From the NCBI GenBank assembly GCA_037074765.1, contig JBAMDO010000080.1, positions 165,958 through 229,957 on the forward strand: a DNA stretch of 64,000 bases. The letters are read 5' to 3'. The translations under genes were made by a program, and so were the position numbers. The notes under the pieces are model-generated. The model saw only the letters and a list, made by a program, of their open reading frames with translations, searched no databases and was not told the DNA's origin. The first letter of the stretch is position 1. Every line of letters begins with the position of its first letter. Source of the stretch: Mansonella perstans (taxonomy: Eukaryota; Nematoda; Chromadorea; Rhabditida; Onchocercidae). Positions 1 through 64,000 of the stretch are shown piece after piece.

Positions 1-179
1 AACTTTTTCTGAATTTGGCAAATCTCGTGTAGAAATAACTGTTTCCAACGTGTTTTGCCAATTTTCCCTGAATTTTCTGATTAGTAATTTAAAAAAAAAG
101 CTTGTGTCAACATGGATTCACTAAATGCAAAGAATAACAAAGATGAACAGATAAAACAAAAAAAGATTTTTTAGTTTAC

Positions 180-3100
180 ATTCCTATTTGATCCGTTTGA
201 TCAAACGACCGTGTTAACAAGCACAACTGAAAGATAATGCATTCTTCGAGAACTCCTTGCACTGAGTTTGTAGACGATGACCACGTAGCCAAATTACTGA
301 AACTATCTACTCATTATTTACAAACCTCCAATTAATGTTAAAAATGACAGTTCTGTTCAGGAAGTCTGAACAAACAATGAGAATAATGCTAGGAAATGAC
401 TTATCTTTTATCAAATCATGAGTTTAGATGCAGTATAAAGTTTAAAAACAAGTACAGAAACCGATGTCTGGTAATAATAAGTGACAATTTTACTATTTTT
501 AACATAAATTTTTTTAATTCTAACCTGAAGTTTTTCTAACTTTTTTTTCTAATACATTTCTAACCTAATAACTATAATTTCTGGGAAATGTCCCGAATTT
601 ATCCGAAACTTCCTGAAATCAAATAATCAGTTTAATTTAAAGAAATATTTTCAATTGTTCGGAATTTAAAGAAACACGCTGAAAATTAGTTTAAAATGAA
701 TCATTTATATTTACTTGTAAAGAAAGTCGACGAAACTAATCATATCCGGAAGCAAATCATGCAAAGAATCACAGCGATCTGCTTCATCAGCAGCATTTAA
801 CTGACAATATTCACACAAACTTCGCCAAAGATATGTACGACCAGCTATTACATAGAGATTGTTATTGGAACTGAAAATTTCATCGTTTCCCATACTAGCT
901 TCTGACATAATAACTCTTCTACTTTTCCGAATATGCTATTTATGCTCTCGATGACCCTATTTATTGCTGCGCTAAATTCCTTTTTTGAGCGTCAATTACA
1001 ATTCATTTTGGTATTAAACGTGATCTAACATTTCAAATGATTCCTTTCAATATGTAATTGCTGATAACAAACTGAGCCACTCGTTAAGTAAAACGAAGAA
1101 GAAGAACCTTAACATCAATTAAATTCAAACCAAGCAATCAATCTGGGATACGAGTAATGAAAGATAAAATTTGGAAAAAATACTTTTAAAATTTGCCAAT
1201 AATATGAACTACTGCAATATCATAGAATTATTATGGAACCGAAACAAAACCTATGACGCAGTTCGATATAATTTCGTCGACTAAGTATATCGTAGTTCAC
1301 GAAATCAGCACAAAGCGCCACATCAGTTGTAACTAACTTGGCCTGTATAGCATTGCATAACTCATGCAGATTCTTCAACATTTCACCGGTTCGTACACTT
1401 CCTATTTTCCGTTGGTAATTTTTGAGAAATATCATTAATGCCTGCAAAAAATGCAAATTTGAAAAAAGTGTAATGCTACAATTTACATCCAGTTCATCCA
1501 ATAAGTTATGCAAGTTTCATGAATTAAATGAACATCAGAGCTACAATTAATTAACAAGCACAAAAAATGTGTCTGTGGAACGAAAAGAGATAATCCTTGC
1601 CAGAAATTCTGCCGATGAAAGTACGAAAGAATTGAGAAAATACTTTTTATATCTTAAGTGAGTTCGAAAGCAACCGAAGGAAATTTATTACTTGGAAAAA
1701 TTCACTTAGAAAAAGGCAAGGCATGACAAGGCACAAATCCAAGTCAACAATGAAGAAATTTACAAGAACAAAGTTCTAGAAAAATTATTTCTTACCTGTT
1801 GGGTTGTCTGTGAATCAGAAAGAAAATCAAGATGTTGCAGAAGATTAAGTAGTGGTACTGCATCATTTCCAGCCCAATTCACAACCATTCGCTCAGCTAT
1901 TTTTCGCAACACTGCTAAAACTTAATTTTAGAGAAAAAAGAAAATTGAATGAACCTGAAAAACTACGAATTTTAGCAATGCAAACAAGCATATTTGCTGA
2001 GAGAATTTACTAATTTCAAAAATTCAAAATTATTATTAACAAACAAAAAAACTACCATCGTCGCTCGTAAACGCAGCTTTGAGTAGCTGCATTCGCTGTT
2101 GAACAGTAAGTGATCGTACATGCAAATTGCGCGCAACTCGACTAAAAGCAAGACGACGAACATTGTTATCACTTTCTATTAAAATCATCGATATGAATGT
2201 TGAAATATCGCTTTCAGTAAAAAGCGGTACACAATGAACAGCCTCTGTGCGTACGTCACGTGAAATATCCTTCAAAGCGTCAAAGATATCTGAAAGTGAA
2301 TTAAGGAAGATAATTTAACGTGTAGTTATGACATCCTTTAGAAAAACGAAATAGACTAATTTCGCAAAGTACCAGACCATCAAAGAAGCATACACGGTGA
2401 ATTACTTGAGATGTTTAAAATCAGAATTTCAAAACTTTTTACGCTCAAATCTCATTTCCAAATCTCAAATGTAATGGGAAAATATCGTAGTTTATATTTG
2501 TGATGCAATAATAATACTTTCAGAAGAAATCTTTACACACTACTTTATTATACTGCTTCCATTCCAATAATAACCTTCATCTTTCAAAAGTAAGAAAGTT
2601 ATGCTTCGGATAGGAGCAATATCGTAAGGGAGTTGGATAAATAAAAAGATAACCATGCTCTGATTTTTAGAATCTCATTCATATTCCATAAAATATGATT
2701 CATTTGTTTCTAAAATTAACCTAACTTATTAAATAGAAAAAGTCTTACATTTAGTGCAGTTAAATTCATTTTCACCTTCATTCCTGTCATCAATTCTGCA
2801 TAAAACGGACAATGAACGAATCACTTCAGCTCGTACAAATGGGTTCTAAAGTTTTTACAAAAGGTGCTACAGATATTATAAAATATTTCAAAGCAATCAC
2901 TTCATAAGGTCTAACTAATAAATGAATGGTTTTTGATCTTTTGGCTAATCATAATTGGCGAGCATTTATCATTTTTTTTACCTAATAAAAAAAAATTAAC
3001 TCTACCTTATCATATATCCTTCTTTGCAAAATTCTGGCCAAATTATCCATCACTTTTGCAGGCAGACCTGCTTCGTCTTTACAAGTGGTTGGTTCATAGT

Positions 3101-4135
3101 CTGCTTCTATCTCTTCAATACCTTCAAAAATTGATGTTATCAGTTGACAGCACCGATATCGTGAGGTATCACAGACTGAGTACTGAGTCTGAAATATTCA
3201 CAAATGATTAAATTCACAATTCAAAATTTGTAATTTTATTTTAAGAAGAAGGCATTGCAAAGTCTCTAAAATTCTTTGTTAATGAAATTTGTGCATAAAT
3301 TGACCAAGATTTACTAAGGAAGCAAGTGAGAATGTCGGAATCAATCTAAACTAGACTTGTTTCATAATCTATTATTTCAACTACATTACAGTTAATTTCA
3401 TGTTTGAGAAATTCTATCCTTACATTTTCGATATGTTGCAAAAGAAGGGTAAAAAGTGGAGAGATAACTGCATCCTCTAAAAGCATCTTTAAGCTAGATT
3501 TCACAAAAAATGAAAGGCATCGATCAGCGCTTTTGTCAGCTTGCGATTGGCCAGTAAAATACCAAAGCCATAATTCTATTTCACCCAAAACAGCATTTAT
3601 TTCCAATCCTTCCTGCATAATTCGAACAAAAACTTAATAAAAACTTCTAAAAAAAAAAGAAAAAATAAATAGCTTGAAAACAAATCAATCTGAGCTTTGA
3701 ATTTTCTATAAACATATGCAAAAATGATTAAAACGTGAAAGTTTCTGCAACGATGATATTAGCATAATAATAAATAAACGACTATCTAATCAAAAAGACG
3801 TGTTGAATCAGTACGATACAGTTATAATAGGTTTATTTTATAACAGATTTATTAAAGAATTGTTTGAATTTGCTTCTTTTATTAAGAATAATATCAAAAT
3901 TATTTCATCCAAAAAAAAATTTAAAAAAAAGAAGAAAAATTATCTGATATAAAACCAAGTAAATGCTTACCTTATGAAATGCTTCACAAAATTTTTCAAC
4001 GCAATCATTCATTTCTGTATTATCATCCTTCTGACGAACTACCGATAACAATTCCCGAATAACTGGTAATACCGCGATAATTTCACTGCATGGTAGTTCT
4101 TTCATTGAGTGTTTCTTCGATACGCTCATCCTCAT
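180..4135 (-). CDS. capg-1: Condensin I complex subunit CAP-G, 5' nine exons (partial, runs off left edge)
   Basis: CAP-G is the HEAT-repeat non-SMC subunit of condensin I, which compacts mitotic chromosomes. Exons, in transcript order on the minus strand: 4135-3971, 3612-3424, 3188-3006, 2845-2749, 2289-2056, 1914-1796, 1441-1251, 918-715, 296-180. All junctions are GT-AG and the phases join without a stop, giving 499 complete codons so far. The family is shown by successive HEAT segments that follow vertebrate NCAPG: RYRCCQLI, NPFVRAEVIRSLSVL, DVRTEAVHCVP, then the diagnostic HVRSLTVQQRMQLL block, ERMVVNWAGNDAVPLLNLLQ, and LWRSLCEYC. The start ATG at 4135 lies one base after a splice acceptor. 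The family is about 1,000 residues long, so roughly the C-terminal half lies beyond position 1. The acceptor of the 918-715 exon has a poor pyrimidine tract and is the weakest boundary. Family assignment is firm; single boundaries are moderate. Confidence 0.9.
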
Positions 4136-4136
4136 G

Positions 4137-4146
4137 CTAATAAAAT
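4137..4146 (-). other. Candidate trans-splice acceptor of the CAP-G gene
   Basis: On the minus strand a TTTTATTAG acceptor ends one base before the first ATG of CAP-G. No matching upstream cis exon is visible in the following AT-rich sequence. This is the usual layout of a nematode spliced-leader addition site, but that is an inference. Confidence 0.45.
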
Positions 4147-4841
4147 ATTTTAATTTACAATAAATTTAAACAACACACTTTTCCGAGTGAAACTTTATTA
4201 AAATACAAAAGACGAGTTGTATTTGTGTATACGTGTGTACGTGTATGTATGCACGATGTAACTAAATATTCTAGAGAATTGCTATAGTAGAAATTCTAGC
4301 ATAAACACGTACGTGTTTGAAATGTAGCGTGTATAATCCAATTAGCTTGCATATTTTTAACATCTTTTCAAATACTGATTTTTTGTACAAAAAATGATAA
4401 GCGTGAAAAAATGAAGTGCGATATTATTATCCCATGTATGGTCATAATGCAGGCTCATTTTTATTTTTCAATTATTCTTATGCTATACCGTACGTCAATT
4501 TTCACGTATGGCGTGTCATAAATCAACGCTTATATAAGTGTAATTGTAAAAATAAGTGTACTGTAACGAAAAAATCCTGGAACAGATAACGGAAGAATAT
4601 TGTTAATTATAAATTAACTTAAAATCTTTCCATAAAAAATAAGCTTAAGTTTAGTACTTTGTACAGTTTAATTACTATTCATTTAATTATATTTAATTAC
4701 AAGACAATTTCAACATTTTAATTTTTTTTCACGTAATGAGCTAATCGATAAATCAGAACAGATAAAATATGATATAAAATATTCCTATAATCTCATCATA
4801 TCACCTTTTGGATGTTTTAATATGTGACAGAGGATCTTTAC

Positions 4842-4965
4842 TTATGCACTAATTAGAACTTTTAATTATGCACTAATTAGAACTTTTAACTATGCATTAA
4901 TTAGAACTTTAACTATGCATTAATTAGAACTTTTAATTATGCACAGATTTTTAACTATGCACCAT
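4842..4965. repeat. 24-bp tandem repeat, about five copies
   Basis: The unit TATGCACTAATTAGAACTTT plus about four T/A bases is repeated with small changes (GCACT or GCATT), and the last copy breaks down near 4945-4965. It lies about 700 bp upstream of the CAP-G start. Each unit contains a CTAATTAG/TTAATTAG core, which is homeodomain-like. Confidence 0.85.
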
Positions 4966-7079
4966 CATTTTAAAATTATCAATTTTGATTTATCTATGCA
5001 TTACTGACTAACTATGCGCTAATTAATTATTAATTTAATTGACTACCAATTTAATTATTTTCTTTATTTCACCTTTTCTGAAAACAACATTTTGCAAGAG
5101 GAAATTTAATTAAATTATAATTATTCATACGTAAGGAATAAAATATGATGAATTAAGCGAAAATTTTAACACTTAAATTCTTTTGTGTACACTTTACACA
5201 GGAAGTTAAATAAAAAATTTTTAATTGTTGCCAACTTTTAAAAACAATCCTTAATTTTTTGAATGAATAACTTTTCTTGTCTCATCATTTCTTCTATCTG
5301 TAATAGTATTCATTAAATTATTCAAAGTGCAAAGGTCATATCAGTTAGAAGACTGAAAAAGGATGAAGTACTAAGCGATCATTTGTGCATTTAATAAGAA
5401 TCTAATTCCTTGTCTAATTTTTTAACACTTTGACCAATTTCCAGTACATATATTACAACTTTGAAACTTTGATTTGAAGATCGAATCACTGCAAGAATTA
5501 GTATCTCAATTCAGTGCCTTTGTTTCAGCTGCTATATTTTTTAATATGAAGATTAACAATATCGACGGATTTATTTGCTGAAAAGTCGTTTTAGAAAGAT
5601 CAAATTCCTAGTTAATAAAATATGAAATTCGAAAATCTGCTCAGAAAATTTCACGCATTCTCTTGCAATAAACAATTTTCAAATTTGCATTTTATTTTAT
5701 TAGCGTTTGCAAAAATTCAAATATTTTTCCAATAAACTGATGTCAGCATATCTCTTTAATATTTTAAAAAAATTGTTTCGTCAGCGACAGCATCGATATT
5801 GTAAATTATCGCAGTTTTTTGGATTTTTTAAAATTTTTTTTTTTTTTGTAGTTTTTCGTATATTTCCACATTTTTTGTTTTCCTTGCTATCTTTACTTTC
5901 TTACTTTTTAATTTTATAAATTTCGTGCTATGTGTCACATTGAAGAATGGAACATTTACAAATTAGATTAGTCAGATATCAGATATCATGTAAAGAGAAA
6001 ATTACATACTATGAAGAAAATGAATTGTCAAATTTCTAAATTTCTTTAATTGGATTAGTGAAATTAATCTAGTGATGTCTAAAATATCTGTATTGCCAAT
6101 TAAAAAATTGAAAAGAAAAAATTAAATTAACGAGTTTTTGCTAATTACTATTCTTCTAAAATAAATGATTCTGAAATAAATGAGCAAAAATAGCTTTGCA
6201 CAATACAGAAAAATAAATGTATGATTTTAAAAATTTCACTATTAAAATTTTAAAAGTCATAAATGTGTAATAACTGCAGCATTGAATAGACACGAAGAAA
6301 ACGGCATTAGAAGGACAAGGAATGACGAAGGTGAAAAAATTCATATTGTTAAAGGTTATTGTCCTCATTTATTCATGATTGTCTAAGAGATTACAGATTG
6401 ATATCGTATGTATTGTTATCAAATGTTCAACTGTATCAAAATATATTCATCGATGATTTTGTTAAAAATAAACTTTGTGTACATTAATCATTCGATTATT
6501 TTCTTTTATAGTATTTATAAGCCAGATCAATACAGCATCATTAATTCATATAAACAACACAAATATGCCAGTAGCAGGGGCATTATCTAGTATATATTTT
6601 TTTTTAAGATTTTTAGGACTAGTAGCAATTGTTATGTTTGGTAACTTCAAGAAATATCTGGATTTCTTGGAAATACATTATTGATATTTCAAAAAATTTA
6701 TCTCTTGTCATTGTGAATTTGAAAAACTTCTGGAACTCTTAATTCGGAAGTACTGCAGTCATTTTTTACTTTTTCTATGCATATTCTTTATACTTAATCA
6801 CTGTGTTAAAAAATAACAATTATAATCACTCTTAACCAAATCCTTCCGTTATTCCTTTCATCATTTCATTATAAATACAAATTTTGAAGAAGACATCTAT
6901 TCTTTGCATAGATCTGACTTTTTTCTTATCTGGTTTTTTTTACTAATCAAATGAAAACAAGTTATTCATATATTTTAGTGAATGAATTTATGTCATTAGG
7001 ATAAGAAGCAAATACCAAATGCGTTCAATATCAATACTATCAATATCAGCCTGTATGTATTTATCTATTGTTTTAACAA

Positions 7080-7160
7080 CACATCACCAACATTATCAAC
7101 AGCATTATCATCATCACTATCGTTATCAATATCATCATCATTATCATCATCACCAAGATG
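7080..7160 (+). repeat. Imperfect CAT/ATC trinucleotide tract
   Basis: The stretch is a run of interrupted CAT, TAT, CAA and CAC codons. It falls inside a 69-codon ATG frame (7019-7228) that would encode a hydrophobic N-terminus followed by a His/Tyr/Gln-rich stretch. I see no splice or family support, so I treat it as a microsatellite rather than a gene. Confidence 0.6.
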
Positions 7161-9175
7161 TGTTTCATGTGTTGTATTTTGAGGAAAATGTGCAACACAG
7201 TTGTTCATTTGCTTACTTCTCTCATTAGCCGATCTTTCCATCCTTTCTTTAATCGTTCCATTATTAATAGAGTTTTTTCTAACAATTCGTTCATAGGAAT
7301 AACATTGAAACGATAACTTTCATCTAATCAGAACTAAAAATTTTTTTATTTGAGCTGGCATTACCTGGCTATCAATAAAAAGAACTGCTTTTGATCTATT
7401 AGCTGATTGAATTAATTAAACTAAACTGCTCAAATCATCCAATTCTTACTACAGTTAATATTCGGTAATTGTTGTTATTGTTAACTGCAGAGTAATTTAA
7501 GGATTCTGAAATATTAATGAATTTCTTAATTGATAGTATGATTTTTCAAAATTTTCTATAGCATTTTGATGGTCAGTTTATCAAACAACTTTCTTTTTTT
7601 TTCATGATTAAAATTTTTGTAGATTTAAAAAATGAAAGAGAGAGAAGGAAAGAATAAGTAAGAAAGAGAAGGAGAGAGGGGAACTGAAAAGAAAATTGTT
7701 GATTTTTAATCGCTTTTACATCAATGTCGAATGAATGATCGGTATGTGTGTTGAACGGCTTACAGTATGGGTCCATTGATCTGCTCCACTAATCGAAAAT
7801 GTTTCTTTTCCTAACTAATTCGTCTAAAATTTCAAAGGAACCATTCTATTGATAACAATTTAATTTTGTTACCAAATTTTTTTTTTTTTTTCACATTTAA
7901 ATATTGCTTAGTTTGATTTAATTTTCAGTTTTAATCGATTACTTTCATTAAATTTCCATTTCGTTTTCTTTTTTCCCCATGTTACTATTTAATTTTAATA
8001 GTATCAGAGAATAGTGAAATTTGTTGAAAAAAACAAATTGAACGGCAGCGATGTTTGAAGTAAAAAAAAGCGCTACTTAGTTTTTATTGTGAATATTTTA
8101 TCATTCGTCAATTTTGTCCTTTATTTACTGGTATTTTTATTCTTAATTTATTTTATTTTATACTATCATCATTTTATACTATGAACCAAAATTTTTTTCC
8201 ATTTACCATTATTTAATTTAAAAGTTACCTTATTCCTTCTGTTAAATTTCATGGATGCATAAGTGAAAGTGAAATTTTTAAAAACAGAAAATAAAATTTT
8301 CTTAAAATAACCAGTTTTTCTGATTAGTCTTAGTAATGAATTTGTCTTACAGAAAATAAATCACTGAGCGCAGCGGAATTCAAATATTTAGTGGAACTTA
8401 TTATTAAATGAATTCCTTATTATTTTGTAAATTTTAAAAGTTGTAAAGTTATATAAAATTTAGATAGAAAAAAAAGTTTGAATAACATTTTCACTCAGGC
8501 ATATTATTTGAGAAGGAAACGAGCATATTATTGCTTCCACAGCTGCATGGAACAGCTGAAAATTAATAGCATGTGCCAGTCATTTCAACATTTGAAAAGC
8601 ATTTGAAAAAAAAAATTGATTTTTAATTTATCAAAAAAAGCATTTCATTTTTGCTTCTGAGAAAAATTCAACAAAAAAAAGGAAAAAGAAACATTGAATG
8701 AATGTTTTATTTCTTTTGAAAATGATTTTATTTAAACTTATAATGTATTAAATGAAGCTCTGCAAAATGATATTTAATTCTTCCATGCAAACATCTTCTA
8801 ATTCTATTTTCAAAAATAAACTGGAAAATGTTTCGATAAAAATTTGGTAGTAGATTAATCGTAATTTCACTAATTCAGATTATTTACAAAAAGAGATGTT
8901 ATTTGCATCGCTTTACAATGAGCTAAGCGTTTTTATAAAGCCTATGATCTCAACAGAGCAATCTATAGAATGCTTTTATTTTATTTCATTTCTTGTTAGC
9001 CTCAATCTGAATTGAAATCAGTTTTTTGTTTTTTCATGATCTTACTCCTATAACATATACACGTCATTTCTTCATCTTCGCTTGAAGCAAATTTAATTTT
9101 TGCTTGTTCATTATTTTGATAAATTCTAAATCAAATTAAGAATTCCATATTACAGTTATATGATAGCTGTCATTT

Positions 9176-9204
9176 GATAATATATGATAATATCATATAT
9201 TATC
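9176..9204. repeat. 29-bp near-perfect hairpin
   Basis: Two 13-base arms, GATAATATATGAT and its exact reverse complement, flank the 3-base loop AAT. It lies about 350 bp upstream of the acceptor of the large single-exon gene. Confidence 0.8.
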
Positions 9205-9540
9205 TATATGTCACATTTTGCATTTCAGTATATTTTAGAGTTAATTTCAAGATACATTAGATGAGTGAAAGCTCCATATTAAGATGATATGAGAGAGTCG
9301 TAGTTAGTGATGTAATTTTTATTTGTTTTTTTTTTTTTTTTTATTTCTTTTTATCAGTTTTCTTTTTCATTATGGAACAATGATTTTTTTCCATTTATTA
9401 TCTGTATTATTAGCTTATAATTATAAATTTTCTTGAATCAGTATCTGAGAAATATATTAAATCTTCATTGAAATTTATAGTGAATAAAATATTAGAAGGT
9501 CATTTGATAATTTTCCATACTTATGAGAATTTAAATGACA

Positions 9541-9552
9541 TTCTTATTTCAG
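9541..9552 (+). other. Splice acceptor directly before the large ORF (candidate trans-splice site)
   Basis: TTCTTATTTCAG is followed by TA and two overlapping-register ATG codons (9555 and 9558). This decides the start. The open frame extends 87 bases further upstream only through a TTG codon, and that segment would be removed by splicing at this site. Confidence 0.55.
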
Positions 9553-9554
9553 TA

Positions 9555-12500
9555 ATGATGGATAAGGAGGATAACAAAGTGATGGATGATCATGCTGAGC
9601 TACATGACAGGATTTCGTTTGATGATTCAGCACTGCAACAGTGCACAACCAATAAAAATGATATTCAACAAATCGATGAAGTAATAAATTTACGAAGTAT
9701 CACAGTTGATAATCTACAACACTATGATGAAGGTTTGTTAAGAAGCAAAGATGTGCCGGAAAAAGAAACCAATTCTGTGAGCCTTCAGTTAGAATTTCCG
9801 CTTACTGACCTTGCAGAAGCGACGAGTATACATATAGATTCAATTTTGAGAAATCAGAATACAATCTCGGAAGCAGATAACTCACATTCTCAAAAACCAC
9901 CATTCACTTCGTCGGATTATAAAGCACCTTATGAGATTGGAGCTCAACAACCAATTCCGTTTGAATTCGAAAACTATGCAAATCAAATTTTGGGACAGAA
10001 GCAAACACAGCCGTTTGTTACAGCTAACAGTAATATAGTAGCAGAAAAAACCAACGATCAAGTTGCTGATGCTTCTGCGCTCTACCAGGTTGCTGATAAG
10101 TCGGAAGATCAACAAACAATGAATGATGAGGTTATGAATATTTTCGAGCCGGTCAAAAATTTCTCACAAGAGTTACAAACCGAGAAACAAGCAAACTTTG
10201 AAACGTTACATGATAAAGAAAACTCAAGAAGAAATGAAGCAGAAATAACTGATAACATGTTGAATAAGAATTCGGGAAATTGGGATTCCGAATATCAGCA
10301 GTCCGAGAAATGTAAAGTAACAACTTGTGCTTCTAATAGAGAAAGTGCCAATGATGCTGAACAAGGGTTTCATCTTTTCACTACAGAAAATCGGAAATCA
10401 GAAGAAACAGCAATCCCGGGTGAAATATTATATGTAGTCCCAGAAAGTAGTGAGAAATCTCAAGAGACTCTAGTCAATGCGGAATTTTCTAAAAGTGCAC
10501 ATTCCGAAAAACTTGTTACAGCAAAAATCCACTCAGTGCCAGGAGTTTCAATTCTAAAAGAAGCGGTTAAGGAAAACATAATACATCGAAGCAAGACTAA
10601 TGAAACTAATCTTATCATGGAACAAGTTCCATTAGTGCAGGATAGACCTGCAAAAAGTTCTACTGGAGGAAAATCTCTGGAAAAGTTGAACTTTTTTGAA
10701 AGTGAAGGAAGATTTACTCCAGAACAAAATGGAACTAGTCATATAAACGAACCTACGAAATTATTGATTCCAGAATATGATTCACAAAATATCAATCCGG
10801 AGGTTTTGGAAGAAATGAAGTCAGGAAAGGAATTTATATTACCTAGTGGTGAAAAAATATCTGAGCAAACTTCGATAAATATGAAAGCAATGCAAATTGC
10901 AGAAAATGCAGGAAATATGAAAGCAATTCAAGATGAACATCCAGAACAGAATGAAAGCGAAAATGTTCATGAACAGGCACTTAACGTAACGAATGCTCGA
11001 CATGAAGAAAATATGAGAACTTCGAGTAAATGCACAGAAATGATTTCGGAAGACAGAAATAACACAGTTTATGAATCTGATGCTCTGTTTCATGAAAGTA
11101 AAACAGTAACGGAAGAAGATAAAAAGTCTGATTCAGCATCAAATATTTCGGATTGCAAACAGGAAATGAATAAACAAGAAACTGATGAAAATATTGCAGT
11201 AAACAATGGAATAATTAAAGTGAAGTGTGCTGAATTTTCCGGATCTATGTATAAGCAAAAAAAAGGCAACGACAAAGTTATAAAAAACGAATTGAAAAAT
11301 ATCAAGCAAAATGCTTCAAATAATGTCACAAAATGTAAATCAACTAAAAAAACATCGTCAACAACTATTAAAGTGACCATCCCAACATCGACAGATGTGA
11401 CAAAAAACAACCAGATGATAACTGTCAAAAAAATGGTGAAAAAATCAGCCGTAACTTTACCCTTACTTTCTGCGAAAAGTACAATTTTGGAGGGAAAAAC
11501 TGTCGGGCAAATTGGATTGAAGCAGACAACAAATGTTGCAAATAGTAACAATATTAAAGTTCAAAGAGAAAACAAAAAATTAACAAAGATGCCAAATGTG
11601 ACATCAAAATTAACTCAGAAAACACTTCAACAACGTGTAATTACAAAATCGAAAATTAGCGATAAAATGAATGCGATGAAGTTTCAATCAAAAGATATCA
11701 AAGATTGCGAAAAGAACAGAAATGAAATGAGAAATGACACAAATGAATTAGGAGGAAAGAAAAGGAAAATCGGAGCAATTAACTTTGAACCATTAATTTG
11801 GACAGAAACTTTGATGCCTGTTTATGAGCAAATTTGGGAGAATTTGGAAATAGCAACAAAAATCAGCGATAAGAGCAATGGGGTATTTGAGAGAGAAATG
11901 GAGAAGAAACCTGAAAACGAAATGAAAATGAAAAATGATCATTCGGGAACAGAATGGGCGATACGGGAAAATTCGAAATTGATGATAAACGAAATTGTAA
12001 AATCAGTTAATTTGTCGAATGGCAATGAAATCAATGTTCCACAACATTCATTAAATGAGCATGGGAAGGATTTCATTCTAGATATTTCGGATTCTTTAAA
12101 AATAAGGAAGGATGAAAAAGTAACTGTTGAAAAAGAAATGGTAGCAGATAGTAGTAGTGGAAAACGTGAAATTGAAATTCCCGCTTCGATACCAATTAGA
12201 CCTTGCGAAGCAACAGAAATGAAGTACCAAATTTACTTGGAGCAAAAAAACCTCGAAACTATGGCAGGACAAGACATTGGAGCAGATACAAATAAAAATT
12301 CTGATGATTCTCATGAAAATATGAATGAATGTATTATACCAAGATTAAAATCAAATTCAATAGAAGCAGGAAATGAAACAGAAGCTGTTGTTGATGAAGG
12401 AGTCGGGATTGAGGATATGGTGCAAAAAACTGAAGGAATAACAGAAAATGATGGAAAAATAGTACCATCAGAAATGGAAAAATCAGAGATCAAGCTTGAA

Positions 12501-12971
12501 CGAAATATTTATTATGAACAATTAGGACAAATTGAAAAAAAAGCACCAGTATTAGCAGAATCAGGTTCCGAGCAGAAGATACAATCGGAACTGGAAACAA
12601 ATGATGTTCACAAATATAATGAGACAAATATAATGAGTAATAAGCATTGTCAGCAGAAAGGTCACTTTGATAGGACGTATTCGGATACACCGGAAGAATG
12701 CATGCATAATATTTCCGGGAAGGATAGTTCACATAAGCATAAGCAGGTCGATGCAAAAAGAAACTATTCACAGCAAGCACACAGTGGAATTTCTAATAAT
12801 GTCGAATTACAAGGCAATTATCAGCAACAGCAAAATGGACATCAGGATCATCCATCGAAAAAGCAGCAGAATTCCGTGGATCATTCCAGCGGCGAATACT
12901 ATCAGAACTCCTCCGGTCGACAAGGAAACAGCAAACAAAATAAACGAAACAAGAAGTTACGTAACTTTTAA
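9555..12971 (+). CDS. Unrecognised large single-exon protein, 1,138 residues, probably disordered
   Basis: I do not recognise this protein. It is one uninterrupted frame of 3.4 kb, unusual beside the 50-250 bp exons of the other genes here. No signal peptide or membrane segment is visible. It is rich in Glu, Lys, Asn and Ser throughout. A Lys/Thr/Ser-rich basic stretch (residues about 594-632) contains KSTKKTSSTTIKV. A GGKKRKIG basic patch at about 733 could be a nuclear localisation signal. It is followed by the most globular-looking segment, INFEPLIWTETLMPVYEQIW, to about residue 770. From about 1069 the tail turns Gln/His/Asn/Ser-rich and ends in a basic stretch (KQNKRNKKLRNF). The start ATG is chosen because an acceptor precedes it by two bases. 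An AATAAA lies at 13234-13239. The role is unknown; nuclear or RNA-associated scaffolding is only a guess from composition. Confidence 0.8.
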   Translation: MMDKEDNKVMDDHAELHDRISFDDSALQQCTTNKNDIQQIDEVINLRSITVDNLQHYDEGLLRSKDVPEKETNSVSLQLEFPLTDLAEATSIHIDSILRNQNTISEADNSHSQKPPFTSSDYKAPYEIGAQQPIPFEFENYANQILGQKQTQPFVTANSNIVAEKTNDQVADASALYQVADKSEDQQTMNDEVMNIFEPVKNFSQELQTEKQANFETLHDKENSRRNEAEITDNMLNKNSGNWDSEYQQSEKCKVTTCASNRESANDAEQGFHLFTTENRKSEETAIPGEILYVVPESSEKSQETLVNAEFSKSAHSEKLVTAKIHSVPGVSILKEAVKENIIHRSKTNETNLIMEQVPLVQDRPAKSSTGGKSLEKLNFFESEGRFTPEQNGTSHINEPTKLLIPEYDSQNINPEVLEEMKSGKEFILPSGEKISEQTSINMKAMQIAENAGNMKAIQDEHPEQNESENVHEQALNVTNARHEENMRTSSKCTEMISEDRNNTVYESDALFHESKTVTEEDKKSDSASNISDCKQEMNKQETDENIAVNNGIIKVKCAEFSGSMYKQKKGNDKVIKNELKNIKQNASNNVTKCKSTKKTSSTTIKVTIPTSTDVTKNNQMITVKKMVKKSAVTLPLLSAKSTILEGKTVGQIGLKQTTNVANSNNIKVQRENKKLTKMPNVTSKLTQKTLQQRVITKSKISDKMNAMKFQSKDIKDCEKNRNEMRNDTNELGGKKRKIGAINFEPLIWTETLMPVYEQIWENLEIATKISDKSNGVFEREMEKKPENEMKMKNDHSGTEWAIRENSKLMINEIVKSVNLSNGNEINVPQHSLNEHGKDFILDISDSLKIRKDEKVTVEKEMVADSSSGKREIEIPASIPIRPCEATEMKYQIYLEQKNLETMAGQDIGADTNKNSDDSHENMNECIIPRLKSNSIEAGNETEAVVDEGVGIEDMVQKTEGITENDGKIVPSEMEKSEIKLERNIYYEQLGQIEKKAPVLAESGSEQKIQSELETNDVHKYNETNIMSNKHCQQKGHFDRTYSDTPEECMHNISGKDSSHKHKQVDAKRNYSQQAHSGISNNVELQGNYQQQQNGHQDHPSKKQQNSVDHSSGEYYQNSSGRQGNSKQNKRNKKLRNF

Positions 12972-15900
12972 CAACTTTACTGATGCAATGAATGTCTTCC
13001 GCGTGACAGAAACAACAAATTCACACGTTGAGCAGAACTTTACCATAAACAGGTATCAGTCATTAATTTGCTTTTCCAAAAAATGTAAAAACTTTTGATT
13101 AATTAATTTTTTAAAAAGTTTTTCAAATATCTCAAATATCGAAGAAAAAGTAAGTACATTGAAACAAACTATTTACATTACTTATCAAGGAAGAAATTTG
13201 AAACTATTTTCATAAGTTGAACAAATTTTGAGGAATAAACTGAAATTTATTATTTAAAAGTTCTTTTAATTCTTGCGCTGCAGGAGCGATGGAATTTGAT
13301 GTTTTGAAACGTAAAAAGAACAAAAGTATACTCTTATGCAATTTTACTGTAATGATTGTTTAACGTTTTGTAATTCATTTACATGACCGGAATGAATTCA
13401 TTTATTCATTTGCCAGAATTGTTATTTACTCAATAATTCGTTAAAAAATATGAAACTGATGAATTTCTATTGGCTGCAGTGTAAATAATGATATTATCGA
13501 ATTATGAAGAAAAATAAATTAAATGGATCCATTTAATACTGAATTAATTTTAAGTGATACATTTTGCAGGAATAAAATCGACAACTATAGCTCAATTATC
13601 TTACGAGTACTATATGACGAAATACTTTTAACAAATACTTAGTATTTTTTACAAATACTTGACGAAATACTTAGCGAAATCTGATAATTCGTTGATAAGC
13701 GTGATAATTTTTACAGCTTATGATTCTTATAACAAGTTTTCTTTACAACTCTTATGATAGCGTCGTTGAATTAACCGTTATAGAATATAGATCAAGTTCT
13801 AGATCAAAATTGTTTTTTAAATTTCACTATTCATTTTTAATACATAAATTATTCATAGTTTTATGTGCAGAACCAAAAAACCACATAACAATCAAATTTT
13901 TGCTGTGTACGATTTCTTCTGTGAAAAAAAAAAAAAAAAAACTTTAATTATAATCAATTCATCAAAAGATAACTTATTTATTTTCTTACTTAAATTCGTA
14001 TGAAATTTACTTTCGAATACTTTTTCATTGGTCAAACTTTAACGATTTGTTTCAGTTGTTTCATTTGAATAAATTAATTTTTTGTATATGACTCCGAAAC
14101 ATACACTTTTTTTTCTCAAGCTATAAATCAATCAATGCAATGCGTCAGTATGGCTGAACACTATTAAAAATTATGTAAATGTTAGTTTTATTTCAATTTT
14201 TTTCAACTTTTTTTTATTTCAATTTTTTGTAAAAAACTAAAGCTGAAAATAATAATTATTTGAAGAAGAAAAAAGAAAATATTCTTAAGACATATCTTCC
14301 CATTTAAAATCAATTTCATTTCTAACACTGCAATTGGTCCAATTGATGACTGATTAAATTTTGAAAAAAATTGAATTTTCTTCAACTTTATTTCGCCCAT
14401 CGCCTAACATTTCTCAGTGCAATATTGCATTGAAGTAATTTGATTTAATGCAAAAAAATAATTTTGATATTTAAATGTTTAACAAACGAAAATGATTTTC
14501 TAAATTCAATCGAAATTATTTAACAAATACTTCCAAGTGATAGTGAACAAATTGCTTCTGTGATAACACCTAAATATTATAATTGTTTGTGATGGATGAA
14601 TGGTTTTTAAAAAATAAAAAAAAATTGATGTGAAAAATTTTAAAACTGAGTTTCCTTTTCATCGTTTCCTTTTCATTTCAAATTTTTTCAAACAATATTG
14701 TTGTACTGATGAAAATACTAATCAAACAAGGAAAAAAAGAAACTCATTTTTTTGATCAATATATTGCGGCAAATTACTTAAGGAAATCATTCTCCGATAT
14801 AACTGGATTAACTGAGATGACAAAGATAAATGAAAGATACTGTATGATAATTATGACAAGGAAAATCTCATCATTTGTTGATTGATCGAATTATATCGCT
14901 GATAAAAAGAGTGGAAATTTTCATAGCGATTGTCAGTTGTACGACGATACGACAGAAAAAAAAGGTACAAAATGTATGATCAAAAGCTGAAACCGCTAAT
15001 ACGATAAGGAATTAGATGACACAAAATGGAACCATATCACAGCATGAAATGATGATATTTATCAAAATTATTTTCGGCATAAATGCATACAACAGGATGA
15101 ATGAATAATAAGCGATAGTATGTCAAATACTTTTTTTTAATTTTATCGCAACATTTAAATTTATTCATCTGAACAAATTTTTTGTTTTAAAGTGATAAAT
15201 GCAAAAAATTGGGATAGGATATAAATCCAGAATGTTTCAAATAACTATTAAAGACATTACTTTATACATTTCTTGAACCAGCAGATCAAATTAGGCATTA
15301 GAATAGAATTGATTTTTAAAATGAGACATAAATTTATGCCACAGAAAAAAGGCTTGCATGATTTTTTTATTTTAATTGACTAAGATGAAGATATATAATT
15401 GAGTTAAGTAATTAATCCAAGTACTTGAGAGTGTATTAAATAGAAATACACCTATTTTTAATTTATTCAATTGAACAAATTCATATGTTTTGAGAAAAAA
15501 ATTTAAGAAGGGTAATAAATCTAAAATCAATTAAGTGTCTCATATTACTGGAAAATTGTTAGAAATTAATAAGCGGTACAATCTAATTACATTCTAACTT
15601 ATAATTAATAGCACATCGATTACATTGTATTAAAATTATTAAATTTTGATTTATTCAAAAATTTTCAAACTTTTCTTAATTACATTATTTCTAGTAAATA
15701 ATTAAATTTATTTCAAACTTTTCTTAATTACATTGTTTCTAGTAAAAATAAAAAAAAAAATAATACAAATGCATCAGTAAATTTTAGTAATTTCAGTCTT
15801 TTCCGTTTATTACTAAAATGTTCTTAATGTCAATATGATTGCGCTTTTCAGTGCGTTCACAAAATGTTATAATCCTTAGTGATAAATAGCTGGGAGATTA

Positions 15901-16081
15901 ATGCGGAAAAAATTATCTAATGCTTTCATTAATCTTTCGGTTGATAAACACTTCAAAGCATTTTTTAGAAATCCCCTGATAAACTCACGCCAGAGCAAAT
16001 GCTGCATTTGTTTCCACTTAGATAATTTCAGAATTTTGCTGAAGTATGACCGTATTTTGATTTGTCTTTTCCAGGTTCATT

Positions 16082-16216
16082 AAAAAATCCCATAATTTAT
16101 TTATATGATTAATACAATTACAGACTGATAAAGATAAGATAAAAACAATCAATTAAATGACAGCATGAAAAAAAATAATAATAATTATATTAATCATATA
16201 AATTATGGGATTTTTT
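16082..16216. repeat. Inverted repeat, arms about 35 bp, loop about 60 bp
   Basis: AAAAAATCCCATAATTTAT at 16082 continues to about 16120. Its near reverse complement ends at 16216 as ATAAATTATGGGATTTTTT. The arms carry few mismatches. It could be a short non-autonomous transposon relic or a transcribed hairpin. Confidence 0.75.
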
Positions 16217-19009
16217 GCAAAATGCAAAATATCATATTCTGTTAAAAGTTTCAGCGGAATTAATTTCACTTATTAAAATTTTCAAAATTCTATTAAAAGT
16301 TAAATTTTATTTATTTTTTGACAAAATTTGACCTTTGTAACAAAAAACGTTAACAATTTGTTTTTTTTTCTTGACTTCTTTCATTGCATTCAATTGATAC
16401 GGTAGTTGCAATTGTTTTCTTTTGTTTTTTTTTTTTTTTTTTTTTTAATAATTATGACCTTTGTCAACTTATCTTATTCGTCATTTTGCCCATCATTTCC
16501 TATGCAATTATTACATTGAGATAAAGGCATAAACACTGTCGTCAGATGTTCATCGACGATGATAACCACTTAAGATATTGGATATTTCCTTTTTCTTCGG
16601 GACCTTTTTAACATTTATAATAGTCCACTTTACAGTAAACTTATTCCTATTTCGGTTAAATAAACATACAAAAAAGCACGAGAATACTATGATTAGGAAA
16701 AGGTAAGGAATGACATGTTGAGTGACTTGATGTCCTTAGATGACACGATATTTGACATCTTATGCTAATCGAAGAGCTTCCACAGATTGTTGTTCACCGC
16801 TCTATGATTATCCTTTTTCGTTGAATATTCTTGTTAACCGTTTCCTTTCCTCTTTTTTCTCGAATTATATTCCAGCTTCAAATTACTACATTTCGGTGTC
16901 TTTTGAATATGTATTTTTGATTGTACTAAACCATTCTTGTATTTTCATTCTGAACAAAAAAAAGAAAAAAAAACCAAATGCTTTTTTTTTCCTTTTGATA
17001 ATTATGCATCTGAAGTAATTATCTTAAACGTTTCACATTTAATTATTATTATCTTAGCAAATAGACATATTTATTAGAGAAATTGTAATGATTTTCTCCT
17101 TCAAACCTAAATTTTACAACAAATTTAAAATTATCTTTGAGATATCAAAAAATATATTTGTCTCAGATTAATTTGACTTAATTATTTATCTTAGATTAAT
17201 TAAAAATTGACCATTTCAATGATCAGTTAAAATATAGCTAAAATTTTGGAATTCGAAGATTTGAAGTTTTATATTTTTGGAATTAGTTTTTTTTTGCATG
17301 CTTTTTATTTTCATTATTTTTTCAATCCCAACTAAATAAGTCTAAAATAATTCAATTTTGAAATACGTTTAATTAATTTATGTGTCAAATTAATTTATTA
17401 GCTAATTTTTTTTATTTTAAATTGATCTTCGAATTATTCTGTAGTTTATCACTGTGTTACACTGAAATCAAATGAGAATATTTGAATTTTAAGTTGAACT
17501 TATGCTAAACAGTCGCAAAAGAGACGTTCAGCACAAGCTGATGACATGTTACATGAACATTTATTGTCATCATTAGTGGTCAATGAATGGTCAGTGAAAT
17601 GAGCCAAAAAGGAATTTGTTGATAGGATAGTCTAAAATTAGCTATGCTAATTAGGTTAAATCAGAGGCTAATTTATTGAAGGATTAAGATTTTGTCTGTA
17701 ATGATTGCAGCTATTGGCAACATCTCTTGTCCACTCTTATGCTAAACTGCTAGGCTTTGTTATCGTTTCAAATATGATGAGAAAGATGAAGTAGAACAAG
17801 GCTCAATATCCATTTACTAATATTTGCAACTTTTATCATCCATTTCATGCTTCTATTGCAATAATAAATCATTTTCATGTGAAATATGTTTACATTCCTA
17901 ATAAGCCAGCAAACCAGAACTTTTTTTTGATTTCAAAACTTCCGGTTTTTTTTCATCAAATTTTTGGTTTCTCACTTATTTAGCAACAATGTTAATTTAT
18001 TGTACACTCAGTTGAAAAAGTTAAACAGTAATAAATTCCCAGCAGTAGTCTTTAGAGGCTATAATACTGTGTACTTAAAGCACTATCATATCAAGATGAA
18101 ATATATCATAAGAAAACTATTGCAGAGAATCTGTTATTGTTTACTTACTCAACTGAGAATCATTTTATTTATTCCCTCTTTTTGTTTTAATTATGATAAA
18201 TATTAAATGACACAATAATCAATTTTATATCATTGCTTTCCTGAATGAATGTGTTTTTTCCAAGACATTTTTTGGCGCTTTTTGCACTATTGGTATTTTT
18301 CTAGTAGTCTTCATATTTCTGAATTGAATTCAATTGAATTGGTCTCACCATACTTGAAATAAGAAATAGAATTTTAGATTCTATATTACTGAATGCTATT
18401 ATCAGTTCGATAAAACAACTGAAATGCAGTAGCAGAACTATTTTAATCATCTCAGTGAAAATTCAATGAATTATGAAGCAATTTCTGCAAACTTTCAATC
18501 ATGGTGGAAAAATATTAGCAGTGCAAAAAGCACCAGAAAATGTTCTAAAGCTTGGAAAAAACATCCATCAGAAAAGCAATGATAGAAAATTGATTGCTGC
18601 ATCATTTAATGTTTATCATAATTAAAATAAAAAAAGGAAATAATCAAAATGATACGGTTAGGATATGATAAGTGCCACTGTGGGATATCACAGATAGAAG
18701 AAATGCCATGCAAAATTTGTTATATTATCAATAATAATTTAAAAAATTTCTTTTTTTTATCTTAACTTGATGAAATTAACAGAAGAACAATTATGTTTGA
18801 TTAAATATCAGAAACTGCATGAAAAAAATTAAATTATAATTAAACAGAAACAAACATCTCTTGAAATTCGTTCAATTGTTATGGATGTGATAACTTACTG
18901 TATTATTCATATTGTCATTTAATTACTTCAAATACTCAAACTGTTCACCTGATATAATAACAGTTTTAAGAATAATTAAAAAAAAGGATTAAGGATCTTT
19001 GTTTTATGT

Positions 19010-19325
19010 GATATGTATATATATATATGTCCATATACTTTAATGAGTTATTTTGATCAATCCGCCAGCCATTATATATAGATATACATATGCATTTACT
19101 ATGTTATTGACACCGTAATAACATTACCGACGTAATTGATACCGTAATATGATCTATGCTCATCAAATTAAAATTAATTACTTTTTATAAACCAAATTGC
19201 CCTTTTTCTGCAAAAACCTCATCAGTTTTTTTCATTTAACCGCCGTAATAGTTTATTACGGATTATCTATCAATGCTATACTTCCGATATATCTATATAT
19301 ATAGATATAGATATAGATATATTTA
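19010..19325. repeat. TA/GATA simple-sequence cluster with CCGTAATA motifs
   Basis: Runs of ATATAT and ATAGATAT bracket three direct CCGTAATA words (near 19113, 19143 and 19243). A palindrome, CCGTAATAGTTTATTACGG, lies at 19243-19261. Confidence 0.6.
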
Positions 19326-20419
19326 TGTATTAATTTGCAAATAATTATCGCATTTTGCTACCTTTAATTGCTTTCTCATCTTGATCCGAGAAATATTCCG
19401 GAAAGAAAAGTCATTTACATTGAATCAAAGGGTACACCGTATTTTACGCTTGACAAAATCCGATTTGAGGTAACGTGAGAATGCAGCAGTGATGCTTAAG
19501 GTGCGACGAACAAATAAATTATACGCTCAAGAAGAAGCTATCAAAAATTTCCAATTTTATAATCTAGAAGAAAAATATGTAGAAATACTTTCATTAATAT
19601 TGAGCATGTCCAAAATAAGATTCAAAATGCAAGCTTAGAAAGTAAAAGCTTTGATCATCTGGAAACCAACTAAGGCTGGGATCTGTAGGATGAATCTGTA
19701 TCCTGGATTAATGGCATAAATTAATTGTGGATCGGTGTAGAATTGTTCTAATTCTGATCATTTTTAAAAATTGAAGAAAAGCTGAACATAACAATGATGA
19801 AAGCAAAAATTACATATGCATTACATATACATGCGATGTCTTCCAACTACTTCATATTATCATCGAAACGGCTAAAAATAAACGAAGTTTGATTTATAAT
19901 TCCGGATCAGATGCCATATTTTTTACACTTCGCCTATAATATTGAATGTATAGATATATCAATCTCCCAGTCTTTTTTCTCTTATTACTTCAATAGTCTC
20001 AATTGGTGCACTGTGACCATTTCAAAGGGGGAGGAGGAGCATCGTTTTCGTGCGGTAGTTCATCCCACATTTACCGATACATCAATCAGATGCAATTATT
20101 GGTACTGCAACTGCTTCTGCTGCTGCTGTTTCGCTTCTCGGATAATTTCATAAAAGGTTATCTACACTGATTGTTATCTTCTGCAGTGATACCGTATCTA
20201 ACCTATTTCTTATCATCGAAAATTTATCACAGTCAACAAATTCCATCAATTTGTGAAATCTTACTTATTAAATTAAAACAATATTTTAACATTACATGAA
20301 TTCTTATTTGTAGCACAAAAAATTCGATTGATAGAAAATTCTGTAAGTCAATTGCTCAATCCATCTTCCGATTATTTGTTGCAAACGTTAAGTATAAGAA
20401 TAAAATGGTGAGATTTCAG

Positions 20420-21320
20420 ATGCTATGCGCTGCGTTACTTATCGATAGATTTCCCTCACAAATAGGATATATTCCGTGTTGGGCAACGATACTTTCAAGC
20501 TTTATGGAATTATTTGCGACGAATACTGCTCGAATTGTTCCTATAGACAATCATATTCCCGTTTTCATCCTTGCGACAGAAACCGAACAGAAGACAAAAT
20601 TTATGGATGTTACCATGCAAACATCGTCTGGTTTGTAACTTTTTGCTAAAGAATTTGCAATCAAATTTGTAAATCCCTTTTTTACTTCGTTGCATTAAAT
20701 TTCAGGAATGCAAATGAGCACATCAATGATAGCTCGTCAATTGCGTGACATGGCTGACAGGTTCGAGTATTTCTACATCGAGAATGAACAGCACTCCATA
20801 TGCACACCGGCATCATCAACGTTGCAGTCACAGGTCAGAATTTGTTGCATAATCTCTCGGGGAAGTTATCCCGAAAGGAAAAATAGACTCACTTGAAATT
20901 AAGTAAGTCCTACATTAGATTTTGTGCAAACAGAGCGAATCTTAATAAATACTTTGATAAAATCCCAATCATTCGCTAAGGTTTAAAGTTACAATTATTG
21001 CGCAAAATGCGATTGGCACAGATTTCCGAGAAGTACACAATGACGCATCACTTGAAGATTTCTGAATCTTTCGCATTTTTCTCTAAAGAAATGGCTATAA
21101 ATGATCTAAAAAACAGTAAAATTCATTTTAGTGTTTAATCCCAACTTACCAGTATTGTACAATTTAGAATACCATTTGCGCTTATCATTTGCGCCAAATC
21201 TAAAATTATTTTCAGTCACAAAACCAATCGTTTACAACTTTCATCGCATCAACTGCAAAAAATTTCGTTAACGCTTTATTGGAACGGATACTGGAGCAGT
21301 TTTATTTGAGGAAAAAATAA
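20420..21320 (+). CDS. BH3-only (EGL-1/BIM-like) candidate cell-death activator, copy A
   Basis: BH3-only proteins bind the groove of BCL-2/CED-9 proteins and trigger apoptosis at mitochondria. Proposed exons: 20420-20630, 20706-20833, 21216-21320, all GT-AG with matching phases (1, then 0), giving 147 residues. Exon 2 carries STSMIARQLRDMADRFEYFY. This fits the BH3 pattern I-x3-L-x2-M-A-D-x-F at residues 79-90. The tail (KNFVNALLERILEQFYLRKK) is amphipathic. Exon 1, MLCAALLIDRF onward, is unrecognised. The start is chosen because ATG follows GAGATTTCAG directly, as in the 28808 gene. A further upstream exon seen in copy B (about 38231-38066) is broken here by a 5-bp deletion. Short BH3 matches can arise by chance. 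The conserved exon length and phase in a diverged paralogue argue against chance. EGL-1 orthology is an inference. Confidence 0.68.
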
Positions 21321-22148
21321 CTTGCCTGTCCATTCTGTGCTTATGAGTGATATTTGCCTATTAGATAAGGCCTAGCAATTATAATCAGAATGGTCCAAAC
21401 TTAGTGTTTGCATTTAGAGAACTGATTTGTAGTTGGAGCGGGAGAGAATATGTAAGCTAATATCACACTTTATTTTTTATCAAGTATAAAGTTAATTATT
21501 AATCAATTCATGTATTTATTTTGTGTCTAATTAGTACTCTGTGATAAATTAATAGCCATTAAATGGAAAATTACTCTAAACTCAAGCTAAGCAAAAGTTA
21601 TATCTGTGAATTTTGCGGCGGACAAAGAAGGAGCTTACTATTACTTTTGTTGTATTTGGCTTTTAAATTGAGAAAGTATTGTTAAAATTAAAAGAAATTT
21701 GCAATAGACACATTAATTCATTATTACAATTTATTTCTGAACTTTGTTGGATGCAAGACAAGAGCGCATAAAAATTATAACTTGAAGAGTACGGTATCAA
21801 TAGCCGAAAGATTCAACTGTGCTATTGGTGCCTCTATAAATGACGTAATATGGAGTGACACCTGGTCATTCAACTTTTTCGCTTTAATTAATTCAACTGT
21901 GAGAATTCATTAATCTGAAGCCGAAAGCATTTTTTACTACCGTTTACAAGTGGCCAATGAGTGCTTTAGCACACTGACCAGTCTTTAAAGTTATTATTTT
22001 GCCCACATTTTTTACCGTGAAATGATTGATTCAACGGAATTATTTGTTGCGCCATACGACGAACTTCAGAAAAAAACGATGAAACAGAGGTTTTGAGATA
22101 AATATTGAAATTTAATTTATGGAATATGTAAAAAATTGCAAAAAAGAT

Positions 22149-22324
22149 TTTTTTTCAGAATATTTGTTTATCACAAAATTTATTCTATGCTACCACTGTT
22201 GACCCATCTGACCCTTGATAATAATGTCACAACAACATTGGTCTTAGACAAAGCATATGGTATTTATTTAAGTGCTGTTAAACTCATAATGGTGAAATTT
22301 TTTTGCACTAAGCTTAAGACATAT
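22149..22324 (+). other. Candidate extra exon conserved in both duplication arms
   Basis: TTTTTTTTCAG precedes an open frame of 58 codons that ends at TAT followed by the donor GTAAGC. The middle reads LDNNVTTTLVLDKAYGIYLS. In arm B the same frame is kept to that point, then a one-base insertion changes the end (SAIKAHNGKIFLH and stop). I do not recognise the product and cannot link it to the BH3 gene, whose stop lies about 830 bp upstream. It may be a last exon, a relic, or chance. Confidence 0.25.
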
Positions 22325-22484
22325 GTAAGCTAAACTAACAGTGGACAAAACTAAACTAACTGAAATTCTTTGTAGGTACTCTTTTCCACACAAAATTCAC
22401 ACCTGCGTAAACGTTTGGTGACAAGTGTTGGATGGATAAATAAGAGGAATACTTTTTGTGTGCACTCATATCGAATTACATATT

Positions 22485-25400
22485 AGTAAATAAGAGCTGA
22501 CCACACTTCTAAATAACATCGTAAAAATAATTTATTGTAAAAATAAATCCATTTACAGTTAATTATAATTTAAAATGTTTAGATATGGAAAATGATTTTT
22601 TTAATCTTCGGAAAATTTCCATAAATCATTTTAGTTGTTTTGTTAAAATAAATGAAACCTGTTGCAGTTCAGGAATACTGAAGATATTTTTTCATACTTC
22701 TTCCATATCCAATCAAATGACCAGCATTATACAGAATTTCAATAGAGCATAAGATATTTCCTTGACAGTGAAATCTAAATAGATTTGTTAATTGTCACTT
22801 CTCCCTCCACATCATGATTATAATAGTAATCGTAAAATTCTTCCGATTAATTTGATCCGGTATTTTTATCATTTATGAATCAAATTAAGTAAATTTGCCA
22901 AGCAAAAGGCTTCATTCAAGGCCAAAATGACATACAACCAATAACTGATTATATTCGAAAAAAAGAGAGAAAAAAACCTTTTAGGCGGTTTTGTCGCTAT
23001 ATCGAATTTTGTAATTTTTTTTCATTGACATAAAACATACGTAGTATACTTTTCAATAACATTATCTCATTTACCATTAAGGATCGTCTTGTTAATATTC
23101 ATAGAAACATAATTGTTATAACAAAAGAAATAATTGAATATTAGTATTATCTGAATTACCAGCACAATTGATTGGGTACGAATAAGCTTAGCAATATCGA
23201 TCGTTCAGGATATTTTTATCATTTCTATAAAATGTTATTGAAATTTTTCTAAAAACCACAATAAAATAAATGTGCATCTAAAATATCTCTAAATCTTTCA
23301 TTTTAATTGTGATTCTTTATTTAATTGGTTCCACTTATTCGATTATTTTAATTGATAAAATAAAATTTGATAACATGCTGCATAGCTTTTCTCTTAAATT
23401 ATTAATTTGTCTTTTCAGAATAAAAATTGTAGCCTTTTCAATGAGGAAATAAAATTCAATAAGCAATTGGATGACTATTGCTATATGTTAATTTACATAC
23501 TGCTAATAAACATCTCTGTTAGGTTGAAAATTAATTAAGATGATATAACATTGAGCAAAATCTTACAAATGAAATTAATTCATGAAAACATATAAAATGA
23601 TAGATTACCAATTAGTATAATCGTTCATTGATACCCATGAATTTATAAAGCTGGCAATAATGTGAACAACAATAGTTAAGGATTACTTCAGAAATGTTAT
23701 TTTATAAATTAAAATGGGTCAATGATGTTTTGTCCTCAAAATTAAAACAATTTTTTTAAAATTCATTTAAAGAAAAAAATCATTAATATGAAATAATTAA
23801 GAGCACTAATAAATATATACGCACAAATAAGAGATGGAACAAATGAGTAGCAGAAAACAGAATGTTTTAAATCTAAGCTAACCTCATCACCAATTTGTTA
23901 TGCTATTATTTTCAGTGTTTGATAGAGATTTGCTTTGGACAACAATTCCAATAGCTCTGTATTTCAAGTAATAACTTTAATCGAAAACTTTTAAATGAAT
24001 AACTTTAATAGCATTTGCATTGAGAATAATAAATAATAATTATATAGAAGTATAATAAAATTTCAAACTAATTTAAATCAAACTAAATGACGAATAATAT
24101 ATTCACTGTAATGAAAGATTTCCAAATTTCAGAAATTTATGCTGGATAAAATGGCTAGAAATTTCTTTAATCCTTATGGCATAGATACTGTGCTGTATGC
24201 AACACCTGCTACAGTATTTTTAAAATATGATAAAGTAAGCTTTGAAGTAAGGCGATTATCGAAGAGATAATTGTACATTATGCTATCCTGAGGACGTATT
24301 GAATTGTATCTCATATAATTTATCCCTGTACAATGAAGTACTTATTTAGTGGATAAAGATAGCACAGAACCATCTAAGTACGTCGAAACAATTGATTCAA
24401 CGATCCATAATTGAGTTGTTTCCTTTCCACTACATCGAATTATAACAATTTGATGCCTTCTGCCTCAATCAATCTTCGCTTCGATGACCTTCAACAGTTT
24501 ACATGCTCATTCAAGTAATTTCACAATGTCTCAAAAGAGTGTCACCAATAAAATGATAATAATAATAATCATACATCAACATTATTGTAATATTTTTACA
24601 GTTAATATTAAATTGCTAGATTAAGAATTCAGATATATCTTAAAAAATCATATGATTAGTTCTTCAATTTTTCGTCATTTCTTCGATTTTTTTTCTTCAT
24701 CTCAATTTTTTTCTTCAATTTTTCTTCGGCTAATCATTAATAAATTTCAGCATTTTCAAAGCACTCAACTTATTACTACTTGCTTATTTTATTTAATAGT
24801 AATAAAAATTTGTGAAAATGTAAATTTCAAAATTTTTATTATTCAAACAGAATCCACCATAATTTTTTTGGAAGCGAATAAAATTATAATAAAAACACCG
24901 CACAAGCCATATTTTAACAATCACAAGTCTTTCTCTCCCATGCAATTGTCATATAATTGCTATAAAATACATCAACCATTTTTTGGATGAAGCTGAAGCC
25001 ATTAACATTGATTTAACTATTTCGAATGCATTATAAAATTTATTGAATAAGCATTAAATTTCAGAGAGGAACTGTAACAAATTTCGAAAATATTTTCTGT
25101 TGCATAAAGTTTCGCGTGAAAAAAATAAACAAAATTCAATTTTTGCAATTTAATGATGAAAACCCATTGAAAACTAATTTTCAAGTCTAAAAAAGATCAG
25201 AAAAATCAAAAAAGTTTATTTAGCTATAAATTTCATAGTACAAAAACTATTACTGCTATACAATAATTGTTGTAAAGGAAAAAACTCAAGTTCGTAGCGT
25301 AATAACAAAATTTCATTACTGTTTCAATTTTAATTCATTTAGCAGTTGATATTTTGAAATGGCGCAGTTGAAATGAAATAAACCAAAACGCTTAATCAAA

Positions 25401-28400
25401 CAAGTCGGAGGAAGAAGCGAGATTGAAAAATTTGAAATCTTTTGAAAACTCAGATTTTTGATCGATAAATTTATTAATAAATGTAACATGAGTGCTCTTT
25501 TCCTTACAAGTTGATTTCTCTTTGTTTTTCGAATTTCACAATTTTTTTTTTTATTCTTTGCCACGATTATTTAGATTTCAGTCAGAAAAAAATTTCCAAA
25601 ATGTCTATCAATTTCTTCTTATGTCCTTTGTTTCTTTCCAAGCAAATCCTTTCTTTTTTAATCAGCAAAAAAAAATTGTTTCAATTTTATGCAAATTTGA
25701 TTTTTTTTTTCGACGATATGGCAGTGATGACTAACGGATATGCATATTGGTTTTAATTTTTTTTTGTTGGTAAGCAAAATATAATTTCTTTGTTTATCGT
25801 CAATTAAAATGACCGAATGTCCAGACCATTTAGTGAATTTTCAAATATTTAATTGCTATTTTTCAGCGTCCTAGCTATCATCGTTCATTCAGTGACTGAT
25901 TGACTATAACTTCAGCAACACTGAATGCTTTTTTTTGGATTTTTGAAATGACTATCTGAACAGGTTAAGTTAATTCTTGTTCCTTTCTCGCTAAAAAAAA
26001 AATTAATTCACAAGAAGCCAAGTATTGTCGTGAAATTCTCACAATAAAAAATTTGAAATGATATTATTATCTAAAAGCCATGAAATTGCATTAGCATTTA
26101 ATTGAAATAATGAAATTAACGCAAAAGGAAAATTGATAAATGAAAAAAAAAATTTGAGAAATAAAAAAGAATTTCATCAAATATTTTATTGTACTAATAA
26201 CTATCTATTAGAATTTCGTATGCTGTAATTCATTTAGAATACTTTGCATAAGGAAACAGTGAAGTATAATTTCAGTTAATTCTTTCAAACTTTAACTGAT
26301 TTGAGTTGTATGAAGTTAAGGAAAGCAAAATGACTAACTGTAACCTCAGGTAAGCTAAGTAGTCAATCGATCATCGCTATTTTTGTCATTATTTAGCGTG
26401 AGAGAATCCATTATTTATCGGAGAAATCCTATCCAGCAGAGGACATTTAATTGTTAATTGCTAGACAGATGGATAGGACAACAGAGGACAGAGCTTTCTC
26501 AAATACCGACTGACCGATTCAAATGACTTTATGTTTCTATTATTTCAATAATTAGGGAAATTACCTGAGAGTATTGCAATGAATAGATGAAAGAAGCTTT
26601 ATTTATCTCACTAGCTTGAAAAATTAGCATTATTATTCTAGAGACAACAAATAGCACAAAAGTTTGCATTATCTATAAAGAAACTATTTGCTGTAGAAGT
26701 ATCGAATATCGAGAGTTCTTGATTTCTTCAATAAAATATAACTTAGATTTTAACCAATAATTCTTTTAATACATCAATGACAAACTATAAATTTTACAAT
26801 TTTTAACGCTTTTTCAATTATATTAAGATTAAAAATTTCAAAATTGATTAGAAATTGAATTCATTCTTTATTATCGTTGATTTGAAATAAAAAAGAAATT
26901 ACTTAGAACGAACATTTTTATCCCTGTTTAAATTTTATTTTTATTAATTTGATATTAATAAAAAATAAATTAAATTTGAAAAGAAAGAAAAATGAAACAA
27001 CAATAAATTGTTACTTTTACAAGTAAAATATCATACTTTATAGAAGGAAATGATTAGTGATAAATAAACATAAGCAAAATAGATTGTTATCTAATAATGA
27101 CAAAAAGTTTTATCGACCATACTTTACCAGATCAAATCTTCTACTACAATACAATTGGAAAAAATATTCAAGTAATATTGTTTAAGGTAGCCGTGTGACG
27201 TGCTTTATTACAAAGTAAAGGTAATAATACAAGCACATAAATGAAATTAAAATTTTAAATGAAATTAAAATTTTCAAATAATTTTAAATAATAAATTGGA
27301 ATAGCGACTTAACATTGTATTGTATCTAATCATTAAATGTTTTGTTTCCCTAAGATATGAAACAATCGATTTGCATATCGTAACACGTCTCACATTAAAT
27401 TGCGTTTACGAGCGTGAGATTGCGCGAAAAATATCCCCCACCTTAGTGTTCACGATTATTCTCGTCAATTTTTTTCCTGATTATACGTGTTTATTAGCGT
27501 CGATTAGGGTTAGAATATCATTTCACCGATATTTTCTGTTATTTCAATGTTTAACTTTTGATTTGAAAATTTTAAACAATAGAAAAAATATTTCAAAATA
27601 AAATATGTTAAGTAATAGAAGATTTTACAGTGTTAATTGTTTGCCAAAATGCATAGTTTTTTATTCAGTTTTTGTTTCAAAAAAGTAATGTTTAAATAAT
27701 TCAATCTTTCAACTTTTATGCATATTTAATAAAAATGCTATTTTATTTCATTTTTTATTCAAAATTATATTTCAGGATAAGTATGCTACTATCATAATTT
27801 CAAACTTAATTTTCTTATTTTATATTTTTTAATAATCTTTCAATGTGTTATTTTGGTACTAGCATTTTTTATTTCTAGTTATTAATAATTTAAAAATGAA
27901 ATCATATTTTAAAATTCCCTCTGAATTGTCTTTTTTTTTTGCGTATGATTATAATGCTAACTGCTAAAAATTAATAAAGTCTAGCTTGATTTGATTAATT
28001 AACGGAGTTTCTTTATGTGAGAGATTAACCATGAAACAATAGTTGATAATTAGGAATGCTTTGATCGTTAAGAAAAATGCCGTCCATAGAGAATTTAAAG
28101 TACACACAAATACATTCATAATAAATGCAAATGCATACATCTGTAATGAATTGTCTGTGACATGTTCAAAAAATATATCAAATATTCACATAAAACATAC
28201 AGGCATATATATGCGCAATTTCAGGTTTACTAAGGTTGCAGGTTTATTGATAAATAGATGATAAATTGATAAACCTGTGAGAGAAAACTTCCCTTTTTTG
28301 AAGATAAAAAGATTTTATACATCATTAAAATACATAATTAAATATAATACATAATTAAACTTTATACATAATTAAACGTTTTTTTTGATTTAACGAATAA

Positions 28401-28807
28401 ATTGATAGCGACAGTTTGTCCTTGAATATGCCTGTTTTCCAAAATAAGGAATGAGTTAATGATAGAAGTATCGCGACTAAATACCGCTAAATATTGTCTT
28501 AACGAGAGTCAAAGGGCCAAGGATTTGTTATGATACAGAAAAAAAGAATTTTTTCAAAAAAAGAGAAAAAAGAGTTTATATTTCGAAAATAGTTTTAAAA
28601 AGTTCAATCTAGATTAGCTGATAGAAATGATTTCACACGAAAAACGAGCGACTGTTTGATTAAAAAACCAAAATAAATCTTTTTTTTTTAATTTAGAATT
28701 TTAATTTTTGATGCGTAGAATATTTGATATTTTGTTTATCTAAACTTGTCTTTTCAAATGTTCTTGTTTATGACCTAATCTATGCTTTATTTGTCATTAT
28801 TTCACAG
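22485..28807. other. Spacer of the inverted duplication, left part; no supported gene
   Basis: AT-rich non-coding sequence with frequent homopolymer runs. Open frames here are short, T-rich translations (for example around 25490-25756) without splice or family support. Its right end presumably holds the promoter of the BH3 gene that starts at 28808. Confidence 0.6.
28796..28807 (+). other. Splice acceptor abutting the ATG of the spacer BH3 gene
   Basis: TTATTTCACAG is followed immediately by ATG at 28808. This suggests trans-splicing or a 5' non-coding exon and fixes the start. Confidence 0.5.
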
Positions 28808-29929
28808 ATGCATTATACCGGTGGTATTATTGACTATATTCATTTGAGCTACTCGCATGTTCCAACAATTTTTCCCTACGACACTGCTAAATCCCTCAAT
28901 AATCATACAGAATGCTGCATACAGGTAAGTTATCGGATTATTTTATTTTCGGTTCAGCCTGATTTTTGCAACTGAACTGCCTTAAATCATTCTACTTCAC
29001 TTGCCAAACCCTTGAGTGATTTAAAATAAAGGAGAAAGGTCATAGCGAAAGTGTTCGACTTGCATTCTCAATTCAGACTGTTCCGCAGGTCCTTTGTTCA
29101 CTCTGACTGTGAAGTTTCACTATTTTCAGAGTTGTATAAGAATGGACCAGGGAAATTGGATGGAAGAAGAGAATGAGTCGATTATTCAAAAAAGTGTTTT
29201 TCTTGGAATAGGCTTTGGAAGTGATGAACCTAATCGCAATAAAATTATCGATGACCTGAGTAAAGAGACTTTCAAATGTGTTTTAATAGATTCAAATGTT
29301 ATTGTAATGAATTGATTCAACGGATTTGTTATTTAACTGTACAAAAACTTGGCATCGATTTATCGTTCTGTTTTTTACCATTTCATCTCATTTTGCAATA
29401 CTTGATTGACCTTTTGTTTCCCTTACTAGAACATAATAAATCATGTTTTCACTGAATAATAAATCATGCTTCATGTTTAAATCATTCAAGAAATCATGAT
29501 AATAAATCATGTTTCCACTTGTTTTACTATTTATTTTTCTTGCAGGAAAAGAAGAATGGAGCACTGGGATGATTGCTGAACAGCTTCGACGTTTAGCGGA
29601 TGATTTTGAAAATGAATTTCAGAAAGCTGATGCACCCACTGTATCATGTCGAGGCAATAGCGATGCTTCTCATGTAAGTTATCTTTTAATTAACATCTTA
29701 AATGATTCATAATTACTATATAATTTGGTCTACTGTGTTTCATTCAATCATTGATGTACTACATTTACATTTTAATAAGTATTAATTCTCTTACCTGTTA
29801 TGAAAAGTCGAAACTTATTCAAGTAATTAGCATTAAAAAAGGATTCATCAAATTAAGCTATTTTTATTGCAGTTCTTCAACATTATTAAATGCATTACTG
29901 ACATTGCCAATGGACGCCTATTTCAATAA
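28808..29929 (+). CDS. BH3-only (EGL-1/BIM-like) candidate cell-death activator, diverged paralogue C
   Basis: Exons: 28808-28924, 29130-29259, 29546-29673, 29873-29929. Junctions are GT-AG and phases fit (0, 1, 0), giving 143 residues and a stop. Residues 40-80 are acidic and polar. Exon 3 carries EEWSTGMIAEQLRRLADDFE, fitting BH3 I-x3-L-x2-L-A-D-x-F at residues 92-103. The pattern is close to those of mammalian BIM and BMF. Exon 3 is 128 bp, enters in phase 1 and leaves in phase 0, exactly as in copies A and B, so the three share ancestry. The short hydrophobic last exon (FFNIIKCITDIANGRLFQ) parallels the amphipathic tail of copy A. An alternative frame of the last exon would give a very hydrophobic tail but does not fit the phase. 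Expected role: inhibit a CED-9-like protein. Of the three copies this has the cleanest structure. Confidence 0.78.
29432..29518 (+). repeat. Short repeats of AATAAATCATG inside intron 2 of BH3 gene C
   Basis: AATAAATCATG occurs three times, with further AAATCAT words, in the 87 bp just upstream of the BH3 exon acceptor. It is probably simple sequence turnover. Confidence 0.65.
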
Positions 29930-32542
29930 ACCATACGAAAGCAACATTCCCATTTTAACCATGATTTTTATTTTCTTATTTCTCTGTTTTCTGAATTTAT
30001 TACCAAATTCTCACATCTGTTGTAATTATTTTTCTGTCTTCATCAATCTTTGCTTTGACAAGCTGAGCTACTTGCTGTTAATTTCATTTTTATTTCGTGA
30101 TATTAATCTTCAAAGATTTATTTTATATTCTTCTATTTTGAATTTTATCTATGTCCTTTAATTTTCAATATGAAACAAACAATGAAGAATTTAATTATTT
30201 TTCTAATTTCGAAATTTTTGCATTTTTGATTTTTTCAAAATGCTAAATTTTTATATTTCCGGATAACTCTAAAGAGATAAAGTTAAGGAATGAAAATTTT
30301 CATCAACAGTGTAGCGATTTCTTTAACATCTGAATCGTTTCTAAATTGTTTTTTTTTTTTTTTTTTTACTTTAAATAGCTGTAATTTTTTACTTATTCCT
30401 ATATCGATTTCATGTTTGCAATAATATTTGTAACATTTTCGGATACTGTTTACTTTGTTCATTTGTTCATTCATTTATTCCACTATTTTATATATCCATT
30501 AATCTAACCACAGGTGCCTGTATTCTTCCGATGCTTCCATTTGCTTCAGTATTTATCCTTACCATTTACGAAGATTAGCACTTTTAATATTCCATTATAA
30601 TTGCTGGTATGAAATAAGGGATGTTTACCATTTGTAATAAAAAAATACTGAAAGATTTGTGCATATGTTTTGTGCATCTGTCACTTATTTTAATGTCATT
30701 CCATTTGCCGTATTTCCATTTACCTTTCTTATGCTTCTAATTTTTATGAGCTTAGCATAGTTTTTATGTTAATAATGTCAATATCCGGTGTTGAGAAAAG
30801 AAGGAATGCATTCTGTAAATATGTTGTAATTTACTGTTCTAATAATTTGTATGATAAATTGATTGTTTTGATATTATTAGTTATGTCATCGATACATTAA
30901 AAGCATAGAATGTATCTGTTGCATCTTCTTGTCCTATTTCCCATTATTTTAAATTTTGCCTAAATGGCAGTTTTTTTTTCCTCTACACTCACTACGAATA
31001 TTTTGCATCATTGACGGAAATGGACACTCTATTAGCTATCGAGTTTTGTCACCGTAGCAGATGATTCATTCATTCATTCTATTTTCTATTCTAAAAAAAT
31101 AAATAAATAAAAGCAATTTCGTTCATACCCGGACATGTTCTGAAAATAGACAAATTCATCGATGACTTGAATGGTTAAATGGCATCAATTGAACGGATAG
31201 ATTGTGACAACAGTTGTGACAACTGAATATTGATAATTTGCTAAATGAATGACAGTTACCAATTTTTTTTTTTTATTTTAAAAGACACACAAAGGAACGT
31301 ATTTAAATAAAATTGATTTTTCGTCTTCTAAAATAATTTAGAGAAGTAAAATGTAAAAGTACAGTAGAAGATAAGAGAAATGAGAAAGTTAGCTTCATAT
31401 TTTTTCATTTTTACGCTATCTTATAGTTTTATTACAGTTTAACAGTAAATTGAAAATTGCACAATATCAATGAATCTATAATTTAATCAAAAATGTTAAT
31501 TTAATTAATTTTTTCGTTTCATAAATACATTTTAGTTTTGTTTTTTCGAATTATGCAACTGCTAATTACTGTCTGATTTTATAATAAAATGAATTACTTT
31601 TGATTTGTTGGATTAAGATTGCATGAGCAACAGTTTGTAAATCAATTATGTTCCAATTTAACGCCTAAACGATTTTTTTAATCGAGTAAAGCTAACTATC
31701 ATTCATTCAGAACATTGCCGTAAAATGATCCGACTAACACAAGCTGTTTCTTCATTCACTAAGACCAAGTAGATCAAAATTTTATTTGAACATTTGCTTA
31801 ACAATATCTTAATAATTTAAGTAAATCACTCTGAGTAATATCTTAAGCAATATCACTCTGAGTAACAGATTTTTGTTAATCCATTAACTACTGGTCAGAT
31901 AGCAGTAAGAGCTTCTCGCATATTTATTTGATCATTCATGTCAAAGGTCATCTGGATTATTGAATGAATGAAAATGTAAAGAATGCTGAATTGTTATAAA
32001 TTATGCGATGAAAAGAAAAATAATTTAATTATACTATAGTTATAATTATTGGTAATCATTACTGCTTAAGCAAACTAATACTTTGATTGAACTGAAGTAA
32101 ATTATACCAGTATAATATGTGCTTCCAGAACAATGCATTCAAAAATTATTCATTCTATTATCGGATAACTTCAAAGCTACTTTATTATACTTTGGACAAA
32201 CTAAAACAGATGTCTATCAGAGATCAATGAGCATAAGGATGGAGTTCACTTTGTATTTTTCGAAAATTCCATGAAACAAAGACTTACTAGAGTCGGCAAC
32301 GTTCTATTTTTATACCTATTATATGTAGGAAATTGTTGAATGTTTTAAGAGAAAAATTTACTTATTCCAGGTATCAATTATTTGTTTTTCAATTTGAGAA
32401 ATGAAAAGGAAAAATTCTTAACTTCCAATTAATTAGCAAATTAATTTAACATTTTTTTTTTTGAGCTTTCAACATTCCATATTCGAATTATTTTGAAATG
32501 AATTGTAAACTATCAATAAAAATTAAAAATTATTGGATCAAA

Positions 32543-33681
32543 ATGAAAGAAAAATGAAAATTTTGCCAAAATTGCAAGTGTATCATTTGTAGATTTAACG
32601 GAAAAATATTCCGTAACGTGACTGATCACGCTGTAATTACATTTCTTCCTTACTATCCTTTTAAATTACACACACATTATTGTTTTCTATCGTTCACAGT
32701 GAATAGGCTTGACAGAATAAGTATTCCGTCACTGGATCACGTGATTGACCACGTAATGTAGTACTTGTAGCCATGAACATTCCATATTCGAATTATTTTG
32801 AAATGAATTGCAAAATCACATAACACCAACAATACAATATATAGGGATATCATTTAAGATTTGTTCCTTCTTCAAATCTATTCCTTTCACTTCCCAATTA
32901 TTTGTAAATTTCATTTTTTTTTCAGCTTCTTTTTAAATTATATTCAACAATTATTTGTGATCTGATAATTAATCGAAATTCCTTTTAAAACACTTAATAA
33001 ACATATTAGTTAATTTATATTATTCTTTACAATCTTCAGATGTTTCCATTGATAAAACACAGTGGATAAGCAATAAAATTGCAATTAATGAGAAGGACCT
33101 GTTTTCTGATTTGCTGACAGAAATTTCTCTGGAAGAGATGGAATGGAACAGATGGAATGCTCATGGCTGAAAATTGGTTTAAAATTTCATTTCGCTCATC
33201 TTTCATCATTACTCATGCATTTCTTTTAATTTTCTCTTTTGTTTGAATTTGCATTTGAAAAAAATTGAAATTTGTGATATTTTTCTGTTGTTCAATTGTA
33301 AAATTGTGCTAAATTAAATTTTGTTCATCAATTAAATGCCTTAATGACCTCAAATAATGCTTTTCTAATAATTTTTTGCAAATTCAAATCTATCCGCAAT
33401 AGCCCGTTATTTTCTTTTTTCACAATCGATAATAAATTTATGATTTAGAAAATTGGTTAGAGATGCTACCAATACAACATTATATGATTAGTTACGTGAT
33501 TCAGTGATGGAAAAACTTATTCTGTCAAACTTATTCACTATGTACGATAAAAAACGATAATTTATGTGTGATTTAAATGGATAGTAAGAAAGGGTATAAT
33601 TACAGTGTGATCGTGAAATATTATTCCGTTAAATCTACAAATGACACATTTGCAATTTTGATGAATTTTCATCTTTCTTTT
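32543..33681. mobile_element. Element with about 220-bp terminal inverted repeats (non-autonomous, degenerate)
   Basis: The left arm (32543-32772) holds TCATTTGTAGATTTAACGGA, GTGATC/CACGTGAT blocks and TTGACAGAATAAGTATTCC. The right arm (33463-33681) is its reverse complement with many substitutions. About 690 bp of AT-rich DNA lies between and encodes nothing I can recognise. A segment with TTCCATATTCGAATTATTTT occurs both just outside the left arm (about 32474) and just inside it (about 32780). I infer a decayed DNA transposon or fold-back element. Confidence 0.7.
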
Positions 33682-34564
33682 ACTTTTGAATGTGAAGCGA
33701 TAATTTTTAATTTGTTTTTATAAAAAAATTATTTTTTAAATGGCAACTAACAAAAGAAATCATTAATGCTATTATTGAATTTATATATGTCTGTCAATGT
33801 AATGTTTGCATGTGTCTGTTTATTTATGTTTATGTCTATCCTATATGCATTGGGTATATTTCGGTTGATAAGATGTATAAATTACAACTGTTTGTGATGA
33901 TGATCGTTTCGTTGTAATATATATCGAGGAAAAAAAAAAAGTTGAAAATTACGAACTAAACACAAAGAAGAGTGTGTGAAGCAATTGTCTATTGAAAAAA
34001 AGAAAAAAAAAAAACTGAAATTGGTAACTTTGCGGAGCTCACATTAAAATGAATAACCATTTTCTTTTCTTTTTATTTAGATCTTTATCAGTTTAATATT
34101 ACAATGAGGTTTTTTTTTCTTTTTTTTTTTTTTTTTGTGAAAATTCATTTATTTGATTGAGTTCGAAATTTCATTAATGCTTTTGAAAAAAAAAAAAAAG
34201 AGTAAATAAAAGACAAACAATAAATAGTTTTATTTTGTAATAGTCGTTATGAAAATTTTTTTAATTTTTATTGCAGAAGCAATATGTGCAAATGATAGAA
34301 ATAGAAATTAGAATGCTAATGAATGTTTGAGGGAGCAATTAAAAAAAAAAAAAAAAAAAACAAACTTAAATGATTTAATTGCTTTGTACTAACTGTTAAT
34401 TTATCTTACTTACAAAATGTTAGCAAAAAATATTTGCAAAAAGTTTCGATAAATGCTTTTAGCGAATTTTTTTATTTTTTAGTTTTTTAATTAGAAGGCA
34501 AAATTGCGAAATTGCAGATATTGACAAGTCATTTTAATTTATAATTAGTATGGATGTTGACATT

Positions 34565-35600
34565 TGTCAGCATTTTGCTGTATTTTGAATTCAGTCTAAT
34601 TTACTATTTAAAATACTGAATGAGAGTTATGAAGCGAAAGGCCTATTGTCAAAATAGTATGATTCAATTATAAAGAAGACACAGACCGGAATAACAATTG
34701 ACAATGGACGATAGCAAAATTGACAAGTAAACTTCTTAGATAAAATCTTCTGAACTAAACTTTTCAAATTTAGCTCACATCAAGTGAAATTTTCGGGCAA
34801 GATCTCATACTGGACAGTTAATAATTCATTATGAATCATTAATGCTCCTGTTAGAGCGGAAGAGATAAAAAGAAAGGGAAATTTTTCATTTGTCAAATTG
34901 TCTTATCATTCATCAAAGTTTTTGCCTGAACTTAACCAATGCGTACGAATTTCATAATATCATTGGAATCGTAGTAATGACAATTTTTTGTTTTCGACCT
35001 TTTTCTTGATGTGATTAATGGCTGTAAAGTAAGTATTACAATCCGCTACAGTAATTTTTCTTTTATATCACAAAAAATACTTTTGCAAAAAAAAAAATCT
35101 CTGATGATTCGATAGGACAACTTTGAAAATTAATCTCAAAGCTATTAAATACCATAAAGATATCATAAATTAACATTAGACGAAGCAACTAAGACACAAA
35201 AATGTTGTTCGCTTTTAACCTATCTTCATCTTAACTTAATCAATTTTTAATTCAGTCTATAATTTTCTTTTAAAATGAACCAAATGAGAGTTACGAAGCG
35301 AATAATGGTCATTTTCTCTCAATAGTATGATTTATAAAAGAGTGGTAGCTCGGAATAACAACAACAATAACATCAGCAAAATTAACTAGTAAACTTTTCG
35401 AAAATGGGACCTCCTGGAAGGTAAATAATTTAACGAACTTTATACAATCAATAATAACCCTGTAAAATGTAGTGGCAAAATTATAGAAGTGAAATGAAAT
35501 AGATATAAGAGAAATTGTTTTCTTTGTCAAATTGTTTTTAGCGATTGTCAACAAATTCTCTGTAATTTAAATTGCAATCAGTAGACGACATCAATTTCAC
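34565..35600. repeat. Diverged direct duplication, period about 670 bp
   Basis: Blocks near 34590 (TTCAGTCTA, GAGAGTTATGAAGCGAA, ATAGTATGATT, CGGAATAACAA, AGCAAAATTGACAAGTAAAC) recur in the same order near 35250-35400 with changes. Later blocks such as TTTGTCAAATTGT (34894, 35525) follow. No coding content was seen. Confidence 0.7.
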
Positions 35601-37093
35601 TACTTCTAATAGTGGCACATCTTTGACATCTTTCATGGATTGATTGCTGTTCAACAAAAAAAATTACGAAATAATCTTTGTTGTCTTTACATTTTTATAT
35701 TTAGATTTAAAATAGAAAAATGATTTAAAAATTTATGGAATAAGTGATCCATTTGATGTAAAAAATTGGAAATGTGACTGATTCCTAATATCCTTACAAA
35801 TTTTTAATCTAAATTAATCATCTTTTGGGAAAATAAGATGCACAGCTGAAAAGTAAATTTGCTGTAAACGATGTCACTTAGATTTCTGAGCAACTAATCT
35901 CGCCTAACAATATGTAATTCGATACGAGTGTGCACAAAAGCATTTTTCTTAATTATCCATCCAACACTTTTCACTAAACGTTTACGCAGGTGTGAATTTT
36001 GTGTGAAAAATAGTACCTACAAAGAATAACAGGACTGCTGTCCAATTTCGAGGCTATTGCCCACTTCAGTTTAGTTTACATATGTCTTAAGCTTAATGCA
36101 AAAAAATTTTACCATTATGAGCTTTAATAGCACTTAAATAAATACCATATGCTTTGTCTAAGACCAATGTTGTTGTGACATTATTATCAAGGGTCAGATG
36201 GGTCAACAGTGGTAGCATAGAATAAATTTTATGATAAACAAATGTTCTGAAAAAAAATCTTTTTTGCAATTTTTTACATATTCCATAAATTAAATTTCAA
36301 TATTTATCTCAAAACCTCTGTTTCATCGTTTTTTTCTGAAATTCGTCGTATGGCGCAACAAATAATTCCGTTGAATCAATCATTTCACGATAAAAAGTGT
36401 GGGCAAAATAATAACTTTAAAGACTGGTCAGTATGCTAAAGCACTCGTTGGCCACTTGTAAACGGTAGTAAAAAATGCTTTCGGCTTCAGATTAATGAAT
36501 TCTCACAGTTGAATTAATTAAAGCGAAAAAGTTGAATGACCAGGTGTCACTCCATATTACGTCATTTATAGAGCCACCAATAGCACAGTTGAATCTTTCG
36601 GCTATTGATACCGTACTCTTCAAGTTATAATTTTTATGCGCTCTTGTCTTGCATCCAACAAAGTTCAGAAATAAATTGTAATAATAAATTAATGTGTCTA
36701 TTGCACATTTCTTTTAATTTTAACAATACTTTCTCAATTTAAAATCCAAATACAACAAAGTAATAGTAAGCTCCTTCTTTGTCCGCCGCAAAATTCACAG
36801 ATATAACTTTCCTTAGCTTGAGTTTAGAGTAATTTTCCATTTAATGGCTATTAATTTATCACAGAGTACTAATTAGACACAAAATAAATACATGAATTGA
36901 TTAATAATTAACTTTATACTTGATAAAAAATAAAGTGTGATATTAGCTTACATATTCTCTCCCGCTCCAACTACAAATCAGTTCTCTAAATGCAAACACT
37001 AAGTTTGGACCATTCTGATTATAATTGCTAGGCCTTATCTAATAGGCAAATATCACTCATAAGCACAGAATGGACAGGCAAGTTATTTTTTCC

Positions 37094-37982
37094 TCAAATA
37101 AAACTGCTCCAGTATCCGTTCCAATAAAGCGTTAACGAAATTTTTGCAGTTGATGCGATGAAAGTTGTAAACGATTGGTTTTGTGACTGAAAATAATTTT
37201 AGATTTGGCGCAAATGATAAGCGCAAATGGTATTCTAAATTGTACAATACTGGTAAGTTGGGATTAAACACTAAAATGAATTTTACTGTTTTTTAGATCA
37301 TTTATAGCCATTTCTTTAGAGAAAAATGTGAAAGATTCAGAAATCTTCAAGTGATGCGTCATTGTGTACTTCTCGGAAATCTGTGCCAATCGTATTTTGC
37401 GCAATAATTGTAACTTTAAACCTTAGCGAATGATTGGGATTTTATCAAAGTATTTATTAAGATTCGCTCTGTTTGCACAAAATCTAATGTAGGACTTACT
37501 TAATTTCAAGTGAGTCTATTTTTCCTTTCGGGATAACTTCCCCGAGAGATTATGCAACAAATTCTGACCTGTGACTGCAACGTTGATGATGCCGGTGTGC
37601 ATATGGAGTGCTGTTCATTCTCGATGTAGAAATACTCGAACCTGTCAGCCATGTCACGCAATTGACGAGCTATCATTGATGTGCTCATTTGCATTCCTGA
37701 AATTTAATGCAACGAAGTAAAAAAGGGATTTACAAATTTGATTGCAAATTCTTTAGCAGAAAGTTACAAACCAGACGATGTTTGCATGGTAACATCCATA
37801 AATTTTGTCTTCTGTTCGGTTTCTGTCGCAAGGATGAAAACGGGAATATGATTGTCTATAGGAACAATTCGAGCAGTATTCGTCGCAAATAATTCCATAA
37901 AGCTTGAAAGTATCGTTGCCCAACACGGAATATATCCTATTTGTGAGGGAAATCTATCGATAAATAACGCAGCGCATAGCAT
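37094..37982 (-). CDS. BH3-only (EGL-1/BIM-like) candidate cell-death activator, copy B
   Basis: Same proposed structure as copy A, reversed: exons 37982-37772, 37696-37569 and 37186-37094. The BH3 exon encodes the same protein sequence as in copy A (IARQLRDMADRF). The first exon differs by at least one residue (MLCAALF against MLCAALL). In the last exon an A run is one base shorter, so the copy-A tail (NALLERILEQFYL) is lost. The frame instead ends after about 30 residues in YWNGYWSSFI and a stop at 37094. An extra upstream exon is intact only in this copy (about 38231-38066, acceptor TATCTTCTGCAG, donor GTAAGT). Joined to exon 1 it would add about 55 helical-looking residues, but then no start codon is visible. 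It could be functional, decaying, or affected by a homopolymer sequencing error. Confidence 0.58.
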
Positions 37983-38065
37983 CTGAAATCTCACCATTTT
38001 ATTCTTATACTTAACGTTTGCAGCAAATAATCGGAAGATAGATTGAGCAATTAACTTACAGAATT

Positions 38066-38231
38066 TTCTGTCAATCGAATTTTTTGTGCTACAAATAAGA
38101 ATTCATGTAATGTAATGTTAAAATATTGTTCTAATTTAATAAGTAAGATTTCACAAATTGATGGAATTTGTTGACTGTGATAAATTTTCGATGATAAGAA
38201 ATAGGTTAGATACGGTATCACTGCAGAAGAT
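38066..38231 (-). other. Open candidate upstream exon of BH3 gene copy B (frameshifted in copy A)
   Basis: TATCTTCTGCAG leads into a frame that stays open through ICEILLIKLEQYFNITLHEF and FVAQKIRLTENS to a strong GTAAGT donor in the correct phase to join the next exon (intron about 80 bp). No ATG lies at its start, so any first exon would have been upstream of the duplication boundary. In arm A a 5-bp deletion introduces a stop. The product is unrecognised. Confidence 0.35.
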
Positions 38232-38375
38232 AACAATCAGTGTTGATAACCTTTTATGAAATTATCCGAGAAGCGAAACAGCAGCAGCAGAAGCAGTTGC
38301 AGTACCAATAACTGCATCTGATTGATGTATCGGTAAATGTGGGATGAACTACCGCACGAAAACGATGCTCCTCCC

Positions 38376-39212
38376 ATTGTGATGCAGGATTGATTGAGTA
38401 GCATAGTGCGCCAAATTGATGTTCTTCATTAATGGAATTGGCTGAACAGACTAAGTCAGATTCCTTGTCATCCTTGGATTTACTCCTCCTCTTCCTAATG
38501 CAATACCAATGAAGGAGCTGATAACATACACCTGGCAAAGCTAAATGAAAATTAATAATGATTAATTTTCAAGAATTTAGAAGAAAATAATTCGTTGTGG
38601 CTTGGCTTGAAGTAGCGTTGCTTCAATGCTGGTCTTTTGAAGAACTGTCTCATTTATTACACGATCAATGCAGTGGATGTTGAGGATTGAGCAGAGGCAG
38701 CGTAGATGGAAACGTTCCGGGAGGCGCGGGTGATAGCGTTAGATAATCCAGAATTCAGATCTACACAAAAAAAAACATATTGTTTATTTTTTTGAAACAC
38801 TTTCGGTACTGCTCTTCAGATGTTTGTTGCACCAAACCTGTTTATGGAGTTTTCAGAAGGCCCTGAATGCTTTAACTATTCTGCTTTCTATCTCTTTTTC
38901 GATCTTAGCGTCAGAGAAATGATACTGCAAGGTAATTGAACTGGTGGACAGCTCTAAGCTCTGAATCCCTTATGGTGATGTGCGAAGAATGGTATTCAGC
39001 TTGTGTTGCTAGTTAGTAAGAATTCTTCTTTATGCTGATTTCCAATCCAGAGAACTCAGAAGCTTCCACAAAAGCAAGTTATTAAGCGCTGCAGAACTGC
39101 TTTGATATGAGCAACAAGTGCGGCGTCATCAAGCACAAAGTAACTCACGAGTCTTCATGTGAGTTCTTAGTCGTTTTATGTTGAATAAGTTGCCATCAGT
39201 ACGATAGCGGAC
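38376..39212 (-). mobile_element. Degenerate non-LTR (LINE) reverse transcriptase fragment
   Basis: Minus-strand pieces in several frames follow the order of a LINE RT C-terminal half. They are: RTDGNLFNIKRLR (about 39200-39160), DDAALVAHIKAVLQRL with the DD of the catalytic motif (near 39125), ELRAVHQFNYL (near 38950), ERFHLRCLCSILNIH then SIEATLL (38725-38610), and a Lys/Arg-rich tail RKRRSKSKDDKE ending in INPASQWEEHRFRAVV (38500-38345). Stops and frameshifts are frequent, so it is inactive. No promoter, endonuclease part or poly-A end was identified. Confidence 0.8.
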
Positions 39213-39344
39213 ATAACCGTTTTTTTGTCAAGATCTGCTGTAACTTTATAGTGAAGAAAAAGCTGATTAATATATTATATATACATTATATTAATCTAGT
39301 AAGTATAGTGAGTAGTGTTAATGAGTAGTATTAATGTAGAGTAA

Positions 39345-39490
39345 TATAGTGCGCCAAATTGATGTTCATCATTAATGGAGATTGGATGAATAGACTAAGT
39401 TAGATTCCTTCCCATTCTTGGCTTTCCTCTCTTCCTATTACAATATTAATTGAGAGGCTAACAATTATGCACCTGGCAAAGCTGCAACCG
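39345..39490 (-). mobile_element. Second LINE tail fragment, diverged duplicate of 38397-38545
   Basis: AGTGCGCCAAATTGATGTTC and later blocks (GACTAAGT.AGATTCCTT, CACCTGGCAAAGCT) match the tail of the neighbouring LINE fragment in the same orientation with many substitutions. Its place upstream of the RT core means two copies or a local duplication. Confidence 0.7.
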
Positions 39491-42400
39491 GAAAAGCTGA
39501 TTATTTTTCAGGACTTTGGAAGGAAGTAATTACACTAATGGAATATATTGCACTCCGGATGTACCGTAGTTAGTATTGTTATGGAAAGTTATATGAAAAT
39601 TATATGTATTGATCTAAACTCTAATTAAGGAAGCAATTTAGAATTGCAATTTAAATGTAACTAATTAGAAAATTTACCATAATTTATGCATTCTCATCAT
39701 GACAATGATTTGAAACTAGATTTAGGCTTGCTTTTGTTCAATTTCCACTCACTTTGGTGGCTCATCCCGTGCTTGCTAAATGTATTTGAAAAATTTTCAA
39801 ATATATTCTGAAAAAAATGGCATTAAGTTCTTAAGATTTTGAATGCTAATAAAGAATCAAAATATTCTTATCAGTAGCAAAGCTAAGTTTGAACTTTCAA
39901 AAAAATTATTTAATTATTAAATATATCAAAAGATAGAACTGTGAATCAAACTTAGCTTTTGAAGTAAAATATACTGTAGTGCATTGAATTAAATTACAAG
40001 TGCCATTAAATTTTTAAATCACAAGGATCTGATTTCAAACTGACACAAACATTTTTAAGCAAAGTTTATCACAAAATCATAATGCTGTTGATATGAATAA
40101 TATGAAAATGAAAAATGTTCTGAATATTGCAAAGGCTGTAATACAATGTTATGAAAAGTTTACAACAGCATGTTTTAAATAAAAAATTAAGTTTTAGACC
40201 GTGAACTATTGATCTTTACTTCACAAATTGATATAAATGATAATTTCGAATTTTTTTTGAAGATTTTAAAAATTTAAAATATTTAAAGAGTTTTCTAAAA
40301 ATGCCTAGAAGTTGATATTTAATTATGAAGTTTGATAATTATTGTTAAATGAATATGTAATTGAAAGATTTTTGTGAGTAATAGATCATTGTCAAAAGAA
40401 TAGTAATAATAATATCTTTTGAAAAGAACCGACAGGAAGTAATCCAATTGTTATTTTCTAAAGGTAATCATAGATATTTCATGGATAATGCGCAAGTGCT
40501 AATCGGTACGGATCATCATTGTAAATCAATCCTGTATCCGGTATATCCGGTAATATCATTTCGTGTAAATGCAAAGACATTTTTTGCGATTGTAGTCACG
40601 ATAACTTATCCAGAAATAATGACATGTAATGCAACAGAAAAAAACCACTAATATTTGAGAGTTCCTGAAAATTCCTAGAAACTAATTTTTAAATTAAAAA
40701 CGATGCTAATTTAAATTTCATAAAACTGTAATTTATTTCGATGCAGTGGAAAATTATTGACAATACTGAAAGATAAAAAGAAATAGTTATAACAAATGCA
40801 TTAAGTAATAAATTATATATAAAATAAATTTGTCGTCTTTCGATCTGCAAAAAATAATAATCAAATATGATTTTACTGAAGTTTTCAAGTGTTGATTTTT
40901 TGATCAGAACCATCCTTCACTTCATAAGTTAAATTTGATTCTCATAACTAAATCATTCATATGGTCTTGTAATATTATAAATTACAGATGAAATTTAAAA
41001 AAATATAGTGCTACTAAAATATAATTCTTTTTGGAATTTTGATTTTTTTTTTTGAAAATTTATTCTGTACAATTATTAAATTTACAAGTTCATCAATAAA
41101 TCAGTCGAAAAAATTTTAAATGATCTAAACTTTGAGATATATATATAACTAATAGCAACTAAATTGAAATTTAATGGAAACTATTTAACTGAAAATTTTT
41201 TTTAAAATATCAATGTTATTTATTGCTTGTTCATTGTTCATAAAGTTCTATAATAATTTAAATTGATTTATGTACAAGCAGCCAATTTATCTGCCTCATT
41301 TCATTCCGATTGTGATTTACTTATTACATAATAGAATTCGGGAATGAAAATAAGAACTGGTCGCATTTCAATTAGTTCCATTATTACAATTGTTGAATGG
41401 GTGACATTTGGTGAATTGTATGTACAATGTTCGTGTCAACCAATTAGTCTTGTTTAAGATCCATAAACAATGCATCGAGTTAATGCTACCACTTCTACTG
41501 CACCTGCTTCTTCCAATTCCAAACAACGAACACTGATGATGTTGGTACTCTAGCCAGTAATGTAATGAACAGTATGCTTCACTGATTACTGTAGTGCAAT
41601 AAAAATTAAGAAGCATATTTCGTACTTCTTGCTTTCTTAATTACTTTATTGATAGACTTATTGGTTGAGCTTCATCATCTTTAGCAATGAATGTATTTTG
41701 GCTATCAATTTTATGTGAAGCAATAAAATTTGAGGATTATTAAGGATTATTTCAGATTATATTAAGGGATTATTCCAGGATTATTTCCAAGGATTATTTT
41801 CAAGGCTATATTTGAGAATTTTAAAATTATTCACTAGGCTCAGTTATAATTGCTCCGTTATTGTTGCATCAAATATTAGATACTTCAAAAATAATCTAAC
41901 TGTATCCATCAGGAACGTTGATTTCCCGCAATTAAAAACATTTCATGCTTTTTTTTCAGAATTTTACTTCCTAAATGATAAAAAGGCGATTGATTTGGTG
42001 ATTACTAAATTCCGAAATATGATCTTTAGCAAGTTGCTTCGAGCAGATAACAATGCATTAGTAGATAGTGCTGAATTTATTAAAAATATGTAGTGAATAT
42101 TTCTCCGTATATTTATTTAGCCAGTATTTAAGGTACTAGTAGGTGATGCTGGATCGACAATACTGGTAGACGGTACTTGTTGAAAAAAGTGTAACGAGAT
42201 AAATAGTAAAAATGAAGCTGAATGAATATTAGAAGTGCAAATGAGCAGGTGGGATCACTTCATGATTCTTTCTTACCACTCTTCAAAATCCTTGAAGATA
42301 ATAGAATGGAGGTCAACAGTAGATGATAAGTATCCTGATTATAACAAATATCTTAATTTTTTCAACAGATTATCTGTTCTTATCTACATTTACCATAACC

Positions 42401-45400
42401 AACACCATACGATAAATAAATCCATTTTCAGGTCAACTTTAATTAACGGAAACGAGATATTAACTGAAAAATTTTCCATCCTTTTTTTTTGAATCAACTG
42501 AAAAGAAAAAAATAAATCAAATAAATATCAAAAAAGTAAAATGCCATTGGATGCAATGTGATTAGTTGAAATGCCTTTAATGATTCCATGAGTTGCATAT
42601 CAATTATAATACTTATATGCTAACTAAGTTTTTTTTGCATTTCATTAACATTTTTCATAAATCTATTTTTTTTGGTAATTTGATATTAGGACTTGTGAGT
42701 AACTGGATTACTTAATTAATGTATAAATCCATTTTCTCAGCTAATTATCTTATTCTTATGAAACTTAATTAGATCATCAACCAGATTCAGATCTCATAAC
42801 ATACAATTTTCTGTGAAGACTACCGTAGAGGTGTGAAGAATTAATTGTTCAGAAATATATTTTGTCTAATGATGACCTTTAGTAATGTTGGCTATTTTTA
42901 CACTTATTATATTCTGTTGACCAATTCATTGTTCGTATTGTAGTATGGGAGAAGTATGGATAAGATTTGGGTAATTGGTTGGATTCAGTTTACACTAATT
43001 CATAGTTAAGGGACAAAGGAAAGAATACTTGAGAAATCTATTGATGGTTAATAAAGTTCATCGGAAAATTTGATTCAACGAATAATTACTAATATCCTAT
43101 ATTTTCTCCAAATCATCTGCTTGAACTTTAATGAACTTTGTTGTCCTTTTGTTGTCACAAAATGGATTCAGGTAATAAATAGACTTCTTTTATTGTTTTG
43201 CCAATTTTTAAACTATTTCAGCAATGGCTAATTTCTTTTCCGACAGGAAGCACGAAAAAGAATTTCATAAAAATTGCTATTAAATCTAATTAAAGGAGTC
43301 ATAGTGACCAATTGCTTTATCCTAAAATGTTATTCATGACCCTATCCTAGAATGTCATTTACTTTTTTTTCATAAAATTTCCTTATTTTTAAAGAAAGTC
43401 TTACATTAAATCACACAACTTTTAAGCCCAAACATAATTTTATATTTTAACACGTTTTAATTTTAAAATAATTCAGATGAATGAGTGAAAAATTAAATAG
43501 ACAAGTAATGTATATTGCTTAAAGACGGAGACAACAATACAGAAAGTAATTACGAAAATACGTAACTATTTCAAAAGTAAGATTTCATTAAAAAATTGAA
43601 AATCTATGAAGAAAAACTCAAAGTAATCGTTCTAAATTCATTTCAACATTATTTCAATGCTACTCAACCAATTTGAGAAACTTTTTGTAAATTACATTCT
43701 CAAAAATTACTTATGGATGACAGGAGAACCAAATGTTAAAATGCGGTCTCCCACATACCGAATTGTAATGCTACAAAGCGATTTAATTGCATTAAATTGG
43801 TAATATAATGGTCTTTAAATAACTATTTTTAAAACCTATATATCCTAATTTTATCAAGACTGATTTTTCATAGCCTAGTAGAAATCTTTGGCTAGGCCAT
43901 TTTATCACTAATTAAGGCTTTAAAAAATGAGCCTTAGAGCGGTATTTGAATTGTTGTTTGTAACATATAAATATTGAAAGAAAAAAAATTGGAAATATTA
44001 AAAGTATATTGCAATCTTTTGAGTTATTAAAAAAAATAGTAAACACTGTTTTTATAAAACATTAGAATACGGTAAAATTATAATTACTATCGTTTAAACA
44101 ATGGTTATTTTGATGACATCACATTGTTTCCAGTAAGCATTTAATTATTCAAATGTAAGGGTAAATAATGCTTTGGTGACATTAAATTGTTTTCAGTTAA
44201 GAATTTAATTATTTAAATGTAAAGATAAATAAGCATTAAAAATATTTGATTGATGAAGGATATAATTTGAATCGAAAATAAGGCGAAAATGTATCCTGGA
44301 AGAGGATAAGAGAAAAAAGAATTTACATAGGCATATCCTTGAAAATTGATAATCACAGGGCGGCGAACAATCTAAGAAACTGTCTAGTTGCTATTGCAAA
44401 AGGTATCAAATATCTTGTCATATGAGGACATGTCCTCAATTGTCACACTTTTTTTCGCTTTGTTAAGTATGTTTTATTATTCATTCATCATGTTTTTCTA
44501 CTTTTATTTATTCGCAATCAAATATGATTGCCGGTTTAGATCAGAAGCATTTTTCTGTGTTGCCGAAAACAGAAGAAAAACGGTAGGAAAAAAAGAGAAG
44601 TGATTCTTTTCAAACAACGGCAAATCGATGTATTAAGTGTGACTAAAAACAATTCAGTGAATCATTTTGCTATCTTTGAAATCAATAGCGATTGTCTTTT
44701 TGATCATTTTGTTAATTGTAATAAAGAAAAAAAGGGAAACTTGATAAAACAAAAATTAATTTTGCAAATATTCTGATGATTTCCGAATTTTTCGCTAATT
44801 TTTGTCGGCCATGTAATAGTTATAAATAAAAAAAATTTCATGAAAAGCATTTCAAATTGAAACTAAAAATTACGACTGAATTTATAAAAATTAAATCGAA
44901 AAGCTGAAGAAATTGCATGCTAAGATAGATTTATTATGAATGAAATTAAAGTGATACCATTTAGTTGATCTTAATTATTGTTAAATAATATTTAATTTGA
45001 GATTTGCAAAGTGCTAGTTTTAGGTAAGGTAATTTTGAATCACTAAACTTTAATAATATATTTTTAACTGCAGTTGTTTCATCTGAATTAAAATATTTTA
45101 TAGTAAGAAACAAAATAATGTTGACTTAAACGAAATTTTATAAATCGATTTAAAATGGATTAAGTTGTGACATATCCTTGGTTTGATTTATGACACTGAC
45201 CCATTGATTGAGCGATTATTTCCTTAGTAATTAATTGAGCCATTGGGAGAATTATTTATTACACAATGTATATCTCTTACAGATTCCACACATCACCAGG
45301 CACTATTAGCACTTCATTTCACTAGTGGGTCCTCAACTTTTGATTTGGGCAAATTTTACGATGTACATTTTACAACTGCTTCAATAAATGGTTAGCTGAT

Positions 45401-48400
45401 TATTTGTGTGTTTTATACATTTTATTCACTGATATTAAAGAATATAAAGGGATCAGTTACAAAAATGTTAAAATTATGTGACAGATTCAGACTATCAACA
45501 AAACCTATAAACCAATTAATTAGCTAATTAATGGGTTAGCTTAATCAATATGTAAATTAGGTCAGCTTGCTAGGTTTTTTCCATTGTGAGAAATGAAGCA
45601 TAACATTTATCTTTAATTTTTTTTTGATATGAAATAGAAGAAAAAAAAAGTAGAAAAAAAAGAAAAAATAAAAAAAAGAAACAGAAGCATAACATTTAGC
45701 TTCAATCTTTTTTGATATGAAATTAATATATATATACAATTGCTTTTAAATGTCGGCCATATTATAATACATTTCTGGCGATATTTTGCAGTTTCAGGCA
45801 ACAACTTCAATCCTATAATTCAATTAATTTTTCTTATTTAATTTTTTATTAAATAATTTGTTGTAAAACTTTTTGACATTATAAGTCCAAAATGTTTGAG
45901 TGTATGGTTTTATTATTCTAAACAAAAATGAAATGAAAGTATATAATTTGATTTGAACGTAAGCGATTAGTATTTCCGGAAGTAAAAACAGGATTCTGAA
46001 AAGTAGAAAAAAGAATTGCTAGTGTTTAATTTGCATTCTTGACAGCGACTCAATAATCATTTCGATTAAATGAGTAAATAAAACCCTAATAAAATACTCA
46101 TAAATAAGAACTAACATTCCGATCATTTAGATTTATTGAATCATTATTATCGATGCTATTATGCAATTTATGATATACTAAAATAGATAAAACTTCTTTT
46201 CTGCTATTTGTTACATAACAAAAAAAAAAAAAACAATTGTTAATTGGTTACAGAACAAGAAGTGATTAAATGTAATAACAATTTGTGTTGCAGAGTTTTT
46301 TTTTATTATACATAATTTATAGTTCGATATTCAATGCGCTTATTTGTCCACTTATTTATTTTTTTATGCTTACATTTATTAAAATTATTCATTTATATAT
46401 ACACATAAGCAGCTGCATTACTTGCACAACAACAGGACAATACTTGCTGCAAATATCATTATTTTAACAATCTCTAATTATTTACCGTAATTTATCAGAA
46501 TGCGAACTGTAACTTGTCTTATATTTTTTGTGTTCTTTTTTAATAAACAATACGATTATTTAATTTATGATGTTTATGCGTTTGAATGAAAAGAAAAAGA
46601 TGTTTGATGATACTATTTATAAAAGTATCTCGTTACCTAGATTATTAAAGTTAAGTTTTAATATATTTTATATATTGCGACAAACAATAGGATTATTTAA
46701 TTTTATGATGTTTATGCAAACGTTTTTTACTTGCACTGAGCACAGATGAGAAATTTCAAATAAGTTTCTTTGTAAAGCAGTTGGTGAAATTGTCATACGA
46801 TATTATAAAAGTGCCAATCTATGCATAATTAATTGATGATGTTGTGAAGAAAAATCATTTTACTTACTGTTACAGCTAAAATTTTTCTTTATTTATAATC
46901 TCAGCTAAATATCTTATGTTTTGAAACAATTTTCATGCTATAATTAATTTGGAAAGTTTTCAATGGATTAGATGAATACGAATAAATGATTATTTGCTTA
47001 GAGCATTTGACCGATTAGATTGGCTGACGAGGATTGAGGCGCAGGTGACTGCATGCAGTTTACCATAACGATTTGTAATCCGATACAGCAACACATGTCA
47101 CACTACTTCGACAAACATTTTCAGGGAGCAATAATGTGGTCGAATCATACTGCCTATGTTCTATTTCGTAGTTTCACAGTGTGATTGCACAAGTTTAGAT
47201 TACTGTTAAAGTGATGAGAATAAAATTGAAAAACAGGGATTTACTTTAATTAATTTAGCTTTTCTTTTTCAAAATGTATTTTTTTTTTGAGCTCTGTCTT
47301 TGTTGGCTAATTTTTCTAAATTTTTTGTCCAGTTTAATATATCGTTATTTTCATTTTATTAGCTACAATACTCATCGTTCTCTTTGTCAAACGTATCATT
47401 GACTTGGTATATGATTTTTTTCGAACATTTCCCAAAACCGCAAATCTTGGTAATTGAATGAAAATAATCGATAGGAAGTATTTTCTATTTGCCTACTGTT
47501 GTTTGTTCATTTCTGCACTACGATCATTCACGCACAGAAGGTCAACACTTCAGGAATTCATTTAAGTGGGTCTATGCAGCTAGCAAGTATCTCATTGCAT
47601 GCCGCAACACTCACTTACTTTTCGTATTAATCGTGCCGACTTTTGATGTGATGAGTATTTGATTCGCATTGTTGATACCTCAAAAATCAAAAGTCACTTC
47701 ATGCTGTATCACCAATAGTTTCATCAATAAAAAAAGAGGTCACGCGAAACACTTTTACTTACTGCAACAACATTGCTAAGCATCACAGAATATTTGCTGA
47801 ATGAATAAGTTTGACTTTGGCTCACCGCCTAGCCATTTAATCTAATGAAATATATATGATAATACTTTCAGGGATATATATCATTGATATGTGATAATAT
47901 TTTTACAGCGATTAGAAAATTATTGATATGTGGTCACGAAATGAAAAGAATAAAATTAAGCCAAAGATATTATGGTGGATTTTATAAAAATCTTAACCCG
48001 TTCCTTTCATTTTATTGCTCTTATTTATAAATGATACAAAAGATGTAAGTTTTCTTAAAAAAACAAACTGGAGAACTAATGGATCCATTCACTTCTTCAA
48101 TTTTTTATTTTATCAAAATTTCATTTTAATATGAGATACTATTTAATTATAATAGAAAGATAATATATGAAATAAGTACGTGTATGGGCATTGTTTGGCC
48201 AATATATAAAATTCGGATCGTTATTTGAGAAAGCAGTAAACCTTAGTCACATTGTCTAGAAGCCTCAAATTCCAGCTATTTTATCTACCATTAATGGTAT
48301 CCTCTAAAACCTAATCGGTAGATATGAAACCATACAATTCTGTTTTCTGCTATAAGGTTATTCGTAAATTCAATGTCAAGAAAAAGCATCGTGAAAAAAA

Positions 48401-51400
48401 AACTCGTACCGATTAAACAGACCTTCTACTCTATCATTTAGAAGCGCATTTGTCTATTCCGCATTGGTTTTCTCAGTCACAAGCGAATCTGCGTCAAAAG
48501 TGTTTGAAATCTCCCAAATTTTCGTTAACGAAGCCAAGCAACCAAAACTATTAACTATTAAATTATAATAGAAAAAAAAGAAAAGAAATAAGTATATCTG
48601 ACTATAGACAACGTATGGATGACATATGAAATTCAGAAATTATATGAACAAGCAACAGAATATTGATCCTTTATAGTAATCATTTATTAAATCTCAATCA
48701 AATACTGATATTTTTGATATATATATTTATATAAATTCATTTATTTGTCAAAATATTTTGCTTCTGTATCTTTTGTATTAACAATAATGATTTCTATTAA
48801 TTTATTTTATCAACCTTTTTGATAATCAAATAATAGATGGATTTTAAAAAATACAGATAAATTTTATCGGTAAATAGCAAGCAATCGCCTGTTCGGTATA
48901 GTAATGTTATTCATTTCTCTGCAGGTGTAATCATCGGCGCAAAAATGAGGTAAAGCAAAGGCGATAATTGTTACGCAATTGTTTAAACAGTTTTACTTTA
49001 GGGTTTCAAATCATATAGTGTTTCTTTTTCATTTTTGTGGCGACAATTGAGACATCCAATACTTTCTAGTTCATTTTACTTAATACAGTTGGCTTATCGC
49101 GTGAGCGTGACGCATTAGTTGGTCAGCTGTCATTATTTTAGAAATTGGAATTACACTTTCGGCATGTCTTTTTTGTGAACTATATTAGTAATTGCATCAA
49201 AGGTATTATAGTTAGCTACACGATTGGATTACACATCGCACGACTAAACTATCATATTTCAGGAGTTTCTTTTAAATAATTAGACAGGTGTTTAATTGAA
49301 GGAAAAAAGCGAAGTGGGAATAGTGGACAAGTAAAAGAAGAAGAAAAGAAAGGGGAAAAGAAAGATTATTATCAATAAAAGAGTAAATTTATTTTTTAAG
49401 AAAAAGAGCAACAATGCTAAGACAATTATTGAGCAAATAAGAAAAGTTTAAATGAGTAACAAATAGTAATGGATAATTATTGAATGAGAAATTACAAAAA
49501 TCATAAAAGGAATTCATTTAAACTTTAGAGAGATATTTAATAAAAATGTAAAAATTGACAAATTTTCATTCACCAATTATTTCGAATAATCTTTTAAAAA
49601 TGTTAGTTTTCATTTAAATTTTTGATTCCTAACAAATAAATTTTTATGTTATGTGTCTGAAAGTTGATTCAACTGCGCGCTTGTTCTAATGTATGTATGT
49701 ATTACTGACTTTTTGTATTATATTAATTTCATTCAGAAGTTGTTATTTAAATAAGTAAACGTTGAATTATTTAAGCTACATGCAGTAGAAAAAACTTCAT
49801 CAAATAAACTAAAAATGAACATGAAAAAAAACAAAAAAGTTTCGCTGAAAAATAAGCAAATAAAATAAAAAAATTCGAATCAAAATTATCATTGATAAAT
49901 TTTAATTAGCATCTTCACAAAATTTTGCAGCTTAATTCAGCAAAAAACGGAATATTTCTTTTAGTCTTGATCCTATAGATACATACAGCACGAGAAATTT
50001 AATTTATTGTAACGTAAAATACATAAATGGCGAGTAAAATGCGATTCTTTTTATTTTTGGGAAAATGTTAATTGAAATACATTTAATTTATAGGATCAAA
50101 AATTAATAAAAGATGCAATTAACAAAAGTTAGAATGTTAAAGCTAAAAAAAGGACATATAACACACTTTTCATTTATGAATTCAACGTTTCAAAATTTCA
50201 AAAAACAATCCAAAAATTCAAAAGATTTAAGAAATTAAAAGCAAAAGGAAAATATGTAAAGTATTTAAAAAATTAGAATCTAAAAATTCAGATAACAGTG
50301 TGGCAGAAAGATTAAGCGATGATTTAGATAACGAACACAATTTTTAAAATAACCCAAAAAAACCAAAATGGTTCTTTACAATTCACAACAAGAGTAAAGA
50401 ATGAAATGCACCATTTTTAAATTCTGAAGTTCAGAAGTGGTTCAAATTTTAAAGCGAATTCGAAAAATATCTAAAATTGGACGGAGATGAAAAAAGCGGC
50501 AAAGTTTGAGAAGCATCATGAGATTTCAAAATTTTCAAAAACTTTATTGATCAGAAAATATATCTCAAAATTTATGGAAAAGGATCAAGAGTTCCGAAAT
50601 TTATTCTAGAATGCAAAATTCGCTATGAAAGTGAAAAAAATTTTTTCCCAAGACTACAGAATTTCATAATTTCTGAAGTCAAAAAAAAATTTCTCCTCCT
50701 GTGTTTTCAAGTTTCACAAAATTGATACAAATAATGCATAATGCCAGAAGTGCTTTATTTTCTTTTCCCAAAATTCGAATTCTATTGCTTTAATATTTAA
50801 AGTTACCTTTGACGACGAAACATTTTTTGCTTTTTTATTTCTTGTTTCTGTCATTTTTTGCTTTTTATTTTTTCTTTTCTTCTTTTTTCTTTCTAGAAAT
50901 TAAATAATAAACAATATTTTTTAAAGGTTTCAAAAATAAAGGACTCTAAGCTATTTATAATAATATAAAACTAATGAGAACTCTTAATTACAAAATAAGT
51001 GGATTAAACTAACAAACATTGAGTAAAAGTTATTTGCCATGTACAGGACTGATAAAATAATGAAAAAAACAAAAAACTTGAATTCAAATTGATTTTGTCT
51101 GAACAAGTATCATCGAATTTCTAATAGTCAAAAAAAATTTTTTATATGTTTTTCAATTTTCCCAATATCACTGAAAACAATGCATGAAATTAATCGGAAA
51201 ATAATTATAAGTCCCAAAATAATTTCATTTCTTTTTTTCAAACTTTGAACTTAATTGTTTCAAGAACTAAAATTATTTCAAGCAGATGAAGTTTTTTGCA
51301 AATTAGTTTCAAAAATTGGTGAAATTTTAAAATGATTCAAAGCAAAACAATAGATAGAAAGTTAGAATTTTTAAGAAAAACATAACATTAAGAAACATCA

Positions 51401-51944
51401 AAAAATCAAGAAAGTCAAAAACTTGAGAAAACTCGGAATATTTTGAGGTTTCAGGAGTTCAGAAAATGATCCGATATTTGAAGCAGTTTAAAAATTTTGA
51501 ATTTATAAAGAAATAAGTCTAGAAGATAAAATTAGGTATGTAAAATTTTTACCTATCATACATTGATTCTACTTTATTACAACAAATTTCAAGTTAATTT
51601 TCTTAGGTTTAATGCAAGTATGATGCTATCATATAAGAAATGCTGCATTCCTTCTCACGGTTAATTAAATTAATTAATTGAAAAGTTTTGCATACAATTT
51701 TCTTTTTATCAATATATAAAATGGATAAAAATTCATAATTCATCACAATTTCATTTCACTTCAAATATCAATCGGTGTGTTTTCTAAATTTTCTCATTTC
51801 GAAATTGCAGCTGATTCTTTGTTTAAATCTCAATTTGTACAACTGAACTCCAGATACTTTTTCTGAATTAGTTGTTCCAGTGGATTTTCCAGTATCAATT
51901 TCCAGTCAATTTCCCATGTTTTAATGTTTATCTTGTCTTATTAG
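39491..51944. other. Long interval with no supported gene
   Basis: About 12.4 kb of AT-rich DNA. It holds small repeats at 41730-41812 (AAGGATTATT words) and 44110-44236 (two units of about 63 bp). Weak open frames at 41945-42093 and 47060-47185 have an AG before them but no recognised family. Low-complexity A-rich DNA with recurring AAATTCAAAA words covers about 50150-51500. Confidence 0.55.
44110..44236. repeat. Two-copy tandem repeat, unit about 63 bp
   Basis: TGACATCACATTGTTTCCAG and the following TTTAATTATTCAAATGTAAG recur about 65 bp later with substitutions (TGACATTAAATTGTTTTCAG, then TTTAATTATTTAAATGTAAA). Confidence 0.75.
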
Positions 51945-51986
51945 AACGAAATTCTGAAACTTCCTGGTTTTTTTTTTTTTCATTAG

Positions 51987-54900
51987 AACCATCTCTTCTT
52001 CAAAGAAGTGAAATTGTGCAAAGAGTTAAGAAGTATGTAAAAATTCAGCAGGAAAAAAGTAAGAAATACATCTATAGTTTGTAATCCAAGTATGACTAGT
52101 TTGGCGCTAATAATTTAGTCTACAATTATGCGCTAAAGCATACTTTTCTAATTTGTCCAATGCTTTTATCCTGTAATTTCTTTTTATGAAATGGATGGAA
52201 TTTTGTGTCATAAATGGATTAATAGAAAAGTGTTCTAAGTCATTATCTCAACTTATCCCATAGTTCTTTTTCTTTTCAATAAAACATATTGTTTAATCTT
52301 CATCTTTGTCAACAGGTTGTAATATTAAATTTTGCAACGCATACAAAATTTATGCAACTGCGAAATAGTATGATAGCACGGCGTAAACGTAAAGCTGCAG
52401 AAGGTAAGCTTTTTTTTTTTGGGTTATAAAACAAAAAGTAAAATTTTATTGATGTTAAAATGAATTTACATTCTGCTGTTTAAATCTATATATTCCATAA
52501 AATTCCAATGCGATTTAAAATTGATGACTTTAATTAATGTTAACACTATTCATAGTTGAATCAGTCAAATTACTTTTTCAGCTGCGCGTGAAGCAATACG
52601 ATTTACTGTGGAAAAATATAGCAAGAAGGATGGGTAATTGTTACAATTTAGTTTTTTTATTCGTCATTTCTAAATTTGATAGATTGAAATAACATGGTCA
52701 AAGTATTTAGCTATGTTTCTTAATTTAAGAGGGAGGAAGCTTACAAGCTTTTTTTTTGCAGGAGATCTTTGCGCAAGAATAGAATCCCTTACGTCAAGAA
52801 AGTTAATTCCGTGGTAACAAAGCAGGGCGATTCAGTGGTCTTTAATTCTCTCTCTAATTCTAAGGTTAATAATCGAAATTTGTGCTTCATTATTTTCTTT
52901 ATTATAGTGTATTGTTTTCGACTATGCTACACAGAACTATTCAGTTCCATAAAATTCCTGAAGACAATTTTTGAATGCGTGCATCTCAGAGATTTTAACG
53001 ATTTAGATCTACTCAGCCTTTTGGGATAATTATATAGCATATTGCAATTAAACTTCCAGGACATTGAGCTTGTCTCTCTAGAAATGTTCTACTCTGATGC
53101 GAGATATCATTATTGTCATGTTCAGATGAAATATTCTAGATTGGATCTCATGACAGAAAATATTTTTTGTTAATATTTCAAAATAGTAATGAAAAATTTT
53201 GAAAAAAAATTGGATAATATCGTTTCGCTTTTTCATTTTTATTTCATCTGTTTCTTCTTATTTAAAGAAATTCAAAATGTTTTTCATTCATTTATTTTAT
53301 CTTTTTCCCATAGCTACCTTAACTGTTCGAAATCTAATAAATTTGAAATGATTCCAGCCACAATCCAGTCAGCTGCCAAATCGTTCAGGCCTTAAACAAT
53401 CAGACAACAACGGTGAAAGCGGAATTAGTTCTTCAGTGACTGCTGATGATGCTGTATATAATCAATTGAAAAAACTACCTGATGTTGGCATTTTATATCT
53501 CATAGTCATATCCAAAAGTCTCTTTTTACTTATAGTTTTCGAGCCAATTGAATCTTAGTCGATCATACTCTAAAAGTACTCTAAATTGGAAACGATTTGA
53601 AATTTGTTTTTTTTTTTTTTTTTTTTTTGTAAACCTTTTATCCTCCGTTTGCTTGATTTATGAGATTTGAATTGCATTCAAGAACGTTCAACATAGTTGT
53701 AAATATTCGTATGTCTTCCTAATATCTTATGCTTTTGAACTGAAATATTACCACTTGAATAGTTTTATAATATTTCAGATTCGAATATCTTCATATTTTA
53801 GTTCACATTCATTAATTTATATTTAATAATGTTATATTTAGTGTTCTCGGTATTCTTCAATTACTGACTTATCATGAATTTAATTCCTGTAATATTCTAT
53901 TCCAAGCAATTTTTGTGGAAATTTTATTCATTAGCTGATCGATTAGTAAAGAGCACACATTGAAGAAAGCAGTGGCAATGATTGTATTAGTTTAATTATC
54001 GAAAGCATTTCAGAAACTGTTTGTGGAATTGCCTAGCGGAGTGATTCGCGATGCTGCTGAACGCCTTAAAAATGTCAGTTACGACACTCCGGCTAGATTT
54101 ATCATTTTTCGGACCGATCTTCATCCTGTAAGTGATCGTCATGTAGCTAAAGCTTTTCGGAAAGAAAAAGAAGGGAGAAATTGATTTAAAATTAGAGAGT
54201 AGGCAAGGGACAAATTCTGATATGCAAAAAAGGGAAACACCGTTCAGTTCTATTAGTTCGGCAATAAAAGTCTGAGATTTATATATTATAGCCAGAACTA
54301 TCAGGATTGAAATATTTGGTTGTGCGATATGGCCTTTTTTATTGTTTAACGCTAGAAATACCATAGCTCATTTTACCTACTCCATATACTTTAACTTAGT
54401 AAAACTTCTGAAGGTTTCTTGGCATGATTTTTTGACTACTTTTCACGTTGACTTTATTCATTTATCTGTTCACTTATCCTCATTAGTTCTTCATCTCAGA
54501 TCAATCAAGGATATGAAAAGAAGATCGCTCACTGATTGCAATTACAGCAAATTCAAATTTTCTTCTAAATCGTAGTTAACTTGTTAAGCAAAGTATTTTC
54601 ACTGAATTTCATTAATTCCCTTAAATCTTTTCGAACTAATTCCTTATGTATGTGTAATTTCAGTAAAATAATTTATTCTCAATTACTGAGGAAGCTACAT
54701 TTTAATGATCGATAGTACTAGTATCAATCTCGAAATAATGAAGATACTAGATCTTCACATTTCAATAAACTGCGGTAAATTTCAGGAGACTTCTTTTTGA
54801 TGAAATTTACAATTTAGCGTCAGAATCCTGACAAAGACTAGAAGAGACAATCCTCTGCTGAAGTCTAAGCTTTCTCGAAATCTAAAACTACTTTTGTAAT

Positions 54901-55661
54901 AGTGTGTTCATTGATGATGTAAATCTACATTTCATATGTATATGCTAAACCTTCGATATCTAAATTGTGTAAAAATCATTTAAAATAAAATTTCTTTTAC
55001 TATGCATGCAATTCAAGCTTTCATCTAATTTGCATTTACCTGCAACATATGCATTTCTTTTTTTGCAAATTGCATTTGCATGTAGGCAGCACAGATGAAA
55101 TAAAAGGACTAATGGCATTGATGAGACCAAAAATTCAAATCAAAGGCAAAAAATTTTTAAATTTCGAAGATTGTAGTAAATAAATAATATTTAAATTTTT
55201 TCACTCATTAATATTGAAATGATAGCGATAGATATGAATGTGTAACAATTTTGCATACTTTTAAATTGCTTTTTATTTCATCAGTTTTTTTTTTTTTGAA
55301 GTATTTTGCATAAGATTTTTTTTTTTGAAATCTGATCGTAATTTATGTGAAACGTTATGGAATTTGACGCAAAAAGTTTTAAAAAGTTTTTAAATTCAAT
55401 CTTTAAAAATTTTTCAATTTCAATTTATTCGTCATATTGATGCTAAACATTAATATCATCCGTTTCTACTTGAGTGGTTGATGAGATAAAAAATTTTCAC
55501 ATCGCTTTTCTATTTTTAATGAATAACAACAGGACGACATCGAGGACTTTTACGTGCATACTGATTTATTGGTAAAGTGGGATGGAGGGATATGGTTCAC
55601 TGATTTAGCAAATGAAAATAAGAGGAAAATATTAATTTTGTTAGAAGAAGTGGTAAAATGA
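51987..55661 (+). CDS. Unrecognised multi-exon gene upstream of the EHBP1 orthologue (5' end unresolved)
   Basis: I do not recognise the product. Proposed exons: 51987-52036, 52316-52403, 52582-52633, 52762-52864, 53358-53453, 54014-54127, 55533-55661. All have GT-AG ends and continuous phases (0, 1, 2, 0, 0, 0). The peptide starts SLLQRSEIVQRVKKY and passes through a basic stretch, NSMIARRKRKAAEAAREAIR. It continues through RSLRKNRIPYVKKV, a Ser/Asn/Gln-rich linker (SGLKQSDNNGESGISSS), FVELPSGVIRDAAERLKNV and ARFIIFRTDLHP. It ends DDIEDFYVHTDLL, then VKWDGGIWFTDLA, and stops at 55659-55661. A GTAAAG at 55572 could be an alternative donor. No ATG was fixed; the first internal one is in the 52316 exon. 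A 22-nt frame just upstream (51945-51966) would extend it but needs a 20-nt intron, so it is left out. The basic region suggests a nuclear or nucleic-acid role, unproven. Confidence 0.55.
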
Positions 55662-55755
55662 TAGATTAGAAGTGATAAAGTACTGGATTAGAAGTGATAA
55701 AATGCTAGATTAGAAGTGATAAAATGATAGATTAGAAGTGATAAAATGCTAGATG
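55641..55755 (+). repeat. 22-bp tandem repeat, about four copies, overlapping the stop of the upstream gene
   Basis: The unit GATAGATTAGAAGTGATAAA(AT) is repeated from about 55660 to 55755. A diverged first copy (TTAGAAGAAGTGGTAAAATG) forms the last codons and stop of the 55533 exon. The array seems to have grown out of the coding end. Confidence 0.85.
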
Positions 55756-56257
55756 GGAACACATTTATATGTGAACGTGTTTCTGATATGATTTCTTGTT
55801 TTTCATTTCTTGTTCTATTCAATTTACAAAAATAATATGGCAGATTTAAGTTTGCTAACGGTGATATTGCATAGAAAATACATTACACATAGATTAACTT
55901 TATAAATGAATTTTCTTCCTTATAATAGATGCTATGGAATATCGCGGAATACAGTCTGGAATTTTGACGTACTTCTTGTTTATCTACGTAAACTTACAGT
56001 AAATATGTGAAAGCTAATATGTTTTAATGCTCAGAGTTAGATTTAGCATAACTGATTTTGAAGTTAAATTTAATTTTTTAAAGTGCAACTAAGCTAAGCT
56101 TTTTTTTCAAAATGGAATTAAATCTGAGTGTACTCTTTTGCGATATTCTTATCTAATGGAACTAACAGTGAATGAAGAGTGTGATAAATAAAATCTTTTC
56201 GAAAATATTTATTTGCGCTGCGAGTAATTGTCTTTCATGTTAACAGTTTTTAATTTT

Positions 56258-56268
56258 GAGTTTTTCAG
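56258..56268 (+). other. Candidate trans-splice acceptor of the EHBP1 orthologue
   Basis: GAGTTTTTCAG lies 63 bp before the first ATG at 56332. A second AG, GTGAGTGCAG, is at 56301-56310. Either could receive a spliced leader. Confidence 0.35.
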
Positions 56269-56331
56269 TTTGTTCATTTTCATTTCTGGTAATTCATTGG
56301 TGAGTGCAGTGAAAGGTTGCATCGACGTGGG

Positions 56332-59300
56332 ATGACAAGTGTGTGGCGGCGAGTGCAAAAGTCGAACAAAAAATCAGTCAAATATCGTTTTACAATTACA
56401 CCGCAAGAATTATTAATTATTTGTTCCACAAACTGGCATCCACAGACCGTCGTCATAACTTGCATGCACAAGTTAGTAATATGCTCAAATTTCAATTAAA
56501 TCTTACACTTCATTAATTAGGCAATTTAAAATGAAATTTTTCTTTTTGATTGTTACAAACTAGTAATGAGAGGCATATTGTTAACACATTGAGTAACTGA
56601 GTAATGCATGTAACATTAAATAAGTAAATTACGTAATTATCAGATATCACGGCATCTGTGGTGTTGGTATTACACTGAAGAACAAATCTGTGCATTTCTA
56701 ATCAAACCGATTCTTAATTGCACTAAAAAGGAATTTGGTTTTTTGATATTGAATCCTTCCCATTTTTTAAATTCTGCTTGGATTTAGTGCTTGAAAAAAA
56801 AAAAAAAAAAAAACAAAAATCATAATACTTACAGAAGACGAAAAGTGGAAGGACGAGTACGACGATGGGAAAGTAGCATGACGGATCCTTGTCGAGGTTT
56901 GATTGTATGGCCATCGCAAACACCGGATCCATTGCTTTTCGACACGACATTATATTGCGACGATTCATCACATCATTACAGTGATAAAGAATGGACTTTG
57001 TTGGTGGAGGAATGCACACGAAAAGGCAAACGGAAAGCTATTGCTGCCGTCAATTTAAATATGCCTCTTTTCATTCAGGTTTCTTGTTGCGCATCTTCAA
57101 ATCACAAAATATAGTTGGGTACTTGGTTCCGATCTTACTAATGATTTGTTTCTTGTTGCTTATAAAACTTGAGATTAGTTGTCGTTCTTGTAATTTGTTT
57201 CTGAGCTTAATTAGTTCAATCTATTATATTTCAATTCGTTTTCTATCCTCTGTTTCTTCCTCTTTCATATGGAAATGTCGCTTTATTTACTCTCACATAA
57301 ATGTCCAAAGTGAGCGATTGTTTGCTCTTTATAAACAAGTTAAAATGTTCGATTGGAGCTTCATGTCATGTTTAGAGTTTTTTTTTTCAGAATCCAGAAA
57401 CAGTTATTGAGTTAAAGTTAAAATTGCGACCACTGTGGCCAGAATTAACTCAATGTTCAATGCAGATTTTAATATCATCAGTGCTTATTGGTAATGAAGA
57501 AGCGAAGTAAGCTGTGATTTTGTTGTGAAAATATTGGGTATTATTAGTGGTAATAATATGATGCAGAATTTTTTTGATGCATGTTTGGACTTATATCTGA
57601 AACATAGTATTAAGTTTAATGGGTTAGTTGATTATAGGAAGTTATTACGCAATGATGTGAATTGTATGACTAGAATTGTTTCATCCGGTATCCTAATGTT
57701 TCGTGATATTTTAATCTAGCAAAATTTATGAGGATTTTGATGAACATTTTATTTTTTCTCTCCAAGTTATTGTTTATAGCGACTTCGATACGAAAAAAGA
57801 GATATCAAACATTAACGGCAGACACAGAGCTAGTATAGCAGGTGATATTGTGAGATCGACACAGCGAATCTGCAATATAACAGGTAAGTAATAAAGCAAA
57901 CGTCGGATTAGGAATGGTATTTATGTAACATTTTTTTTTAAATGCATTTTATATCGGACTATGTCATGAAAAGTTTTACGAGATAGAAATGCCTTTTCGT
58001 GGATTGGGATTTTTTAATTTTCGATTCAGATAGGATGATCTCAAAATCGTTTGGGTTTTTATTGAACATAGTATTTTTTCATTTCTGAAGCTGTATTGTA
58101 TTTGGGGATCTTATATCTTTTGGAAATAAAATGCACTAAGATGGTTCAAAATTTGCTAGGATATATGATTTTTGAATGTTTTTATGTTTATGGGATTACG
58201 GTGTGACAGTACTTTCAGATAGTGCTGTTGCTACCAGTTATTCGATGAATTTAAATGATATCAAAAGACAGAAAGCAACTGACGAAGAAAAAGTAGATTT
58301 GCCTTATCGAAATGAAGACATTTATAAAACTAATGGTATTATTATTGATCGCAATCAAAGCTATTCTACCATTCGAGATTCCAAGGTGACAGTTGTTGCT
58401 GAAACGAAAGAACCGGGTATATTTATTTTGCATTACTGAAAGTAAACAGAATGAACTTTCTAGAGTTATAAACTTGGAACTGCTGAGGTATCATGTTGTT
58501 TGCCATGTTTTCTCGTAGGAAATGCACGCACAATTTTTTTCAAGGTGGAATTATTAAAACCATTGGTCATTTCGTCATTTATTTAATAATGTTTTATGTT
58601 ATTAGGTCGTTTTATTGTGTTGATGAGTTGATAATTGCGTCCAAATCCCGAGCGAGTGATAAACTTGCTGCTAAGCTCGAGTGATAAACTCGTACATTCA
58701 CTTTAGTGATAAACTCGTACATTCACATATGGGCATGCTGACGAATTTTTGGAACATTTAATTGTGGATATGATATGTTGCTAAATCAAGATTAACTGCC
58801 ATTTATAGAGCATTTTGCATTCAATAGTCTTCCGTAACTACATTTCCAATCAGTTAATATTGATAGTTCTTAGCGGCCCTAATGCCACACATCATAATAT
58901 AGTTCTCCAATTCTCTAAATTCTCTGACAAAGATTCCGAAATATCACAGGAATGCTTTGTTTTGAATTGTGAAATGTTTGAATTTTTCAGTGCACAAAGA
59001 TGTTAATAAATCTGAAGCTGAGAAGCAGGATGCATCTGAATCAGGAATGACTGGTCACATGTCTCATCACGAATCGAAGCCTAGGTTTATAATTTTATCG
59101 GGTTACAGGATTTTGACGCATCGATTCCCTTTTTCAAATTTTGATATAATTTACCGTTGTTATGTTTGAATGTTTTACATTAAATGTATTAACACCGAGT
59201 GGCAGTGAGTGAGATTTATTTTGCTCAGTGATAAAGTTAAATTTGTCGTGCCTTACTAAATAAATGTAGTACCTATGTCAGTTAGCGAAATAGTTTTTCT

Positions 59301-62300
59301 TCGGCAGGATAAATGATGATTATAATGGTTTACCTAACGTTCAGTTGCTTTTTGTTCCCCATACTGATTCAATTCCAGTGAACAAATGGGAGCTAAGGTT
59401 ACCGGCGTAGCTCTTCAAGCGAAGGCTAAATCTTCGAATTTAAGTCTGGAAGAAGAACCTAGGGAATTACCTGCTGTGGTGGAAGACGAGGATCTTCTTA
59501 TGTGGTGTCAAAGAGTGATCAAGGATTATCCTTCCGTCAAAATAACCGACTTTACGTGCGTTTTCATTTTTATAGTAGGATTTAAAAGTTAGTATAATAA
59601 GAGCTATGAGATATAATTATCATCATTCTGTTTCCATGTTTAGTCTTGACTATGAAATCAAAATTACATTCCAATTTTTTGCAGGAAAAGCTTTCGCTCA
59701 GGTCTTGCGTTCTGTGCAATCATCCATCGCTATCGTCCAGATTTACTTGGACCGTTCAGTAAACTAGATTTTACAGATTCACATAGCAACCACCTTGAGA
59801 ATTGCCGTAAAGCATTCGATGCTGCTACTTTGATTGGCGTTGAAAAGTAATGATTTGTTTATCTGCTCAGGTCATTTTTCTTGTCCACATATAATGCTCG
59901 ATCCTACAAAATAGTGATGCTTTTCTTATTATTGAAATTCATCCCTTTATTCTTTTTTTGTTACTTTACTTCTATTGTATGCATATAATATTTTTTCGTC
60001 AATTTTCCAAAAAAATTTTTTCTTCGTTTCAGAAAACTGGACCCTGGTATAACTGTAACATTACCGGACAGAAATGATATTCGATGTTTCTTGTCTGAAC
60101 TACGCATGCTTCTTGTAAATGTTCCAGCTGTTAAACGTGAATCCACTGTTAATGAATCAGACTATCGAATATCCTCACTCTTCAATCTTTCAGAATCAGA
60201 AACAAGTGTAAGTTTTTCTGTGTTTTTTTTTTTTTTTTCAAAAATCGGGATATCGAACTTTTATTAATCATAGGATATCAATTTGTGGAGCAGATTTTAA
60301 GAAAAAAATGGAAAAAACGTTTAAATAGTGTGTGTTTTTGGTGATCATTCGCCCTGTGGCATTTGCTTTGGCTTACTACTAATCGTAGTTTTATGAGCTT
60401 CCTACTGATTTAAATAAGCTAGATTCCTAAGCAGTTTTAAATCGTTTTCACTTCTAAAAATTTTTTTTGCAGAACAAGGATTAAAAAATTTTCAGATTAT
60501 GAAAGAGCTTGAAATTCTTCGGCGACAGCGTGAGCGTGACGAAGCCGTCGATTTAACCAATATCGTTGTAAGTTGTCAACAACTATAAATTCACCGCGCA
60601 AAGCTTAATATTTTCATGTTTTGTCGAGCGATTCATTTTTAAAAAACGCAATTTCCACATTTTATCACATTCCTTCTGACCGAGAAGCAAGCCTTCCCGA
60701 TCATTTATTGTGCGTATATCATGGTGAAAATAGCTTCACATGTACACATTGTAGGAAATGTACGAATTTATACCTTCTATAATTGTATTTTAGCTGGTAG
60801 ATTTTATCTTTTTGTATATTTTTTGGCTTTATATTTTACAAAGTGAGATTATTGCGCTTTATCTCAATTACAAATAAATTTTTTCGGAAATTTATTTCCT
60901 TATATTCAGGACGAAGATCGTACGAGATTCAGTGCCGTTACGTCTGGTTCTAAGAAAGTGGAAAGAGCAGGAAATGAAGAAATTGGAAAAAAATCAGCGC
61001 TGAAAGATCCTTTTGATTCTGATTCCGATTCGGATAATGCGAGGTAAGCAGATGTTATCTCACTTTTAATCTTTTTTGTTAATGATGGAGGAAAAAAGTC
61101 TCCGTCCTGAATCTGCATTATTGGATAATAATTTGAATTTATGTGAGAATTATGGTACTGCTTATGACTGTACTATTACTAGTCGTATAAGATACTTTAA
61201 AAAGGCATAAATTTAACGACATGAAAATTGGCTTGGTTATGCTTGTTGTGTATTTTTAGTATTACAATATGGTTAAAAACTATACATTGAAGATCATCTA
61301 TTTCTGAGGATTCCATGTAGGTTATTCCCAGAAAAACAAATGTTAATTTTTACCAAGATTGTTTATATCAGCGGAAACATAAATTTTTTATTAGTTCTAT
61401 TAAAATGTTATTCCCATTTGATAGCAGAAAAGCATTGTTTTATTTGGTCATCCGCATCTACTCTCCTAATATGAAAGTTTGCATTTGTTTAGCAAATATG
61501 CGACACATAAATCAGTGATGTATCGGTCAAGTTCAAAGATTGATACAAACACAAATACTGGAACAAATATTGGCGCAGTTCCGATTTCGTCGATTGTTAC
61601 AGCTCGTCATGACGAGCTGATAAAAAAACGTCAACAGATATCTTCTGTTCCATCTATTATTACTGATTCCACGGATGCAGCTGCACGCGAGAGGTAAACA
61701 GAATTGAGAGGCTGTTTTTATATAGAATTTATAATTTTTCATTTATCATATATTATTCATGGACTTGAATCACCTATTAGCAAAAAATAAGGGATCTTCT
61801 AGGAAGGTATGAATTTGGGAAAATCCAAAGTTAAAGTGTTGTAAAGAAAGTTCGAAAAAATCCATTCCTTTTAACTGGTAGATTTTCCCTGAATCCAGAT
61901 TCTGTAATTTTTTAATAAGGATTTCAGCTATAAGTATGGTAGTTTTATAATCTTTATAGTAGTTTATCCCTATTTCTCTCCATCAAGATGGATCCTGTAA
62001 CTTCTTTTGCTGAAATTTTTTTTCTTGTATTCAGTTTTCTTCTGAACTGTGACTAAAAGTTTGCTTAAGCTGTGATCATTTTTCCTGTGCAGTTCAGTAT
62101 TGATTTTCGATACAAGAAAATCTAAGAAGAGCTTTATTATCAAAGTTTAAAAACGTTGTTTATTAGATTCCGTGGAAAGGTTAGACCGAATCAAAATCTG
62201 GAAGTATGTGGTATTTTGTTTTTTTTGCTATTTTTGTGGAATGTTGAATCAGATGCGGTATTTTAGATAAGTTATCTACTAAGCAACATGTAGCATAGGA

Positions 62301-63069
62301 TAACTTCCAATTATGAATAAAATGGTAATCTGTTTTTAATCACTATAAGCTGTTTTTTTTCCTAGACGACATCGAGAGGAAGCTCGACGCTTAATGAATA
62401 ATGCTGTTACTGATGGTGTCACGTTAGTACTTAGTGGTAGTGCCCCAACTACGGCTCATCAATCACCAGCAGGTTTGTTTGATTTCTGGAAAAGAGCAAA
62501 GTTTTGCTGCAGTGTTTTGTTTTGATGTAAGTGTTTGTTGGAACTTAGATTTTTGTGATGTAATTTTGTATGGTTAACTGATTGAGCAATTTTGAAATGT
62601 GAATTTTTCTAACAGAATATAGATTAACGTTTGTCGAGGCGCGATGTTTTTAATCAGGTTGACTAGGAATCTTCATATGATTTGATCATGATAGAGAAAT
62701 AGTGTGCATTATGCTTTAGATAGGAAATCTGCTATAAGTTAAACCACTGCAATGTCTGCATTGCCTTTGCCTTGTCTGTAGAAGTACGATAATCGTTAGT
62801 CTTGATAACTTGAATAATAAGCTTTAGTCATGAAATTTATTATTTTTTAAGGATAGTTTAAGATTTCTTTTGTGTAAAAGCAAAAAAGGACTCAATTTTA
62901 TATGTTCCTATGCTGAATTTTCGATTATTTTTCCTAACTTTTATTCTTCATAATGATTCTAATAGCTTTGTTTGTTGTGTGCAGTGGCTACTACATCTGG
63001 CTTGCTTCGAAAGCTGCCGTCTTGTGTCAGTGAAGATTTTGGAAGAAACAATTTACGTACGCTTGGTGG
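56332..63069 (+). CDS. ehbp-1: EH domain-binding protein 1 orthologue, NT-C2 and CH domains (3' end off the window)
   Basis: EHBP1 links endosomal recycling (EHD/RME-1, RAB-10) to actin and membranes. Exons: 56332-56471, 56835-57078, 57391-57506, 57780-57883, 58219-58416, 58991-59084, 59379-59555, 59685-59846, 60033-60207, 60496-60567, 60910-61043, 61493-61693, 62366-62472, 62985-63069. All are GT-AG in phase, about 669 codons. The N-terminus [10 protein letters not shown] matches the family start. The NT-C2 domain covers about residues 1-165 ([20 protein letters not shown]). The CH domain covers about 325-430 ([54 protein letters not shown]). Later come a coiled/charged segment ([15 protein letters not shown]) and an acidic [12 protein letters not shown]. 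No NPF tripeptide is visible. The last exon boundary is uncertain: donor 63070 (GTAAAC) or 63057 (GTACGC). The latter joins in phase to a possible exon at 63475-63542. The C-terminal bMERB-type region expected of the family is not in the window. Confidence 0.93.
58653..58726 (+). repeat. Intronic tandem repeat, about 24 bp, three partial copies
   Basis: AGTGATAAACTCGTACATTC occurs twice (58680, 58705), preceded by a diverged AGTGATAAACTTGCTG copy. It lies in an EHBP1 intron. Confidence 0.75.
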
Positions 63070-63474
63070 GTAAACATATGTTGATTTACTTAGTCAATAA
63101 ATTTTTCTACTCGTAGGTGACATTCTTTAGCTGCAGCACGTGGTTTTTTAATATGCGAGAAAGGCTTATTCCTGATTTTAAAAATAGGCAAAAAGTTGTT
63201 ATGTTTTAGAAGATATATTGATTTTGCTAGTTAGTTTTTGCGCATACTTTTATTTGGCTAGGAAAAAATCATTAAAATATAATTGGATTTTGCGAAAATC
63301 ATATGATTTAAATGTCGACTTAGCACCAGCACTATTTTCACTTCGATTTTATACTGTCCCTGTTATACTTAATTTAATTGAGTCGTTGCTTTTCATATAT
63401 AATATATGAAGAAGCGAATTTCGTGTTTTATTTATCGTATGTTCGTGTTTTATTTATGTATCGTATATCTTTAG

Positions 63475-63542
63475 AAACGGTTACTCCAACAGTGAAAATT
63501 AACAATTTCAAAAAGATGCAAGTTTCTCCAACGCTTCAATCC
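63475..63542 (+). other. Possible further EHBP1 exon
   Basis: ATATCTTTAG opens a frame reading VTPTVKINNFKKMQVSPTLQ, with donor GTAACG at 63543. It joins in phase only if the preceding exon ends at 63056. The Ser/Thr/Lys-rich text suits an EHBP1 linker, but splice support is modest. Confidence 0.4.
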
Positions 63543-64000
63543 GTAACGTGTGCGTTTTTTTTGCTTTTTATTTTCCCATAATTTTATTTTTATTTATTGC
63601 TTATATTGATGTTTACACTTTTTATATCCTTTTTTTGTCTGTGCAAGCTTTATATGAATGCTAAAAAATAGTTAAGTAAATTATCGAAATAAAAATTGTG
63701 TAGAGATCAGGACGTTTTGCGATTGGCTTAATTTGTCATATGCAGTGCATGCGCTTATCATTTTGCTGCCAAAAGTATTACGAGCAGATATAATTTGCCT
63801 ATGCTATCACTTTGTTTTGGTGCATTTGGTTGTTTACAACCAAAAAATTTGTGGCTTCATGCAATGTTAACGATTGTAAAGCTTCTGTTTATTGGAAAAC
63901 TGTAGTTTACCTTGAACTAGAAATTGGCTGCAAATGTTCTGTGAAATAGTATAAAAGTTTTTGATAGATGAAAATTTAACCTGAAGTGATGCACCAATTT
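63543..64000. other. Intronic or 3' sequence, no exon identified
   Basis: The acceptor-like CATATGCAG at about 63737-63745 is followed by a frame that stops after about 15 codons, so no exon is proposed. The EHBP1 gene is expected to continue beyond the edge. Confidence 0.4.

Follow-up and report, generated by a model that had tools for sequence, protein, structure and literature searches.

Two BH3-only proteins, EGL-1 and CED-13, are named in Caenorhabditis elegans (PMC7456325), and not the single one that an earlier note on the present locus had taken as its reference. A survey published in 2022 reports BH3-only proteins as identified in C. elegans and not in other branches of nematodes (PMC8998228), and the available excerpts of a 2020 study of nematode BCL-2 proteins describe multi-domain Bcl-2 genes without any new BH3-only gene (PMC7456325). 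EGL-1 has nevertheless already been spoken of in filariae, with a protein revealed by immunoblot in Setaria cervi in 2018 (PMC6089915) and a mention in a 2023 review (PMC10538269), which is against full novelty of the present observations; in their accessible passages, neither publication names a filarial gene or sequence. Apoptosis upon Wolbachia depletion was described through the expression and activation of CED-3, in a paper whose accessible text does not contain egl-1 (PMC3207916). A search of the main texts of the open-licence literature gave no filarial BH3-only gene with a sequence among the matches listed, and no mention of Bm10621, BM_BM10621 or LOAG_14077, identifiers of the gene family considered below.

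We provide here an analysis of a 64,000-nucleotide stretch of the Mansonella perstans genome (contig JBAMDO010000080.1, positions 165,958 to 229,957, hereafter the window). This locus probably encodes filarial BH3-only proteins acting via CED-9, copy A being the conserved member, copy C a diverged one and copy B a recent copy of A.

Three BH3 exons and the filarial family of copy A

The BH3 motif was located in three exons of 128 bp, at 20706-20833 (forward strand, copy A), 37696-37569 (reverse strand, copy B) and 29546-29673 (forward strand, copy C). Their phase is the same (1 on entry, 0 on exit), AG and GT flank each of them, and all carry the pattern h1-x3-h2-x2-h3-(A/G/S/C)-D-x-h4. The claim of the earlier note, a BH3 pattern in three 128-bp exons of identical phase, is confirmed. 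When a BH3 profile was scored over the stop-free 16-mers of the six frames of the whole window, the three exons occupied the first three ranks (20.3 for C, 16.9 for both B and A) and the fourth 16-mer reached 8.6, while known BH3s left out of the profile in turn scored 14.8-37.9. The hydrophobic moment of the BH3 segment is 0.58 in A and C, compared with 0.52 in PUMA, 0.46 in BIM and 0.29 in EGL-1. A fourth copy was not retrieved from the genome when exon 1 of A or the BH3 exon of either A or C served as the query.

The gene of copy A is composed of three exons on the forward strand. Exon 1 (20420..20630) starts with an ATG right behind TTTCAG, a candidate SL1 trans-splice site, and matches relatives in nine named species; exon 2 (20706..20833) is the BH3 exon (MIARQLRDMADRFE), and exon 3 (21216..21320) encodes a C-terminal tail that ends with RKK and a stop and aligns with six of the nine orthologue rows. 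An additional in-frame ATG is present at 20405. Positions 20420 and 37982, between which the earlier note had placed the cluster, correspond to the ATG codons behind a TTTCAG acceptor in A and B, respectively. A leucine-rich frame lies upstream, at about 20033-20150 in A, and is mirrored in B. It resembles the N-termini of the Brugia gene model and of one Dirofilaria gene model, and the N-terminus of a second Dirofilaria model resembles another frame of the same DNA; since the two Dirofilaria models thus point to different frames, it was not counted as coding.

Proteins related to spliced A are recorded in nine filarial species identified by name, Brugia malayi (Bm10621), Onchocerca volvulus, O. 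flexuosa, Loa loa, Dirofilaria immitis, Acanthocheilonema viteae, Elaeophora elaphi, Litomosoides sigmodontis and Cercopithifilaria johnstoni, with 62-73% identity for the best row of each and a coverage of A of 97-100% in six species and 77-79% in three. Over this 77-100% of its length they represent the same protein with the same BH3, and copy A fits the family (nine orthologue rows of 132-199 aa) by its alignment over the length, the conserved N-terminal stretch, the BH3 and the C-terminal tail. In the alignment of these rows, 11 of the 12 columns of the BH3 12-mer are invariant, making it the joint most conserved stretch together with the N-terminal one (windows from 36-38), which is conserved as strongly. 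Conservation of the BH3 exon in related nematodes, on which the earlier note had made its proposal depend, is therefore found for A. No non-filarial named relative of A was retrieved by the protein searches, and this exclusively filarial distribution of the species-named relatives, together with at least 50 copies of the SL1 spliced-leader gene arranged in one array, bears out the earlier description of the source as a parasitic-type nematode. Several relatives from a same species look like isoforms or models of a single gene and not like an A/B pair. None of the 11 proteins submitted to Pfam matched a family below E 0.02, and Bcl-2 is absent among the six weak matches listed; this search thus revealed neither BH1, BH2 or BH4 nor a Bcl-2 fold domain. 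Bm10621 and its relatives are recorded as uncharacterised, hypothetical, unnamed, ATP-dependent RNA helicase, transactivator/viroplasmin or COesterase, and the family is without recognition as BH3-only in the records examined so far. At the level of sequence, it is well supported that copy A belongs to a real filarial family of BH3-only genes.

Copies B and C

Copies A and B are the arms of one inverted duplication (20033..22484, forward strand, and 35909..38374, reverse strand) sharing 97.1% identity over 2471 bp, and B accordingly lies on the strand opposite to A. The near-identity of both copies announced by the earlier note is borne out, with the strand of B corrected to reverse. Exon 1 of B (37772..37982) differs from that of A by one base of 226 and one residue, exon 2, the BH3 exon (37569..37696), is identical, and the exon 3 region (37083..37186) is one base shorter in a run of A, so that its frame differs from that of A and of the orthologues. 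B is thus a young inverted copy of A with an intact BH3 exon and an altered C-terminus. The genome search gave the two arms without a third match, and a repeat element carrying them is not supported.

Copy C, on the forward strand, displays a contrasted pattern. Its BH3 exon (29546..29673, MIAEQLRRLADDFE) encodes a protein segment with 34% identity to that of A, and the equal length of both exons includes one codon gap on each side of the core. Within the core, 10 of the 14 residues are common to A and C, eight of them through synonymous codons, whereas 23 of the 27 codons outside the core are non-synonymous, in agreement with the earlier view of a copy that diverged around a conserved motif. 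A probable exon 1 (28808..28924), whose ATG stands right behind TTTCACAG, aligns weakly to exon 1 of A. A possible exon 2 (29130..29193), with 29193 or 29220 as donor, is proposed from reading-frame and phase logic, and a possible last exon ending with TAA (29873..29929) from its reading frame, the orthologues giving it no support. Compared with the Bm10621 family, C shows 23% identity overall, clear in the BH3 exon and weak in the remainder. Three candidate relatives of C were found in the protein collection, none at E <= 1, and the further rows of a second search for relatives were A-type, none being C-type. C is a diverged paralogue of A and probably a second BH3-only gene, which may be expressed. 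The three separate genes counted earlier amount to two gene types, A and C, and B as a recent inverted copy whose last exon is out of frame with the orthologues.

Within the window, no Rfam family reached its gathering score, and the 3' regions of A, B and C contain no 7-base seed site of miR-35/36 or bantam; one 6-base match to the miR-35 seed follows C and is read as chance.

Two readings would reduce the locus to an accident of sequence or of assembly. A motif arising by chance in untranslated sequence deserves consideration for one exon taken in isolation: of 4000 windows simulated with matched dinucleotide frequencies, 19 contained a 16-mer scoring at least 16.9, the score of A, and three one scoring at least 20.27, so a single hit is only modestly significant (the maximum was 14.2 in a smaller simulation of 60 windows). 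For A this reading is rejected by the conservation of the protein in nine species, and we hold it to be extremely improbable; the repetition of the motif, the common exon phase and the orthologues make the BH3 observation secure. The inverted pair could also be an assembly artefact, with A and C alone existing, as B hardly differs from A and owes the break in its coding frame to the length of a homopolymer, where consensus errors are frequent. Conversely, both arms lie within one contig with different flanks, their 47 mismatches and nine gap openings over 2.47 kb exceed consensus noise, and the assembly of the SL1 repeats (about 307 bp each) into one array suggests long reads; an artefact is thus quite improbable.

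Relation to described BH3-only proteins and cell-death partners

The nearest PDB sequences are the BH3 of mammalian PUMA (BBC3) and BIM. A profile of the three exons gave 28 matches at E <= 10 (best 0.028), and the first 22 comprise 20 chains named PUMA, BIM, BAD or PUMA BH3 foldamer, an alpha-beta foldamer and dF4. BH3 peptides thus account for 20 of the 28 matches by name and for 23 if the alpha-beta foldamer, dF4 and dF3 are counted, which we take to be BH3-derived; the five others are ATF-2, ribosomal L7 (three) and a coiled coil. The C exon alone gave nine matches, eight named PUMA or BAD and the designed peptide dF3, and lines up with PUMA as EEW..I..QLRR.ADD; it gave none once shuffled (one shuffle) and three, none of them BH3, once reversed (one run). 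The A exon alone had no match, and a profile of the whole A protein had a non-BH3 top match (E 0.32) with BH3 peptides as four of its six matches. As the alignment is limited to the motif and concerns a different phylum, this likeness is likely due to convergence or to the constraint of a groove-binding helix.

The genome encodes a CED-9 orthologue whose BH1 SYGRL stretch is in register with that of C. elegans CED-9; from Bcl-xL complexes, the Arg of this stretch presumably pairs with the BH3 Asp. Three matches to caspase exons were found on one contig (C293), two of them crossing stops, as introns would give. CED-4 (NB-ARC) was not found by a six-frame genome search, which exon-split genes can escape. 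A second Bcl-2 gene, known from other spirurids (PMC7456325), was not retrieved by a protein search of the genome, and tblastn over about 9.9 kb on each side of CED-9 gave, besides its own exons, one match at E 0.99. In the proposed mechanism, transcripts would be trans-spliced with SL1 to the ATG behind TTTCAG, and the short proteins, devoid of a Bcl-2 fold, would form a BH3 helix docking in the groove of the worm CED-9; CED-9 so bound would release the displaced CED-4, the caspase would start and the cell would be killed.

The resemblance to EGL-1 announced by the earlier note holds at most for the way of working, namely a short protein whose BH3, with the motif in register, is predicted to act on CED-9. 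Conversely, profile comparison is not significant and copy A has an additional conserved N-terminal stretch. That A and C represent the strict filarial egl-1, a vertical orthologue diverged past recognition and later duplicated, is a serious though somewhat doubtful alternative. It is favoured by the common phylum and partner type (CED-9), by the register of the EGL-1 BH3 over 18-19 residues in hhalign, and by the short Leu/Phe-rich C-terminal tail following the BH3 in A, as it does at the end of EGL-1. The probability of these same hhalign alignments is however 2.8% and 9%, the EGL-1 Pfam model PF11430 has no match in the genome at E <= 10, A and C included, and the lack of named non-filarial relatives deprives this reading of bridging sequences. 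Gene neighbourhood was not more informative, as none of the 10 ORFs searched among the 78 listed matched Pfam and one of these 10 had no match in PDB. A main function outside apoptosis, for example in autophagy or mitochondrial regulation, with a motif binding CED-9 otherwise, appears unlikely: the conserved N-terminal stretch and the length of the orthologues, greater than that of EGL-1 (91 aa), would fit such a role, whereas the 12-mer is joint most conserved and agrees with PUMA and BIM in its h1-h4 pattern.

Possible significance for filarial apoptosis

Beyond the preferred reading of BH3-only proteins acting via CED-9, we tentatively put forward, as a rather speculative extension, that filariae carry lineage-specific, PUMA/BIM-like and not EGL-1-like BH3-only triggers, formed by a conserved A and a fast-evolving C, amplified locally here, which would be what fires when Wolbachia is lost and apoptosis kills filarial tissues. 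Should the trigger be Bm10621 and its relatives, the question could be addressed by qPCR, by RNAi and by measuring peptide binding, while the groove of the filarial CED-9 would acquire a defined assay ligand.

A filarial gene family with a BH3 motif

The spliced copy A protein retrieved 15 relatives at E <= 1 from the protein collection (best 1.7e-55), and every relative bearing a species name was filarial. The query was covered over 97-100% of its length in Brugia malayi (Bm10621), Onchocerca volvulus, O. flexuosa, Cercopithifilaria johnstoni, Dirofilaria immitis and Acanthocheilonema viteae, and over 77-79% in Loa loa, Elaeophora elaphi and Litomosoides sigmodontis, further relatives coming from unnamed sources. 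By this comparison, copy A is a member of a filarial family, that of Bm10621. Where one species contributes several rows, these seem to represent a single gene, as isoforms or as separate gene models. Three relatives carry misleading collection names (P0005, P0011 and P0013: ATP-dependent RNA helicase, COesterase domain-containing, transactivator/viroplasmin). In a nine-row orthologue alignment, 11 of the 12 columns of the BH3 12-mer were invariant, a conservation equalled by 12-residue windows of the N-terminal part starting at 36-38. The C-terminal end of A, NALLERILEQFYLRKK, agrees with six of the nine rows, which supports its frame, the three remaining gene models having different ends.

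The genome (75.7 Mb, 539 contigs) harbors an array (contig C518, contig coordinates 7301-22977) in which equally scoring SL1 spliced-leader genes, at least 50 in number, follow one another about every 307 bases, and therefore belongs to a trans-splicing nematode. In both A and C an ATG directly follows a TTTCAG or TTTCACAG acceptor, a placement as would be expected of SL1 trans-splicing.

Strength of the motif

All 16-mers of the window free of stops in six-frame translation were ranked with a profile of ten BH3s. The three copies came first (C 20.3, B 16.9, A 16.9) and the fourth 16-mer reached 8.6; known BH3s, each left out in turn, scored 14.8 to 37.9, two PUMA forms lending each other support. 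Among 4000 simulated windows, 19 scored at least 16.9 and three at least 20.27. Searched against PDB sequences, a profile of the three exons gave 28 individually weak matches at E <= 10 (best 0.028), the nearest solved peptides to the A family in this motif being PUMA and BIM. The first 22 comprised 20 BH3 peptides by name, an alpha-beta foldamer and dF4, the last two BH3-derived; counting dF3, BH3 or BH3-derived sequences make up 23 of the 28. Alone, the C exon matched nine entries (eight named PUMA or BAD, and dF3) and the A exon none, while the single shuffled C exon gave no match and the single reversed one three, without any BH3. With a whole-protein profile, BH3 peptides accounted for four of six matches, the top one not being a BH3.

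Duplication and divergence of the copies

The three BH3 exons lie between 20 and 38.4 kb, each of 128 bp with entry phase 1 and exit phase 0. Copies A and B are held by the arms of an inverted duplication (20033-22484, + strand; 38374-35909, - strand), 97.1% identical across 2471 bp with 47 mismatches and nine gap openings, and the two arm sites were the sole matches of a genome search with the arm. The gene part displays four mismatches in 916 bases and the compared flanks (5' 372 and 3' 962 bases) 20 in 1334, a difference (Fisher p 0.02, uncorrected) that may weakly reflect selection or conversion. An ATG at the outer edge of arm B corresponds to the start (MGGA) of two gene models, one from Brugia and one from Dirofilaria; other bases stand at the matching place in A, and this retained ATG hints weakly that the site of B is the older. 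Upstream of A (20033-20150, +) and B (38374-38257, -), a leucine-rich frame resembles the N-terminus of these two models, and another frame of the same DNA resembles a second Dirofilaria model. In the last exon of B an A-run is one base shorter and the frame departs from that of A and the orthologues; the difference may be genuine or may stem from an error in the consensus.

Copy C (BH3 exon 29546-29673, +) lies between A and B. The exon proteins of A and C share 34% identity. Of the 14 core residues, 10 are common to both, eight of them through different synonymous codons, against 4 of 27 outside the core; the motif was thus retained through the replacement of silent sites, which speaks for selection on C. 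Copy C had no relative at E <= 1 in the protein collection, and the new rows of a later relative search were of the A type; the outer exons of C are a tentative reading.

Elsewhere in the window, a 1185-residue stop-to-stop open stretch of low-complexity appearance, rich in Glu, Asn and Lys (9414-12968, +), had no Pfam match at E <= 0.01. Short inverted repeats (18159-18653 and 32538-33689; 73-86 bases, 79-86% complementary, 0.3-1 kb apart) are possibly small non-autonomous elements.

Class and putative role in apoptosis

Copy A encodes a short protein whose BH3 is complete at its four hydrophobic positions and carries the Ala-Asp pair, and in which Pfam found no Bcl-2 domain; both tested BH3-only features, presence of the motif and absence of a Bcl-2 domain, were found in the Bm10621 family. 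Copy A did not match the EGL-1 family profile (PF11430) and stands outside that family by profile; it may nevertheless share descent with egl-1.

The genome contains one CED-9 orthologue (contig C533), with C. elegans CED-9 as best PDB match (3.7e-21) and the BH1 stretch SYGRL in register, and caspase-domain exons on contig C293. CED-4 was undetected by six-frame search of the genome, which may miss it since exons split the domain. A second, adjacent Bcl-2 gene is described in other spirurid nematodes (PMC7456325); none was found in the genome search or around the single CED-9-type locus. In the accepted pathway of C. elegans, a BH3-only protein binds CED-9, CED-4 is released, and CED-3 is activated (PMC7456325; PMC8998228). 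Copy A has the parts that such a role demands and, judging from its motif, the A protein would likewise bind the CED-9 of the worm through its BH3, freeing CED-4 for activation of CED-3, and its short basic, Leu/Phe-rich tail could, as a guess, aid membrane contact.

According to a 2022 survey, C. elegans has known BH3-only proteins, and none are known from the other branches of the nematodes (PMC8998228). EGL-1 was reported by immunoblots in Setaria cervi (PMC6089915) and mentioned in filariae by a review (PMC10538269), no gene being given in the available text of either. Among the matches listed in the literature searched, none presented a filarial BH3-only gene together with its sequence, and the locus names Bm10621, BM_BM10621 and LOAG_14077 were absent from that literature. 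The BH3-only kind is thus already known, and this filarial gene is new as far as the literature searched reaches.
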